A DNA stretch of 53,247 nt from positions 1 to 53,247 of the forward strand of contig JAHBSW010000012.1 in the NCBI GenBank assembly GCA_019638935.1, given 5' to 3'. Both the position numbers and the translations under genes were made by a program. This document shows, piece by piece, positions 1-53,247 of this stretch. Numbering within the stretch: the first letter of the stretch is position 1; each line of letters starts with the position of its first letter. Below the pieces are notes generated by a model that saw nothing but the letters and a program-made list of their open reading frames with translations, ran no database searches and was not told the DNA's origin. The stretch is from Cryobacterium sp. Its GTDB lineage: Bacteria > Actinomycetota > Actinomycetes > Actinomycetales > Microbacteriaceae.

Positions 1-606
1 GGCGTGACTCGGATCGTCTCGAGGCGAGAAGACACCGCCCGACGTGTTGACCTTGATCTGGTTCGCCCCGTTCCGCAGCAGTTCGCGCGTTCGCTTGCGC
101 GCCTCGTCGACGCCGTCGATCACGCCCGATGGGCGTCCGGGGTGCTCCATGAAGACCTCTGGCGCGTTGCCGCTCGGAACCCAATGGTCGCCGTGCCCTC
201 CCGTCTGGCTGAGTGCGATGATCGAGATGTGCAGCGCGGGGCCGTCGATCAGGCCGTCCTCGATCGCCTGCTGGATCCCGAGATCGGCCCCCGACGCATC
301 GCGCGCGTAGGTGATACCGACGTCGAGCGTCTTCTCGAGGATCTTCTCGGCCAGGTAGAACTGATAGGAGAACGGTGTGTTGAGGTTCTGCATCGCATCG
401 ATACTGGTGAGACAGACGTGGGTGTGGGCATCGATGAAACCCGGGAGGATGGTGAGCCCGGTGGCGTCGACGACGTCGTCGCCGGGCAAGCCCGCATCAG
501 CCCCCACGGCAACGATCGACTCGCCGTCGATCGCGACGTCACCCGAGACGATGGGGGCTCCGGTTCCATCGAATATGCTTCCACCCTTGAAGAGAACGCG
601 TGCCAT
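1..606 (-). CDS. Amidohydrolase, metal-dependent hydrolase family (partial, 3' end outside window)
   Basis: The first 202 residues of an amidohydrolase-superfamily enzyme start at ATG 606 and run off the left edge in frame. The N-terminal beta-sandwich strand (VLFKGGSIFDGTGAP) is followed by the metal-binding HxH motif in GFIDAHTHVCL near residue 58. The later segment INQIKV/IKVNTSGGVFSPRDD resembles the imidazolonepropionase-like, Xaa-Pro/arginine carboxypeptidase-type branch, where a lysine in this position is a metal ligand. Such enzymes hydrolyse amide or cyclic amide bonds in the cytoplasm. The gene is divergent from the flavin monooxygenase at 723 and belongs to the catabolic locus that extends to 9009. 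Its substrate cannot be read from sequence. The catalytic C-terminal half is not visible. Confidence 0.85.
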   Translation of the reverse strand, partial: MARVLFKGGSIFDGTGAPIVSGDVAIDGESIVAVGADAGLPGDDVVDATGLTILPGFIDAHTHVCLTSIDAMQNLNTPFSYQFYLAEKILEKTLDVGITYARDASGADLGIQQAIEDGLIDGPALHISIIALSQTGGHGDHWVPSGNAPEVFMEHPGRPSGVIDGVDEARKRTRELLRNGANQIKVNTSGGVFSPRDDPSHA

Positions 607-668
607 GAGCTGCTCCGATTCCGTAGTCTGGCCTGCATCGGCTGTTCGTGTGTATATCGCTCAGCGCA

Positions 669-692
669 ACAGTATCTTATCTAGTGTATCTT
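669..692 (+). promoter_or_regulatory. Candidate operator in divergent promoter region (GTATCTT direct repeats)
   Basis: Between the divergent amidohydrolase and flavin monooxygenase genes lies an AT-rich patch. It has two GTATCTT direct repeats (672-678 and 686-692) offset by 14 bp. The segment ACAGTATCTnnnCTARTG at 669-686 recurs at 7452-7469 in the other divergent promoter region of this locus. I infer a binding site for the IclR regulator at 1803. A sigma-factor element is the alternative. Confidence 0.4.
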
Positions 693-722
693 GATCGAAT
701 GGTCGAAGATAGGGAAAACCCA

Positions 723-1754
723 GTGCGAAACGAGTCTAGAAAAGAGTTCCGCTGGGGAATCGCCTCACTCGTCGAAGAGCCGATGCCCTCCTATGCGGAA
801 CGTGCTCGGCACCACGAAGAGCTCGGGTACCGCGACATCTGGATACCAGACGAGCGCCTCCTCCGAAACGTCTACGTGAGCCTGGCGACCGTCGCGACCG
901 CCACCACGCGAATCGGGATGGGCACGGCGGTCACCAACCCCTATACGCGCCATCCCGCTCACACCGCAGCCGCGATCGCGACCATCGACGAGCTGAGCGG
1001 CGGACGCGCCCGACTCGCCCTGGGTGCGGGCGGAGGCCTGGACGCCTACGGCATCGCACGCACCAGGCCCGTGACGACCCTGCGCGAGTCGATCGAGGTC
1101 ATCCGGGGCCTGCTCGCCAACGAGACCCTGCGCTACGAGGGAGAGATCTTCACCCTCAGGAACGCCCAGATCGACTTCGATGTGAGCCCGGTTCCCATCT
1201 ACCTCGCCGGACGAGGCCCGCAGATACTGACGCTCGCCGGCGAGGTGGCCGACGGCGCCATCATCGGCGGCTTCGCGACCGAGAGCGGCATCCACTACGC
1301 GCAAGACCTCATCGATCGGGGCGTGGCGAAAGCCGGACGTCGACCCGACGATGTCGACCGAATGGCGTGGATCTACATCTCCGTCTCCGACGACCCCGCT
1401 GCCGCACGCACCGCCGTCAGCAAGATGGTGCTCGCCTCCCTCATCACCAGCCGTCCCATCCTGGACAAGCTCGGCATCGACATCCCGCCCGCCCTTCGCG
1501 ACCACCTCGACAGCACGGGCTGGCGCTACCCCCTCGAAACGCCCGCGCAGGCATCCGCGCTCCTGCCCGACGAGATCGTGAACGCCTTCGCCGTGCACGG
1601 CACGCCGGCGGACTGCCTCGAGCAGCTGAAAGCGGTGCGGCGAGCGGGAATCGACCACGTCACCTTCGTGCCGTTCCCCCCGGCAGGCGATACGCTCGAT
1701 CGACTGGCCGAACGCATAGCGCGAGACGTCGTGCCGTCGCTGCTCGAACAGTAG
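723..1754 (+). CDS. LLM-class flavin-dependent oxidoreductase (luciferase-like monooxygenase)
   Basis: A TIM-barrel protein of the bacterial luciferase / F420-dependent reductase superfamily, about 343 residues. Typical segments are the N-terminal FRWGIAS strand, the HHEELGYRDIWIPDE segment, RIGMGTAVTNPYTRHP, and IDELSGGRARLALGAGGG, which lies near the cofactor. The family uses FMN or F420 to oxidise or reduce small organic substrates. GTG 723 is preferred because AGGGAA (711-716) sits 7 nt upstream; an in-frame ATG at 699 is the alternative. The IclR gene follows after 48 bp, probably in the same transcript. This is one of two luciferase-like enzymes in the locus, and the two are not close copies. 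Confidence 0.85.
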   Translation: MRNESRKEFRWGIASLVEEPMPSYAERARHHEELGYRDIWIPDERLLRNVYVSLATVATATTRIGMGTAVTNPYTRHPAHTAAAIATIDELSGGRARLALGAGGGLDAYGIARTRPVTTLRESIEVIRGLLANETLRYEGEIFTLRNAQIDFDVSPVPIYLAGRGPQILTLAGEVADGAIIGGFATESGIHYAQDLIDRGVAKAGRRPDDVDRMAWIYISVSDDPAAARTAVSKMVLASLITSRPILDKLGIDIPPALRDHLDSTGWRYPLETPAQASALLPDEIVNAFAVHGTPADCLEQLKAVRRAGIDHVTFVPFPPAGDTLDRLAERIARDVVPSLLEQ

Positions 1755-1802
1755 AACCAGCCCGATCGACGATGGACACCGACTCGAGGACGGAGAGCAT
1801 TG

Positions 1803-2630
1803 ATGTCAAGGAACGGACCCCTGGGTACCGAGTCCGGTGCCGAGGCCAGAAACAGCACCGTCGACCGCGCGCTGCGAGTGCTTGAAGCGTTCCTCGGCGA
1901 GGAGACCGAACTCGGCGTGCTCGAGCTGTCACGCCAGCTCGAACTCGACAAGAGCGTGATCCACCGCATCCTCGCCACCCTCGTCGCACGACGCTTCCTC
2001 GAGCAGGACCCCCTGAGCCGCCGCTACCGGGTCGGACTGCGTGTCTGGGAACTCGGGCAGCGGTTCATCTCCGGGCAGCTGCTCAAAGACATCGCCGAGA
2101 AAGAGCTCGCGGGGATGATCGCCAACCACCCCTACGCGACGGCCTTCATCGCCGAGCTCGACTCGGGCGACGTCGTCGTCGCCTCGACCATCCCAGGACC
2201 GGGGCCGCTCAACATCACCATCAACCCGGGAACCCGACTGATGGCCGAGCTCACGACCACCGGCCGCACCATGCTGGCTCAGCTGGACCGCCGCACGGTC
2301 GAGAAGATAGTCACCCGCCGCCGCAGTCACCACTCCGGCCGCGAGCTCTGCAGCCTCGACGAGCTCTATGCCGACCTCGACGTCATCCGCGAGCGCGGCT
2401 ACGGCATCTCGAGCGGCCTCTACACCCCCGGGGTGGCGACAGTCTGTCGCGTCATCAAGGGTGCGAGCGCGGAGGACCCCCTGCTCTCACTGTCCGTCGA
2501 CTTTCTCGTGGGCGCGGAGACGGAGAGCCTCCTCGAAGTCATTCCCGGCGAGCTGCTGCGCTGCGTCACCGAGATCGAGCGGGTGTTCCTCTCCGCGCCC
2601 CCGCCGCAGGTCAGCGAGCGAAGCGGCTAG
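1803..2630 (+). CDS. IclR-family transcriptional regulator
   Basis: About 275 residues with an N-terminal winged helix-turn-helix (residues ~15-75: VDRALRVLEAFL, LELSRQLELDKSVIHRILATL) and a C-terminal GAF-like effector domain (GTRLMAELTTTGRTMLAQL, then ERGYGISSGLYTPGVATV), the standard IclR layout. Such proteins usually control adjacent catabolic genes in response to a pathway metabolite. ATG 1803 has GGAG at 1792-1795; a TTG at 1800 is also possible. It sits in the middle of the amidohydrolase/monooxygenase locus and is its likely regulator. The gene converges on the isochorismatase-fold gene, and the two stop codons share the sequence CTAG (2627-2630). Confidence 0.93.
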   Translation: MSRNGPLGTESGAEARNSTVDRALRVLEAFLGEETELGVLELSRQLELDKSVIHRILATLVARRFLEQDPLSRRYRVGLRVWELGQRFISGQLLKDIAEKELAGMIANHPYATAFIAELDSGDVVVASTIPGPGPLNITINPGTRLMAELTTTGRTMLAQLDRRTVEKIVTRRRSHHSGRELCSLDELYADLDVIRERGYGISSGLYTPGVATVCRVIKGASAEDPLLSLSVDFLVGAETESLLEVIPGELLRCVTEIERVFLSAPPPQVSERSG

Positions 2631-3256
2631 GACGCATCCCCTCCGCCCTCGCTCCAGGCTGCAAGAACATCCTCGAGGGTCACGGTGTAGCCGAACAGGC
2701 TCCCCATGAGGGCCAGCGAGTGCTCGTGCGCGTCGAGCGAGATGTCTCCCGTGCCCTCCGCGACGATGAAGGTGCGGTAGGAGCGCTGGCTCGCATCCCG
2801 CACGGTGGTCTCGACGCACGCACTCGTGCCCACGCCGCAGGTGACGAGGTTCTCGATCCCCGCGGCACGAAGATCGGCGTCGATGGTGGTCTCCACGAAG
2901 GGGCTGAATCTCGACTTCGAGTAGATTCGGTCCTGCTCGTCGAGGGGCAGACCGTCGACGAAGGCGGCGTCCCAGGTGCCCTCCTCGCAGGACCCCAGCT
3001 CGACGAGTCCCGCGTACATCGGCAGCTCCGCCAGCATGTTCCAATCGGCGAGACCCGGCTCGTGGATGGCGCGCGTCGCGTAGACCGGAACCCCGGCGGC
3101 ATGCGCCGCCTCGATGAGCGCCACCGACCCGGGGATGGCATCCGCGCACCCCGAGACATCCGCTCCCGCCTTGCCGAAGGAGCCGTCGGGGTGGCAGAAA
3201 CCGTTCTGCATGTCGACCACGAGCAGTGCGGTGCGGGCTGTGGGAATTCGTATCAT
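2627..3256 (-). CDS. Isochorismatase-fold cysteine hydrolase (amidohydrolase)
   Basis: A protein of 209 residues with the isochorismatase-like fold. The triad is visible: Asp in LLVVDMQNGF (residue ~15), Lys in IYSKSRFSPF, and the nucleophile Cys in GVGTSACVETTVRDA. Known members hydrolyse N-carbamoylsarcosine, ureidoacrylate (RutB), nicotinamide or isochorismate. The RidA and monooxygenase neighbours make an amide or carbamate substrate likely. ATG 3256 follows AAGGAGAG; a longer reading to 3307 has no support. It is the last gene of the minus-strand operon, separated from ridA by 100 bp of short repeats. Confidence 0.9.
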   Translation of the reverse strand: MIRIPTARTALLVVDMQNGFCHPDGSFGKAGADVSGCADAIPGSVALIEAAHAAGVPVYATRAIHEPGLADWNMLAELPMYAGLVELGSCEEGTWDAAFVDGLPLDEQDRIYSKSRFSPFVETTIDADLRAAGIENLVTCGVGTSACVETTVRDASQRSYRTFIVAEGTGDISLDAHEHSLALMGSLFGYTVTLEDVLAAWSEGGGDAS

Positions 3257-3278
3257 GTGAGGTCCACTCTCCTTCTCA

Positions 3279-3337
3279 GTACTTCTCTGTACTTCACTTC
3301 TCTGCACTCAGGGGTTGCGTGCACTGGGGGTTGCGTT
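3279..3337. repeat. Short degenerate tandem repeats between ridA-like and isochorismatase genes
   Basis: On the plus strand GTACTTCTCT (3279-3288) is followed directly by GTACTTCACTTCTCT. Then come two 17-bp units, GCACTCAGGGGTTGCGT (304-320 of the 3000s) and GCACTGGGGGTTGCGTT (3321-3337). Read on the minus strand the first part becomes purine-rich (AGAGAAGT repeats) just upstream of the isochorismatase ribosome-binding site. It looks like replication-slippage sequence, and a regulatory role is possible but unproven. Confidence 0.6.
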
Positions 3338-3356
3338 GTTCAGCGATCGGCACGAA

Positions 3357-3830
3357 TCAGTCGATTCGCACCACCGCTTCGATCTCGGTGGAGATGCGGA
3401 AGGGCAGGGATGCCACCCCGATGGCCGAGCGAGCATGAACGTTGCCCGGCCCGAACACCGCAAGAATCAGGTCGCTTGCACCGTCGGCGATGACCGGCTG
3501 CTGCGCGAAGTCCTCCGTGGCGTTGATCAGGACGAGCAGCTTGAGGAATGCCGTGATGCGGCTCAACTCGCCCAGTTCCGCCTTGAGCGACGCCAGCACA
3601 TTGAGCATGGTCAGCTGCGCGGACTCATAGCCCTGCTCCACGCTGAGATCGGAACCCAGCTTGCCCGGGAACACCACGCCGCCATCCCGCATCGGCCCGT
3701 GACCGCTCACGTAGGCGATCGATCCGTCGATTCGCACCGGCACATAGGCGGCCGCAGGGGGAAAGGGAGCGGGCAGAACGTAGCCCAGCTCCTCGAGAAC
3801 ATCCTCGGGCCGTTTCGCCGTGGTCGTCAT
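3357..3830 (-). CDS. RidA family protein (YjgF/YER057c/UK114)
   Basis: A protein of 157 residues with the RidA signature: AYVSGHGP near residue 40, QGYESAQLTMLNVLASLKAELG in the middle, and HARSAIGVASLP near the C-terminus. The Arg of that last segment is the conserved residue that binds substrate carboxylate in RidA proteins. RidA proteins form trimers and hydrolyse reactive imines/enamines. The Rut pathway member RutC handles an aminoacrylate-type intermediate. ATG 3830 overlaps the monooxygenase stop by 4 bp (ATGA), so the two are translationally coupled. The longer, more divergent sequence suggests the broader RidA superfamily rather than the housekeeping RidA. Confidence 0.9.
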   Translation of the reverse strand: MTTTAKRPEDVLEELGYVLPAPFPPAAAYVPVRIDGSIAYVSGHGPMRDGGVVFPGKLGSDLSVEQGYESAQLTMLNVLASLKAELGELSRITAFLKLLVLINATEDFAQQPVIADGASDLILAVFGPGNVHARSAIGVASLPFRISTEIEAVVRID

Positions 3831-4852
3831 GCCGTCACTCCCTCCGCCGCGAAGTGCGGCATCACTTCACCCGCGAACATCTCCATCTGCTCGCCCATGT
3901 CCTGCTCGTCGTCGGCGACGACGATCATCCCCGCGAGCTGCGTCGCGCCAGCGTCCCGGAGCCGCTCGATGCGCTCGACCACCTGTGCCGGGCTTCCGAT
4001 CAGGTTCTGCTCCGCATACCCCGCCATGTCGATCCCCTTCAGGGTCGACGCCCTCAGGCTGACCAGATGCTCGTGCGCTTGAGAACGCGTGAACTTCTCC
4101 ATCGCCGCCTGCGGGTCGCGTCCGAGGCAGAGAACCAGCTGCGGCGCCACCTCGAAACCGACATCCGGCCTGCCCGCCGCCGCCGCGTAGTCGTGCAGCT
4201 TCTCCACGCCCGAGGCGAGGCGCTCCACCGGCATTCCCGCCGGCATCCACCCCGCTCCCCATTGCGCGGCGCGCTGTATGGTCCCCTCCGCGTTGCCGCA
4301 GGAATAGATCGGAAACGGCGACTGCAGCGGTTTGGGGAACATCTCGACGTCGGAGAACTGGAAGTGCTCGCCCTCGAAGGTTGCGCGGCGCTGCTCGAAG
4401 AGAAGCTTCATCGCCTGGATTCCCTCGGCGACAAGCTCGGCCCGAGGCGCGTGCCTGCGGGCGGGGTAGACGGCCTCGAACTCCGCCCGGTAGGCGCCGA
4501 CCCCGACGCCGAGGATGATGCGGCCCCCGCTGATCTGGTCCAGTGTCGCCACCTGCTTCGCCAGCAGCACCGGCTCACGCATCGGGATGACCACCACCCC
4601 GGTCATCATCTTGAGCGTGCTGGTGTGACTGGCGATATAGGCCATCGTCACCATCGGCTCGTAGAACCGCGGAGGCTCACTGAACATCTCCCGCACATAC
4701 GGCATGGTGCTCAGGTGGTCGTTGACCAGCACGGAATCGAATCCGAGGTCCTCCGCGAGAACGGCCAGACGGAGAACGCCCTCGTGGTCGGCGAAGCGGA
4801 TGGCGTAGGCCATCCCCTCCACGCAGGTGGGCAGTGCGACACCGAATCGCAT
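3827..4852 (-). CDS. LLM-class flavin-dependent monooxygenase/oxidoreductase (second copy)
   Basis: About 341 residues of the luciferase-like superfamily, starting MRFGVALPT at ATG 4852 with AAGGAG 7 nt upstream. Key segments are LAVLAEDLGFDSVLVNDH, LKMMTGVVVIPMREPVLLAKQ, LDQISGGRIILGVGVG and FPKPLQSPFPIYSCGNAE. These are typical of F420/FMN-dependent enzymes annotated as TIGR03619-like. It is coupled to the RidA gene by a 4-bp overlap and follows the M24 gene by 16 bp, so it is inside the operon. A ring-opening or N-oxidising monooxygenase feeding unstable products to RidA is a reasonable inference. The substrate is unknown. Confidence 0.88.
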   Translation of the reverse strand: MRFGVALPTCVEGMAYAIRFADHEGVLRLAVLAEDLGFDSVLVNDHLSTMPYVREMFSEPPRFYEPMVTMAYIASHTSTLKMMTGVVVIPMREPVLLAKQVATLDQISGGRIILGVGVGAYRAEFEAVYPARRHAPRAELVAEGIQAMKLLFEQRRATFEGEHFQFSDVEMFPKPLQSPFPIYSCGNAEGTIQRAAQWGAGWMPAGMPVERLASGVEKLHDYAAAAGRPDVGFEVAPQLVLCLGRDPQAAMEKFTRSQAHEHLVSLRASTLKGIDMAGYAEQNLIGSPAQVVERIERLRDAGATQLAGMIVVADDEQDMGEQMEMFAGEVMPHFAAEGVTA

Positions 4853-4868
4853 GTTCCGCTCCTTAGCT

Positions 4869-6071
4869 CTACTTGACGTCGAGAACGATGAGATCGCGGC
4901 TGAGTGTCGTGATGATCTCCGCACCAGTCTCGGTCACGACAACCGTGTCTTCGATGAATGCGCCCCCGATACCCAGTCGGTAGTAGGGCGTCTCGACCTC
5001 GAAGACCATTCCCGCCTCGAGCACGGTGTCGGAGTCGGGGGTGAGAACTGGGAGGTCGTAATACTCCACGCCGATCCCGTGACCGACATGCTGGCGCCGG
5101 TAGGTCGGAATGCCCGCGTCGATCACCGTCTGCACGGCGGTCGCGAAGACATCCTTGGCGACCACGCCCGGCCGCATCATGTCGATGGCCGCCTGCTGTC
5201 CGGCCTTGGATGCGTCGAACAGCTCGCGGATCTCGTCGGAGGGCTCCCCGAAGAAGACGAGTCGGCCGATGTCTGACTTGTAGCCCCCCAGATTCACTCC
5301 GACGTCGAAGAAGGCGAAGTCGCCCTCGCGGAGCTCGATGTCTCCCGCGGGTATCTGGCCGAGCGCAAGACCCTTGCCGAAGCGAACGAGGGTGAAACCC
5401 GGCTTGGCGCCCTCGGCCACCACGGTGGAGTTGAAGACCTGCTGGATCTCGCGCTCCGTCACCCCCACCCGGAACGCGTCGAACGCCGCCCGCAGCCCCT
5501 TCTCGGTCACGCGGAGCGCGGCCGTGATCTTCTCGATCTCGTCGGGCATCTTGACCGCGCGGATGTTGCGCAGCAGATGCGACGCCGGTACGAACGTCGC
5601 ATCCGGCAGTACCGCCTCGAGCGACGCGATGAGGCTCCGATTCGGTCCGCGCTCATCGACCGCCACCGTGCCGCGCGCGACCCCCAGGGTTGTGAGCGCC
5701 TCCACCAGCGCATCCACCGAACTGCGACCGGTCATGTGCCGCTGGGTGATGTCGCTCACGATCTGCTCGTCCTCGTCGAGAGGGATGCCGTCGACGATGT
5801 CGCGGAAGAACGTGCCGAACGTGATCACCCCGGCGAGCGTGGGGTGGCCCTCGAGCGTCAGGTCGGCCGACCCGATGGAGCAGACCACGATTCCGCCGTC
5901 GGGAGCGGAGGCCGGCACCACCGTGTAGGACTCGGAGTCGAGTGGGAACAGCTCTTGGCCGTCGACCCAGAACCCTCCGAAGTAGAAGTTGTTCTCGAGG
6001 GTCGACGCGATGACCGCGTCAACACCCTCCTCGCCCATGATCCGTCGGGCTCGTTCGACATTTACTGACAC
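4869..6071 (-). CDS. M24 family metallohydrolase (Xaa-Pro peptidase/creatinase fold)
   Basis: About 400 residues. The N-terminal half has the creatinase_N-type domain (RARRIMGEEGVDAVIAST). The C-terminal pita-bread domain carries all five metal ligands: two Asp in FFDVGVNLGGYKSDIGR, His in HVGHGIGVEYY, Glu in MVFEVETPYY and Glu in GGAFIEDTVVV. GTG 6071 is chosen because GAAGGAG lies 8 nt upstream and family homology begins there; upstream in-frame residues are proline/arginine-rich noise. Family members are Xaa-Pro aminopeptidases or non-peptidases such as creatinase. The operon context (amidohydrolases, isochorismatase, monooxygenase) favours a small-molecule role over peptide turnover, but both remain possible. 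Confidence 0.9.
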   Translation of the reverse strand: MSVNVERARRIMGEEGVDAVIASTLENNFYFGGFWVDGQELFPLDSESYTVVPASAPDGGIVVCSIGSADLTLEGHPTLAGVITFGTFFRDIVDGIPLDEDEQIVSDITQRHMTGRSSVDALVEALTTLGVARGTVAVDERGPNRSLIASLEAVLPDATFVPASHLLRNIRAVKMPDEIEKITAALRVTEKGLRAAFDAFRVGVTEREIQQVFNSTVVAEGAKPGFTLVRFGKGLALGQIPAGDIELREGDFAFFDVGVNLGGYKSDIGRLVFFGEPSDEIRELFDASKAGQQAAIDMMRPGVVAKDVFATAVQTVIDAGIPTYRRQHVGHGIGVEYYDLPVLTPDSDTVLEAGMVFEVETPYYRLGIGGAFIEDTVVVTETGAEIITTLSRDLIVLDVK

Positions 6072-6102
6072 TGGATGTGCTCCTTCATATTGCGGATGAC
6101 TC

Positions 6103-7392
6103 TTACGCTTGTTGGCGCGCGGGGTGGTGGGGGTCGAAGGCGTAGGACTCGTCCAGCACCGCAAGTGCCGACTCGAAGCTCGCTGCGACGGTGGGGATGT
6201 CTGGCAGAACGTCTGCGGTCACGTCGGGGTCCTTCAACCCGCTGGAGGTCAGCACGGCGACGACCACCGAGTCGGGGTCGATGGCACCGCTCTCGACAAG
6301 CGCGGAAAGCGCCGCGATCGACAGTGCGGAGGATGTCTCGACCCACAGTCCCTCGAGGGCGGCGAGGTCGAGCTGGGCCGCGATCATCTGCTCGTTGGAC
6401 GCGCTGCGCGCGGATCCACCGGTCCGGAGCAGCACGTCGAGCGCCTGATAGGTGCTGAGGTTGGACCCCACCGAGACCGCGACCGACGTGGCGCCGGCGG
6501 TGTCGATCGCCTCGACCGTGTCGAGTCCAGCGGCGAGCGCCGCCTCCAGCGGGCCGAACACCTCGGCCGCATGCATCACGGGAATGCGATCGACGGCTCC
6601 AGCCCTGGCGTACTCGGCGATTCCCTTGTAGGCCCCGCTGAACGCATCCCCCGCTCCGACCGGGAAGACGATGTGATCCGGGGTCACGGCCGACTGGTCG
6701 ATGATCTCGTAGCCGATCGACTTGTAGCCCTCGATCCCGTAGCAGTTGCTGCCGAAGAACGGGTAGCGAAAGACCGTGGTCGGGAACCATCCGAGGCGTT
6801 GAACACCGGTCTCCATGAGCATCCATCGGTCCTGCACGGTGGGAGCGGCGAGCAGATAGCTGCCGAAGACGCCCATCTGGGTCTTCATCGCGAGCGGAAA
6901 CTGCTGGGTGGTGAACATGACGCACGGCAGCCCGGCGCGCGCCGCCATGGCGGCGACCGCGGCTCCGGCGTTCCCCGACGAGGAGCCGACCACGACCTTT
7001 CGCCCCAGTTGCCGGGCCGCCGAGACGGCTCCGGCCGCGAGGCGATCTTTGAATGAACCCGTGGGGTTGCGGCTCTCGTCTTTGACGTAGAGATTCGGGA
7101 TGCCGAGCTTGCGTCCGAGTCGAGGAACGTGGAGCAGCGGCGTTCCGCCCTCCCCGAGGCTGACGATGTGCTCGTCGTCGATCGGGAGCAGTTCTTTGTA
7201 GTGCCACATGTCGGACGGTGCGCGCGACGAGCCGCGGACCCGTAGTGCCGCCGCATCGAATGCGGCCTCGTCATAGATCACCTGGAGGTTGGAGGGCTTT
7301 CCGGCCTCCGCGCACGTCTCGCAACCGGTGAAGGCACCATCGAGCGGGCTCTCGAGTCCGCAGCGTATACACCTCAAGGCCGTTGCCCTCAC
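6103..7392 (-). CDS. PLP-dependent enzyme, threonine synthase-like with zinc ribbon
   Basis: A protein of 429 residues of fold-type II. The N-terminus has a Cys4 zinc-ribbon pattern (CIRCGLE near residue 8, then GCETCAEAG near 28). The PLP lysine lies in PTGSFKDRLAAG and the phosphate-binding loop is SSSGNAGAAVA. These match the threonine synthase / threonine dehydratase / diaminopropionate ammonia-lyase group. True threonine synthase is normally with hom and thrB, which are absent here. I therefore infer a beta-elimination or beta-replacement step in the local catabolic pathway. GTG 7392 has GAAGGAG 5 nt upstream. It is the first gene of the five-gene minus-strand operon, 31 bp before the M24 gene. 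Confidence 0.88.
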   Translation of the reverse strand: MRATALRCIRCGLESPLDGAFTGCETCAEAGKPSNLQVIYDEAAFDAAALRVRGSSRAPSDMWHYKELLPIDDEHIVSLGEGGTPLLHVPRLGRKLGIPNLYVKDESRNPTGSFKDRLAAGAVSAARQLGRKVVVGSSSGNAGAAVAAMAARAGLPCVMFTTQQFPLAMKTQMGVFGSYLLAAPTVQDRWMLMETGVQRLGWFPTTVFRYPFFGSNCYGIEGYKSIGYEIIDQSAVTPDHIVFPVGAGDAFSGAYKGIAEYARAGAVDRIPVMHAAEVFGPLEAALAAGLDTVEAIDTAGATSVAVSVGSNLSTYQALDVLLRTGGSARSASNEQMIAAQLDLAALEGLWVETSSALSIAALSALVESGAIDPDSVVVAVLTSSGLKDPDVTADVLPDIPTVAASFESALAVLDESYAFDPHHPARQQA

Positions 7393-7451
7393 CGATACTC
7401 CTTCGCCCTGGACGTAGAGGCCAGCTCATTCGATTCGTTGCGTGTTACGCT

Positions 7452-7469
7452 ACAGTATCTCGCCTAATG
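7452..7469 (+). promoter_or_regulatory. Shared motif ACAGTATCTnnnCTARTG in divergent promoter region
   Basis: The intergenic region 7393-7503, between the divergent PLP-enzyme and amidohydrolase genes, contains ACAGTATCTCGCCTAATG. It matches 669-686 in the other divergent region at 14 of 18 positions. No other copy was noticed by eye in the window. It is a candidate IclR operator or a core promoter element. The surrounding sequence is AT-rich compared with the genes. Confidence 0.4.
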
Positions 7470-7503
7470 CACAAAGTATTCCTTTGGAAAGCCGACAACG
7501 CTG

Positions 7504-9009
7504 ATGCCCTCGCCCGACCACGCCGCACCCGATCGCACGATCGGCGCCGGGCCATACCGCCGACTCGTCCTGCGCAACGCCACGGTGATCGACGGAACAG
7601 GCGCCCCTCCCTACGGCCCGGTCGACATCGTCATCGAGGATGCTCGAATCCACAGCATCTTCGTCCTCCCCCCGCTCGGCGGCCCTCGGCTGCAGCCTCA
7701 TGAACGCCCCCTCACCGGGCCGGACGGGCGAGAAGTCGACCTGGCAGGCCACTACGTTCTGCCCGGACTGATCGACGCCCACGGTCATATCGGCTGGGAG
7801 AACCACGTGCCGAACGCCCAGTACGTCTACGACCTCTGGCTGGCGAACGGCATCACCACCGTGCGAGAACCCGGATGCTTCATCAACGGGCTCGACTTCG
7901 TCGTCAGCGAAGCCCGCCGGAGCGAGGCGAACGCGATCGCGGCACCGCGCATCCACCCCTATGCCGGTTTCGGACTCGATCGGCGCGAGCCCTTCCTCAC
8001 CGCGGCAGACGCCGTCGCATGGGTGAACGAGGTCGCCGAATCCGGAGCCGAAGGACTCAAACTCTGGGGCTACACAGCAGAGATCTACGAGGCGACCCTG
8101 CGCGAGGCATCCCGGCTCGGGCTGGGTTCGATGTGTCATCACCAGCAGAGCTATGTGGCTCAGGTCAACGCCCTGGATTCCGCTCGGCTGGGCCTGGGAA
8201 GCATCGAGCACTTCTACGGCATCCCCGAAGCCCTCTTCGCCGATCGACGCCTCCAGGCGTTCTCGCTCGACTACAACTATCAGCACGAGTTCCGCCGATT
8301 CGCCGACGCGGGCGACCTCTGGCGCCAGGCTGCTTCGCCCGGAACGCCGAAGTACGAGGCCGTGCTCACGGAACTGCTGCAGACGGGCGTCACACTCGAC
8401 CCCACTTTCGGGGTCTACGTCGGCCTGCGCGATGCCGAGAGGGTGCAGTCGAGCTATTGGCATCGTGAGTACACCTCCCCGACGCTGTGGGACTACTGGC
8501 AGCCGCACTCCGGCGCCCACGGCTCGTTCTTCGACGAGTGGGGAACGGAGCAGGAGACCGCGTGGCGCGGCAACTTCACCCTCTGGATGGCCTTCGTCAA
8601 GGATTTCCATGACCGCGGCGGGCGTGTCACCGTGGGGACCGATCCCGGCTCGATCTTCACGCTCTTCGGGTTCGCATTCGCTCAGGAGCTGGAACTGCTG
8701 CGGGAGGCGGGACTGCAGCCTCTCGAGATCGTTCACGCGGCCACTCTCGCCGGCGCCGAGCTGCTCGGCGTCGCCGAGGAGACCGGGAGCGTGGAGCCGG
8801 GAAAGCTGGCGGACCTCATCGTCCTGCCCGCCAACCCCCTGTCGAACATGAAGGTCTTCTACGCCTCGCACCCCTCTCTCGAGTCCACGGGAGAGAGACT
8901 GACGATCAAGGACGGGATCATCTACGACTCCCGCGCCCTGCTCGATCGTGTGCGCGCGAGCGTTCGAGACGAACGCGACACCCGCGGCGCTCCTCCGACC
9001 TCGAGCTAG
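7504..9009 (+). CDS. Amidohydrolase family protein
   Basis: A protein of 501 residues of the amidohydrolase superfamily. The N-terminal beta-sandwich (VLRNATVIDGTGAPPYGPVDIVIE) is followed by LPGLIDAHGHIGW with the HxH metal motif, a possible bridging lysine in GAEGLKLWGY, His in MCHHQQS, His in GSIEHFYG, and the terminal Asp in VTVGTDPGSIF. The C-terminal ETGSVEPGKLADLIVL is a family hallmark. It acts on C-N bonds of amides, ureas or cyclic amides. It is divergent from the five-gene operon and shares a promoter motif with the left divergent pair. It resembles the partial amidohydrolase at 1-606 in family but is not a recent duplicate. The substrate is unknown. Confidence 0.9.
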   Translation: MPSPDHAAPDRTIGAGPYRRLVLRNATVIDGTGAPPYGPVDIVIEDARIHSIFVLPPLGGPRLQPHERPLTGPDGREVDLAGHYVLPGLIDAHGHIGWENHVPNAQYVYDLWLANGITTVREPGCFINGLDFVVSEARRSEANAIAAPRIHPYAGFGLDRREPFLTAADAVAWVNEVAESGAEGLKLWGYTAEIYEATLREASRLGLGSMCHHQQSYVAQVNALDSARLGLGSIEHFYGIPEALFADRRLQAFSLDYNYQHEFRRFADAGDLWRQAASPGTPKYEAVLTELLQTGVTLDPTFGVYVGLRDAERVQSSYWHREYTSPTLWDYWQPHSGAHGSFFDEWGTEQETAWRGNFTLWMAFVKDFHDRGGRVTVGTDPGSIFTLFGFAFAQELELLREAGLQPLEIVHAATLAGAELLGVAEETGSVEPGKLADLIVLPANPLSNMKVFYASHPSLESTGERLTIKDGIIYDSRALLDRVRASVRDERDTRGAPPTSS

Positions 9010-9138
9010 CCGGCGTTCACCGCGCAGGATTTCGCCCGCGGTACCGGCCCGCGTCATTCGGCTAGCGACTAGTCTGGACTGCGGCGCCGAACTCGCCACG
9101 AGCGAGCGGTGTGTCGATTACACCACGGAGGAATACCA

Positions 9139-11697
9139 GTGCCCGGAGACAATCTCACCCGCCTCGAAGCCCAGGAGCGCAAGGCGCTCGTCGAGGTCGA
9201 CAGCTACGATGTCACGCTCGACCTCACGACCGGGCCTGAGGTGTTCCGCAGCACGACCGTCGTGACCTTCACCGCGAAAGCGGGATCGTCGACCTTCCTC
9301 GACGCCATCACGCACTCAGTGCACTCCATCGACCTCAACGGCACCGCCGTCGACACCGCTGCCGCCGACGGCCAGCGCATCCAGGTCGACGGGCTCGCCG
9401 CCGACAACGTGCTCACGATCGTCGCCGACATGGCCTACACGAACACGGGTGAAGGCCTGCACCGCTTCGTCGACCCCGTCGACGACGAGGTCTACCTCTA
9501 CTCGCAGTTCGAGGTGCCCGACTCGCGCCGCGTCTACCCCGTGTTCGAGCAGCCCGACCTCAAGGCGACCTTCCGCTTCACGGTCACCGCGCCCGCCGCG
9601 TGGGAGGTTGTCAGCAACCAGCCCGTCGAATCGCGCACCCCCACTCCTTCGACAGGCTCAGGACAAGCGACTGACACCGCCACCTGGGTGTTCAAGGCCA
9701 CGCCGCGCATCTCCTCCTACATCACGGCGATCGTCGCCGGCCCCTACGCGAAGGTCGAGAGCGAGCTCACGAGTCGCGACGGCCGCAGCATCCCGCTCGG
9801 CATCTACTCGCGCAAGTCGCTCAGCCAGTACCTCGACGCCGACTACATCTTCGACATCACCCGAAAGGGCTTCGCCTACTTCGAGGAGAAGTTCGACTAC
9901 GCCTACCCCTTCGAGAAGTACGACCAGCTCTTCGTGCCCGAGTTCAACGCCGGCGCCATGGAGAACGCGGGCGCGGTCACCTTCACCGAGACCTACGTGT
10001 TCCGCTCCAAGGTGACGGATGCCATCAAGGAACGCCGCGTCGTCACCATCCTGCACGAGCTCGCCCACATGTGGTTCGGCGACCTCGTCACCATGAAGTG
10101 GTGGAATGACCTCTGGCTCAACGAGTCCTTCGCCGAGTGGGCCTCCACGATCGCCACCGCCGAGGCCACCGAGTGGCACGAGGCGTGGACGACCTTCCAG
10201 GCCATGGAGAAGAGCTGGGCCTACCGCCAGGACCAACTCCCCTCGACGCACCCGGTCGTCGCGACGATCAACGACCTCGAGGATGTGCAGGTCAACTTCG
10301 ACGGGATCACCTACGCCAAGGGCGGCTCCGTGCTCAAGCAGCTCGTGGCCTGGGTGGGTCGTGACGCGTTCTTCGGCGGCGTCGCCGCCTATCTCAAGAA
10401 GCACGCCTGGAACAACGCCGAGCTCGCCGACCTGCTCGGCGAGCTCGAGCAGACGAGTGGTCGCGAGCTCGCATCGTGGTCGAAAGTGTGGCTCGAGACG
10501 GCGGGCGTGAACACCCTGCGCCCCTCGTTCGAGGTGGATGCCGACGGCACCTTCTCGAGTTTCGCCGTGCTGCAGAGTGCCCACCCTGACTACCCCACCA
10601 TCCGACCGCACCGACTCGCGATCGGACTCTACAACCTCGATGGTGGCGCGCTCGTGCGCACCCACCGCGTCGAACTCGACGTCGACGGCGAGCGCACCGA
10701 GGTCGCCGAACTCGTCGGCCAGGCGAAGCCCGACCTCGTGCTCGTCAACGACGACGACCTCGCCTATGCGAAGATCCGCCTCGATGACGACTCGTTCGCG
10801 GTCGCGATCAAGCACCTGGGCGACATCGAGAACCCGCTCGCCCGCGCGCTCGTCTGGGGTTCGGTGTGGGACTCGACCCGCGACGCCGAATCCGCCGCCA
10901 GCGACTACGTGGAGCTCGTGCTCCGCAACATCGGCCGCGAGACCGAGAGCACGACGATCCGCCTCACGCTCACGCAGCTGCTGCAGACGGCTCGCCAGTA
11001 CGTCAATCCGAACAACCGTGCGAAGACCATCGAGTACATCGGTTCCTCGCTGTGGGAGCTCGCCAAGCTCGCGGAGGCGGGTTCGGATGCTCAGTTCCAG
11101 TTCGTGAAGTTCTTCGCCAACATCGCCTCCGTGGGCGATCACGTGAGTGCCCTGCGCGGGCTGCTCGACGGCACGGTCGTGCTCGACGGGCTCACCGTCG
11201 ACACCGACCTCGCCTGGGAGCTGCTCGAGGGTCTTGTGCTGAACGGCGCGGCGACTCCCGCAGACATCGATGAGGCCCTCGCCAAGGACAACACGGCGAA
11301 CGGGCAGCAGGCTGCGGCACGAGCACGAGCGACCTTCCCCACCGCTGACGCCAAGCTTGCGGCCTTCTCGTCGATCGTCGATGACTCGTCGGCTCCCAAT
11401 GCGATCGTGCGCAACACGGCGCTGGGATACCAGCACGTCAACGACCCGTCGAGCCTCGAGCCGCTCGTCGCGAAGTACTTCGCGAGCCTCGGGTCGATCT
11501 GGGAGAACCGCAGCTACCACATCGCCGAGACGCTCATCGTGGGCCTCTACCCCGCACCGCTCGCCTCACAGGGACTCGTGGATGCGACCAAGGCCTGGCT
11601 CGACTCCAACCCGGACGTGCCGGCACTGCGTCGCCTCGTGATCGAGAACCTCGCCGGAGTCGAGCGCGCTCTCGCGGCGCAGAGCAAAGACAGCTAG
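9139..11697 (+). CDS. pepN: Aminopeptidase N (M1 family)
   Basis: A cytosolic zinc aminopeptidase of about 852 residues that removes N-terminal amino acids from peptides. It shows the exopeptidase motif GAMENAGAVTFTE near residue 270 and the zinc site HELAHMWFGD with the distal Glu in WLNESFAEW (HEXXH-18-E). The C-terminal ERAP1-like helical region completes the usual length. GTG 9139 follows GGAGGAA (9127-9133) by 5 nt. An unusual linker near residue 170 (TPSTGSGQA) is encoded by a sequence resembling a dispersed genomic repeat. The gene converges on the DUF1028 gene, and the two stop codons overlap through CTAG at 11694-11697. Confidence 0.97.
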   Translation: MPGDNLTRLEAQERKALVEVDSYDVTLDLTTGPEVFRSTTVVTFTAKAGSSTFLDAITHSVHSIDLNGTAVDTAAADGQRIQVDGLAADNVLTIVADMAYTNTGEGLHRFVDPVDDEVYLYSQFEVPDSRRVYPVFEQPDLKATFRFTVTAPAAWEVVSNQPVESRTPTPSTGSGQATDTATWVFKATPRISSYITAIVAGPYAKVESELTSRDGRSIPLGIYSRKSLSQYLDADYIFDITRKGFAYFEEKFDYAYPFEKYDQLFVPEFNAGAMENAGAVTFTETYVFRSKVTDAIKERRVVTILHELAHMWFGDLVTMKWWNDLWLNESFAEWASTIATAEATEWHEAWTTFQAMEKSWAYRQDQLPSTHPVVATINDLEDVQVNFDGITYAKGGSVLKQLVAWVGRDAFFGGVAAYLKKHAWNNAELADLLGELEQTSGRELASWSKVWLETAGVNTLRPSFEVDADGTFSSFAVLQSAHPDYPTIRPHRLAIGLYNLDGGALVRTHRVELDVDGERTEVAELVGQAKPDLVLVNDDDLAYAKIRLDDDSFAVAIKHLGDIENPLARALVWGSVWDSTRDAESAASDYVELVLRNIGRETESTTIRLTLTQLLQTARQYVNPNNRAKTIEYIGSSLWELAKLAEAGSDAQFQFVKFFANIASVGDHVSALRGLLDGTVVLDGLTVDTDLAWELLEGLVLNGAATPADIDEALAKDNTANGQQAAARARATFPTADAKLAAFSSIVDDSSAPNAIVRNTALGYQHVNDPSSLEPLVAKYFASLGSIWENRSYHIAETLIVGLYPAPLASQGLVDATKAWLDSNPDVPALRRLVIENLAGVERALAAQSKDS
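9644..9669 (+). repeat. CTTCGACAGGCTCAGGA-type dispersed repeat inside pepN
   Basis: The 26-bp stretch CTCCTTCGACAGGCTCAGGA + CAAGCG resembles the CCTGAGCCTGTCGAAGG-type sequence that I recall as widely dispersed, usually between genes, in GC-rich bacteria. Here it is in frame in pepN and encodes part of TPSTGSGQAT, a low-complexity linker between two conserved segments. Its status as a repeat rests on memory, since no second copy is in the window. Confidence 0.4.
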
Positions 11698-12332
11698 GCC
11701 CGCGGAACCCACAGGTCGAGCAGGCGGCGCAGCTCCGGCACCGGATCGGGGTGATCGTCCACGCGGAGATCGATGACCAGGGACTCCGGTTCGCCCTCCG
11801 CCCACTGGGAGCGGCCGACCAGGAGCACCGCGCTCTGACGTCCACGCTGGTCGCCACCGGCATCCTGACCCGCCTGAAGCACCCCGATCAGGCGCTCACC
11901 GAACTGGCGGACATCCTCCGTCGCGGGCACGACCGAGAGTTTCGCCGCCATCGCGTCGAGCACCTCGGGGCCGACCAGAATGTTGCCCTGAACGCTGAAG
12001 CCCGCGGCGGAGATCGCCCCGTGCCACTCCGCGGTCTCGGCACCGGTGAAGACGGCTGCACTGCCCCGGCCATCCATCACGGCCACCTGACGGCCCGCGG
12101 AACCCTCATCGAGCAGCGGCACGGTCGCGATCGCCTGCTCGACGGACTCGCCACGACGCAAGGCCCTGATCATCTCGAACCGCAACTGCGGATTCGTGAA
12201 AGCCTGACTCCAGACGGCGCCGACACCCGGGACCACCATGGGCGCCGCGCTGCCGATCGCGAGGAACCTGGTCGACCCGGCCGCGGCCATAAAGGAACCG
12301 TCGGCAGACAGGGCGAGAAGCGAGAAGGTCAT
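11694..12332 (-). CDS. DUF1028 domain-containing protein
   Basis: A protein of 212 residues matching DUF1028, an Ntn-hydrolase-like family of unknown reaction. The N-terminus MTFSLLALSADGSFMAAAGS and the following RFLAIGSAAPMVVPGVGAVWSQAFTNP are the typical first block. LDEGSAGRQVAVMDGRGSAAVFTGAET and GFSVQGNILVGPEVLDAM are the typical second block. Family members are often next to peptidases or amidohydrolases, but substrates are not known to me. Its ATG overlaps the stop of the GNAT gene by 4 bp, so the two are co-translated. The DUF1028 gene is second in this two-gene operon. Confidence 0.85.
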   Translation of the reverse strand: MTFSLLALSADGSFMAAAGSTRFLAIGSAAPMVVPGVGAVWSQAFTNPQLRFEMIRALRRGESVEQAIATVPLLDEGSAGRQVAVMDGRGSAAVFTGAETAEWHGAISAAGFSVQGNILVGPEVLDAMAAKLSVVPATEDVRQFGERLIGVLQAGQDAGGDQRGRQSAVLLVGRSQWAEGEPESLVIDLRVDDHPDPVPELRRLLDLWVPRA

Positions 12333-12832
12333 GCGCGTGCCACCGTCCGCGCCAGCAGCGCCACCTCGTAGGCCCCACCCTTGGTGACGAGTTCGCCGAC
12401 CCTCTCGAAACCGAGCCGCTCGTGAAAGCGCATCGACCCCGGGTTCGGTGGCATCGTGTTGACCTCGCAGGTCACCTCCGCACGCCCCTGCTCCGCCGCG
12501 ACGCGGAAGAGCTCCCGGTAGAGCGCGTCGCCGATTCCCTCGCCGCGGCGCCCCTCGGCGATCGCGATCCGGTCGATGTAGAGAAAATCGGGGCCGCGTT
12601 CGGAGAACCAGCGGTAGTTCTCGCTCTCGTAGTCCGCACCTGGCGCCATGACGAGGAGAAAGCCGAGCACGGCTGCGTCGTCGGAATCGTCGACGGCGAC
12701 GAGCGACAACTCGGAGAGCTCGACGAGCCGGGCGACCTCGTCGGCATCCGCCGGTGTGACGCCCGGCACACCCGCCCCGTTGATAGCCGAAACCTGACCG
12801 ATGTCCACCGATTCGAGTGGGCGGATGCGCAT
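12329..12832 (-). CDS. GNAT family N-acetyltransferase
   Basis: A protein of 167 residues with the acetyl-CoA-binding core of GNAT enzymes: FLYIDRIAIAEGRRGEGIGDALY (motif A, with the R/Q-x-x-G-x-G/A pattern as RRGEGIG) and GSMRFHERLGFERVGEL (motif B). Such enzymes acetylate amines on small molecules or proteins, and the substrate is not predictable here. ATG 12832 follows AAGGAG at 6-7 nt, and the extension to 12898 lacks support. It is coupled to the DUF1028 gene by a 4-bp overlap and is divergent from mscS. Confidence 0.88.
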   Translation of the reverse strand: MRIRPLESVDIGQVSAINGAGVPGVTPADADEVARLVELSELSLVAVDDSDDAAVLGFLLVMAPGADYESENYRWFSERGPDFLYIDRIAIAEGRRGEGIGDALYRELFRVAAEQGRAEVTCEVNTMPPNPGSMRFHERLGFERVGELVTKGGAYEVALLARTVARA

Positions 12833-12918
12833 GCTTGGCTCCTTGCGTAGACGGTTGGGGATCGAAGTGGGGGGTGCGCCAGCTGAGCGCGAACCCAACC
12901 TACAGAAATGACGACGGC

Positions 12919-12924
12919 TAGACT
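12919..12924 (+). promoter_or_regulatory. -10 box TAGACT upstream of mscS
   Basis: TAGACT lies 9 nt before the ATG at 12934, so the mRNA leader is very short or absent. It is one of several TAnnnT boxes close to start codons in this window. An AGGGG stretch in the gap could still act as a weak ribosome-binding site. Confidence 0.45.
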
Positions 12925-12933
12925 ACAGGGGCT

Positions 12934-13881
12934 ATGGGCGACACTGACTGGACTGCCGTGTGGGCCGACGTGATGGAGTTCCTTGCGGCGTGGCGCGTGC
13001 CCGCGACGGTGGTCGGAATCATCCTCGGTGCGATCGTCGCGCGCTGGGTGCTCCAGTTTCTCGTGCGTCGCATCGTGCACCGCGTCGTGACCGGCGTCAA
13101 GAAGTCCCAGGGCGTCGAGTTCACGCAGGAGCTCAACGCCTCACCCCTCCATGCCGTGCGCGTCGTGCAGCGCACCCGCACGCTCGGAAACGTCTTCGGC
13201 AACCTCATCACCGCCGTGATCGTCATGGTCGCATTCCTCGTCATCATCAACGTCACGATCCCCAACGTCACGGGAGCCTTCGCCCTCATCACCGCCGCCG
13301 TCGGCGCAGGGCTCGGTTTCGGAGCGCAGAGCCTCATCAAAGACATCCTCAACGGCCTTTTCATGGTGGCGGAGGACCAGTTCGGGGTGGGCGACATCAT
13401 CGACGTGGGCGAGGCGTCCGGGGTCGTCGAATCGGTGGGGATTCGGGTGACGAGCATCCGCAGCGTCGACGGCACCCTGTGGTGGGTGCGCAACGGCGAG
13501 ATCCTGCGGGTCGGCAACATGTCACAGGGCTGGGCGCGCGCCGTGATCGACCTGCCCGTGCCCTACGCGGCCAACCTCGACGACGTGACCGCGACCGTTC
13601 TCGAGACCGCGACCGCCATGTCGGAGAGCGGCGAGTGGCGCCGCAAGATCATGGCCAAGCCCGAGATCTGGGGTGTCGAGTCGATCAGTGCTGAGGCCAC
13701 CGTGCTGCGGCTCGTCGTGAAGACGCGGCCGTCGGAGCAGTGGGGCGTGGCCCGTGAGCTGCGGGCACGGTTGAAGTCGGCGCTCGATGCGAGCGGTGTG
13801 AGCATCCCGTCGCTCAAGCGCATAGTCATGGACCCGGCGGGCAACAGCGCCGCCAACGGCGGCACCCCCAAGGAGAAGTAG
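12934..13881 (+). CDS. Small-conductance mechanosensitive channel family protein (MscS)
   Basis: A protein of 315 residues with three membrane segments: VPATVVGIILGAIVARWVL, FGNLITAVIVMVAFLVIIN, and the pore-lining TM3 FALITAAVGAGLGFGAQSLI followed by the glycine/alanine-rich hinge. The MscS signature IKDILNGLFMVAEDQFGVGDII and the cytoplasmic beta domain (GTLWWVRNGEILRVGNMSQ) follow. MscS channels release solutes on hypo-osmotic shock. The stop codon overlaps the GTG of the hemoglobin gene by 1 bp, indicating co-translation. The N-terminus is short, as in the basic MscS type. Confidence 0.92.
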   Translation: MGDTDWTAVWADVMEFLAAWRVPATVVGIILGAIVARWVLQFLVRRIVHRVVTGVKKSQGVEFTQELNASPLHAVRVVQRTRTLGNVFGNLITAVIVMVAFLVIINVTIPNVTGAFALITAAVGAGLGFGAQSLIKDILNGLFMVAEDQFGVGDIIDVGEASGVVESVGIRVTSIRSVDGTLWWVRNGEILRVGNMSQGWARAVIDLPVPYAANLDDVTATVLETATAMSESGEWRRKIMAKPEIWGVESISAEATVLRLVVKTRPSEQWGVARELRARLKSALDASGVSIPSLKRIVMDPAGNSAANGGTPKEK

Positions 13882-14309
13882 TGGCGGAAGATCGATTGAC
13901 CCTGCGGATGTCGGAGGGCGGCCCCGTGGCGGGCGGCAGCCTGTTCGACGAGATCGGCGGCTCCGCAACCTTCGACCTGCTCGTCACGCGCTTCTACGAG
14001 GGCGTGCAGACCGACGAGGTGCTGTGGCCGATGTACCCGCAGCATGACCTCGAGGGCGCCATCCACCGGCTGTCGACCTTCCTGCAGCAGTACTGGGGCG
14101 GCCCGCACACCTACGGCGAGGAGCGCGGCCACCCGCGCCTGCGCATGCGCCACGCGGCGTTCAAGGTCAACCCGGATGCACGCGACCGCTGGTTGCACCA
14201 CATGCGCGCCGCGGTCGACTCGCTCGAGCTGCCCGAGCTGCAGCGTGTGACCCTGTGGGACTACCTCGACCGGGCCGCACACTCGCTCGTCAACACGTTC
14301 GAGGAGTAG
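13881..14309 (+). CDS. Truncated hemoglobin, group II (HbO type)
   Basis: A protein of 142 residues. It shows Tyr B10 (RFYEG, Y39), the proximal His F8 in RMRHAAFKV (H91), and Trp G8 in RDRWLHHM (W104), a set diagnostic of group II truncated hemoglobins such as mycobacterial GlbO. The globin binds O2/NO and is linked to respiration or oxidative/nitrosative protection. GTG 13881 overlaps the mscS stop by 1 bp and uses GGAG inside the end of mscS as ribosome-binding site. An mscS-globin pairing has no obvious functional explanation and may only reflect gene packing. Confidence 0.93.
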   Translation: MAEDRLTLRMSEGGPVAGGSLFDEIGGSATFDLLVTRFYEGVQTDEVLWPMYPQHDLEGAIHRLSTFLQQYWGGPHTYGEERGHPRLRMRHAAFKVNPDARDRWLHHMRAAVDSLELPELQRVTLWDYLDRAAHSLVNTFEE

Positions 14310-14310
14310 C

Positions 14311-15447
14311 TCAGACGCTGACGACTCGGTGCACGAGCGGAACCCCCGGGCGGTAGGCGAGGTGCACGTAGCTCGGGGCATCCAGCATCACCGCGTCACC
14401 GCGCTGGCCGACCGCGAGGCCGCCGACGTCATCGCGACGCAGGGCCGCCGCTCCCCCGGCCGTCGCGGCCCACAGCGCCTCCGCGGGCGTGAAGCCCATG
14501 TCGCGCACGGCGACCGCGATGCAGAACGGCATCGAGCTCGTGAAGCTCGAGCCCGGGTTGCAGTCGCAGGCGAGCGCGACGGTGACGCCCGCGTCGATGA
14601 GGCGACGAGCATCCGGGTACGGCTGCCGCGTGGAGAACTCGACCCCGGGCAGCAGCGTGGCAACCGTCGCCGAGTTCACGAGCGCGTCGACGTCGTCGTC
14701 GGTGAGGAAGGTGCAGTGGTCGACGGATGCCGCACCTAGTTCCACGGCGAGCTGCACAGCCCCCGAGGGGCCGAGTTGTGCCCCGTGCATGCGTGCCTGC
14801 AGCCCGCGGGCCTGGCCGGCGGTGAGGATGGCACGCGCCTGGTCCTCGTCGAAGGCGCCGCGGTCGCAGAACACGTCGATCCACTTCGCGTGCGGCGCGC
14901 ACGCCTCGAGCATGTCGCCCGTGACGAGGCCGACATAGCCCGCGGGGTCGTCGGCGAACTCCTCGGGAACGACGTGGGCGCCGAGGTAGGTCGTCTCGGT
15001 GGTGAGGGTCTTGGCGATGCGCAGGGCACGTTCCTCGTCGACCGTGGTGAGCCCATAGCCGCTCTTGATCTCCACGGTCGTCGTGCCCTGGGCACGCATC
15101 TCGGCGACGAGGCGGCTCGCGCCCGCGAGCAGCTCTTCGTCCGATGCCTCGCGAGTGAGGCGCACCGTGCGACGGATGCCGCCAGCGGCATACTTCTCGC
15201 CGCGCATGCGATGCTCGAACTCGTCGGAGCGGTCACCCGCGAACACCACGTGGCTGTGGCTGTCGACGAAGCCGGGGATGACACAGCGCCCCTCGGCATC
15301 GATGCGCTCGTCCGCTGTCGGAGCATCGGCTGCCGTCCCGACCCACGCGACGATGCCGCCGTCGATCACAAGCGCCGCGTCGGTGCGCTCGGGCTGTTCG
15401 GGCTCGTTCGTGACGAGCAGCCCGATGTTGTCGAGGAGCAGGCTCAT
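14311..15447 (-). CDS. hutI: Imidazolonepropionase
   Basis: An amidohydrolase of 378 residues that opens imidazolone-5-propionate to N-formimidoyl-L-glutamate, step 3 of histidine degradation. The metal site HxH is at residues 64-66 ([13 protein letters not shown]), followed by the HutI-specific [40 protein letters not shown] and [14 protein letters not shown] 15447 overlaps the hutG stop by 4 bp. It is the last gene of the hutHUGI operon. The convergent globin gene ends 1 bp away, leaving no space for a terminator. Confidence 0.96.
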
Positions 15448-16358
15448 GTCGCACTCGCGCCCAGTCGATGACGCACGCCCGCGGTCGCCTCGAGCACGCA
15501 GAGCGCGACGAGTCGCACGGTGCGGGCGTCCGCGGTGTCGGCGGTCGCGTCGACCTCGGTGAGGTCGATCGATTCGACCTGTCGGTGCTCGCCCGCGATG
15601 CGCGCGGCGGTGCGCAGCTCGAACGCGGAGATGCCGCCGGGCACGCTCGCCGGGCACGCCGGCGCAACCGAGCGGTCGCAGACATCGACGTCGAGGTCGA
15701 CGTGAATCGGCCCACCGGCTGCACCTGCGATCTCGAGTGCCTCAGCCATGCAATCGGCGATCGGGCGCCTCGCGAGCTCGTCGCGCAGGATGACCGTGAT
15801 CCCGAAGTCGCGTGCCCTCGCCGCATACTCGGCCGAGTTCGCGAAGTCGGAGATGCCGACCTGCACGACGCGCGTGCCGTCCAGCCCGGCCTCGATCAAC
15901 CGGCGTACCGGCGAGCCGTTGGAGACACCGTCGCGCAGGTCGTAGTGGGCGTCGAGCGTCACGAGCCCCGCCGTGCCGATGCGTGCCCCCCAGCGACCGA
16001 GCGCCGTGGACACCGTCGCCGCATTGTCGCCGCCCAGCGCGATGAGCAGCTCGGCGTCGACTGCCGCGATGCGCTCGATCGCTCCCTGCTCGTCACCGTC
16101 GGGGTCGACGAGGTTTCCGCAGTCGGCGAAGGTCAGCTCGCGGCCGCCGCTGTGGGTGAACTCGCTGTACCTCGGAAGCATGGCGCGCACGGCATCCGGA
16201 GTCTCGTGCGCGTTCGTCGCCGAGATCGAGGTGCGGTGCGTCGGCACCCCGACGAGGGCGACATCCACGTGCCCCGAGGGCGCTGGCCAGCCACCCGCCC
16301 GCGGCCAGAGCGGATCGCTCGGCAACGACGCGGTCGGTGACCCGGCACTCGCGTTCAT
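15444..16358 (-). CDS. hutG: Formimidoylglutamase, arginase/ureohydrolase family
   Basis: A ureohydrolase-fold protein of 304 residues. The manganese-site motifs are LGGDNA (residues ~109-113), LDAHYD (135-140) and DVDVCD (223-228). The first motif has Asn112 where arginase and agmatinase have His (GGDHS), a substitution that may belong to this hutG subgroup. By position it converts formimidoylglutamate to glutamate and formamide, the last hut step. It overlaps hutU upstream and hutI downstream by 4 bp each. Agmatinase is the alternative by sequence alone, but the operon makes HutG much more likely. Confidence 0.88.
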
Positions 16359-18082
16359 TGCACCCCAGTCTCGCTCACTGGCCCAGTCTCGCGCATCGGC
16401 ACGCGAACACCGCGCTCATCGGCGACCTCGACCGCGCGGTCGTAGCCCGCGTCGACGTGACGGATGACGCCCATGCCGGGGTCGTTCGTGAGCACGCGCG
16501 CGAGCTTCTCGGCGGCGAGCGCCGTGCCGTCGGCGAGCGCGACCTGCCCTGCGTGGATCGAGCGGCCGATGCCGACGCCTCCGCCATGGTGGATCGACAC
16601 CCAGGTCGCCCCAGAGGACGTGCTCACGAGGGCGTTGAGCAGGGGCCAGTCGGCGATCGCGTCCGAGCCGTCGAGCATCGCCTCGGTCTCGCGATAGGGA
16701 CTCGCCACCGATCCGGAGTCGAGGTGATCGCGACCGATGACGATCGGCGCGGAGATCTCGCCCGAGGCGACCATGTCGTTGAAGCGCACGCCCGCCTTGT
16801 CGCGCTCCCCGTAGCCGAGCCAGCAGATGCGCGCGGGCAGCCCCTGGAAGTGCACACGCTCGCCCGCCATGCGGATCCAGCGCGCGAGCGGTTCGTTCTC
16901 GGGGAAGAGCTCGAGCACCGCACGGTCGGTCGCCGCGATGTCCTTCGGGTCGCCACTGAGCGCCGCCCAGCGGAACGGCCCCTTGCCCTCGGCGAACAGG
17001 GGGCGGATGTAGGCGGGCACGAAGCCGGGGAACGCGAAGGCATCCGCGAACCCTGCCGTGAGCGCCTCCGTGCGGATGTTGTTGCCGTAGTCGAAGACCT
17101 CCGCGCCCGCTTTCTGGAACCCCACCATCGCCTCGACCTGCTTGGCCATCGACTGGCGGGAGGCGCTCGCGAAGCCGGCGGGGTCGGCGGTGCGGCGCGC
17201 ATCCCACTCGTCGAAGCCGTACTCGATCGGCAGGTAGGCGAGCGGGTCATGCGCGCTCGTCTGGTCGGTGACGATGTCGATCTCGGCGCCCATCGCGAGC
17301 AGCGCGGGGAAGACCTCGGCCGCGTTGCCGAGCAGCCCGATGCTGAGCGGCTTCTTGGCATCCCGAGCCTGGTAGGCGAGCTCGAGCGCGTGCTCGATCG
17401 AGCGCGCCTCCACGTCGAGGTAGCGGTGCTCGATGCGCCGCGCGATGCGGCTCGGGTCGACATCGACGCAGATCGCGACGCCGTCGTTCATGGTGACGGC
17501 GAGGGGCTGGGCACCGCCCATTCCGCCGAGACCGCCCGTGAGGGTGATCGTTCCGGCGAGTGTGCCGTCGCCCTGCCCGCGCGCGTGGCGCTGCGCGGCG
17601 ACCGCGGCGAAGGTCTCGTAGGTTCCCTGCAGGATGCCCTGGGTGCCGATGTAGATCCACGAGCCCGCCGTCATCTGCCCGTACATGGTGAGGCCGAGCT
17701 GCTCGAGGCGGCGGAACTCGTCCCAGTTCGCCCAGTCGCCCACGAGGTTCGAGTTCGCGATGAGCACGCGCGGCGCCCACTCGTGCGTCTGGAAGACGCC
17801 GACCGGCCTGCCCGACTGCACGAGCATCGTCTCGTCACCCTTCAGGGTGGTCAGCGTGCGCTGCAGGGCGTCGAAGCTCGCCCAGTCGCGGGCGGCCTTG
17901 CCCGTGCCGCCGTAGACGACGAGGCTGTCGGGATGCTCGGCCACCTCCGGGTCGAGGTTGTTCTGCAGCATCCTCAGTGCCGCCTCCTGCGGCCAGCCGA
18001 GGGTGTTGAGCTGGCTGCCGCGGTGGGCGCGCACGGGGCGCGGGCCGCTGTTGGGTTGGGTATTGGGGGTAGCGGTGGTCAT
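16355..18082 (-). CDS. hutU: Urocanate hydratase (urocanase)
   Basis: A protein of 575 residues that hydrates urocanate to imidazolonepropionate using tightly bound NAD+. Recognisable blocks are [50 protein letters not shown] (NAD-binding), [25 protein letters not shown] and the C-terminal [20 protein letters not shown] 18082 has AGGAGG about 8 nt upstream and overlaps the hutH stop by 4 bp. A longer in-frame extension to 18361 lies entirely over hutH and is not coding. It is the second gene of the hut operon. Confidence 0.97.
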
Positions 18083-19704
18083 ACGAGTTCTCCTCCTGAT
18101 TGGGCGACGACGGATGCCGCGGCCGCCAGCAGCGAGCCGTCGAGCACCATCGAATGAGCGGCCTCGATCTCGGGCGCCAGGTATCGGTCGGTGGCAGGCC
18201 CTTCGACCGCGGTTCTGAGCTGGGCGCGCACCGCGGCACCGACGGCGCCGGGCTTGGTCGGCGCGCGCAGATCCATCGCGCGCGTGCTCGTGAGCAGCTC
18301 GATCGCGATGACCCGACCGAGGCCGTCGATGGCCCGACGGAGTTTGCGCGCGGCGCTCCATCCCATCGAGACGTGGTCCTCCTGCATCGCCGACGAGGGG
18401 ATCGAGTCGACGGATGCCGGGTTCGCCAGCCGCTTCAGCTCGCTCACGATCGCCGCCTGGGTGTACTGGGCGATCATGTGGCCCGAGTCCACCCCGGGGT
18501 CGTCGGCGAGGAACGCGTTGAGCCCGTGGTTGCGGGCCGGGTCGAGAAAGCGGTCGGTGCGCCGCTCGCTCATGCTCGCGAGGTCGGCGATCGCGATGGC
18601 GAGGAAGTCGAGCACGTAGCCGAGCGGGGCGCCGTGGAAGTTTCCGTTCGACTCGAGGCGCCCATCCGGTGTCACCACCGGATTGTCGATGGCGCTCAGC
18701 AGCTCGCGGTCGGCGACCATCGCCGCGTGCTCGATCGTGTCGCGCACCGCGCCGTGCACCTGCGGAGCGCAGCGCAGCGAGTAGGCATCCTGAACCCGCG
18801 TGAAGCCCTCCGGGCGGCTCAGCATCGGCGAGCCGGCGAGCGCCGCGCGCATGTTCGCCGCGGAGGCGCCCTGCCCCGGATGCGGCCGCAGCGCGTGCAG
18901 ATCCGCCGCGAACACCGCGTCGGTTCCCTGCAGCGCCTCGACGCTGAGTGCTGCCGCCAGGTCGGCCGTCGTCACGAGAGCCCGGATGTCGGCGAGCGCC
19001 ATCACGAGCATGCCCAGCATGCCGTCGGTGCCGTTGATGAGGGCGAGGCCCTCCTTCTCGTGCAGCTCGACCGGTTCGATGCCTGCTGCCTGGAGCGCCT
19101 CGATAGCGGGCATGAGAACGCCGAGAGGTTCAGTTCCAGAATCTGCAGCGGCGCTGCGCGCCGAGGCTGCCGCCCTTCGAGAGTTCGGAGCGCTCACACG
19201 CACTGAACCCTCGCCCATCGCCGCGAGCGCGCAGTGCGCGAGCGGGGCGAGGTCGCCCGAGCAGCCGAGGCTTCCGTACTCGCCCACGACCGGGGTGATG
19301 CCGGCATTGAGCAGCGCGGCGTAGGTCTCGGCGACAACCGGGCGCACCCCGGTGCGTCCGGTCGCGAGCGTCGACAGGCGCAGGAACATGGTCGCGCGCA
19401 CGACCTCGCGCTCGACCTCCGGCCCGCTGCTCGCGGCGTGGCTGCGCACGAGCGAGCGCTGCAGCTGCGCCCGGCGCTCGAACGGGATGTGCTTGCTCGC
19501 GAGCGCGCCGAACCCGGTCGAGACGCCGTAGTGCGGCTGCGTGTCGGAGGCGAGCGCCTCGATCACGGCGCGGCTCGACGCGATGGCGGCCAGCGCATCC
19601 TCGGTGATGACGACCCGCGCGTCATGCCGGGCGACCGCGATGACGTCGGCGTGGGTGGGGGCACCGACGCCGAGCTGAACTTCGTGCACTGTCATGTGAC
19701 TCAT
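18079..19704 (-). CDS. hutH: Histidine ammonia-lyase
   Basis: About 541 residues. It deaminates L-histidine to urocanate, the first hut step, using an MIO prosthetic group made from three backbone residues. The MIO site reads [14 protein letters not shown] with Cys148-Ser149-Gly150 in place of Ala-Ser-Gly. Other blocks are [32 protein letters not shown] and the C-terminal TRAMDLRAP. An insertion of about 22 residues ([20 protein letters not shown]) follows the MIO region relative to the usual ~510-residue length. The start is ATG 19704, with a second ATG at 19695; neither has a strong ribosome-binding site. It heads the hutHUGI operon, divergent from an IclR gene. Confidence 0.96.
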
Positions 19705-19732
19705 TAGAGCCGTCTTTTCGCCCGCCGGGAGC

Positions 19733-19762
19733 GCATTCAACGATAAAGTGTCTGGCATTCAA
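19733..19762. promoter_or_regulatory. GCATTCAA direct repeats upstream of hutH
   Basis: GCATTCAA occurs at 19733-19740 and again at 19755-19762, offset by 22 bp (about two helical turns) in the hutH promoter region. On the hutH strand it reads TTGAATGC. The spacing suits side-by-side binding of a regulator such as the adjacent IclR protein. This is a sequence observation, and binding is inferred. Confidence 0.4.
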
Positions 19763-19782
19763 GACAGTTCGCCTGAGCCAAT

Positions 19783-19863
19783 GCGAAATGCAGGAGATCT
19801 TGCGCTCGGCCCACGAGTTACCGGGATAGATCGGCCCATTCCACAGAATCTCCTGCATTTCGC
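19783..19863. repeat. Inverted repeat with 16-bp perfect arms between hutH and iclR
   Basis: GCGAAATGCAGGAGAT (19783-19798) and its exact complement ATCTCCTGCATTTCGC (19848-19863) enclose 49 bp. The whole 81-bp element fills most of the hutH-iclR intergenic region, and its right arm ends 30 bp before the regulator start. It could be a double operator of the IclR protein or a mobile extragenic palindrome related in size and layout to the one at 20679-20756. Confidence 0.9.
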
Positions 19864-19893
19864 GCAGGGCAGGCGGGTAGGGAGAGGAGGAGC

Positions 19894-20658
19894 ATGAGCG
19901 AGGTGCCTGCCGCGCGGAGTGCGCTGCGCATCATCCGGTACCTTGCGGGGCACAGCGGACCCGTGCGCGCCGCCACCATGAGCCGCGACCTCGGCCTGCC
20001 GCGGTCGAGCCTCTACCACCTGCTGCGGGTGCTGCAAGACGAGGGATTCGTCGTGCACTCCCCCGAGCATCAGGGCTACGCCCTCGCGTCGCTGCTCGGC
20101 GAGATCGGGTCGTCGGTGCTCGCCTCGAACGCCCTCGCCCGGCTCGGCGCCCCCGTGCTCGAGCGGCTCGTGAGCGAGACCAAGCTGCCGGTCGTCGCGC
20201 ACCTCGGGGTGCTGCAGCACGCCGATGTCGTCTACGCGTCCAAGGTGGCGGCCGCCCGGGCCCCCGCCGTCGTCACGAGCATCGGGGTGCGGCTTCCCGC
20301 GCACCTCACGGCGACGGGTCGCGCCATGCTCACAGCGCTCTCGAACGCACAGCTCGACGCGATCTTTCCCGCCGGACCTCTCACGCTGCGCACGAGCCGG
20401 GGGCCGGCATCTCTCACCGAGCTGCGCGAGCTGCTCGAGGCGACCCGCGAGCGCGGCTGGGCGACCGAGGATGGCGATATCGACCCCGCCTACGCCTCGG
20501 TCGCCGCCGCCGTGCTCGACCACAACGACTACCCGGCCGCCGCGGTCGGACTCACCTTCCGCCGCACGCTCGTCGATGACGCCCAGTGGGCGCGGTTCGG
20601 TCGCGCGGTCGCCGCGGCCGCCACGACGCTGAGCCGCCGCATCCGGGGCCGCCCCTGA
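19894..20658 (+). CDS. IclR-family regulator, probable hut operon regulator
   Basis: A protein of 254 residues: N-terminal winged helix (ALRIIRYLAGHSGPVRAATMSRDLGLPRSSLYHLLRVL split over two helices) and C-terminal ligand domain (VRLPAHLTATGRAMLTAL, then RERGWATEDGDIDPAYASVAAAVLD). It is divergent from hutH with 189 bp between starts, the usual position of a pathway-specific regulator. The inferred effector is urocanate or histidine. GGAGAGGAGGAG lies just upstream of ATG 19894. It is flanked on both sides by palindromic elements of about 80 bp. Confidence 0.92.
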   Translation: MSEVPAARSALRIIRYLAGHSGPVRAATMSRDLGLPRSSLYHLLRVLQDEGFVVHSPEHQGYALASLLGEIGSSVLASNALARLGAPVLERLVSETKLPVVAHLGVLQHADVVYASKVAAARAPAVVTSIGVRLPAHLTATGRAMLTALSNAQLDAIFPAGPLTLRTSRGPASLTELRELLEATRERGWATEDGDIDPAYASVAAAVLDHNDYPAAAVGLTFRRTLVDDAQWARFGRAVAAAATTLSRRIRGRP

Positions 20659-20678
20659 GGCACCGCCACAACCGTCCC

Positions 20679-20756
20679 CGCCGGCGATGCGGAGTTTTGT
20701 CGACGATGCGCCGGTAAGAACATCCGCATCGTCGACAAAACTCCGCATCGCCGGCG
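20679..20756. repeat. Large perfect palindrome, 32-bp arms with 14-bp loop
   Basis: The left arm 20679-20710 (begins CGCCGGCGATGCGGAGTTTT) and the right arm 20725-20756 (ends AAAACTCCGCATCGCCGGCG) are perfect complements. Each arm also contains GTCGAC. The element lies between the IclR gene and the FAD dehydrogenase gene. It lacks a T-tract, so it is not a standard terminator, although it could stop transcription by its stem. The arms share GC..GGAG.T.TTG with the element at 19783-19863. Confidence 0.93.
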
Positions 20757-20816
20757 CGAGCGGCGCCCGCATGGGCCGGACTAAGTTGGGAGAGCGTCAA
20801 GCACGAAGGAGTGAGG

Positions 20817-22487
20817 ATGTCCACCACGAGCACCAGCAACCGCGACAGCGACGCCATCATCGTCGGGGCGGGCCTCGCCGGCCTGGTCGCCGCCGCCGAA
20901 CTCGTCGACGCCGGCAAGCGCGTCACGATTCTCGAGCAGGAGCCCGAGGCGAGCTTCGGCGGGCAGGCGTGGTGGTCGTTCGGGGGGCTGTTCCTCATCG
21001 ACTCCCCCGAGCAGCGCCGCATGGGCATCAAGGACTCACTCGAGCTCGCCCGGCAGGACTGGGTCGGCACCGCGGGCTTCGACCGCACCGAGGACGAGTG
21101 GCCGCGCAGGTGGTCCGAGGCCTACCTCGACTTCGCCGCGAACGAGAAGCGCGAGTGGCTGCGCGGGATGGGCGTGAAGTTCTTCCCCGTCGTCGGCTGG
21201 GCCGAGCGCGGCGGCTACACGGCGACCGGGCACGGCAACTCGGTGCCCCGCTTCCACATAGTCTGGGGCACGGGGCCGGGCATCCTCGAGCCCTTCATCG
21301 CCCGCGTGCGCGCGGGCGTCGAGAAGGGGCTGGTGACGCTCCACTTCAGGCACCGCGTCGACGAGCTCGTCGTCGAGGGCGGCGCGGTGGTCGGCGCGCG
21401 AGGCACGACGTTGGCACCAGATGCCGCGGGCCGGGGCGAGCGGAGCAACCGCGACGAGACGGGCGAGTTCGAGTTCCGTGCCGACGCCGTGGTCGTGTCC
21501 AGCGGCGGCATCGGCGGCAACCACGACCTCGTTCGCGCGCAGTGGCCGAAGCGCATGGGCGAGCCGCCGAAGCACCTGCTCTCGGGGGTCCCCCACCACG
21601 TCGACGGACGCATGCTGGGAATCAGCGAGAAGGCCGGTGCCCGCCTCATCAACGGCGACCGCATGTGGCACTACGTCGAGGGGATCACGAACTTCGCTCC
21701 CGTGTGGCCGCTGCACGGCATCCGGATTCTGCCGGGACCGTCGAGCGTCTGGCTGGATGCGACGGGTAGGCGGCTGCCGGTGCCGCTGTTCCCCGGCTTC
21801 GATTCGCTCGGCACGCTGGAGCACATCGTCGGCACGGGCCACGACTACAGCTGGTTCGTGCTCACCCAGAGCATCATCGAGAAGGAGTTCGCGCTGAGCG
21901 GCAGCGAGCAGAACCCCGACCTCACGGGCAAGAGCATTCGCGAGCTGCTCCGGCAGCGCCTCGGCAAGGGGGCGACCGAGCCGGTCGAGGCCTTCAAGGC
22001 CAAGGGCGAGGACTTCGTCGTCGCCGACACCCTCGACGAACTGCTCACGGGCATGCAGAGGCTCTCCCCCGATGTCGAGCTCGACACGGCGCGCGTGCGC
22101 GAGGAGATCGAGGCCCGCGACCGCGAGCTCGACAACGACTTCGCGAAGGATGCCCAGATCAACGCGATCCGGCAGGCGCGGCACTACCGCGGCGACAAGT
22201 TGATCCGTGTGGCGAAGCCGCACCGCATCCTCGACCCCAAGGCGGGGCCGCTCATCGCGGTGAAGCTCCACATCCTCACCCGCAAGAGCCTCGGCGGCAT
22301 CGAGACGAACCTCGACTCCCAGGCCCTCAGCGCCGACGGCACACCCATCACGGGGCTCTACGCGGCGGGCGAGGCGGCCGGTTTCGGCGGGGGCGGCGTG
22401 CACGGGTACCGTAGCCTCGAAGGAACGTTCCTCGGCGGTTGTCTCTTCAGCGGCCGTCAGGCCGGACGCGCGATTGCCGCACTCTAA
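20817..22487 (+). CDS. FAD-binding dehydrogenase (COG3573-like, ketosteroid-dehydrogenase/fumarate reductase fold)
   Basis: A flavoprotein of 556 residues. The N-terminal dinucleotide-binding fold is IIVGAGLAGLVAAAELVDAGKRVTILEQE split as GxGxxG plus the FAD-ribose Glu. SFGGQAWWSFGG, the internal VVVSSGGIGGNHDLV and the C-terminal TGLYAAGEAAGFGGGGVHG-type FAD block are typical of the group related to 3-ketosteroid dehydrogenase and flavocytochrome fumarate reductase. The physiological substrate of the COG3573-type proteins is not established. ATG 20817 follows GAAGGAG (20805-20811). The DUF2510 gene starts 8 bp downstream, so the two may be co-transcribed. Confidence 0.88.
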   Translation: MSTTSTSNRDSDAIIVGAGLAGLVAAAELVDAGKRVTILEQEPEASFGGQAWWSFGGLFLIDSPEQRRMGIKDSLELARQDWVGTAGFDRTEDEWPRRWSEAYLDFAANEKREWLRGMGVKFFPVVGWAERGGYTATGHGNSVPRFHIVWGTGPGILEPFIARVRAGVEKGLVTLHFRHRVDELVVEGGAVVGARGTTLAPDAAGRGERSNRDETGEFEFRADAVVVSSGGIGGNHDLVRAQWPKRMGEPPKHLLSGVPHHVDGRMLGISEKAGARLINGDRMWHYVEGITNFAPVWPLHGIRILPGPSSVWLDATGRRLPVPLFPGFDSLGTLEHIVGTGHDYSWFVLTQSIIEKEFALSGSEQNPDLTGKSIRELLRQRLGKGATEPVEAFKAKGEDFVVADTLDELLTGMQRLSPDVELDTARVREEIEARDRELDNDFAKDAQINAIRQARHYRGDKLIRVAKPHRILDPKAGPLIAVKLHILTRKSLGGIETNLDSQALSADGTPITGLYAAGEAAGFGGGGVHGYRSLEGTFLGGCLFSGRQAGRAIAAL

Positions 22488-22495
22488 GGAGCCGA

Positions 22496-23098
22496 ATGAC
22501 CACGCCACAGCCCGGTTGGTACCCCGACCCGGAGAACAGAGGTGGAACGCGCTGGTGGGACGGCATCCAGTGGACCGACCATCGTTCGGCGCCCTACGCG
22601 ACGCCCTACTCGGTCGCGTCGGCTGCCCCGCTCAAGGCCCCCGAGGGCACCGACGGGAACACCGCGTGGATCTGGCTCGTCGTGTTCCTGCCGATGCTCC
22701 CCCTGCTGGCGCTTCTCACCGATGACTGGAGCAGGGTCGTCGACCTGGGCGACCCCACGGGCCTCTCGACGCTCCGGTATCTGCTGTCGCCCGGTTATCT
22801 CATCGCGGTTCTCGGCGGATGGATCGTGTACGGCGTCGCCGTCTGGTTCTCCTACCTGGACTGGAAGGAGCTCACTGCCCGAAGCGTTCCTCGCCCGTTC
22901 CACTGGGCGTGGTCGTTCCTGTCGTCGGCTGTCTACGTGATCGGTCGTTCGGTGGTTGTTCGCAAGCGCACCGGTCGCGGGCAGGCGCCTCTCTGGGCAC
23001 AGATCGTGATGCTCCTCGCCGTCTTCGCCATCGTGATCTACATCACCGTCGCGATGACCCTGGGGATCATCGACTCCGTTTCGACCATCGTGCGCTAA
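22496..23098 (+). CDS. DUF2510 domain membrane protein
   Basis: A protein of 200 residues. The N-terminal DUF2510 motif PGWYPDPENRGGTRWWDGIQWTD (shown in part: PGWYPDP...RWWDG..WTD) is a small WW-like actinobacterial domain found on membrane proteins. It is followed by membrane segments around TAWIWLVVFLPMLPLLALLT, LIAVLGGWIVYGVAVWFSY and IVMLLAVFAIVIYITVA. The function is unknown. ATG 22496 has AAGGAG at 22486-22491, immediately after the stop of the dehydrogenase gene. It converges on the next gene, with the stop codons sharing CTAA at 23095-23098. Confidence 0.85.
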   Translation: MTTPQPGWYPDPENRGGTRWWDGIQWTDHRSAPYATPYSVASAAPLKAPEGTDGNTAWIWLVVFLPMLPLLALLTDDWSRVVDLGDPTGLSTLRYLLSPGYLIAVLGGWIVYGVAVWFSYLDWKELTARSVPRPFHWAWSFLSSAVYVIGRSVVVRKRTGRGQAPLWAQIVMLLAVFAIVIYITVAMTLGIIDSVSTIVR

Positions 23099-24657
23099 GC
23101 GGCGTCGGCGACCGTGGTTGCCGTCCGGGCTGGTGTCGCAGTCGGTGTCGTCGGCGGGGTGCGATACCGGAACCACGCCCAAACCCCGACCGCGAGCGCG
23201 GCATAGCCGAGGTACAGCGCGATCCAGGTCACGAGCGGCGCACCGACCTCGCCCCAGCTGAACGGCATGGGCATCAGCACGACGAAGAAGAGCAGCAGCC
23301 CGAGCGCGTAGAGACCAGCCCACGCGCCGCGATTCCAGGTGAAGAGCGCTTCGCCGTCGAGTCCCCGCAGAGGAAGCAGCGCGACGGGCAGTGCGGCGAG
23401 TGAGCCCACCGCGACTCCACTCAGCGTTTCGGCGAGGAGCACGACAAACCACCCGCTGAGCCCCGCGAGCGCGCTGAAGCCCAGCCAGCCGACTAAGCCG
23501 ATCGCAAGCGCCCACGAGATGCCGATGAGCTTGATGCGCACCTCGCGCGCGGTTGCGAGGGTCACGCCGAAGGCGAGCCCCATGACGAGTCCGAACACCA
23601 TGCCGGGTTCGAAGCCGACCAGCCGAGACAGGATGACGGCCACGAGGATGATGAGCAGCGAGCCCCACTTGAACTCGGCTTTGGGGTCGAGATCGGGGTC
23701 GGTGCGACGCAGTACGGCACGGATCACCACCCAGCCGAGCAGGGTCTCGATCGTGAACGCGATGGCCATGGAGAGCAGCATCCGCGCCGAACCCCAGTTG
23801 AGTCCGAACCCGGGGTCGACGAATCCGGTGAGGATCGACGCGATGGCGATGCCGAGTGCGAGCGGCAGCCACGAAGGCACTGTCGGGGCGGTGAGGGTGC
23901 TTCTGAGGGGCGCTGTCACGCGGCGCGCCACCGCCGTCGCCCGACCGAAGAGGCGCTCGTAGTTGTCGCTCAGCGTCGACCCGAGCAGGGTCGAGGGCAG
24001 GCCGACGAGCAGCAGCAGCACGATCGTCACCGCCGCCGCGACGAGGATGTTGGGCGGCGACGTCACGATCGTGCTCGCGGTGGGCAGCGCGCTCAGCACG
24101 CTCGTCGCGGCGGGATCGCCCGTGCCCAGCTGCGACCGGGTCGCGACGCTCGTGGGTGGTTCGGCCGGAACGGGCGGCGCGGCATCCTGGGTCGGCGTGG
24201 GACTCGGCACCACGAACTCGTCGACGAACTCGATGTTGATCGTCGCCTCGGCAGAGATGCTCCGCACGCTGCCGCTGGTGGTGACCTGTACGAAGCGCAC
24301 CTCGTGCGGACCGAGGAATGGGATGTCGAGCCGCTCCAGATTGCTTCTGCTGATACTGAACTCCCACGTCTCTCCGTCGACGCTCGCGATCTGCCAGCAC
24401 GCGTTCCCTTCCGGGTTGAGCTCGTTTCCGTAGTAGTCCTCGCAGGTCAGAAGCCTGCCGTCGACGAAGGCGAAGAGCCCCTTCCCACCCGCCGTGGTTC
24501 CCGTGAACTTCGCGCGCGTGCCGCCGGTGACGACCACCCCTGGGTTCGGCTGCTCGTCGACCGTGATCGCATCGGCCGCCGAGGCAGCCGGGGCAGCGAG
24601 TGCGAAGCCGAGGCATCCGATGAGGACTGCGGCCGCGGCGAGGTGCAGGCGTTTCAT
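23095..24657 (-). CDS. Unrecognised secreted-domain plus multi-spanning membrane protein
   Basis: A protein of 520 residues that I do not recognise. A Sec signal peptide (KRLHLAAAAVLIGCLGFALA ... ASA) precedes an extracellular domain of about 150 residues containing two Cys (LTCEDYYGNEL, NACWQIAS) that could form a disulfide, then a Pro/Thr linker (VPSPTPTQDAAPPVPAEPP). The C-terminal half has about 8-9 membrane helices, including NILVAAAVTIVLLLLVGLP and MVFGLVMGLAFGVTLAT. Charged loop motifs such as LGSTLSDNYERLFGR and DPDLDPKAEFKWGSLL are conserved-looking. A combined surface-sensor/transport role is only a guess. ATG 24657 is chosen so that the signal peptide is at the N-terminus. Confidence 0.75.
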   Translation of the reverse strand: MKRLHLAAAAVLIGCLGFALAAPAASAADAITVDEQPNPGVVVTGGTRAKFTGTTAGGKGLFAFVDGRLLTCEDYYGNELNPEGNACWQIASVDGETWEFSISRSNLERLDIPFLGPHEVRFVQVTTSGSVRSISAEATINIEFVDEFVVPSPTPTQDAAPPVPAEPPTSVATRSQLGTGDPAATSVLSALPTASTIVTSPPNILVAAAVTIVLLLLVGLPSTLLGSTLSDNYERLFGRATAVARRVTAPLRSTLTAPTVPSWLPLALGIAIASILTGFVDPGFGLNWGSARMLLSMAIAFTIETLLGWVVIRAVLRRTDPDLDPKAEFKWGSLLIILVAVILSRLVGFEPGMVFGLVMGLAFGVTLATAREVRIKLIGISWALAIGLVGWLGFSALAGLSGWFVVLLAETLSGVAVGSLAALPVALLPLRGLDGEALFTWNRGAWAGLYALGLLLFFVVLMPMPFSWGEVGAPLVTWIALYLGYAALAVGVWAWFRYRTPPTTPTATPARTATTVADAA

Positions 24658-24768
24658 GGTTCCCTTTCTGGGATGGACGCGGGTCACTGTGCACAAGATG
24701 AGCACATCGTAGCGATTTCGGGTTCGCGCTGGCGACAGTGGGATCGAGCAGGAATCACGCTTCGTAAT

Positions 24769-24914
24769 TGATCAATAAAAACAGATGTCTGCTCTAGAAT
24801 TGTCGATGCGCGATCAGTTCTCGCGCACACTCCCACCGCGATGGCGCCAAGGCACCTTGCTTTGGCGTGCGCGAATACTGACCACCGAGTTTTTTCGGTG
24901 AGGAAGCGAAGTTC
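24769..24914 (+). promoter_or_regulatory. Promoter and structured leader of the lipoprotein gene
   Basis: An AT-rich patch (24765-24800, with TTGATCAA and TAGAAT) looks like the promoter and is far poorer in GC than its surroundings. About 110 nt of leader follow. CAAGG-CAC-CTTG (24848-24859) forms a small hairpin that competes with an outer CGCCAA/TTGGCG pairing. CACCGA-GTTTTT-TCGGTG (24883-24900) forms a hairpin directly before AGGAAG. The structure may modulate translation or act as an attenuator. No known riboswitch class was recognised. Confidence 0.45.
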
Positions 24915-25571
24915 ATGACACTCCCTCGTAAGAATCTGGCGATCGGCCTCGCCCTCATCGCAGGCCTCGTGCTTGCCGGATGCTCGGGCTCGCCCGAGGA
25001 GACCCCCGAAGCTCCGACATCGACCGAAGCACCCAGCGAGACGCCCAGCGAGACCCCGGCGGAGACCCCTGCTGAGACCACCGCCCCCGGCGACATCGCA
25101 CAGCCCGGCGCCACCGTCGCGATCGGCCAGTGGGTCAACTACGAGTACCTCGGGCTCGACGACACCACAGCGATCATCTCGGCACGCCTCGTGAGCGCCG
25201 AAGCACCGAGCGCCGAGGACGCTGCGTTCCTCGTCAAGGAGATCCCGCAGCTCCAGGGCTACGAGCTCATCTTCTTCACCGTGGAGCAGAAGAAGGTCTC
25301 GGGCGACGAGATCGCGTTCCAGGCCGACTACACCGGCTGGCGCCCCGCCACCGCTGACCGCAAGCGCGCGCAGGACGTCACCGTGATCGGCTGGGACAAG
25401 TGCAAGACGAACTCCTTCTCGAGGGACTTCGACACTGCCGGTGCCACCATCACGCAGTGCGTGATCGGCGCCAAGGTTCCCGGTGGCCAGGACATCGCGG
25501 GCATAATGTACGCCCCGTTCGACTCGCCCTATGCCTACAGCGACGGAAACCCGATCCTCTTCACCAAGTAG
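24915..25571 (+). CDS. Putative lipoprotein with Thr/Pro/Glu-rich linker
   Basis: A protein of 218 residues. The signal peptide ends in the lipobox LAGC with Cys23 as the lipidation site, followed by a low-complexity linker of SETPSETPAETPAETT type (residues ~28-55) and a globular extracytoplasmic domain. Two Cys (KCKTNSFS and TQCVIGAK) could form a disulfide. The start of the domain (ATVAIGQWVNYEY) resembles DUF4352-like extracytoplasmic folds, but I cannot assign a family. ATG 24915 follows AGGAAG by 8 nt. It ends before a strong bidirectional terminator. Confidence 0.82.
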   Translation: MTLPRKNLAIGLALIAGLVLAGCSGSPEETPEAPTSTEAPSETPSETPAETPAETTAPGDIAQPGATVAIGQWVNYEYLGLDDTTAIISARLVSAEAPSAEDAAFLVKEIPQLQGYELIFFTVEQKKVSGDEIAFQADYTGWRPATADRKRAQDVTVIGWDKCKTNSFSRDFDTAGATITQCVIGAKVPGGQDIAGIMYAPFDSPYAYSDGNPILFTK

Positions 25572-25593
25572 TCACGAAGCCGCACCGCACATG

Positions 25594-25625
25594 ACGAAGC
25601 CCCCTCATCAGTGAGGGGGCTTCGT
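25594..25625. terminator. Strong intrinsic terminator between convergent genes
   Basis: A perfect 14-bp stem ACGAAGCCCCCTCA / TGAGGGGGCTTCGT with a TCAG loop. The stem carries AA on one side and TTCGTTCT on the other, so it can serve the lipoprotein gene and the convergent gene at 25655-26332. Confidence 0.9.
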
Positions 25626-25654
25626 TCTGCGCACGGGGGTCGGATGCCGATCGT

Positions 25655-26332
25655 TCAGCGCTGCAGCGTCCACGGCTTGCGCCGCACGAGCACGTGCCCG
25701 CGGCTCGTGCTGAGCCGCGTCCACGGTCCGGTCTCGAGCACCCGCACCGGGTCGCCCTCCCCGAGAAAGCCGAGCGAGTGCGCGGCGAACGCCGCCCCGG
25801 CCGGCACATGCTCGAACCCTTCGATCGGGCGGTTCCAGACCTCGTGACGCACGCGCTGCACGATCGACGCGCCGCTCTCGGTGCCTACGGCGTCCTTCAC
25901 CTCGCGGATGCCCGCGTCGGCGACCGACTCCAGCACGGTGCCGGGCAGGTCGTCGAGGCTCGTCCACCCGCCACGCGGCGGCGAGATCGCCGCCCACACC
26001 ACCGTGTTGACCTCGAGGGGGAGGGAGGCGACGACGGGCGCACCGGCATCCGTGAGCGTGCTCTGGAGCCGAGCGAGCCGATCCAGCATCGACCGCAGCG
26101 GCACGACGACATCGAATGTCGCATCGTCGGCGAGCGCAAAGGTGCGCAGCCCGAGCACGGTCGGAGTGTCATCGTGAAGTCCGGATGGGTAGAACACTGC
26201 CGTGTACACGGCGAGAACCCCGGATCCGGCGATGAGGCGCGTCGAACCGTCCTCGACCCGCGCGGCACGACCGAGAAAGGTGGCGAGGTCGCCGAGGGCG
26301 AGGGAATCTACGAGAGTGAATTGCTGAGACAT
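25655..26332 (-). CDS. Conserved actinobacterial hypothetical protein
   Basis: A protein of 225 residues with no signal peptide or membrane segment and no catalytic motif that I recognise. Features are DLATFLGRAARVEDGSTRL, GSGVLAVYTAVFYPSGLHD and ATFDVVVPLRSMLDRLARL. The C-terminus is arginine-rich (GHVLVRRKPWTLQR). The composition fits a cytoplasmic soluble protein. The start is ATG 26332 with a weak GAGG. It is divergent from the thioesterase gene at 26403 with 70 bp between them, and it ends near the terminator at 25594. Confidence 0.75.
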   Translation of the reverse strand: MSQQFTLVDSLALGDLATFLGRAARVEDGSTRLIAGSGVLAVYTAVFYPSGLHDDTPTVLGLRTFALADDATFDVVVPLRSMLDRLARLQSTLTDAGAPVVASLPLEVNTVVWAAISPPRGGWTSLDDLPGTVLESVADAGIREVKDAVGTESGASIVQRVRHEVWNRPIEGFEHVPAGAAFAAHSLGFLGEGDPVRVLETGPWTRLSTSRGHVLVRRKPWTLQR

Positions 26333-26402
26333 CTGGCCTCTAAACTACCTACAAGTCGCTGGTGCGTGGGCGCCGGTGAGTGAACAGTTCTGGGGGAGGC
26401 AC

Positions 26403-27266
26403 GTGACGGACGCCCTGGGCGGCATGATCGACGCCCTCGAGTTGCAGCGGCTCGTGCCCGAATCGGAGGGCGACGAGTTCGAAGGCCCCAGCCAGTGGAT
26501 GCCGCACGGTCGAGTCTACGGTGGCCAGGTTCTCGCTCAGGCGCTCGTCGCCGCGCTGCGCACGGTCGATGACGAACGACTGCTGCACTCGACGCACGGC
26601 TACTTTCTGAGGCCCGGTGACATCAACCTGCCGATCAGGTTTCAGGTCGATCGTATTCACGACGGCCGATCGTTCTCGACACGGCGGAGCCAGGCGTTTC
26701 AGCACGGACTGCCGATCCTGTCGCTCATCGCGTCATTCCAGATCTCGGACGACGGGCTGGAGCACCAACTCGACATGCCGGGCGACGTTCCCCCGCCCGA
26801 GTCGCTCCCGAGTGACGAAGAGTTGCTTTCCGACATCGACCACCCCATCGCTCGGCACTGGGCATCGGGTCGGCCCTTCGACATGCGGCACGTCGACCCC
26901 GACATCTTTCTGCAGCACCGGGGTGAGCTCATGGCTCGCCAGGCCGTGTGGTTCAAGGCACGCGACCGGATGCCTGACGACCCCCAGCTGCACCGCGCGG
27001 CTCTCGCCTACGCAAGCGATTACACGATTCTCGAGTCGGTGCTGCGCCGCCACGGTGTGCCGTGGGCGCAGCGCGGTCTCAAGGTGGCGAGTCTCGACCA
27101 CGCGATGTGGTGGCATCGATTCGCACGCGTCGACGACTGGTTGCTCTACGTGCAGGAGTCCCCCAACGCGATCGGCGGACGCGGCCTCGCCCAGGGTCGC
27201 ATCTACACCCGCGACGGGATGCTGGTGGCCTCGGTCGCACAAGAGGGCATGATCCGGGTTCCCTAG
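26403..27266 (+). CDS. tesB: Acyl-CoA thioesterase II (TesB family)
   Basis: A double-hotdog protein of 287 residues that hydrolyses acyl-CoA to free acid and CoA. N-terminal hotdog: HGRVYGGQVLAQALVAAL and HSTHGYFLRPGDINLPI. C-terminal hotdog: ASDYTILES, VASLDHAMWWHRFARVDDWLLY and GRGLAQGRIYTRDGMLVASVAQEG. The last block holds the conserved Gln of TesB. GTG 26403 is preferred because GGGGGAGG is immediately upstream (short spacing); GTG 26376 would add nine residues. The Rieske gene follows after 19 bp. Confidence 0.93.
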   Translation: MTDALGGMIDALELQRLVPESEGDEFEGPSQWMPHGRVYGGQVLAQALVAALRTVDDERLLHSTHGYFLRPGDINLPIRFQVDRIHDGRSFSTRRSQAFQHGLPILSLIASFQISDDGLEHQLDMPGDVPPPESLPSDEELLSDIDHPIARHWASGRPFDMRHVDPDIFLQHRGELMARQAVWFKARDRMPDDPQLHRAALAYASDYTILESVLRRHGVPWAQRGLKVASLDHAMWWHRFARVDDWLLYVQESPNAIGGRGLAQGRIYTRDGMLVASVAQEGMIRVP

Positions 27267-27285
27267 ACCCTCGTGAGGAGAGAAC

Positions 27286-27732
27286 GTGAACGCGTCGGAT
27301 AGCACGTCGACTGCCGCCGTCGGCCTCAGCCGACGTTCGTTCATCTCGAACGGCGGTGTCACCGCCGTCGCGGTTGGCACCCTCGCGCTGGCGGGGTGCA
27401 GCGGGTCAGCGTCGACTGAGTCGTCCGATCCCACGGGTGGGCTCACGCCCGGCACGGTGATCCTGCCGCTCAGCGAGCTCGCCGTCGGAACCACCGCGGC
27501 GGTCACCGTCGAGCGCGTCGGCATCCTGCTCAACCGCACGGCGGAGAACACCGTCCTCGCATTCAGCGCGGTGTGCACGCATCAGGGCTGCCTGGTCGAG
27601 GCATCCTTCCGGTGCCCGTGCCACGGCTCCCGTTTCGACGCGGCGACCGGGGAGAGGCTCGCTGGTCCGGCCAGACTGCCGCTGCCCGCCATCGAGGTCG
27701 AGCTCGTCGACGGCGACATCGTGATCGCCTGA
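27286..27732 (+). CDS. Rieske [2Fe-2S] protein, exported
   Basis: A protein of 148 residues with both cluster motifs: CTHQGC (ligands C97, H99) and CPCHGS (ligands C110, H113). C102 and C112 can form the disulfide typical of high-potential bc1-type Rieske proteins. The N-terminus has a Tat-like SRRSFI motif followed by a hydrophobic stretch and a lipobox-like LAGC (C38), so it is probably a membrane-anchored extracytoplasmic electron carrier. GTG 27286 has GGAGAG upstream. It is not next to a cytochrome bc complex, so the partner is unknown. The gene abuts the convergent thioesterase gene: TGATCA provides both stop codons. Confidence 0.93.
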   Translation: MNASDSTSTAAVGLSRRSFISNGGVTAVAVGTLALAGCSGSASTESSDPTGGLTPGTVILPLSELAVGTTAAVTVERVGILLNRTAENTVLAFSAVCTHQGCLVEASFRCPCHGSRFDAATGERLAGPARLPLPAIEVELVDGDIVIA

Positions 27733-28206
27733 TCAGCCGCGTGAGCGAAGCTGCACCGGCTCGTCGAGATAGTCGGCCCACGCCGCCCGCTCGGCATCGC
27801 TGATGCGGCGGGGCCGCTCGGTCTCCGAGTCGATGAAGACCATCGTGCTCGCGGCCCGCACGGCAAGCCCGTCGTTGCAGTAGACCTCGTAACTGATCTC
27901 GGCGCTCGCTCCCCCGAACCGGCTGATCCACAGCTGCACGTCGAGCGGGTTGCGCTGGTAGGGCACGGGCAGCAGGTACTCGATCTGGTGCCCGGCAATG
28001 AGGGTCGTCGTCGTGGAGCCCGCGGCGGCGTCGATGATCGCGGTCGGCGGAGTGTGATCGTCCACGACGCCGCTACCCCGAGCATCCGGGGCCCAGAAGG
28101 CGCGCACGCGCGATTCCTCGAGAATGCGCATCATCTGCACGTTGTTGACGTGGTTGTAGGCGTCGAGATCACCCCACCGCACGTGCACGGGTATGTGGAG
28201 GCGCAT
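27733..28206 (-). CDS. Acyl-CoA thioesterase, 4HBT/FadM-like single hotdog
   Basis: A hotdog-fold protein of 157 residues. HVRWGDLDAYNHVNN is the classic 4HBT active-site block, with the catalytic Asp. It is followed by HQIEYLLPVPYQRNPLDVQLWI. Members hydrolyse acyl- or hydroxybenzoyl-CoA thioesters. ATG 28206 follows AAGGAG; an extension to 28227 has no support. It stands back to back with the Rieske gene (the stops abut), with a tesB gene nearby, though on the opposite strand. The substrate is not predictable. Confidence 0.9.
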   Translation of the reverse strand: MRLHIPVHVRWGDLDAYNHVNNVQMMRILEESRVRAFWAPDARGSGVVDDHTPPTAIIDAAAGSTTTTLIAGHQIEYLLPVPYQRNPLDVQLWISRFGGASAEISYEVYCNDGLAVRAASTMVFIDSETERPRRISDAERAAWADYLDEPVQLRSRG

Positions 28207-28311
28207 GGAAGACTCCTTGTCAGTCACTCAACGTTAGCGTCGGCATGCGGAGGGCGCTCGCGCGCGGCCGCAGCACGCGCACGCGCGCCCAGTGGCGACA
28301 CGCTAGAACAA

Positions 28312-29994
<1,683 letters not shown>

Positions 29995-30000
29995 GCGTCC

Positions 30001-30006
30001 ATTCTA
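30001..30006 (-). promoter_or_regulatory. -10 box TAGAAT of ettA (leaderless start)
   Basis: On the minus strand TAGAAT is followed by exactly 6 nt and then the ettA ATG, with no Shine-Dalgarno sequence. The spacing places the transcription start at or next to the start codon. Confidence 0.6.
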
Positions 30007-30054
30007 GGTTGGCAGCGCGCGGCTCTTGGCCGCGCCGAAACCGTTGCCGAAGCG

Positions 30055-30555
30055 CTACCTGAGCGTCAGGGTGTTGCCGATGAGGCAGGATCCGTCGGCG
30101 AGCACGGGAGCGATGTAGCTCGTGTACACGTTCTTGCCCCACTGGCCGATGAGACAGTCGTCGTGGGCGCGAACGGCGAACTCGATCGCTTCGGCATCGC
30201 GGCCCGTAGGTGTCTTGCCACGAGTCACTTCCATCGCCGAGCCGTCGAAGCCGGCGGCTTCGAGCATTGCGAGGATCTCGATGTCGGCAACGCCGGGTTG
30301 CTGACCGAACAGCACCTGGTTGACGTAGTCGAAGTAGTCCTTGTTGGCGAGCGCCGTTCCGTCGGGGAGGAAGTCGGGTGCCTCATCGCCTTCGGAGTCG
30401 GGTCTCGTCTCCGGGTCGGCTGACGGAGCCGTCGGAGTGATCGACGGTGTCGCCGACGGGGGTGCCTCGTGCTCACTCTCGGCAAGACACGCGGTGAGCG
30501 AGAGCACCATCGCCACGGCGAGAGCAACCGCGGTCACGACTCGACGTTCCTTCAC
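30055..30555 (-). CDS. Putative lipoprotein
   Basis: A protein of 166 residues. The signal peptide has Arg-rich start MKERR and the lipobox LTAC (Cys23). A Pro/Ser/Thr linker (SATPSITPTAPSADP) precedes a domain of about 100 residues containing FLPDGTALANKDYFDYV, MLEAAGFDGSAMEVT and paired Cys (DDCLIGQWG, GSCLIGNTL). The domain looks like a recurring Microbacteriaceae lipoprotein family (possibly DUF6993, not certain). GTG 30555 lies exactly 6 nt after a TAGACT box and lacks a ribosome-binding site, indicating a leaderless mRNA. No function can be assigned. Confidence 0.8.
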   Translation of the reverse strand: MKERRVVTAVALAVAMVLSLTACLAESEHEAPPSATPSITPTAPSADPETRPDSEGDEAPDFLPDGTALANKDYFDYVNQVLFGQQPGVADIEILAMLEAAGFDGSAMEVTRGKTPTGRDAEAIEFAVRAHDDCLIGQWGKNVYTSYIAPVLADGSCLIGNTLTLR

Positions 30556-30561
30556 CCGTCG

Positions 30562-30567
30562 AGTCTA
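30562..30567 (-). promoter_or_regulatory. -10 box TAGACT of the lipoprotein gene (leaderless start)
   Basis: On the minus strand TAGACT, 6 nt, then GTG 30555, with no Shine-Dalgarno sequence. The arrangement is the same as at ettA, clpS, orn and the alcohol dehydrogenase gene. Confidence 0.6.
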
Positions 30568-30585
30568 TGACGCGCTTCGCGCGCG

Positions 30586-31080
30586 CTAGAACGGGGTGAC
30601 GACCTCGTCGGCGCGCTCGGCCTCGGCGAGCTCTGCCCGGGCGGTCTCCTCCTCGATCAGAGCGTCGGCCTCCGCGTCCCCAGGGCCGACCTTCGGCTCG
30701 GCCGAACCGTCGGACTCGGTCGAGCGCAGCGAGCGCGAGTACGTGGTGGTGCCCCAGTGCAGGTCGTGGCCGAGCGACTCGGCATCGACCTCGATGGAGA
30801 CACCCTTCTTATCGCCGGCCTCCCACGGCCGAACCTTGAGCCGACCCGTCACGATCACGGGGTCACCCTTCTTGATCGAGCCGCCCGCGTTGCGGGCGAG
30901 CTGGCGATAGGTCGAGACGGTGTACCAGTTGGTGTCCCCGTCGATCCACGCCTGCTTCTCGCGATCGTAGCGACGCTGAGGGGAGGCGAGCCTGAAGCTG
31001 GTGATGTCGATTCCGTTGGCCGTCGTCACCTGACGGGGGTCGGTGCCGACGGTGCCGCGGAGTGTGATTGTGTCAGTCAT
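30586..31080 (-). CDS. ssb: Single-stranded DNA-binding protein
   Basis: A protein of 164 residues with an OB-fold of SSB type: TITLRGTVGTDPRQVTT, ITSFRLASPQRRYDREKQAW, NWYTVSTYRQLARNAGGSI and KGDPVIVTGRLKVRPWE. The acidic C-terminal tail (EADALIEEETARAELAEAE) ends VVTPF rather than the DDDIPF tip of the essential replication SSB. This is therefore probably an accessory paralogue such as SsbB and not the rpsF-linked ssb. ATG 31080 begins the OB-fold. Longer in-frame sequence upstream is out of family. Confidence 0.9.
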   Translation of the reverse strand: MTDTITLRGTVGTDPRQVTTANGIDITSFRLASPQRRYDREKQAWIDGDTNWYTVSTYRQLARNAGGSIKKGDPVIVTGRLKVRPWEAGDKKGVSIEVDAESLGHDLHWGTTTYSRSLRSTESDGSAEPKVGPGDAEADALIEEETARAELAEAERADEVVTPF

Positions 31081-31204
31081 GCGAACAGTGTGCGTCGCGA
31101 CATCCGCTGGCCCAGCCACGAGGGCCGACCGCCGTGAACGGATGCCGGGCGCATCCTGCTGTGGAGGAGAACTGCGCCGGGAGTGGACCCACCGTCGCGA
31201 GGGG

Positions 31205-31732
31205 CTACGCCGCGCGCACGTACTGCGAGAACGCCTTGCGCACCTTGTTGACCTTGGGCACAGCGACCGCGAGGCAGTAGCCCTGGCCGGGGTTCTTCGC
31301 GAAGAAGTCCTGGTGGTACTCCTCGGCGGCGTAGAAGGGGCCGAGGGGCAGCAGCTCGGTGACGACACCGCCATCCCAGATCTCGGATGCTCGCGCGAGC
31401 GCGGCCTCGAACGTCGCCTTCTGCGCCTCATCGGCGTAGTACATGCCCGAGCGGTACTGGGTTCCGACATCGTTGCCCTGGCGGTTCAGCTGCCGCGGGT
31501 CGTGCAGCGTGAAGAACGCGTCGAGGATGATGTCGGCGGGAATCACCTCGGGGTCGAATGTCACCGCGACGGCCTCGGCATGACCCGTCTGGCCCGTGCA
31601 CACGGCCTCGTAGCTCGGGTCGGGAACCGTGCCGGCGGTATAGCCCGAGACGACGTCGGAGACACCGTTCAGGGTGCGATACACGGCATCGAGGCACCAG
31701 AAGCATCCACCGGCAAGAACGTAGGTCTCCAT
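31205..31732 (-). CDS. msrA: Peptide-methionine (S)-S-oxide reductase
   Basis: A protein of 175 residues with the catalytic GGCFWC motif at residues 8-13 (nucleophile Cys10). It is followed by GYTAGTVPDPSYEAVCTGQTGHAEAV and FFTLHDPRQLNRQGNDVGTQYRSG (each shown in family order), all diagnostic of MsrA. It repairs oxidised methionine in proteins using thioredoxin. The C-terminal GQGYCLAV supplies a resolving Cys. ATG 31732 starts the protein directly at the catalytic strand, as is common. Confidence 0.97.
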   Translation of the reverse strand: METYVLAGGCFWCLDAVYRTLNGVSDVVSGYTAGTVPDPSYEAVCTGQTGHAEAVAVTFDPEVIPADIILDAFFTLHDPRQLNRQGNDVGTQYRSGMYYADEAQKATFEAALARASEIWDGGVVTELLPLGPFYAAEEYHQDFFAKNPGQGYCLAVAVPKVNKVRKAFSQYVRAA

Positions 31733-31790
31733 GCATCTAGGGTAGTCGCATGAGCTCTACCGCCGCTGTCGCGCGCAGCTGAACCCGACA

Positions 31791-32738
31791 GTGGGATACC
31801 TCTACGCGTTGGCGGCCGCAGTCATCTTCGGCAGCAACGGCAGCCTCGTCAAAGTTCTGCTCGAGACGGGCCTCTCCGCCGCTCAGGTGACCTTCGCCCG
31901 CACCGCAGGCACCGCCCTCATCGCCGGCGTCGTGCTGCTCATCACGAACCGTGCCGCCTTTCGCATCACCCCGAGCCAGGCCGGCATTTTCGCCCTGCTC
32001 GGCGTCATGGGTGTCGCGATTCTGCAGTGGGCCTACACGATCGCCGTGGGCATCCTGCCCGTGGGCATCGCGCTGCTCTTCGAGTACCTCGCGGTGCTCA
32101 TGGTCGCCCTGTTCGCGTTCTTCGTCTACCGCGAGCGGGTGAAGGCGCGACTGTGGATCGCGATCGCGTTCGTGCTCGCGGGCCTCGCCCTGGTCGCACA
32201 GGTGTGGGATGCCTCGCTCGACCCGTTCGGCGTGTTCATGGCGCTCTGCGCGGCGGTCTCGCTGGCGATCTACTTTCTGCTCGGGGAGCGTGAGGTGGCC
32301 AAGTCGTCACCCATGGCGGTCGGATTCTGGAGCATGGGTTTCGCCGCCGTGTTCTGGCTCGCGTTCGGCGACGTCTGGGCACTCGAACCGGGTGCTCTCG
32401 GCGAGGCGGCCTCGCTCGGCGGAGCCCTCGACGCGGTCGTACTGCCCCTCTGGATCATTGCCGTGATCACGGTGGTCTTCGGGTCGTTCACGCCGTTCCT
32501 GCTGTCACTGCTCGCACTGCGTCACTTGACAGCAACAGCGGCGGGGATCACGGCATCTTTCGAGGTCGTGTTCGCCTTCGTCGTCGCATGGCTGTGGCTG
32601 GGCGAATCGCTCGAGCTCTGGCAGATCCTCGGCGCGAGCGTCGTACTCGTCGGAATCGTCGTCGCGCAGACCGCCCGCGTGAACAAGGTCATCGATCCCG
32701 ACCTCGCGATCGCCCGCGACGACGCGCGCATCCTCTGA
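31791..32738 (+). CDS. EamA/DMT family transporter
   Basis: A protein of 315 residues with ten predicted membrane helices in two EamA repeats. Repeat 1 starts YLYALAAAVIFGSNGSLVKVLLETGLSAAQVTFARTAGTALI (given in outline). Repeat 2 starts around PFGVFMALCAAVSLAIYFLLGER and ends AAGITASFEVVFAFVVAWLWLGESLE. DMT transporters export metabolites or amino acids, and the substrate is unknown. GTG 31791 lacks a clear ribosome-binding site. It is divergent from msrA with 58 bp between them. Confidence 0.9.
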   Translation: MGYLYALAAAVIFGSNGSLVKVLLETGLSAAQVTFARTAGTALIAGVVLLITNRAAFRITPSQAGIFALLGVMGVAILQWAYTIAVGILPVGIALLFEYLAVLMVALFAFFVYRERVKARLWIAIAFVLAGLALVAQVWDASLDPFGVFMALCAAVSLAIYFLLGEREVAKSSPMAVGFWSMGFAAVFWLAFGDVWALEPGALGEAASLGGALDAVVLPLWIIAVITVVFGSFTPFLLSLLALRHLTATAAGITASFEVVFAFVVAWLWLGESLELWQILGASVVLVGIVVAQTARVNKVIDPDLAIARDDARIL

Positions 32739-32750
32739 TTCAGGGAATGT

Positions 32751-32764
32751 CCCCCGTTCGGGGG
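32751..32764. repeat. Short GC hairpin CCCCCG-TT-CGGGGG
   Basis: A self-complementary 14-bp sequence 12 bp after the EamA stop and 13 bp before the next start. It could be a weak terminator or a leader hairpin. It lacks a T-tract. Confidence 0.5.
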
Positions 32765-32777
32765 TATGCTTCCCCGC

Positions 32778-33608
32778 ATGGATTGGTGGAACAGCTTCGT
32801 CGCATGGCTCTCCTCGGGGGCCGTCGTCGGCGTCTTCAACGCAGCAGTATTCCCGACGCTCGCCGTGCTCATCGCCGGCATCGTCGCCGCACTCATCGGC
32901 AGGGGGTCGACGAAACGCGTCGTGAGCCTCTACGAGCGCGACCAGCGGATGGCGGCGGTGATCGGCATCCTCAGCTCCGGTCGGCGCGCGGCACGCTGGA
33001 ACCTGCTCTCCCCCGCCGACCAGCAGCACGCCGACACGCTCGCGCTCGAGGCCGAGGTCATGCTTCGCCTGTTGCCCGCGACCGGCGCCTCGATGGCGGC
33101 CGACTGGGCCGTGCACGAGCTCGCCGACATGAAGCGCGACGCCATCTCGTTCAGCTTTCAGGCGGAGCAGTCGCTCATCGAGTTCCGAAACCGCATGCTC
33201 GAGTGGCACGAGAAGCCGGGCCGCGCGAAGAGACTCTTCAAGAACGACCTCGACTCCTGGGCGTACGAAGCCACCCTCAACGAGGAGGCTCTCGTTGCAC
33301 AGCAGCAGGCGTGGGCTGCCGAGCAGGTTGCGAACAACGCCGCAGAGTCGGCCCCGGTGACGGATGCCGCAGCCGAGACACCCGCGTTCGCCGAGCCCGT
33401 CGCTGTCGAGCCCGTCGCCGGGCCTGCCTCGACTGCGCCGGCCTCCACCGCGCCAACCTCCACTGCGCCGATCTCGACCGCGCCGCAGGCCGAGCCGATC
33501 GGCTTCAGCACCGACGAAGCCCAGACGGCGATGTTCCCCGAGCAGTTGCCGGTGCCGGCGGCATCCGTGCGTCAACGCCTAGAACCGTCCGCAGACAGCC
33601 CCGCATAG
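32778..33608 (+). CDS. Hypothetical membrane-anchored protein with STAP repeats
   Basis: A protein of 276 residues, family not recognised. One N-terminal membrane anchor (VFPTLAVLIAGIVAALIG, residues ~25-43) is followed by a cytoplasmic helical region (STKRVVSLYERDQRMAAVIGIL, ASMAADWAVHELADMKRDA, LIEFRNRMLEWHEKPGRAKRLF), then an Ala/Pro/Thr-rich tail with four tandem xSTAP pentapeptides (residues ~217-236) and FSTDEAQTAMFPEQL. ATG 32778 is preferred over 32766. The helical middle part could mediate protein contacts. tRNA-Arg follows 60 bp downstream. Confidence 0.75.
   Translation: MDWWNSFVAWLSSGAVVGVFNAAVFPTLAVLIAGIVAALIGRGSTKRVVSLYERDQRMAAVIGILSSGRRAARWNLLSPADQQHADTLALEAEVMLRLLPATGASMAADWAVHELADMKRDAISFSFQAEQSLIEFRNRMLEWHEKPGRAKRLFKNDLDSWAYEATLNEEALVAQQQAWAAEQVANNAAESAPVTDAAAETPAFAEPVAVEPVAGPASTAPASTAPTSTAPISTAPQAEPIGFSTDEAQTAMFPEQLPVPAASVRQRLEPSADSPA
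33426..33485 (+). repeat. Four 15-bp tandem repeats in coding sequence
   Basis: Four consecutive 15-bp units of consensus RYCTCSACYGCGCCR encode ASTAP-ASTAP-TSTAP-ISTAP in the C-terminal tail of the 32778-33608 protein. Being a multiple of three, copy-number change would keep the frame. Confidence 0.9.
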
Positions 33609-33668
33609 GACGCCGCTCGTTAGGACTCAGGGTCGAAGGCTGCTGGGGTATCGTTGAACCGCGATTTT

Positions 33669-33741
<73 letters not shown>

Positions 33742-33762
33742 CCCGTGACGAACGAGCGATGC

Positions 33763-34038
33763 CTAGTGCTCCCCGCGGTCCTCCAGCGCCTCGAGCTCCT
33801 CGCTGTCCTCCGGATCGTAGACGTACTCGATCTGGTACTGCTCGCCGAGAGTGCGCCACGACGACACCGTGTAGTTGATGAGCGTCTCCTTGCCATCGAC
33901 AGCGGCGACGACCGTGAGCTCGTCATCCCACGTGCCATCCGTGCTGATGCGACGGTCGACCTGGCCATCGTTCGGCCCGCCACGGAAGAAGACGATGTAC
34001 TCGTCGCCGCGCTTGAGAGTGGGAGTGTCTTCGCTCAT
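33763..34038 (-). CDS. Small acidic conserved hypothetical protein
   Basis: A protein of 91 residues without signal peptide, membrane segment or known motif. It contains KRGDEYIVFFRGGPNDGQVDRR, WDDELTVVAAVDGKETLINYTV and an acidic C-terminus (DPEDSEELEALEDRGEH). It looks like a small all-beta actinobacterial protein. ATG 34038 starts MSEDTP; a TTG two codons upstream is less likely. A TACTAA box lies 6 nt before the ATG, suggesting leaderless expression. It is divergent from orn, with 77 bp between the starts. Confidence 0.75.
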   Translation of the reverse strand: MSEDTPTLKRGDEYIVFFRGGPNDGQVDRRISTDGTWDDELTVVAAVDGKETLINYTVSSWRTLGEQYQIEYVYDPEDSEELEALEDRGEH

Positions 34039-34102
34039 AGCCAATTAGTACCACGTTCGCACCGAATCAACGAGTCACGATCGGCCGTCGGAAGCCCGGC
34101 GA

Positions 34103-34108
34103 TAGACT
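34103..34108 (+). promoter_or_regulatory. -10 box TAGACT of orn (leaderless start)
   Basis: TAGACT is followed by 7 nt and then the orn ATG at 34116. No Shine-Dalgarno sequence is present in the gap (CGCCCGT). Confidence 0.55.
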
Positions 34109-34115
34109 CGCCCGT

Positions 34116-34736
34116 ATGGCAAACCCCTCCGATCGCCTCGTCTGGGTCGACTGCGAAATGACCGGCCTCGATCTCGAACGGGACGAGCTGCTCGAAGTCG
34201 CCGTCATCGTCACCGACTCCGACCTCACCGTGCTCGACGACGGCCTCACCGTCGTCATCAAGCCCAGCCACGAATCGCTCGAGAACATGTCCGACTTCGT
34301 GCGCACCATGCACCAGAAATCGGGGCTGCTCGAGGAACTCGCCGACGGGATGTCGCTCGCCGACGCCGAGTACGCCGTCAACGAGTACGTGCTCTCGCAC
34401 GTGCCCGACGAAGGGCAAGCACCCCTCGCCGGCAACTCCATCGGAACCGACCGCGCCTTCCTCGCCAAATACATGCCGCGCGTCGACTCGCACCTGCACT
34501 ACCGCAACATCGACGTGTCATCGATCAAAGAGCTCTCACGCCGCTGGTTCCCCCGCGTCTACTTCAACGCACCGGAGAAAGACGGCGACCACCGCGCCAA
34601 GGCCGACATCCTCGAATCGATCCGCGAACTGCAGTACTACCGTCGTGCGGCCTTCGTCGCCGACCCCGGACCGACCACCGTCGAAGCCCGGCTCATCGCC
34701 AGTCAGGTCATGGCCGACTTCCCCGCCGGACTGTAA
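34116..34736 (+). CDS. orn: Oligoribonuclease
   Basis: A DEDDh exonuclease of 206 residues that degrades 2-5-nt RNA and pGpG-type dinucleotides. Visible catalytic residues are D12 and E14 in VWVDCEMTGLD, the Asp in GNSIGTDRAFL, and the His/Asp in DGDHRAKADI. The sequence YMPRVDSHLHYRNIDVSSIKEL is typical of Orn. It is essential or important in many bacteria. The transcript appears leaderless. tRNA-His follows 38 bp after the stop, with a small hairpin (CGCCGC/GCGGCG, 34753-34769) between. Confidence 0.97.
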   Translation: MANPSDRLVWVDCEMTGLDLERDELLEVAVIVTDSDLTVLDDGLTVVIKPSHESLENMSDFVRTMHQKSGLLEELADGMSLADAEYAVNEYVLSHVPDEGQAPLAGNSIGTDRAFLAKYMPRVDSHLHYRNIDVSSIKELSRRWFPRVYFNAPEKDGDHRAKADILESIRELQYYRRAAFVADPGPTTVEARLIASQVMADFPAGL

Positions 34737-34774
34737 TAAGATGGTGAGTCGTCGCCGCCACAAGCGGCGCACAT

Positions 34775-34851
34775 GGTGGTCGTAGCTCAGTTGGTAGAGC
34801 GCTGGCTTGTGGTGCCGGATGTCGCGGGTTCGAGTCCCGTCGATCACCCCA
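34775..34851 (+). tRNA. tRNA-His (anticodon GTG)
   Basis: Acceptor GTGGTCG / CGATCAC with one G-T wobble, G-1 opposite C73 as required for tRNA-His, D-arm GCTC-AGTTGGTA-GAGC, anticodon loop TTGTGGT with GTG, T-arm GCGGG-TTCGAGT-CCCGT, and an encoded CCA. The 3' 26 nt (34826-34851) recur downstream, marking it as a past integration site. Confidence 0.97.
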
Positions 34852-34916
34852 ATCGCCGTTCTGGCTTCGTCAAATGACCGGGTTTCGCATCGCGCGATCG
34901 CCTGTCGGCGCTCACG

Positions 34917-35054
34917 GGGTTCGAGTCCCGTCGATCACCCCAGATTCTTGAGCAACCAAACCGACGGCCGAGACGGCCGCCGGCGCTGGCGTCGCCGCGA
35001 AGGCGAGAAATCGCCTTCGCTCTATGCTCCAGCGCGCCCGTCGATCACCCCAAT
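34917..35054 (+). repeat. Two extra copies of the tRNA-His 3' end (att-like direct repeats)
   Basis: The 26-nt tRNA-His 3' end (34826-34851) is repeated identically at 34917-34942. Its last 16 nt plus AT (18 nt, matching 34836-34853) occur again at 35037-35054. Neither copy belongs to a full tRNA. The intervals are 65 and 94 bp and carry no gene. Such direct repeats of a tRNA 3' end are what site-specific integration leaves as attL/attR. No integrase remains in the window. Confidence 0.85.
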
Positions 35055-35542
35055 TCTCCATGACCCAGCGCGCCATCCTCGAACCGCGCTCGTGCGCGAT
35101 CGTGGTTCCGCCCGACCGCGACGAGCTCCGTGGCCTTGGGCAAGCCCATCGGCTTGGTCGACACGTAGACGCTCTCCGCACGCTCCACGAGGAACGTCTC
35201 GTGCCAGATCCCGACGGAGCCCGGCGCCTTTCGGGCCGCCTGATTGAAGCGCGTCCACGCGGGTCGATGCTCCTGCGACGGGTTGGATGCGTAGGCGTAG
35301 AGCTTCTCGACCGATGACCAGTACTGCACGACGTAGGGACCGCCCGATCCGAACAGCAGCTCATAGCCGAGCAAACCGGAGTCGGCATCCGTCAAGAGCT
35401 CCCGCAGCATCCGCGGCATGGCGGTGAACGCGGGCAGCCAGAGATCGGGCCGCCACCAGCGGTTGATCTGCATGCCGATGTGGAACACGACCAGCTCGCT
35501 CTCGTAGCGGTGCGTCATCCGCCCCTTGATCACTTGTGACAT
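35045..35542 (-). CDS. DUF4188 family protein (monooxygenase-like)
   Basis: A protein of 165 residues of the DUF4188 family, which is related to heme-containing phenylacetaldoxime-dehydratase-like proteins and often annotated as a monooxygenase. Conserved segments are ELVVFHIGMQINRWWRPDLW, SGLLGYELLFGSGGPYVVQYW and GIWHETFLVERAESVYV. ATG 35542 follows AGGGAG. The stop codon TGA (35045-35047) lies inside the third copy of the tRNA-His 3' repeat, so the present C-terminus (GHGELG) was created or bounded by that repeat. It is divergent from a MerR gene across two operators, which suggests inducible expression. Confidence 0.85.
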   Translation of the reverse strand: MSQVIKGRMTHRYESELVVFHIGMQINRWWRPDLWLPAFTAMPRMLRELLTDADSGLLGYELLFGSGGPYVVQYWSSVEKLYAYASNPSQEHRPAWTRFNQAARKAPGSVGIWHETFLVERAESVYVSTKPMGLPKATELVAVGRNHDRARARFEDGALGHGELG

Positions 35543-35557
35543 GACTCACTCCCTAAT

Positions 35558-35596
35558 TAGATAGCGACACTATCTATAATGGATAGCGATACTATC
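35558..35596. promoter_or_regulatory. Double MerR-type operator with TATAAT between
   Basis: There are two dyads: TAGATAG-CGACA-CTATCTA (35558-35576) and GATAG-CGATA-CTATC (35582-35596), with centres 22 bp apart. A consensus -10 box TATAAT (35575-35580) for the MerR gene overlaps and follows the first dyad. Both divergent genes must be transcribed from this region, so the MerR protein probably controls itself and the DUF4188 gene. Confidence 0.8.
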
Positions 35597-35613
35597 TAAG
35601 TCAAGAGGTGATG

Positions 35614-36228
35614 ATGAAAATCTCCGAACTGGCGAAGCAGAGCAGCGTTCCCGCACCGACGATCAAGTACTACATTCGCGAGGGGCTGCTGCCCGAAGGG
35701 ACGCGAACCGCGCCGACACAGGCCGAGTACGACGAGAGTCACATGCGGCGGCTACGGGTGATCCGCGCGCTGATCGAGTCCGGCGTGAGCATCGCCGAGA
35801 CGCGCCGCATGGTCGAGACGCTCGACGACCCCCCCGCGCAGCCTCATCTGCTGCTGGGTGCCGCGCACGCGGCCGTGACCCCGCCGGTGGACGAGACGCT
35901 AGACCTCACCGCCGCCGCGAGACTCGCCGCCGGGCTGGGCTGGGAGCCCGAGAAGTGCGACGACGCCGTGCTGTGCGGCGTCGCCCGTGCCCTGCAGGGC
36001 CTCGAAAAGGCTGGGTTCTCGGTGCCCGACGAGGTGATGCCCGTGTACCTCGAGAGCATTCGCAGGATCGCGGATGCCGAGATCGCCGGCGTGCCGACCG
36101 ACTCCGTCGAGTCCGCCGTGAGCTATGTCGTACTGGGGTCGGTTCTGGCCGAGCCGCTGCTGCTCGCGCTGCGCCGCGTGGCGCAGCAGGTGAGCTCAGC
36201 GGAGAGGTTCAGCGGCCCTGCCTCGTAA
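35614..36228 (+). CDS. MerR-family transcriptional regulator
   Basis: A protein of 204 residues. The N-terminal MerR helix-turn-helix reads MKISELAKQSSVPAPTIKYYIREGLLPEG with the second helix EYDESHMRRLRVIRALIESGVSI (in outline). The C-terminal ~120 residues (LDLTAAARLAAGLGWEPEKCDDAVLCGVARALQGLE) form a ligand domain larger than in metal sensors, suggesting an organic inducer. The only Cys are in EKCDDAVLCG. ATG 35614 is preferred (AAGAGG 5 nt upstream), with an ATG one codon earlier. It is divergent from the DUF4188 gene with two matching operators. Confidence 0.9.
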   Translation: MKISELAKQSSVPAPTIKYYIREGLLPEGTRTAPTQAEYDESHMRRLRVIRALIESGVSIAETRRMVETLDDPPAQPHLLLGAAHAAVTPPVDETLDLTAAARLAAGLGWEPEKCDDAVLCGVARALQGLEKAGFSVPDEVMPVYLESIRRIADAEIAGVPTDSVESAVSYVVLGSVLAEPLLLALRRVAQQVSSAERFSGPAS

Positions 36229-36256
36229 AGCCCGCCGCTCGGGTGAGCCACGACGC

Positions 36257-36342
36257 GGCTTCGAGACGGTCGCTACGCGACCTCCTCAACCACCAAGACC
36301 TAGCGAGGTCTCGATACGCCGCCGATAGCGGCTACCCAACCA
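36257..36342. repeat. Two degenerate GGTTTCGATACG...CTCAACC repeat units
   Basis: Unit 1 (36257-36294) starts GGCTTCGAGACGGTCGCTAC and ends CTCCTCAACCACC. Unit 2 (36307-36342) starts GGTCTCGATACGCCGCC and ends GGCTACCCAACCA. Each has a short inner stem. They are diverged members of the family seen as an array at 43350-43609. Confidence 0.75.
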
Positions 36343-36359
36343 TCGAATCTGCCCGCAAC

Positions 36360-36365
36360 TAGGCT
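36360..36365 (+). promoter_or_regulatory. -10 box TAGGCT of clpS (leaderless start)
   Basis: TAGGCT, 6 nt (AGAAAC), then the clpS ATG at 36372. No Shine-Dalgarno sequence is present. Confidence 0.55.
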
Positions 36366-36371
36366 AGAAAC

Positions 36372-36656
36372 ATGGCCCAGACGATCGAAGACACCCGCGT
36401 CAGCGAGAGCACCGCGATCGCGACACCCTGGGTCACGATCGTGCACAATGACCCCGTCAACCTCATGTCGTATGTGACGTTCGTGTTCCGCAGCTATTTC
36501 GGGCATCCACCCGCCGAGGCCGAGCGCCTAATGCTGCAAGTGCACCTCACGGGCAGAGCCGTTGTCGCGACGGGGCCGCGCGAAGAGATGGAACGCCACG
36601 TCGAGGCGATGCACGGCTACGGGCTCTGGGCCACCCTCACCCGGACAGACGGCTGA
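36372..36656 (+). CDS. clpS: ATP-dependent Clp protease adaptor ClpS
   Basis: A protein of 94 residues that delivers N-end-rule substrates to ClpAP/ClpCP. Hallmarks are [20 protein letters not shown] with the conserved HND that binds the substrate N-terminus, [26 protein letters not shown] and the C-terminal [10 protein letters not shown]. The gene begins the conserved actinobacterial set clpS - DUF2017 - zincin. The next gene starts 2 bp after the stop. Confidence 0.96.
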
Positions 36657-36658
36657 CC

Positions 36659-37153
36659 GTGCGCGAGTTCCGTCTCGAGGCCGACGAAACCGTCGCGGCG
36701 CTCATCGAACTCGATGAGGCCAATGTCGTGCGTGATCTCGCAAACCAGCTCACGCTCCTGCTCACGGAACCCGCCGAAGGCGACCCCGCACTACTGAGGC
36801 TGCTGCCGGATGCCTACCCCGACGACGCGGCCAGTTCCACCGAGTTCCGCAGGTACACCCACGATTCGCTGATCGACCGCAAGGTCGCCAACGCGAGCAC
36901 CGTCATCGAGACGCTCGACGCCGCCACCGCAGCGGTAGACGCTGCGAGCGAGGAGCACGCATCCGCCTCGCTCCGACTCGACCGGGACCAGGCGATCGCG
37001 TGGCTGACCACGCTCACCGACATCCGCCTCACCCTCGCGAATCGGCTGGGCATCATCGAGGACGATCAGCGCTCCGACGATGTCGTGCTGCAGGATCTCT
37101 ACGACTGGCTCGGCTTCGTGCAGAACGCTATCGTCGAGACGCTGGAGAGCTAG
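36659..37153 (+). CDS. DUF2017 domain-containing protein
   Basis: A protein of 164 residues found next to ClpS across actinobacteria. Segments: MREFRLEADETVAALIELDE, VVRDLANQLTLLLTEP, FRRYTHDSLIDRKVANASTV, and a C-terminal helix pair LTDIRLTLANRLGI / LQDLYDWLGFVQNAIVETLE. No enzymatic motif is visible. The constant neighbourhood suggests a role with Clp proteolysis. GTG 36659 lies 2 bp after clpS, implying coupling. Confidence 0.9.
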   Translation: MREFRLEADETVAALIELDEANVVRDLANQLTLLLTEPAEGDPALLRLLPDAYPDDAASSTEFRRYTHDSLIDRKVANASTVIETLDAATAAVDAASEEHASASLRLDRDQAIAWLTTLTDIRLTLANRLGIIEDDQRSDDVVLQDLYDWLGFVQNAIVETLES

Positions 37154-37159
37154 CCGCCC

Positions 37160-37510
37160 ATGCACGACATTCCGCACGACGAGTTCGAGAGGCTCGTGAT
37201 CGATGAGCTCGACGAGCTGCCCGACGACATGGTCGAGGGGCTCGACAATCTGGTCTTCGTGGTCGAGGACCGTCCCGACGACGGCTCGCTCGACCTGCTC
37301 GGACTCTACGACGGCGTCGCCCTCACCGATCGCGGTCAGTACGGCTTCGGGGAGCTGCCCGACCGCATCATCCTCTACCGTGAGCCGCTGCTCGACATCA
37401 GCCACGACCTCGACGAGCTGCGGGACCAGATCCACGTGACGCTCGTGCACGAGATCGCGCACTTCTACGGGATCGATGACACCCAGCTGCATGAACTCGG
37501 CTGGGCGTGA
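37160..37510 (+). CDS. Zincin-like metallopeptidase family protein (PF06262 type)
   Basis: A protein of 116 residues. The compact minimal zincin has HEIAHFYGIDDTQLHELGW at the C-terminus: HExxH plus the third ligand His within the downstream helix. Earlier blocks are DELPDDMVEGLDNLVFVVED and LPDRIILYREPLL. The physiological substrate is unknown. It is third in the clpS cluster. Its last codons overlap the GTG of the MFS gene by 4 bp. Confidence 0.93.
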   Translation: MHDIPHDEFERLVIDELDELPDDMVEGLDNLVFVVEDRPDDGSLDLLGLYDGVALTDRGQYGFGELPDRIILYREPLLDISHDLDELRDQIHVTLVHEIAHFYGIDDTQLHELGWA

Positions 37511-38772
37511 CCGCGGTGCAGCGCCGACCCAGCGTGTTCCGCATCCCCGGCTACGGCGCGTACTGGACCTCGTACTCGGTCTCGTCGTTCGGCATGTACG
37601 TCACCGCCCTCGCCCTGCAGGTGCTCGTGCTGCTCGAGCTGGGCGGCACCGCCGTCGACGTCGGGCTCGTCGGCTCGGCGCGCTGGCTGCCCTACCTCGT
37701 GCTGGGGCTCGTCGTCGGAGTGCTCGTCGACCGGGTGCGTCGCAAGCCCATCCTGGTGGGCGCCGACCTCGCACGCGCGGGCATCCTCCTCTCGATTCCC
37801 GTGCTGCACGTCTTCGGCCTGCTCAACGTCGTCGTCGTCGTGGTGCTCATGCTGCTCTTCGGAACCGTCGCACTGTTCGGCGACGCGGCGCAGCAGTCTC
37901 TGCTGCCCCTCGTCGTGCCGCGCTCGCGGTTGCTCGAGGCGCACGCCCACACCGATAAGAGCGATGCGGCCGCCCAGACCCTCGGCCCGACGGTGGGCGG
38001 GGGAATCGTGTCGCTCTTCGGCGCGGCCGCCGCCATGGTCGTGGAGGCGGGGGCGCGCATCGTCTCCGCGGTGGCCATCTCGCGCATCCGGGTCATCGAG
38101 ATGCCGCCCGCCCCCGAGAGCCGGAGCATCCGGCGTGAGCTCGCCGAGGGGTTGCGCTGGGTGTACCGCCACCGCACCCTCGCGCCGCTCGCGCTCGGCA
38201 CCCACGCGTGGTTCCTCGCCAACAGCATGCTCACCACCGTGTTCGTGTCGTTCGTGATCGTCGAGCTCGCCCTCGACGCGTTCGCCTTCGGCCTCGCCAT
38301 CGCGGCCGCCGGCGTCGCTGCGTTCGTCGGCGCGTCGATATCCATCCGGCTCGGGCTGCGCTTCGGCGTCGGCCCCGTCGTCATCGGCTGCCACACGCTC
38401 ATGGCACTCGGCTGCGTCGTCATCGCGCTCGCGCCCCCGGTCGCCGCCGACACTGCGGGCGAGTTCTGGCCGGCCCTCGCCGTCATCGCCACCGGACAGT
38501 TCGCGATCGGCCTCGCCATGGGAGCGAGCAACGCCAACGAGATGGGCTTTCGCCAGGCCGTCACACCCGACCACCTGCAGGGCAGGATGAACACGACGAT
38601 CCGGTCGATCAACCGCGCCATGATCGTCATCGGCGCTCCGCTCGGCGGCGCGCTCGCCGTCATGCTCGGCAACCGCCCCGCGCTGTGGATCGCCGGGGCG
38701 GGCTTTCTGCTCATCGCCGCGTACCTGATGATCAGCCCCTTTCGGGGCGCGCGGCACGTCGAGGTCGACTGA
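37507..38772 (+). CDS. MFS transporter
   Basis: A membrane protein of 421 residues with about 12 helices. FRIPGYGAYWTSYSVSSFGMYVTALALQVLV (outline) and the cytoplasmic loop VLVDRVRRKPILVGADLAR (motif A-like G-x-x-x-D-R-x-x-R-K) mark it as an MFS_3/enterobactin-exporter-type drug or siderophore exporter. The second half has the repeated motif ISIRLGLRFGVGPVVIG. The substrate is unknown. GTG 37507 overlaps the zincin stop by 4 bp, so it is expressed with the clpS cluster at least in part. Confidence 0.92.
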   Translation: MTAVQRRPSVFRIPGYGAYWTSYSVSSFGMYVTALALQVLVLLELGGTAVDVGLVGSARWLPYLVLGLVVGVLVDRVRRKPILVGADLARAGILLSIPVLHVFGLLNVVVVVVLMLLFGTVALFGDAAQQSLLPLVVPRSRLLEAHAHTDKSDAAAQTLGPTVGGGIVSLFGAAAAMVVEAGARIVSAVAISRIRVIEMPPAPESRSIRRELAEGLRWVYRHRTLAPLALGTHAWFLANSMLTTVFVSFVIVELALDAFAFGLAIAAAGVAAFVGASISIRLGLRFGVGPVVIGCHTLMALGCVVIALAPPVAADTAGEFWPALAVIATGQFAIGLAMGASNANEMGFRQAVTPDHLQGRMNTTIRSINRAMIVIGAPLGGALAVMLGNRPALWIAGAGFLLIAAYLMISPFRGARHVEVD

Positions 38773-38775
38773 CGA

Positions 38776-38804
38776 AGGGCGCAGGCCGACTGCGCAGACG
38801 CCCT
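38776..38804. terminator. Probable bidirectional terminator hairpin
   Basis: GCGCAG-GCCGA-CTGCGC (38779-38795), with an alternative outer AGGGCG/CGCCCT pairing (38776-38804), lies in the 35-bp gap between the convergent MFS and kinase genes. There is no T-tract. Confidence 0.55.
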
Positions 38805-38807
38805 CGG

Positions 38808-39338
38808 CTAGATCGTCACCTCATTGCCGTCGAGCACGAGATCGGCGAGCGACTTCGGGTGCTCCCGCGCGATGAACGCCTCCTCCTGCGCCGCCCAGTC
38901 GTCCCAGCGATCGATCCACGAGCCCCCGTCGCGGGCGATGACGCGCTCGCGACGCGTCTGCTCGTCGAGCTCCACCCACACGGCGTAGGCGGCGAGTGCG
39001 CGGTTGGCGCGGCTGAGCGCACCGCATCCCTCGATCAGCACGGGCCGACGGGGATCGAGCACGTGCCACTCGGCCGGTTCAGAGGCGGCCCAGTCCCAGC
39101 GCTGCCAGCGGCGAATCGTGGCGGCGAGGATGTAGTCGTGCACGTGCTGGCTCCCCGCCTCGAGGCCGCCCCAGCCGGGGTAGAGGTCATCCATGCGCAC
39201 GAGCTGCAGCTCGGGCTTCTGCCCGACCATCGCTCGCGCGAGCTCGGTCTTGCCCGAGCCGCTGCGTCCGTCGACGAGCACGACATCCGGATGCACCGGT
39301 GTGCGTGGCGGCAGAGCGCGCGCAGCCTCAGCCGACAA
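38808..39338 (-). CDS. P-loop kinase, uridine kinase-like
   Basis: About 176 residues. The Walker A sequence is VLVDGRSGSGKTELARAMV. MDDLYPGWGGLEAGSQHVHDYI resembles the substrate-binding loop of uridine/pantothenate-kinase-like proteins. RPVLIEGCGALS and a lid region with DEQTRRERVIARDGG follow. The family phosphorylates nucleosides or similar small molecules. Starts are uncertain: TTG 39338 (overlapping the ykoC stop by 11 bp), TTG 39380 or GTG 39296. The gene is directly behind ykoC in the TPP-riboswitch operon, so a role in thiamine-precursor phosphorylation is conceivable but not shown by sequence. Confidence 0.8.
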   Translation of the reverse strand: MSAEAARALPPRTPVHPDVVLVDGRSGSGKTELARAMVGQKPELQLVRMDDLYPGWGGLEAGSQHVHDYILAATIRRWQRWDWAASEPAEWHVLDPRRPVLIEGCGALSRANRALAAYAVWVELDEQTRRERVIARDGGSWIDRWDDWAAQEEAFIAREHPKSLADLVLDGNEVTI

Positions 39339-40128
39339 TGAAGTTCCAATGCCCGGTGGCGATGGCGGTTCCGATGGCAATCATCCCCACCATCCAACCA
39401 GCAATGACGACGAGCCACTCGCGCCAGCCGAAGAACGACTCGCGTGCCCAGGTTCGCCGCCCGGTGCCGCCGAATCCGCGCGCCTCCATCGCCGTCGCCA
39501 GCTTGCTGCCGCGGCGAATGGCGAGCACGAACAGCGCGAACACCTGACCGGTGGCTCGACGGATGCGACCGCTGTCGCCAACGCCTCGTGCGCGGCGAGC
39601 GAGGGACAGATATCGCCAGTCGTCGAAGAACAGCCCGACGAGCCGGAACGCGGCGAGCGCGCCCAGCACGAATCGCGCCGGCAGACGCCACACCTGCGCC
39701 AGCCCGTCGGCGAGATCGGTCGCATCGACCGTAATGAACAGCACGACGGCGGGCAGCCCGATCGCGAGCACGCGAAGCGCCGTGGCCAGGGCGAGCTCGA
39801 GCGAGCCGTCGCTCACGCGAATCGCGAGCCACTCCCAGTGCACCGTGCCACCTGCCTGGCCGTAGAGCGCGATCGTCAGTGCCGCGAGAGGCGCAGCGAT
39901 CCACACCGGCAGTGTGCGCAGCCAGAACACGCGCCACGGGATGCCGAGCCGCCCCATCGCGGCAAGCGCCAACGCGATCAGCGCCTCGAGTCCGAGTGCT
40001 GTCGCGGCCGACACCCAGTCGATGGTGAGCACGAGGCACAGAGCGAGCAGCAGCGCGGCTCCCAGTTTCGCGACCGGGTTCACCTGACGGATGCCGCGAG
40101 TCGCGTCCGCTGCCACGAGCCCGCTCAT
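39328..40128 (-). CDS. ykoC: ECF transporter T component (YkoC-like)
   Basis: A CbiQ/EcfT-family membrane protein of 266 residues. Membrane segments include LGAALLLALCLVLTIDWVSA and AVVLFITVDATDLADGL. The coupling motifs RGFGGTGRRTW and ARRARGVGDSGRIR correspond to the conserved A-R-G charged helices that contact the ATPases. With YkoD and YkoE it forms the energised transporter for the thiamine precursor hydroxymethylpyrimidine/thiamine. ATG 40128 follows AGGAG; the upstream in-frame extension overlaps ykoD and is not used. Confidence 0.9.
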   Translation of the reverse strand: MSGLVAADATRGIRQVNPVAKLGAALLLALCLVLTIDWVSAATALGLEALIALALAAMGRLGIPWRVFWLRTLPVWIAAPLAALTIALYGQAGGTVHWEWLAIRVSDGSLELALATALRVLAIGLPAVVLFITVDATDLADGLAQVWRLPARFVLGALAAFRLVGLFFDDWRYLSLARRARGVGDSGRIRRATGQVFALFVLAIRRGSKLATAMEARGFGGTGRRTWARESFFGWREWLVVIAGWMVGMIAIGTAIATGHWNFIVG

Positions 40129-40148
40129 CTGCCCGCTCCTGTGCCTAC

Positions 40149-41591
40149 TCACAGCTCGACCCGCTCGTCGGCCAGAGCGTCCACGAACTCTGCATCGTGC
40201 GTCATCGCCACGATCGCCCGGCCCTCGTCGAGCAGCTCGCACAGCAGCGCGACCTGCTCTGCCCAGGTGCGGGCATCCTGACCGAACGTGGGCTCGTCGA
40301 GCACGAGCATGCGCGGCCGCGTCGCAATGACCGTCGCTACGGAGAGCCTGCGCTTCTCCCCGCCCGACAGGGTGAAGGGGTTGGCCTCCGCGAGCGCGTC
40401 GAGGCGCAGCCGCCCGAGCAGCTCGTCGACCCGTCGGGCGGTCTCGGCTGCGGAGAGGCCCAACGCGCGCGGCCCGACCTCGAGCTCGCGCCTCACCGTC
40501 GTGCTGAGCAGCTGGTGCTCCGGTTCCTGAAAGACGGTGCCGATGCGGGTGAGCAGTTCGCGCGACCTCCAGCGGATCGGGCTCGCGCCGGCACCGGAGT
40601 GCAGCTCGGGCAGCGCCTCGAGCGAGCCCCCGAGCGGTGGCAGCAGCCCGGCGAGCGTGTGACCGAGCGTCGTCTTGCCCGAGCCGTTAGGCCCCGTCAG
40701 CGCGAGAGCGCGGCCGGCGGTGGCCGAGAGCGTGACGGGAGCGTGCACCGGCGCGGTCCTGCCGAAGGAGAGGTCCACAGCCTGAAGCAGGTGCGCTCCC
40801 TCGCGCCTGAGGCGCTGCGGTACCACCCGTGGGCGCCCCGGCACCCACACCCCCGCCGCGGCGAGGTGGTCGGCGCTGCGCCCCAGGATGACATCCGGCG
40901 CACCGTCGGCCAGCACGCCCCCGCCGGGGGCCAGCACGACGACCCGCTCCACGAGCGGCAGCCAGGTTTCCACGCGATGCTCGATCACGACGAGGGTCGC
41001 CCCCGTGCGATCGAGCACGCGCGAGACCGCGTCGCGCACCTCGATGACGCCCGCCGGGTCGAGGTTCGCGGTGGGCTCGTCGAGCAGCAGCAGCCCGGGC
41101 TGCATCGCGAGCACCCCCGCGAGCGCGAGCCTCTGCTTCTGACCACCCGACAGCTCGCTCGTCGACCGGTCGAGCGGCACGTCCAGCCCGACGGCGTCGA
41201 GCGACTCGCGCACACGCGGCCAGATATCCTCGCGCGGAACGCCGAGGTTCTCGCAGCCGAAGGCCACATCGTCGCCGACCCGGCTCAGGATCACTTGGCT
41301 CTCGGGATCCTGCAGCACGAGTCCCGCGCGACCGCGCTGCTCCCCCGGCGGTCGGCCGTCGACTGCGAGCCGACCGAACTGCTCGCCCTCGTCGTCGCCA
41401 CCGAGCACTCCCGCGAGCGCGTGGACGAGAGTCGACTTTCCCGAGCCGGATGCCCCCAGCAGCAGCACGCGCTCGCCCGGCTCGATGACGAGGTCGAGCT
41501 CGTGCACGGCCGCGCGTCTGCGGGTCGCGTACCGCCAGCCCCACCCGCTGGCGCGCACGTCGGCGGGTCGAGCCGGCGGCATCCTGTTCAT
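40149..41591 (-). CDS. ykoD: ECF transporter double ATPase (YkoD-like)
   Basis: About 480 residues with two fused ABC ATPase domains: Walker A LLGASGSGKSTLVHAL and LTGPNGSGKTTLGHTL, Q-loops VLQDPESQVI and VFQEPEHQLL, signatures ELSGGQKQRLALAG and TLSGGEKRRLSVAT, and Walker B LLLLDEPTANLD and MLVLDEPTFGQD. It is the fused EcfA1-EcfA2 typical of ykoD. It energises uptake together with YkoC and YkoE. ATG 41591 or 41582 are possible starts; neither has a strong ribosome-binding site. It sits 25 bp after ykoE. Confidence 0.93.
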   Translation of the reverse strand: MNRMPPARPADVRASGWGWRYATRRRAAVHELDLVIEPGERVLLLGASGSGKSTLVHALAGVLGGDDEGEQFGRLAVDGRPPGEQRGRAGLVLQDPESQVILSRVGDDVAFGCENLGVPREDIWPRVRESLDAVGLDVPLDRSTSELSGGQKQRLALAGVLAMQPGLLLLDEPTANLDPAGVIEVRDAVSRVLDRTGATLVVIEHRVETWLPLVERVVVLAPGGGVLADGAPDVILGRSADHLAAAGVWVPGRPRVVPQRLRREGAHLLQAVDLSFGRTAPVHAPVTLSATAGRALALTGPNGSGKTTLGHTLAGLLPPLGGSLEALPELHSGAGASPIRWRSRELLTRIGTVFQEPEHQLLSTTVRRELEVGPRALGLSAAETARRVDELLGRLRLDALAEANPFTLSGGEKRRLSVATVIATRPRMLVLDEPTFGQDARTWAEQVALLCELLDEGRAIVAMTHDAEFVDALADERVEL

Positions 41592-41616
41592 GGAGATTGT
41601 GGTGCGCCGACGCTCG

Positions 41617-42231
41617 CTACACCCGCACCGTGACTTCTCGACCGCTCGCGAACCGGCTGAGCGCCCCGGTCTTCGCGAGACCGCGCACGAGCAGCCACGA
41701 CAGCACGCCCGCGATGAGCGCCCCAGAGACGACACCCGATGCCGCGTACACGGTCGCGAACGTCGCGTCTGCGCCCGGGTACCAGACGACGAGGTCGAAG
41801 GCGACCATCGCGATACCGGCACCGGCGCCCGCGAGCGCCGCCGCCCACAGCCGCCAGTTGACGTAGAGGAAGATCGCGAAGACGAGCTCGGCGCCGAGCC
41901 CCTGCACGAGTCCCTGCACGATGGTCAGCGGACCCCACTGGTTGCCGATGAGCGCGGAGACGACCGCGGCGACGGTCTCGCCGTAGATCGCCGCACCGGG
42001 CTTGCGGATGACGAGCGCCGTGAGCACTCCGGCGAAGAGCCACACGCCGTGGCCGAGAGCCTGGAGCCCCGGCAGCGCGGCCTCGAGCGGTGCGGTGACG
42101 GGGCTGCTCGCCACGTTCCACACGACGAAGACGACGCCGGCGGTCACGCCGATGACGCTCGCAACCACGATGTCGACGACGCGCCACCGCAGGTCGCGAC
42201 GCGGCGCTGGTTGAGTTTCAGTACTGGTCAC
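41617..42231 (-). CDS. ykoE: ECF transporter S component, HMP/thiamine permease (YkoE)
   Basis: A membrane protein of 204 residues with about six helices of the YkoE family, the substrate-binding component for hydroxymethylpyrimidine/thiamine. Typical segments are RWRVVDIVVASVIGVTAGVVF, GHGVWLFAGVLTALVIRKPGAAIYGE, LIGNQWGPLTIVQGLVQGLGAELVFA and the C-terminal GLAKTGALSRFASGRE. GTG 42231 follows GAAAGG. It is first in the operon, directly below a TPP riboswitch, so expression should fall when thiamine pyrophosphate is high. Confidence 0.95.
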   Translation of the reverse strand: MTSTETQPAPRRDLRWRVVDIVVASVIGVTAGVVFVVWNVASSPVTAPLEAALPGLQALGHGVWLFAGVLTALVIRKPGAAIYGETVAAVVSALIGNQWGPLTIVQGLVQGLGAELVFAIFLYVNWRLWAAALAGAGAGIAMVAFDLVVWYPGADATFATVYAASGVVSGALIAGVLSWLLVRGLAKTGALSRFASGREVTVRV

Positions 42232-42273
42232 TTTTCGTGCCTTTCTCCTATGAGTGGCACGGGTTGAAGAGAA

Positions 42274-42372
42274 ACTGCCCTCCCTGCGCTGGCATGATCC
42301 AGATCAGGTTCGACGGTCGAAGCTTCGATCAGCTTCCTCTCAGCCCGGCTCACCGGACTCCCGTGTTCGCCC
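42274..42372 (-). ncRNA. TPP riboswitch (THI element)
   Basis: Read on the minus strand, the conserved core GGGCTGAGA and the distal block ACCTGATCTGGATCATGCC then AGCGCAGGGA are present in the right order and spacing. The variable P3 region is GATCGAAGCTTCGA. The element ends about 45 nt before ykoE and should repress it when TPP is bound. A TATACT box (about 42375-42380) lies just upstream as a possible -10. Confidence 0.96.
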
Positions 42373-42409
42373 CCGAGTATAACCCCCACGGTCGTGACAG
42401 GCTGGAGTC

Positions 42410-43333
42410 ATGGACTTTCGCATCTTCACCGAACCGCAGCAGGGTGCCAGCTACGACGACCTCCTCGCTGTCGCGCAGACAGCGGAGCGGCTCGGCTTCG
42501 ACGGCTTCTTCCGTAGCGACCACTACCTCAGCATGGGCGAGGGCGACGGACTGCCCGGCCCCACCGACGCATGGACGAGCCTCGCCGGCCTCGCCCGCGA
42601 GACGAGCCGCATCCGGCTCGGCACGCTCGTCTCGAGCGTGACCTACCGGCATCCGGGCATCCTCGCGATCCAGGTCGCACAGGTCGACGCGATGTCGAAC
42701 GGCCGCGTCGAGCTCGGCCTCGGCACCGGCTGGTTCGAACGAGAGCACGAGGCCTACGGCATCCCCTTTCCCGAGAAGCGGTTCGGGATGCTCGAGGAGC
42801 AGCTCGAGATCGTCACCGGCCTGTGGTCCACGCCCGAGGGCTCTCGCTTCGACTTCGCGGGCGAGCACTACCGCCTCGTCGACTCGCCCGCCCTGCCGAA
42901 GCCGGTGCAGTCACCGCTGCCCGTCATCGTCGGGGGCAGCGGCGCGTTGAGAACCCCCGCGCTCGCGGCGCGGTTCGCGACCGAGTACAACACGACGTTC
43001 GGCGAGCTCGATCAGTTCGGCCCGCGCATCGCGCGCGTGCGGGAGGCGTGCGAGCGCATCGGTCGCGACCCGGCAACGCTCACCCTCTCGATGCCCGGAA
43101 CCGTTGCGGTCGGGGCGACGCGGGCGGATGCCGAGCGTCGCGCCGCGACGATCGGCCGCTCCGTCGGCGAGGTGGCGAAGGGCGGTTTCGCGGGCACCGC
43201 GAACGAGGTCGTGGACCGAGTCGGCCACCTCGCCGGGCTCGGCATCACGCGGATCTACTTGCAGGTGCTCGACCTGCACGACCACGAACAGCTCGAGTTC
43301 CTCGCGAGCGAGGTCGTGCCGCACTTCGGGTGA
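42410..43333 (+). CDS. LLM-class F420-dependent oxidoreductase
   Basis: A luciferase-like TIM barrel of 307 residues. DFRIFTEPQQGASYDDLLAVAQTAERLGFDGFFRSDHY is the N-terminal block (in outline), SRIRLGTLVSSVTYRHPGILAIQVAQVDAMSNGRVELGLGTGW is the cofactor-site region, and LPVIVGGSGALRTPALAARFA follows. The SDHY segment and GTGW are typical of F420-dependent enzymes (TIGR03560 type). The substrate is unknown. ATG 42410 has GGAGTC upstream. The gene is divergent from the TPP riboswitch and is followed by a repeat array, not by a terminator. Confidence 0.9.
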   Translation: MDFRIFTEPQQGASYDDLLAVAQTAERLGFDGFFRSDHYLSMGEGDGLPGPTDAWTSLAGLARETSRIRLGTLVSSVTYRHPGILAIQVAQVDAMSNGRVELGLGTGWFEREHEAYGIPFPEKRFGMLEEQLEIVTGLWSTPEGSRFDFAGEHYRLVDSPALPKPVQSPLPVIVGGSGALRTPALAARFATEYNTTFGELDQFGPRIARVREACERIGRDPATLTLSMPGTVAVGATRADAERRAATIGRSVGEVAKGGFAGTANEVVDRVGHLAGLGITRIYLQVLDLHDHEQLEFLASEVVPHFG

Positions 43334-43349
43334 GGGGTCTCTTGCCGGC

Positions 43350-43609
43350 GGGTTTCGATACGCCGCCTGCGGCGGCTACTCAACCACCGAACAGACGCCC
43401 AACCCGCGCATCGAAACCACACCACCCAACCGGGTTTCGATACGCCGCCTGCGGCGGCTACTCAACCACCGAACAGACACCCAACCCGCCGGTTGAGTAG
43501 CGGGCGAAGCCCGCGTATCGAAACCACACCATCGAGCTGGGTTTCGATACGCCGCCTGCGGCGGCCACTAGACCAACGGACGGCGGGCGACCTGCTCAAC
43601 CACCGACCG
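43350..43609. repeat. Array of GGGTTTCGATACGCCGCC...CTACTCAACC repeats
   Basis: Copy A (43350-43406) and copy B (43432-43488) are 57-bp units with one mismatch, 82 bp apart. An inverted, diverged unit lies at 43491-43525 (starts GGTTGAGTAGCGGGC, ends ATCGAAACC). Copy C (43539-43575) and a degenerate CTCAACCACCGACCGG fragment (to 43609) follow. Each unit carries a GCCGCCTGCGGCGGC stem. The array fills the gap between the oxidoreductase gene and dinB and runs into the dinB 3' end. Diverged units lie at 36257-36342. Confidence 0.92.
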
Positions 43610-44843
43610 GCGGCTTGCGCGTCATCCCGCCGCGCGGCGCGGTGCCGAGCAGCCGCGCCGGGCCGATCGCGTCGCGGCCGAACCTGCCGGCGACGCTGTC
43701 GAGGGTGCGCTCGGCGTCGCGCCATCCGTCGTCGTCGCCCCACAGCGCGGGCTGCCCGTCGTCGTGCGACAGCTGCTCGGCGCGCACGCCGATGAGTCGC
43801 ACCGGCCGATGCTCGCCGAGCGACTCGTAGAGCGCCCGCACCTCCTCGTAGATGCGTCGGCCCAGATCGGTGGCGTCGGTGAGCGTGTGCGAGCGCGAGA
43901 TGGTGGTGAAGTCGGCGTAGCGCAGCTTGAGCACGACGGTGCGCGCGGTCACTCCGTGGGCGCGCAGCCGCACCCCGACCTTCGTCGCCTGACGCAGCAG
44001 CTCGCGCCTCAGAACGTCGGGATCTGCCACGTCGTAGTCGAACGTCACCTCGTGGCCCACGCTCTTCTCGACGGTGTCGGCGCTCACGGCACGCGGGTCG
44101 ACCCCGTTGGCGAGCTGGTGCAGCTTCGACGCACCCGCCTTGCCGACGGCGCGCTCGAGCTTCGCGAGCGGGGCGTGCGCGACATCCTGAATCGTGTGCA
44201 GGCCGCGGTCGCGCAGGGACTTCTCGGTGACGGCACCCACTCCCCAGAGCGCGCTCACGGGCAGCGGATGCAGAAAGCCCAGCGTCTCGGCCCGGGGCAC
44301 CACGAGCAGCCCGTCGGGCTTCGCCATGCCCGACGCGACCTTCGCGACGAACTTCGTCGCCGCGGCGCCCACCGACGCCGTGAGGCCGGTCTCGTCGCGC
44401 ACGCGACGACGGATGAGCGCCGCGATCTCGGCGGGCGACCCGACGGCTGCCCCTGCCCCCGACACGTCGAGGAAGGCCTCGTCGATGCTGAGCGGTTCGA
44501 CGAGCGGGGTGACGTCGTGGAAGATCCGCTGCACGATGCGCGAGTAGTGGGTGTACTTCTCGAAGTGCGGCTCGAGGGCGATGACGTGGGGACACAGCGA
44601 GCGCGCCCGCGCGAGCGTCGTCGCCGAGCGGATTCCGAACTTGCGTGCGGGGTAGTTCGCCGCCGTGACGACGGAGCGCGGGGAGTCGTGCGCGACGACG
44701 ACGGGCTTGTCGACGAGCTCGGGCCGATCGAGCAGTTCCACCGCGGCGAAGAACGCGTCGAGGTCGACGTGCAGGATCGTCGCCGTCGCACTGTCGACCG
44801 CCTCATCGCTGACGCGCCTCTCGCTGCCATCCTGCCGTCCCAC
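43596..44843 (-). CDS. dinB: DNA polymerase IV (Y family)
   Basis: A translesion polymerase of 415 residues. Catalytic motifs: ILHVDLDAFFAAVE, then SIDEAFLDVSG with the two acidic residues. VVVAHDSPRSVVTAANYPARKFGI, GASVGAAATKFVAKVAS and the C-terminal little-finger region (HTLTDATDLGRRIYEEV) complete the family pattern. No clear beta-clamp-binding motif is visible at the extreme C-terminus (RKPPVGG). GTG 44843 is the start. The TGA stop is supplied by the GGTTGAG sequence of a degenerate repeat unit, so the repeat has shaped the protein end. Confidence 0.95.
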   Translation of the reverse strand: MGRQDGSERRVSDEAVDSATATILHVDLDAFFAAVELLDRPELVDKPVVVAHDSPRSVVTAANYPARKFGIRSATTLARARSLCPHVIALEPHFEKYTHYSRIVQRIFHDVTPLVEPLSIDEAFLDVSGAGAAVGSPAEIAALIRRRVRDETGLTASVGAAATKFVAKVASGMAKPDGLLVVPRAETLGFLHPLPVSALWGVGAVTEKSLRDRGLHTIQDVAHAPLAKLERAVGKAGASKLHQLANGVDPRAVSADTVEKSVGHEVTFDYDVADPDVLRRELLRQATKVGVRLRAHGVTARTVVLKLRYADFTTISRSHTLTDATDLGRRIYEEVRALYESLGEHRPVRLIGVRAEQLSHDDGQPALWGDDDGWRDAERTLDSVAGRFGRDAIGPARLLGTAPRGGMTRKPPVGG

Positions 44844-44895
44844 AGGCTCAGGCTAGCGCGCACCGCTGTCAGCGGATCCGGCGCCGCTCAGGCGA

Positions 44896-45723
44896 CTACT
44901 TTCTGGCGTCGATGCGATCGTTGCGCTGCTTCATCGACCGCATGAGCTTCGCGAGGGGGTAGATGAAGAAGAACACGACCATCGGTGCACGCAGCATGGG
45001 GTTGCGCAGTCGGTGACTCGCGTAGGTGCGGTCGAAGCGGTTGACGTAGAACGCGTAGTCGCGCGGGGAGTCCTCGAGGCGACGGGCGGACATCCCGCTG
45101 ACCATCTCCGACACGTAGGTGGCCTTGAGGTCGTGCTGCGCGAGATGGATCGAGAGGTCGATGTCCTCGTGCATGAGGTCGGCGTGGTCGCGGCAGACCT
45201 CGCCGCGGATCTCGCGCCACGCACTGGCCCGTATGGCCATGTTGCTGCCGAACAGGAAGTGGTAGTCGCGGCTGAGCTTGAGGATGACGCGGCGCGTGCG
45301 GTCGTCGGCGCGCAGCCCGAAGCGCCGCAGCGGCATGTCGTAATAGAGCACTGGGCCGGTCGCAGCAGCGATGCTGTCGTCGGCGAACGCGAGCCGCACC
45401 TGCTCGACCCAGTTGGGTTCGAGGATCGAGTCGGCATCGATGCGTCCCAGCACGTCGCCCGTCGCGGTGTCGAGTCCCAGGTTGCGCGTGGGGATGAGTC
45501 CCTGCTCGTCGTTCTGTGCGATGAGCCTGATGGGGGCGGTGGGATGCTCGGCCATGACCGAGCGCACGACCTCGGCTGTCGCATCCGTCGACCTGTTGTC
45601 GACGACGATGATCTCGGTGGCGGCAACCGTCTGCATCACCGCTGCGAGCAGGCACGACCGAATGGTGGCCTGCTCGTTGTACGCCGGGATGATGATCGAG
45701 ACGCTCGGGGGGGTTTGCGACAC
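44896..45723 (-). CDS. Glycosyltransferase family 2
   Basis: About 275 residues. The GT-A core starts VSIIIPAYNEQATIRSCL, followed by TEIIVVDNRSTDATAEVV, GLDTATGDVLGRIDADSILEPNWV with the metal-binding DAD, and GSNMAIRASAWREI and MHEDIDLSIHL with the conserved ED. The C-terminal APMVVFFFIYPLAKLMRSM is a membrane-associated helix. It transfers a sugar from a nucleotide donor, probably to a lipid or cell-surface acceptor. GTG 45723 is placed just before the first strand; an apparent long N-terminal extension is low-complexity and overlaps the M23 gene. Confidence 0.88.
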   Translation of the reverse strand: MSQTPPSVSIIIPAYNEQATIRSCLLAAVMQTVAATEIIVVDNRSTDATAEVVRSVMAEHPTAPIRLIAQNDEQGLIPTRNLGLDTATGDVLGRIDADSILEPNWVEQVRLAFADDSIAAATGPVLYYDMPLRRFGLRADDRTRRVILKLSRDYHFLFGSNMAIRASAWREIRGEVCRDHADLMHEDIDLSIHLAQHDLKATYVSEMVSGMSARRLEDSPRDYAFYVNRFDRTYASHRLRNPMLRAPMVVFFFIYPLAKLMRSMKQRNDRIDARK

Positions 45724-45764
45724 GGGTCCAATGTAGTGCGTCGCAGCGACTCTAGGGGATTTGT

Positions 45765-46514
45765 TTAGAGGTACGAAGCGTTCTGCTCCAGCCAGGGAAG
45801 CGGGTTGATCGGGATGCCGTTGATGTGGATCTCGAGGTGGAGGTGCGGGCCGGTGGTCACTCCGGTGCTGCCGACCCGTCCGACGGTTTGCCCGATGTGA
45901 ACCGTGTCGCCGACGCTCACAGCGATCGAGCCGTACTCCAGGTGCGCGTAGACCGAGATGACTTCGTGGCCGTTGATGTTGTGCTTGATCCAGACGTGCT
46001 GGCCGAGGGCTGACCAGTTTCCACGGTTGATGTCGATGACGGTGCCTGCCGCGATGGACATGACCGGGGCGCCCGCACCGGGATCGAAGTCGACGCCCTC
46101 GTGGAACGCGCTGCAGCCCGCGGCGCACGAGGTGCGGGGGCCGTAGTAGCTGGCGATCTTGGTGCCCTGGGGAACCGGCCAGATGACGAGCGGCGGTTCG
46201 GTCGCGTCGTAGGCGTCGCGTGCGACGGCGAGTGTTGCCGCCTCCGCGGGGACCTCGAAGCTCTGTCGCGTCTGGATCTCGTGCTCGATCTGCTGCGCTT
46301 CGGTCACCGCCTCGCCATATGCGGGGAGTCCGATACCGAAGCCGAGAAAGAGACCGAACGCCGCAAGTCCCGACACCGCGACCTTGACCGCGCGGCTGAC
46401 GAGTTGAACGTAGCTGAGGTGACGAACGTTGCGTCCGTTGAGCGCGGGGAGGTTGACTGCGGTGTTCTTCGGCGTCGTCGCGCGCGAAACGTGCGCGCTC
46501 GTAGTCTCAGGCAA
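45765..46514 (-). CDS. M23 family metallopeptidase (LytM-type), N-terminus probably frameshifted
   Basis: About 249 residues as read. One membrane segment (AVSGLAAFGLFLGFGIGLPA) precedes a coiled stretch and the M23 domain: HEGVDFDPGAGAPVMSIAAG with zinc ligands His and Asp, ISVYAHLEYGSI and GPHLHLEIHING with the catalytic/ligand His pair. It cleaves peptidoglycan peptides outside the membrane. The readable start is TTG 46514 without a ribosome-binding site. GTG 46560, in another frame, has a strong GGAGGGGGAAG. Removing one C from CCCC at 46536-46539 would join the two frames and give a natural N-terminus. Either the sequence has an indel or translation starts at TTG. Confidence 0.88.
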   Translation of the reverse strand: MPETTSAHVSRATTPKNTAVNLPALNGRNVRHLSYVQLVSRAVKVAVSGLAAFGLFLGFGIGLPAYGEAVTEAQQIEHEIQTRQSFEVPAEAATLAVARDAYDATEPPLVIWPVPQGTKIASYYGPRTSCAAGCSAFHEGVDFDPGAGAPVMSIAAGTVIDINRGNWSALGQHVWIKHNINGHEVISVYAHLEYGSIAVSVGDTVHIGQTVGRVGSTGVTTGPHLHLEIHINGIPINPLPWLEQNASYL

Positions 46515-46572
46515 AGGGTGTGCATCTTCCGTGTCGGGGCGACCCGCGGGTTTGGGTCACTCGCTTCCCCCT

Positions 46573-46614
46573 CCGCGCCAGCGCGGTAGGGTTGGCGCCC
46601 CCGACAACGGGGGC
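46573..46614 (-). promoter_or_regulatory. Structured leader upstream of the M23 peptidase gene
   Basis: Two adjacent hairpins, GCCCCCG-TTGT-CGGGGGC (46597-46614) and CCGCGC-TG-GCGCGG (46573-46586), lie immediately before the GGAGGGGGAAG ribosome-binding site. The rest of the 213-bp gap (to 46773) holds no gene. A CCAACCCT stretch between the hairpins could pair with the ribosome-binding site. No known riboswitch class was recognised. Confidence 0.5.
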
Positions 46615-46773
46615 ACTAAGCCTCGTGAATCTCGCGGCCATGACTGTCAGTAGACACCACGGATCGGGTTTCACCGGTGAGGCTCTACAGAAAACTATGA
46701 ATGACCAACCTCTGAATTCCCTGTGGAGGACAGGAGCAGAGCTCGAGTTCTCGGGGAATGGTTGAGGAAATTC

Positions 46774-47802
46774 CTAGCCGTTCAGTCGCTCACGAACCCG
46801 AGGGATGACCTCACGGCCGTAGAGGCCGATGCTCGTCATGAGCTGCTCGTGCGGCATGGTTCCGTTCGAGTACTTGAGATCGAACCGATCGAGACCGAGG
46901 CCCTTGACCGCGCGCACGATCTTGTTCGCGACGGTCTCGGGGGAGCCGACGAACAGCGCGCCGTGCTGTGCCTCGTGCTCGTACTCCTCCCGGCCGACCG
47001 GTGGCCAGCCGCGCTCGGCACCGATGCGGTCACGGTTCGCCTTGAAGTGCGGGAAGAGCTCCTCGCGCGCTTGCTCGTCGGTTTCGGCGACGTGGCCGGG
47101 CGAGTGAGCACCGATCGACAGCGGGTCGCGCCCGAGCTGCTCGCTCGCCTTGCGGTACAGATCCGCATAGGGCTCGAACCGCAGCGGGTCACCGCCGATG
47201 ATCGCGAGCATGAGGGGCAGGCCGTAGTTGGCGGCGCGCACGACGGACTCGGGGCTGCCGCCGACCCCGACCCAGGTCTTGATCGTGCCGGATTCGGCCG
47301 GGGGGAACACGAGCTGATTGCTCAGTGGCGCGCGCTTGGTGCCCTGCCAGGTGACCGGTCCGCCCTTCAGAAGCTCGGCCATGAGGTCGATCTTCTCCTC
47401 GAAGAGCACCTGGTAGTCGGAGAGCTCGAATCCGAAGAGAGGGAACGACTCGGTGAAGGAGCCGCGCCCCAGGATGATCTCGGCGCGACCGTTCGACACC
47501 GCATCGAGCGTCGAGAACCGTTCGAACACGCGCACGGGATCGTCGGAGCTCAGCACCGTCACCGCGGATCCGAGCTTGATCCGCGCGGTGCGACTGGCGA
47601 TTGCGGCAAGCACCATCTCCGGTGACGAGACCGCGAAATCGTCACGGTGATGCTCCCCCACCCCGATGAAGTCGACGCCGAGGGAATCGGCGAGCACGCC
47701 CTGCTCGACCAGATTGCGAATCGTCTGGGCGTGCGTGAGCAGGGTGCCATCGGCATCCTGGGTCACATCACCGAAGGTGTCGAGTCCGAGTTCGAGTGTC
47801 AT
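46774..47802 (-). CDS. LLM-class flavin-dependent oxidoreductase (LuxA-like, MsnO8/YhbW type)
   Basis: A protein of 342 residues. LELGLDTFGDVTQD, LVEQGVLADSLGVDFIGVGEHHRDDFAVS with the EHH block, RIKLGSAVTVLSSDDPVRVFERFSTLDAVSNGRAEIILGRGSF (outline) and KTWVGVGGSPESVVRAAN are typical of the FMN-using, LuxA-like subgroup. The substrate is unknown. ATG 47802 is the start. A plausible promoter (TTCACC - 16 bp - TATGAA) precedes it on the minus strand in an AT-richer segment (47820-47850). It is the fourth luciferase-superfamily enzyme in this window. Confidence 0.9.
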   Translation of the reverse strand: MTLELGLDTFGDVTQDADGTLLTHAQTIRNLVEQGVLADSLGVDFIGVGEHHRDDFAVSSPEMVLAAIASRTARIKLGSAVTVLSSDDPVRVFERFSTLDAVSNGRAEIILGRGSFTESFPLFGFELSDYQVLFEEKIDLMAELLKGGPVTWQGTKRAPLSNQLVFPPAESGTIKTWVGVGGSPESVVRAANYGLPLMLAIIGGDPLRFEPYADLYRKASEQLGRDPLSIGAHSPGHVAETDEQAREELFPHFKANRDRIGAERGWPPVGREEYEHEAQHGALFVGSPETVANKIVRAVKGLGLDRFDLKYSNGTMPHEQLMTSIGLYGREVIPRVRERLNG

Positions 47803-47966
47803 GGTGCGCCCTTCGACTGTTCATACGTTTGCATTTACTCTGGTGAACCACGGAGTCCGTCGGATTATTTCGCTGGGAGCTCACCACCGAGGCGTGCGGT
47901 CGTGAGGCTGCTGGCGTAGGGTCAAGGGTATCGAGGCCGACCGAGCCTTCGAGGGAGGGAGTCGCC

Positions 47967-48080
47967 ATGGGAGACAAATCACCCAAGAAGAGCAGCAGCA
48001 AGACCGCCGCTTCGAAATCTCTGAAGGAGAAGCGCGCCGATAAGAAGGCGAAGTCATCCAGAACGAATTCGAACGCATAA
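47967..48080 (+). CDS. Small lysine-rich protein (37 aa)
   Basis: A complete 37-residue reading frame, ATG 47967 to TAA 48080, with a strong GAGGGAGGGA (47951-47960) 6 nt upstream and a terminator 22 bp downstream. It starts MGDKSPKKSSSK, continues KSLKEKRADKKAK and ends SSRTNSNA. It is highly basic, with Lys/Ser/Ala dominating and no hydrophobic core, so it is probably disordered and nucleic-acid binding. Similar MGDKSPKKxxxKK...KEKRADKKAK micro-proteins are familiar from actinobacteria, with unknown function. Confidence 0.8.
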   Translation: MGDKSPKKSSSKTAASKSLKEKRADKKAKSSRTNSNA

Positions 48081-48101
48081 GCGATCTTCCTCGCGCATTC
48101 G

Positions 48102-48127
48102 GGAGCCGGGCCATCGAGTCCGGCTCC
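48102..48127 (+). terminator. Intrinsic terminator after the small lysine-rich gene
   Basis: An 8-bp stem GGAGCCGG / CCGGCTCC with a 10-nt loop, followed by TTCTTCGTT. It ends the 47967-48080 transcript and insulates the alcohol dehydrogenase promoter. Confidence 0.8.
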
Positions 48128-48152
48128 TTCTTCGTTCCCGAGCACGCAGCCC

Positions 48153-48158
48153 TAGACT
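48153..48158 (+). promoter_or_regulatory. -10 box TAGACT of the alcohol dehydrogenase gene (leaderless start)
   Basis: TAGACT, 6 nt (CGGCAC), then ATG 48165, with no Shine-Dalgarno sequence. A weak -35-like TTCGTT lies 16 bp upstream. Confidence 0.6.
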
Positions 48159-48164
48159 CGGCAC

Positions 48165-49214
48165 ATGCTGGCAACTGTCATTCATGGTGAGCGCGACATT
48201 CGCGTCGAGACCGTACCGGATTCCCGGCTGATCGCACCGACGGATGCCGTGGTGCGGGTCGTTGCGGCGTGTGTCTGCGGTTCGGACCTCTGGCCGTATC
48301 GCGGCGTGACGCCGGTGACCGCGCCGCGCCGCATCGGACACGAGTTCGTCGGAGTCGTCGAAGCGGTCGGTGCCGATGTCGCCGCCGTGGCTCCGGGCGA
48401 CTTCGTCATCGCACCGTTCTACTGGTGCGACAACAGCTGCCTCAACTGCCGGGGCGGCGTGAGCACCTCCTGCCTGCACGGCGGCTGGTGGGGCGCCCCC
48501 GATCGCGAGGGACACCTCGTCGACGGCGCCCAGGGCGAGTTCGTGCGGGTTCCGCTCGCCGACGGCACGCTCGTGAAGACCCCCGGCGCGCCGGATGACG
48601 CTCTCGTGCCGAGCCTGCTGACGCTCGCGGATGTCATGGGCACCGGCCACCACGCCGCGGTCTCGGCCGGTGTCACGGCTGGCAGCACGGTCGCGGTCGT
48701 GGGCGACGGCGCGGTCGGGCTCTGTGCGGTGCTCGCCGCGCGACGACTCGGCGCGACTCGGGTCGTCGCGATGTCACGGCACACCGATCGTCAGGCGATC
48801 GCACGCGAGTTCGGCGCCACCGAGGTCGTCGCCGAGCGGGGCGACGCCGGTGTCGAGGCGATCAAGGAGCTGTTCGACGGGATCGGCCCCGACTTCGTGC
48901 TCGAGTGCGTGGGCACGAAGGAGTCGATGGATCAGGCCATCCGCTCAACCCGTCCCGGCGGCATGGTCGGCTACGTCGGCGTTCCCAACGGCGGCGCCGA
49001 GCTGCCGATCCGCACCCTGTTCAGTTCCAACGTCGGCGTGAATGGTGGCGTCGCACCCGTGCGCGGCTACATCGAGGAGTTGCTGCCGGAGGTGCTCTCC
49101 GGCAGCCTCGACCCCGGCCGGGTGTTCGATCTCGAGCTGCCGCTGGGCGACGCCGCCGAGGCCTACGCCGCGATGGACGAACGCCGCGCCACGAAGGTGC
49201 TGCTTCGTCCCTAG
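48165..49214 (+). CDS. Zinc-dependent alcohol dehydrogenase family protein
   Basis: An MDR-superfamily protein of 349 residues. Catalytic-zinc residues: Cys in ACVCGSDLWPY and the HE pair in RRIGHEFVGVV. The structural zinc lobe has four Cys (FYWCDNSCLNCRGG...SCLHGG). The nucleotide fold is VAVVGDGAVGLCAVLAARRLGA. C-terminal YIEELLPEVLSGSLDPGRVF follows. It oxidises an alcohol/polyol or reduces an aldehyde with NAD(P), with unknown substrate. It converges on yidC, the stop codons sharing CTAG at 49211-49214. The transcript appears leaderless. Confidence 0.93.
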   Translation: MLATVIHGERDIRVETVPDSRLIAPTDAVVRVVAACVCGSDLWPYRGVTPVTAPRRIGHEFVGVVEAVGADVAAVAPGDFVIAPFYWCDNSCLNCRGGVSTSCLHGGWWGAPDREGHLVDGAQGEFVRVPLADGTLVKTPGAPDDALVPSLLTLADVMGTGHHAAVSAGVTAGSTVAVVGDGAVGLCAVLAARRLGATRVVAMSRHTDRQAIAREFGATEVVAERGDAGVEAIKELFDGIGPDFVLECVGTKESMDQAIRSTRPGGMVGYVGVPNGGAELPIRTLFSSNVGVNGGVAPVRGYIEELLPEVLSGSLDPGRVFDLELPLGDAAEAYAAMDERRATKVLLRP

Positions 49215-49984
49215 CTCGGTGACTCACCTCGGGGTCGCATCACCCGTCGCAGGATCACGCGCTCGGCGAGCGTCCACGCCGTCGTGACGGTGAGGTAGAG
49301 CGTTGCGGCGAGGGGAACGAGCGCGGCGAAGACCACCGTGAGGAACGGCAACCAGCTGAGCGGCCCCATGAGCGACTGCACCGCGGGAGACACGCCATCC
49401 GTCGGCTGACCCTCGCTGAAGCGCAGGGCGACACGGCGCGACAGCCACGCCGTGACGGCGATGAGGGTGAGTGCGATCGCGAACACGAGAACGCCAGGCC
49501 AGGGCTCGGCCGTTCCGAGAAGCGATACGAGCGAGGTGCCGAGCGGCACTCCGCCGAACTGCTCGGTGAGCAGGTGATTCGGATGCCCGTTCACGGTCGT
49601 GAGGATGAACAGTGCGTAGAGGGTCGAGATGACGGGCAGCTGCGCGAGCATCGGCAGACAGCCGGCGAGTGGTGAGGCCTTCTCCCGTGCGTAGAGCTCC
49701 ATGGTCTTGCGCTGGAGAAGCTCGGGGTTCTTGCCGTGCCGTTTGCGCAGCTCGTGGAGCTTCGGCGCGAGTCGGCGCCGAGTGAACTCGGCGCGCACCT
49801 GAGATCGGCCGACGGGAATGAGCGCGGCACGCACGAGCACGGTGATGAGGATGATCGCGAGCGCGGCCGAGACCCCTGCCGCGAGCGGGTCGAGCAGTGC
49901 GGCGAGCAGTTCAGCGAGCGCCGTGACGACGGTGTAGGCGCCGTCGACGACGGCGGCGATGGGGGCGAACGAGTAGAAATCCAC
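49211..49984 (-). CDS. yidC: YidC/Oxa1 family membrane protein insertase
   Basis: A protein of 257 residues with five membrane helices. IILITVLVRAALIPVGRSQVRAEFTRRRLAPKLHELRKRHGKNPELLQRKTMELY (outline) gives TM1, the positively charged groove residue Arg, and the cytoplasmic hairpin. KASPLAGCLPMLAQLPVISTLYALF is the signature hydrophilic-groove helix. It inserts proteins into the membrane. This short form lies outside the rnpA-yidC-jag locus and is therefore probably the secondary YidC of actinobacteria. GTG 49984 follows AAGGGA. It is downstream of a DUF6412-like gene. Confidence 0.9.
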   Translation of the reverse strand: MDFYSFAPIAAVVDGAYTVVTALAELLAALLDPLAAGVSAALAIILITVLVRAALIPVGRSQVRAEFTRRRLAPKLHELRKRHGKNPELLQRKTMELYAREKASPLAGCLPMLAQLPVISTLYALFILTTVNGHPNHLLTEQFGGVPLGTSLVSLLGTAEPWPGVLVFAIALTLIAVTAWLSRRVALRFSEGQPTDGVSPAVQSLMGPLSWLPFLTVVFAALVPLAATLYLTVTTAWTLAERVILRRVMRPRGESPS

Positions 49985-50053
49985 GGGGGTGTCCCTTTGC
50001 TTCGGAATGGATGGGTGGCCGTCTGGCCACACGATCCTGCCGAGCGCGCGAGA

Positions 50054-50362
50054 CTACGCGACGGAGAGCGGGGTGGCCGAAACCACCCGCGAGGGGGCAC
50101 GCGATCGCGGACGCCCGTCGGTGTCGGGGTGCTGGGGTTCGGGCAGCGCGCCGAGCACCTCACGGTGCTCCCGAGAGCGCGCGCCGATCATGAGTTCCTG
50201 GGCGCCGGCAACGCCCACGACGATCCGTGCCGCGAGCAGCGCACCGAGAGCCACGACCGCGACGCCCGTGACGAGGGACATGCTGGGTTCCGGCTGTGCG
50301 AGCGCGAGCGTGAGGAACGAAGCGGTCAAGAGAATGACCGCGTAGCTCCTCAACCGCTGCAT
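50054..50362 (-). CDS. Small membrane protein, DUF6412-like
   Basis: A protein of 102 residues. Two hydrophobic segments (LRSYAVILLTASFLTLALA and SLVTGVAVVALGALLAARIVVG) are followed by a basic cytoplasmic tail (GARSREHREVLGALPEPQHPDTDGRPRSRAP). It precedes yidC by 69 bp on the same strand, a pairing I recall from other actinobacteria. The DUF assignment is from context and layout. ATG 50362 starts MQRLRSY. A role alongside YidC is an inference. Confidence 0.75.
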   Translation of the reverse strand: MQRLRSYAVILLTASFLTLALAQPEPSMSLVTGVAVVALGALLAARIVVGVAGAQELMIGARSREHREVLGALPEPQHPDTDGRPRSRAPSRVVSATPLSVA

Positions 50363-50390
50363 GAGGAACAGACTACCGCGTGGGGTCGAG

Positions 50391-51470
50391 CTAGGTGTTG
50401 GCGCCGCGCGCGACGACGGGCCACGAGTCGATGACCTCGCCGTTCTGCACCACCACGTACTCGTTCGCAAGATTGACGGCGTTGCAGACATGGTTCGGCA
50501 CGATCCGCAGTTCACCGCCGAGCTCGGGTACGGGCTTCGAATCGGGGATCCGCACCGTGGCGTGGTGCTCGGAGAGCGCCGTGATGCGAGCCTCGGGCAG
50601 CTCGAGCACGCGACCGTAGCCGCTTGCCCACGCCGCGCGATCGGCGCCGAGCGCCTTGCTGCCCGCGTCGACGATGACGTCGTTTCCCCGCCTGCTCACC
50701 ACCGTGGTCCGCGCGGTCAGTGCGACGTCGTCGAACCCGCACGAGCCGAGCTCCACCTGCTGCGCATCGTTGAAGACGTAGACCCCCGGCCGGGTCTCGG
50801 TGAGCACCGAGGAGTCGGTTGCCGCCCTGCTCGGGGTCGAACCGCCACTCCGCACGGTGGGTTCGATGCCCACGGCCTCGAGCGACTCTGCCGCCTGACC
50901 GATTGCCAAAGCCTCCTCGAGCGCGGCGCTTTCGCGGGCATCCGGTGAGTATGCGTGACCGGGAAAGGTGAATACGCCCACCACCCGAAGACCGGCACGC
51001 GCCGCCGCGACCGCGACCTCGCCGGCATCCGTCGGCCCGACACCGCTGCGGTGGTGTCCGCTGTCGATCTCGACGAGCACCTCGACGGTGTCCCGCGCGA
51101 GCACAGCACCCAGCCGCTCGGCGGTCTCGATCGAGTCGACTCCGAGGCGCAGGCGTATGCGCTCGGCGAGGCTGCGGATGCGGCCCGCTCGCCGCTCGCT
51201 CGGCCACACCGGATAGGCGATGAAGATGTCGCTGAACCCGGCGTCGGCGAACAGCTCTGCCTCGCTCACCGTCGCGAGGCTCAGCCCCACCGCGCCGTGG
51301 GCGAGTTGGCGTCGTGCGATCTCGGGCGACTTGTGGGTCTTGGCGTGCGGCCGCAGGTCGAGGCCGTTCGCCGCCGCGTCGTCGGCGCCTCGCGCGAGGT
51401 TTCGCTCCAGCAGGTCGAGGTCGACTTCGAGAAACGGTGTGTCGAGGGGTAGCGAGTGCACGCCGGTCAT
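50391..51470 (-). CDS. D-threonine aldolase/D-serine dehydratase-type PLP enzyme (alanine racemase fold)
   Basis: A fold-type III PLP protein of 359 residues. TPFLEVDLDLLERNLARG and DLRPHAKTHKSPEIARRQL carry the PLP lysine (K44 in HAKTHK). VLVEIDSGHHRSGV, GGSTPS (phosphate binding) and the metal pair His/Cys in PNHVCNAVNLA match the metal-dependent D-threonine aldolase / D-serine dehydratase family. It breaks down D-beta-hydroxy amino acids. The start is ATG 51470. It ends 28 bp before the DUF6412-like gene on the same strand. Confidence 0.9.
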   Translation of the reverse strand: MTGVHSLPLDTPFLEVDLDLLERNLARGADDAAANGLDLRPHAKTHKSPEIARRQLAHGAVGLSLATVSEAELFADAGFSDIFIAYPVWPSERRAGRIRSLAERIRLRLGVDSIETAERLGAVLARDTVEVLVEIDSGHHRSGVGPTDAGEVAVAAARAGLRVVGVFTFPGHAYSPDARESAALEEALAIGQAAESLEAVGIEPTVRSGGSTPSRAATDSSVLTETRPGVYVFNDAQQVELGSCGFDDVALTARTTVVSRRGNDVIVDAGSKALGADRAAWASGYGRVLELPEARITALSEHHATVRIPDSKPVPELGGELRIVPNHVCNAVNLANEYVVVQNGEVIDSWPVVARGANT

Positions 51471-51553
51471 GCAGAGACGCTATCGCACGGGACGATTCTG
51501 ACGCCGACGAAACCATCTCCCGTTCAGCGCCAAATGGGGGTATCTTCGACCTC

Positions 51554-52192
51554 GTGAACCGGTTAAGCACCATCACCAGCCTCGGCACAGCAGCACTCTT
51601 CGCCGCCGTTCTCCTCGCGGGTTGCGCACCGCTGCCGAGCGGGGGTGACGAACCGGGCGAGCCGACGACGCCGCCGACCGTGACGGTCACCGCGCCCGCA
51701 CCCGAGCCGGAGGTCGTTCCCGACTTCGGCTTCACGTTCTTCCACGAAGCAACCCTGGGCAGCACGTGGGAGGAGATGTCGGACCAGCTCAACTACCCCG
51801 TCATCGGCATGTCGCAGTGCCCGTACTACGGCCCCGTGTGGCAGACCGAGGCGGCCTTCACCGGCGCGTTCTTCGACCCTGACGGGCTGACCGACGGCGC
51901 CACCTTCTTCTATTCGATGGAGGCGTTCATCGAGACTAACGACTACCCACGCAATGCGGAGAACGTGGGAGTCGGCAGCACCGTCGCTTCTGTGCTGGCG
52001 GCCTACCCCACGGCGGTCGAGTCGGACTACACCGACCTCGGCGCGGGCGACCTGAAGCTCATCACCGTCGACGATCCGTCGAGCAGCTCCAAGTACGTCT
52101 TCGCCTACTACCCCGGCAACACGAGGATCTCGCTGCTGCAGTGGGGTCCCGGTGCGGGCAGCCAGTGGTCGCACCTGTGCGGGGGCTTCTGA
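51554..52192 (+). CDS. Putative lipoprotein
   Basis: A protein of 212 residues. The signal peptide ends in LLAGC (Cys24 lipidated). A Pro/Thr-rich linker (PGEPTTPPTVTVTAPAPEPE) precedes an extracytoplasmic domain with GFTFFHEATLGSTWEEMSDQL, CPYYGPVW and the C-terminal GSQWSHLCGGF. Two Cys in the domain may form a disulfide. The pattern GVGSTVASVLAAYP resembles repeats seen in actinobacterial lipoproteins of unknown role. GTG 51554 lies in an AT-richer upstream region (51530-51550). It is divergent from the D-threonine-aldolase-like gene. Confidence 0.82.
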   Translation: MNRLSTITSLGTAALFAAVLLAGCAPLPSGGDEPGEPTTPPTVTVTAPAPEPEVVPDFGFTFFHEATLGSTWEEMSDQLNYPVIGMSQCPYYGPVWQTEAAFTGAFFDPDGLTDGATFFYSMEAFIETNDYPRNAENVGVGSTVASVLAAYPTAVESDYTDLGAGDLKLITVDDPSSSSKYVFAYYPGNTRISLLQWGPGAGSQWSHLCGGF

Positions 52193-52234
52193 GCACCGAG
52201 TTCTGCGCACCGCGTTCTGAACTCCGCCCCGGCG

Positions 52235-53053
52235 CTAAGCCCCGGCCAGGATCCGACGCACGGCCGCGGGAATAGCAGCGCCGAGTGCGAGCACCGTGAA
52301 CGGCCCGCCGACGACTTCAGCCGCGGTCACGTGGACTCGTGAAGCTGTCGCGGCGAGCGCCGCCAGTGCGGGAGGGTCGCTTTCGACCGCGCCTGCGTGG
52401 GTCGCGACGAGAGCGCCGAGTATCCCCGCGAGCGAGTCGCCCGTTCCCGCTGTCGCGAGCCAGGATGACTCGGCGGTCACTTTCCAGCGCGAGCCGTGCG
52501 GGTCGGCGACGAGGGTCTCGTGGCCCTTGAGCATGACCGTGACCGCGAGCTCGTCGACAGCGCGCAGCACCGACGCGGCGCGGTCTGCCTCGACCTCGGC
52601 ACGGTCGACTCCGAGGATGCGCGCGAGCTCACCCGCGTGGGGGGTCAGCACCGTCGCGCCGTGCGCGGTGGCAGCAAACGGCAGTGCCCCGGCGTCGAGA
52701 ACGGTGGGCTTGCCGTCTGCGATGGCGGCGGCACTCGTCTCGTCGAGTTCGGTCATCCCCGAACCGAGCAGCCAGGCATCCACGTGTCCCGCACTGGCGA
52801 CGGCCTCGGGGCGGCGGGCGAGCACCGCCGATGCGGCCCCACCGAGGTACCGCACCATGCCCACCCCCGTGTGGAGTGCGGCGTCCACACCGATGACGGC
52901 GGCACCCGGGTATTCGGTCGACCCGGTGACCACGCCCAGCACACCGCGCGAGTACTTGTCGTCCTGGGGCGACGGCACGGCGATCCAGTCGCTCGCCTCC
53001 TGAATCGTCCACTCGCGAAACTCGGCGTTCGCGCTCTGCCGGTAATGGACCAT
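52235..53053 (-). CDS. nnrD: ADP-dependent NAD(P)H-hydrate dehydratase
   Basis: A ribokinase-like repair enzyme of 272 residues that dehydrates damaged NAD(P)HX using ADP. Blocks: KYSRGVLGVVTGSTEYPGAAVIGVDAALHTGVGMVRYLGG (outline), TVLDAGALPF, VLTPHAGELARILG and the catalytic anion-hole/GD motif LATAGTGDSLAGILGAL. The N-terminal epimerase domain (NnrE) is absent here, so this is a stand-alone NnrD. ATG 53053 is used; upstream residues to 53119 are unrelated. It is divergent from the next gene, with 96 bp between starts. Confidence 0.94.
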   Translation of the reverse strand: MVHYRQSANAEFREWTIQEASDWIAVPSPQDDKYSRGVLGVVTGSTEYPGAAVIGVDAALHTGVGMVRYLGGAASAVLARRPEAVASAGHVDAWLLGSGMTELDETSAAAIADGKPTVLDAGALPFAATAHGATVLTPHAGELARILGVDRAEVEADRAASVLRAVDELAVTVMLKGHETLVADPHGSRWKVTAESSWLATAGTGDSLAGILGALVATHAGAVESDPPALAALAATASRVHVTAAEVVGGPFTVLALGAAIPAAVRRILAGA

Positions 53054-53149
53054 GCAGCCACGATAGTTTGAGAGAGGCCAGCAGCTCGAAGAGAATCGCT
53101 CTGCGAGAGCACGGCCCACATCGGTACTGCGACGAATGGACTACCCACT

Positions 53150-53247
53150 GTGACGAGTTCTGAAGCACCGCCCGGCGCGCGCCCGCTCTTCAGCGAGTAC
53201 CGCATTCGGAGCACGGCCTTTCGCAACCGCCTCTGGGTCTCCCCCAT
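53150..53247 (+). CDS. NADH:flavin oxidoreductase, Old Yellow Enzyme family (partial, 5' end only)
   Basis: The first 32 codons of a gene cut by the right edge. GTG 53150 is followed by a short lead and PLFSEYRIRSTAFRNRLWV then SPM. The pattern LF...R...RNR(L/I)xVSPM is the N-terminal FMN-binding strand of OYE-family ene-reductases (YqjM-like). These enzymes reduce activated C=C bonds with NAD(P)H. Only this N-terminal signature is visible, so subgroup and completeness cannot be judged. Confidence 0.8.
   Translation, partial: MTSSEAPPGARPLFSEYRIRSTAFRNRLWVSP

Follow-up and report, generated by a model that had tools for sequence, protein, structure and literature searches.

A conserved three-enzyme core in a mosaic, putatively catabolic gene locus of a Cryobacterium sp.

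Introduction

Do the nine neighboring genes at the start of this contig work together, and if so, on what? The window, meaning the whole stretch of 53,247 nucleotides analyzed here, opens with enzymes whose families recall both pyrimidine and creatinine breakdown, and a sequence-only reading had proposed that all nine belong to one catabolic system. We found that three of them, LLM2, M24 and PLP, are kept together in other bacteria, and the pathway is therefore probably a real one for dismantling a nitrogen-containing compound, distinct from the uracil and creatinine pathways.

Results

Gene content and layout

Open reading frame and domain assignment over positions 1 to 9,009 recovered nine genes, with every family that the sequence-only reading had named:

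606 to 1, minus strand: amidohydrolase A1 (Amidohydro_1), N-terminal 202 amino acids, truncated by the contig start
699 to 1754, plus strand: LLM1, Mer-like luciferase-fold protein (reading frame from 648, ATG at 699 chosen)
1800 to 2630, plus strand: IclR-family regulator (family match)
3256 to 2627, minus strand: Iso, isochorismatase-fold cysteine hydrolase (family match), which keeps the Asp, Lys and Cys that we take to be its catalytic triad
3830 to 3357, minus strand: RidA-family protein (PF14588/PF01042, PF14588 type), containing HARSAIGVASLP
4852 to 3827, minus strand: LLM2, luciferase-fold monooxygenase, core gene (family match and relatives)
6071 to 4869, minus strand: M24 hydrolase, Tyr-type subfamily (GHGIGVEYYDLP, VETPYY), core gene, five metal-ligand positions kept
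7392 to 6103, minus strand: PLP, fold-type-II PLP enzyme, threonine-synthase-like, with an N-terminal CxxC...CxxC, core gene (domain match and motifs)
7504 to 9009, plus strand: amidohydrolase A2 (family match)

The start codons of LLM1, M24, LLM2 and Iso were our choice. Five genes, PLP, M24, LLM2, RidA and Iso, form one tight run. The close packing described for PLP, M24 and the monooxygenase is borne out by gaps of 31 bp (PLP to M24) and 16 bp (M24 to LLM2), the junction sequences contain the reported 4-bp overlap of LLM2 and ridA as ATGA, and 100 bp separate RidA from Iso. Purine-rich stretches precede M24, LLM2 and Iso. There is, as had been remarked, no transporter among the nine proteins, and the locus does run past the left edge: A1 is cut at window position 1, which is also contig position 1, so the sequence to its left cannot be read. 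No match was returned by Rfam at the gathering threshold (positions 1 to 13,000) or by a promoter and terminator scan (positions 1 to 9,200). Further to the right, histidine-utilization genes occupy 14311 to 19758.

A core kept together in other genomes

A neighborhood search placed LLM2, M24 and PLP together in 14 of 16 related loci of the same phylum, or 14 of 19 if three Mycobacterium loci with PLP alone are counted. The core genes of these operons are orthologous to those of the window, and all three are adjacent in the window as in its relatives. The proposed co-conservation thus holds for this trio and fails for the nine genes as one system, since RidA, the isochorismatase, IclR and the amidohydrolases fall outside the core. 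In a class-wide sample, where 4-5 candidates per genome were scored, 10 of 393 other genomes had a PLP relative (E 1e-62) and 8 had an LLM2 relative (E 1e-60); we treated the two scans as one sample because both covered 394 genomes and had the same identifiers where these were shown. All eight LLM2-bearing genomes are among the ten with PLP, and in each LLM2 adjoins the PLP gene. This packing exceeds chance (Fisher p 3e-15 for co-occurrence, a value that ignores kinship, as seven of the eight genomes are from one genus and all eight from one family). Against the six relatives compared, LLM2 scored 40-46% and about 250-300 bits.

The related operons differ from the window in gene order (LLM2-M24-PLP there, PLP-M24-LLM2 here) and in company, with PucR and a transporter where the window has IclR, RidA and Iso. 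A PucR-type match takes the place of IclR in 14 of the 16 loci; in A. pusense and Bosea vestrisii the locus has IclR. An NCS1 transporter was found in 10 of the 16 (two Pfam-tested, the others by 49-80% similarity) and an ABC transporter (SBP5 or NMT1) in three more. These transporters would suit a small polar nitrogen compound, and given that they vary by lineage the substrates may differ too. The core is not universal: the M24 and PLP pair is retained in some Proteobacteria, and PLP relatives stand without M24 or LLM2 at L169, L019, L041, L042 and in several Proteobacteria. Plasmid records gave no close relative of LLM2 among the matches listed (12 of 1340; 29-32% identity) and none of LLM1 (12 of 115; 27-36%).

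Accessory genes

Neither RidA nor Iso had a match in any of the 16 related loci (E 1e-6); both accompany the core in the window only, so their roles rest on operon membership. Almost every genome of the class has a RidA relative (282 of 296), so RidA cannot serve as a marker of the system. Around Iso relatives in three genomes of the same family we found no M24, PLP or LLM2 match nearby, and two plasmid regions have none of the three annotated, the annotation there being incomplete. Relatives of A1 (37-40%) lie near the operon in seven loci, all of one genus, and a phosphoenolpyruvate-carboxykinase-like gene (named by eye) sits between them and the operon in the three that were read (L160, L163 and L164). 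Membership of A1 in the system is doubtful, and we rejected it as a core gene because its near-operon relatives are confined to one genus. In the three regions read, A2 relatives (45-51%) adjoin hydantoinase/oxoprolinase, ABC-transporter or GABA genes. Comparison did not establish LLM1 and the second LLM in the related loci as orthologs.

PLP and Iso were not found in seven of seven genus-mates, and in the four read the upstream neighbor of pepN is another gene. As a version of the core operon the locus is divergent and mosaic, and its host apparently acquired it.

Untypical residues in the M24 and PLP enzymes

In the alignment the M24 hydrolase keeps D, D, H, E and E, which we take to be the metal ligands. 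These five positions and the M24 family are common to it and to prolidase / aminopeptidase P (M24B). However, the latter has EPGIY and a conserved His, presumably functional, in GHGxGLExHExP, whereas the window protein has ETPYY and Tyr. Of the 26 M24 sequences aligned, 25 share this Tyr, the window protein among them, and L016 has His. Among solved structures, the ten highest-scoring matches of M24 are of the aminopeptidase P/prolidase type at 122-131 bits (2zsg, an aminopeptidase P, at 130.8), and creatinases reach only 47.2 and 42.5 bits.

The PLP enzyme carries the PALP domain (PF00291, 204 bits) and the lysine motif SFKDR, which place it in fold type II. With threonine synthase (ThrC, TIGR00260) it has in common the fold, the NPTGSFKDR lysine motif and, for some members, the CxxC...CxxC N-terminus, but it stays under the cut-off (155.6 bits against 167.1; 88.4 bits in the genome scan). 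It reads GSNCYGIEGYKS / PVGAGDA / TSSGLKD, where the top-scoring ThrC genes from ten genomes with the operon have VN[PN]xR / PVGNAGN / TGHGLKD, so that the VNPxR and GNAGN motifs are missing. Another gene exceeds the ThrC cut-off in 11 of 11 genomes tested, host included. On these grounds we rejected threonine synthesis as its job. Loss of VNPxR alone is no proof of a new substrate, since L186-L188, a second gene group over the cut-off, is also without VNPxR (NVRPYYAEGSKT) and GNAGN. In the tree the window PLP enzyme sits deep, on a long branch (clade support 0.78, branch 0.76).

The monooxygenases, RidA and Iso

LLM2 passes the F420-dependent model TIGR03619 (218.8 bits, cut-off 166.9). In a search for cofG/FbiC, neither the host genome (94.9% complete) nor eight of the ten other genomes with the operon gave a cofG match; we therefore rejected F420 dependence in this host, and the LLMs are probably FMN-dependent. 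The RidA-family protein keeps the Arg in HARSAIGVASLP that we take to be the catalytic one, and its role as an imine deaminase is predicted from sequence. For Iso the best curated models are RutB and biuret hydrolase, both far below cut-off. Its leading solved structures score 67-82 bits, among them 3kl2 (putative isochorismatase, 81.9), biuret hydrolase (73.5) and RutB (71.6), against 39 bits for N-carbamoylsarcosine amidohydrolase (1nba).

Discussion

Gene content, packing, core co-conservation, kept catalytic positions and the untypical residues of PLP and M24 are direct observations, as are the further gene above the ThrC cut-off in the host genome and the lack of a cofG match there. To explain them we prefer, tentatively and at somewhat less than an even chance, an acquired, mosaic catabolic island around the three-enzyme core, opening a small N-ring compound or cyclic amide. 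After uptake of such a compound, LLM2, probably an FMN-type monooxygenase, would oxidize it, and the Tyr-type M24 metallohydrolase would open or trim the oxidized ring at a C-N bond to leave an alpha-amino acid. The PLP enzyme would then eliminate a substituent at the beta or gamma position, and RidA could hydrolyze the resulting enamine or imine to a 2-oxo acid and ammonia. Iso, perhaps with the amidohydrolases, may free ammonia from a fragment bearing a carbamoyl, ureido or amide group. The company of the A2 relatives speaks for this route, as do RidA and Iso, which keep their catalytic positions and share the gene run with the core. Against it, the substrate class is read entirely from gene families and neighbors. 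We infer the catabolic direction and the step order as well, as we do acquisition and FMN use.

One known pathway that the locus resembles is Rut, with its LLM, isochorismatase-fold hydrolase and RidA in one run as in the window. If an LLM were RutA, Iso RutB and RidA RutC, this could account for RutB being the best curated match of Iso (97.4 bits) and for the NCS1 permeases of many related loci. That assignment is very unlikely, given that Iso falls well short of the RutB cut-off of 377.95, LLM2 scores 52.9 bits to RutA against 498.3, and RutA is not among the matches listed for LLM1 (25 of 31 families). The RidA protein matches TIGR00004 only (19.8 bits, cut-off 106), in a library that may lack a RutC model. 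The nine proteins include no flavin reductase (the region left of position 1 lies beyond the contig), and to our knowledge the M24 and PLP enzymes that the window adds have no place in Rut. A creatinine-type pathway, with M24 as creatinase and Iso as N-carbamoylsarcosine amidase, would fit by superfamily and by its cyclic-amide chemistry. We give it hardly any weight, as both enzymes lie nearer to other solved structures by the scores above, and sarcosine oxidase is absent from the nine proteins. The labels "Rut-like" and "creatinine-like" stand at the superfamily level and not below it, with scores for the RutA, RutB and biuret hydrolase models all far below the cut-offs. Ectoine/hydroxyectoine degradation offers the nearest logic of a ring-opening enzyme pair, DoeA/EutD (M24) with EutB (fold-II PLP); the window has an extra LLM, and we rejected this pathway at 67.8 bits against 613 for EutD and 42.2 against 413 for EutB. 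The claim that this catabolic-looking locus matches no known pathway is upheld for these three, and the titles and abstract openings covered by a literature search held no description of an LLM2-M24-PLP system.

The remaining explanations concern how much of the locus cooperates and in which direction. It is possible, though doubtful, that the locus is a hot spot where unrelated catabolic genes have gathered. Only LLM2, M24 and PLP would then cooperate, and RidA, Iso, LLM1 and the two amidohydrolases would be neighbors with separate roles. The zero of 16 related loci with RidA or Iso, the different company of A2 relatives and LLM1, and the nearby histidine-utilization genes all point this way, but RidA and Iso are within the same tight run and RidA overlaps its neighbor. 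A biosynthetic or detoxifying cluster, in which M24 and PLP together produce or inactivate an antimetabolite derived from an amino acid, we consider improbable. Three plasmid clusters do pair the Tyr-type M24 and a PLP enzyme with HpaB-like, PyrD, LOG-type and other biosynthetic-looking genes, so the direction of the pathway could be reversed, and rhizobial PLP relatives, which have no M24 next to them, are found close to genes for AHL synthase and LuxR. However, most related operons of the phylum have importer-type transporters and PucR, and the nine proteins include no carrier protein, no exporter and no member of a known resistance family.

If the catabolic island is the right explanation, a recurrent, unnamed operon has been masked by misleading labels (threonine synthase, Xaa-Pro peptidase, F420-dependent oxidoreductase). 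Two enzyme subfamilies would gain signatures that can be tested, along with a way to find their substrate, and the locus would be a case of RidA drawn directly into a breakdown operon based on a PLP enzyme. A broader and more speculative idea, which we regard as rather unlikely, is that the Tyr-type M24 and fold-II PLP enzymes form a previously undescribed two-enzyme module for opening or closing a nitrogen ring derived from an amino acid. Such a module would be reused across Actinobacteria, Proteobacteria and Bacillota, both in breakdown operons (LLMs, NCS1 permeases) and in putative biosynthetic clusters (PyrD, PyrE, LOG, NUDIX, HpaB-like), and the window would be a divergent version adding RidA and a ureido-type hydrolase.

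Gene layout and the conserved core

The genes and protein families that the sequence-only reading had proposed for the first 9009 bp of the window were borne out by ORF and family analysis. Five of them form a run with gaps of 31, 16, -4 and 100 bp, where the gene starts are our own choice based on the junction sequences.

7392-6103, minus strand: threonine-synthase-like fold-type-II (PLP) enzyme, first gene of the run
6071-4869, minus strand: M24 hydrolase, with a GTG start chosen by us from the junction sequence
4852-3827, minus strand: luciferase-like monooxygenase LLM2, third gene
3830-3357, minus strand: RidA protein, fourth gene
3256-2627, minus strand: isochorismatase-fold hydrolase (Iso), last gene

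A further luciferase-like monooxygenase (LLM1) and an IclR regulator are on the plus strand, and two amidohydrolases (A1 and A2) lie at the edges of the locus. Position 1 of the window is the start of the contig, in a genome of 2.41 Mb and 75 contigs. The host is probably an actinobacterium: among plasmid-borne sequences its EttA comes closest to those of Streptomyces, Tsukamurella and Nonomuraea (72-77%, followed by 59%), and its PepN has actinobacterial proteins as its seven top matches.

As a query the PLP enzyme gave one match among 118 other relatives (G065, E 1e-60), and was found in 4 of 396 genomes of a phylum sample and 11 of 394 of a class sample (own genome included in both), as well as in 3 of 35 of one family, two of these known already; for named genomes, in which further relatives exist, the 80 highest-ranking of 596 confirmed stretches were taken. 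We read 16 PLP-gene neighbourhoods from the same phylum (L028-L031, L160-L170 and Nocardioides L040), with Pfam run on the NCS1 matches of two loci, the PucR matches of two and, at L029 and L040, the transporters, and tblastn used for the others. M24 adjoins the PLP gene in 15 of the 16, LLM2 and a second LLM are each present in 14, a PucR-type match is seen in 14 and an NCS1 permease in 10, and none has a RidA or isochorismatase match at E 1e-6. L169, on a contig of 8.9 kb, has the PLP gene without any core partner, L168 is without an LLM, and L170 ends shortly past LLM2, with any PucR or permease gene beyond view. At L029 about 4.3 kb of other genes, including ABC-transporter genes, separates the LLMs from the M24-PLP pair. 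Counting three Mycobacterium loci (L019, L041 and L042, L041 on a contig of 4.5 kb) that have the PLP gene and no M24 or LLM2 match, the trio is found in 14 of 19 loci. In the class sample, LLM2 matched 8 of 393 other genomes, every one among the 10 with the PLP gene (Fisher p 3e-15, with kinship ignored and 7 of the 8 belonging to one genus). Beyond the family of that genus, trios were found in G065 (same family as the window), in G361, G191, G126 and G521 (two further families) and in Nocardioides. We regard the LLM2-M24-PLP core as almost certainly a real functional unit.

The M24-PLP pair reaches the Proteobacteria. IclR and a TTT transporter accompany it in Agrobacterium pusense and Bosea vestrisii, an amino-acid ABC transporter does so in Mesorhizobium B1-1-8, and the pair occurs in Stappia as well. 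An adjacent M24 match was not found for five proteobacterial PLP relatives (L014, L015, L016, L039 and L046), nor a PLP match beside the M24 of Bradyrhizobium L018.

Divergence and origin of the window's version

Judged by sequence identity, the window holds a divergent member of the trio loci: against six of the 14 its identity is 40-46% for LLM2, 32-37% for M24 and 38-41% for PLP, versus 56-77, 47-65 and 51-67% among those six. A FastTree tree of 109 PLP-like sequences, which left out L169 and L046 by hand and L055, L079, L080, L093 and L185 by a stop or length filter, places the window with operon and proteobacterial forms (support 0.78), in a clade that includes five sequences (L078, L083, L108, L111 and L113) with no M24 or LLM2 match in their loci. 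The PLP and Iso genes, the two sought, were found in none of seven genus-mates (completeness 87-96%), and a DsbA/Rv2466c-like gene lies upstream of pepN in all four genus-mates read (by Pfam in one, by eye in three); thus the cluster is probably an insertion beside pepN. Between pepN and an MscS gene the window carries two genes, DUF1028 and GNAT (11694-12898). Since none of the four genus-mates read has a gene there, this stretch may have arrived as another small insertion, perhaps from the same source.

Active-site signatures

The window's M24 retains the D, D, H, E and E positions. Its loop reads GHGIGVEYYDLP versus GHG.GLE.HE.P in two solved relatives, and its second motif VETPYY versus VEPGIY or IEPGIY. 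The loop Tyr is found in 25 of 26 aligned rows, window included; the exception, L016, has His, and its M24 gene is partial and some 11 kb away from the PLP gene. At the second motif 21 rows have ETPYY, 2 ETPFY, 2 EAPYY and 1 ETPHY. On Chimaeribacter, Macrococcus and Sphingobium plasmids (L171, L172 and L174) a Tyr-type M24 is flanked by HpaB-like (marked as a pseudogene in Sphingobium) and cysteine-synthase-like PLP genes, with a NUDIX gene between HpaB-like and M24 in the first two; each of the three clusters includes PyrD and two of them PyrE, with LOG-type genes nearby. These look like small-molecule clusters, and our literature search found no description of them. They are the basis of a more novel but rather unlikely reading, in which a Tyr-type M24 and a fold-type-II PLP enzyme would form a reusable two-enzyme module. 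On a Paraburkholderia sabiae plasmid (L173, 1104-9526) a Tyr-type M24 adjoins a protein of the D-glutamate-cyclase family, an ABC transporter and a PLP lyase/thiolase.

A further gene above the threonine synthase (ThrC) cut-off was found in 11 of 11 genomes tested, the own one among them, and the operon PLPs fall below it; in the own genome ThrC is at C12:46589-47527 (290.8 bits), and the window's PLP gene scores 88.4 bits on the genome and 155.6 in the protein search (cut-off 167.1). Ten ThrC sequences (L175-L184) have VN[PN]xR, PVGNAGN and TGHGLKD. The corresponding motifs in the window are GSNCYGIEGYKS, PVGAGDA and TSSGLKD; in most operon relatives they are GS[NH]xxGxxGYKT, [AG]D and TS/TA-GLKD. 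A simple story is countered by three more genes above the ThrC cut-off (L186-L188), which carry NVRPYYAEGSKT, so that loss of VNPxR is not peculiar to the operon form. In ThrC the phosphate of phosphohomoserine is bound by this motif's Arg and Ser; the operon enzyme probably acts on an unphosphorylated amino acid.

Threonine-synthase-like PLP genes also occur on five alphaproteobacterial plasmids (L012-L016), close to genes for a cysteine-synthase-family protein and a kinase (GHMP by name in L012), with AHL synthase and LuxR genes near those of L014-L016. In Streptomyces caatingaensis (L113) the PLP gene has nearby a gene with a GHMP-kinase domain and one that, by eye, is cysteine-synthase-like. 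At 50391-51470 the window encodes a protein that combines the domains Ala_racemase_N and D-ser_dehydrat and scores far under the BhcC cut-off.

Monooxygenases and their cofactor

LLM1 is Mer-like. Among ten operon genomes its best match (94-104 bits) is inside the operon in five (G361, G618, G126, G575 and G664; in G575 another site is within one bit) and outside it in three (G521, G065 and G191), with no match at E 1e-25 in two. LLM2 scores 218.8 bits with a model that bears the name F420-dependent, above its cut-off of 166.9. A cofG search gave no match in the own genome (94.9% complete) or in 8 of the 10 other operon genomes, six of which are 99-100% complete; it was positive in three control archaea, and large frames were seen in G361 and G521. 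This absence makes FMN likelier than F420 for LLM2, in which case a reductase would be supplied from elsewhere, with a missed gene possible at 94.9% completeness. At 42410-43333 the window encodes another LLM, which belongs to the 'F420-dependent' type TIGR03560 and is above cut-off, though cofG was not found in the own genome.

A possible catabolic route

RidA retains HARSAIGVASLP in alignment with solved Rid proteins, which includes the Arg that we presume catalytic, and Iso retains Asp, Lys and Cys, presumably its triad, in alignments to RutB and biuret hydrolase. As both are outside the conserved core, their role rests on operon membership, and on balance we expect them to work in the same pathway as the core. 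Of 71 plasmid records with A2 relatives three regions were read: in Rhodococcus the relative adjoins a sugar-type ABC transporter as well as hydantoinase/oxoprolinase subunits. In Pseudoroseomonas and Burkholderia it lies beside a GTP-binding gene, joined by an ABC transporter in the former and by gabT plus an aldehyde dehydrogenase in the latter. In these three regions the surroundings look like N-compound catabolism, without the core trio. The best-supported explanation, a tentative one, is a putative N-compound breakdown route around the core trio, in which LLM2 would oxidise a small cyclic amide-like compound, M24 would open it, the PLP enzyme would eliminate a substituent, and RidA and Iso would process what is released. 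All the parts come from known superfamilies. What looks new is their combination, along with the M24 and PLP signatures. A literature search on gene combinations found no description of the system, and 'undescribed' applies within the literature covered, which mostly leaves aside subscription papers.

Elsewhere in the window, histidine-utilization genes occupy 14311-19758 on the minus strand, with hutI, hutU and hutH above their cut-offs and a hutG-like gene below its own, and an IclR-like regulator (19894-20658) lies beside them.
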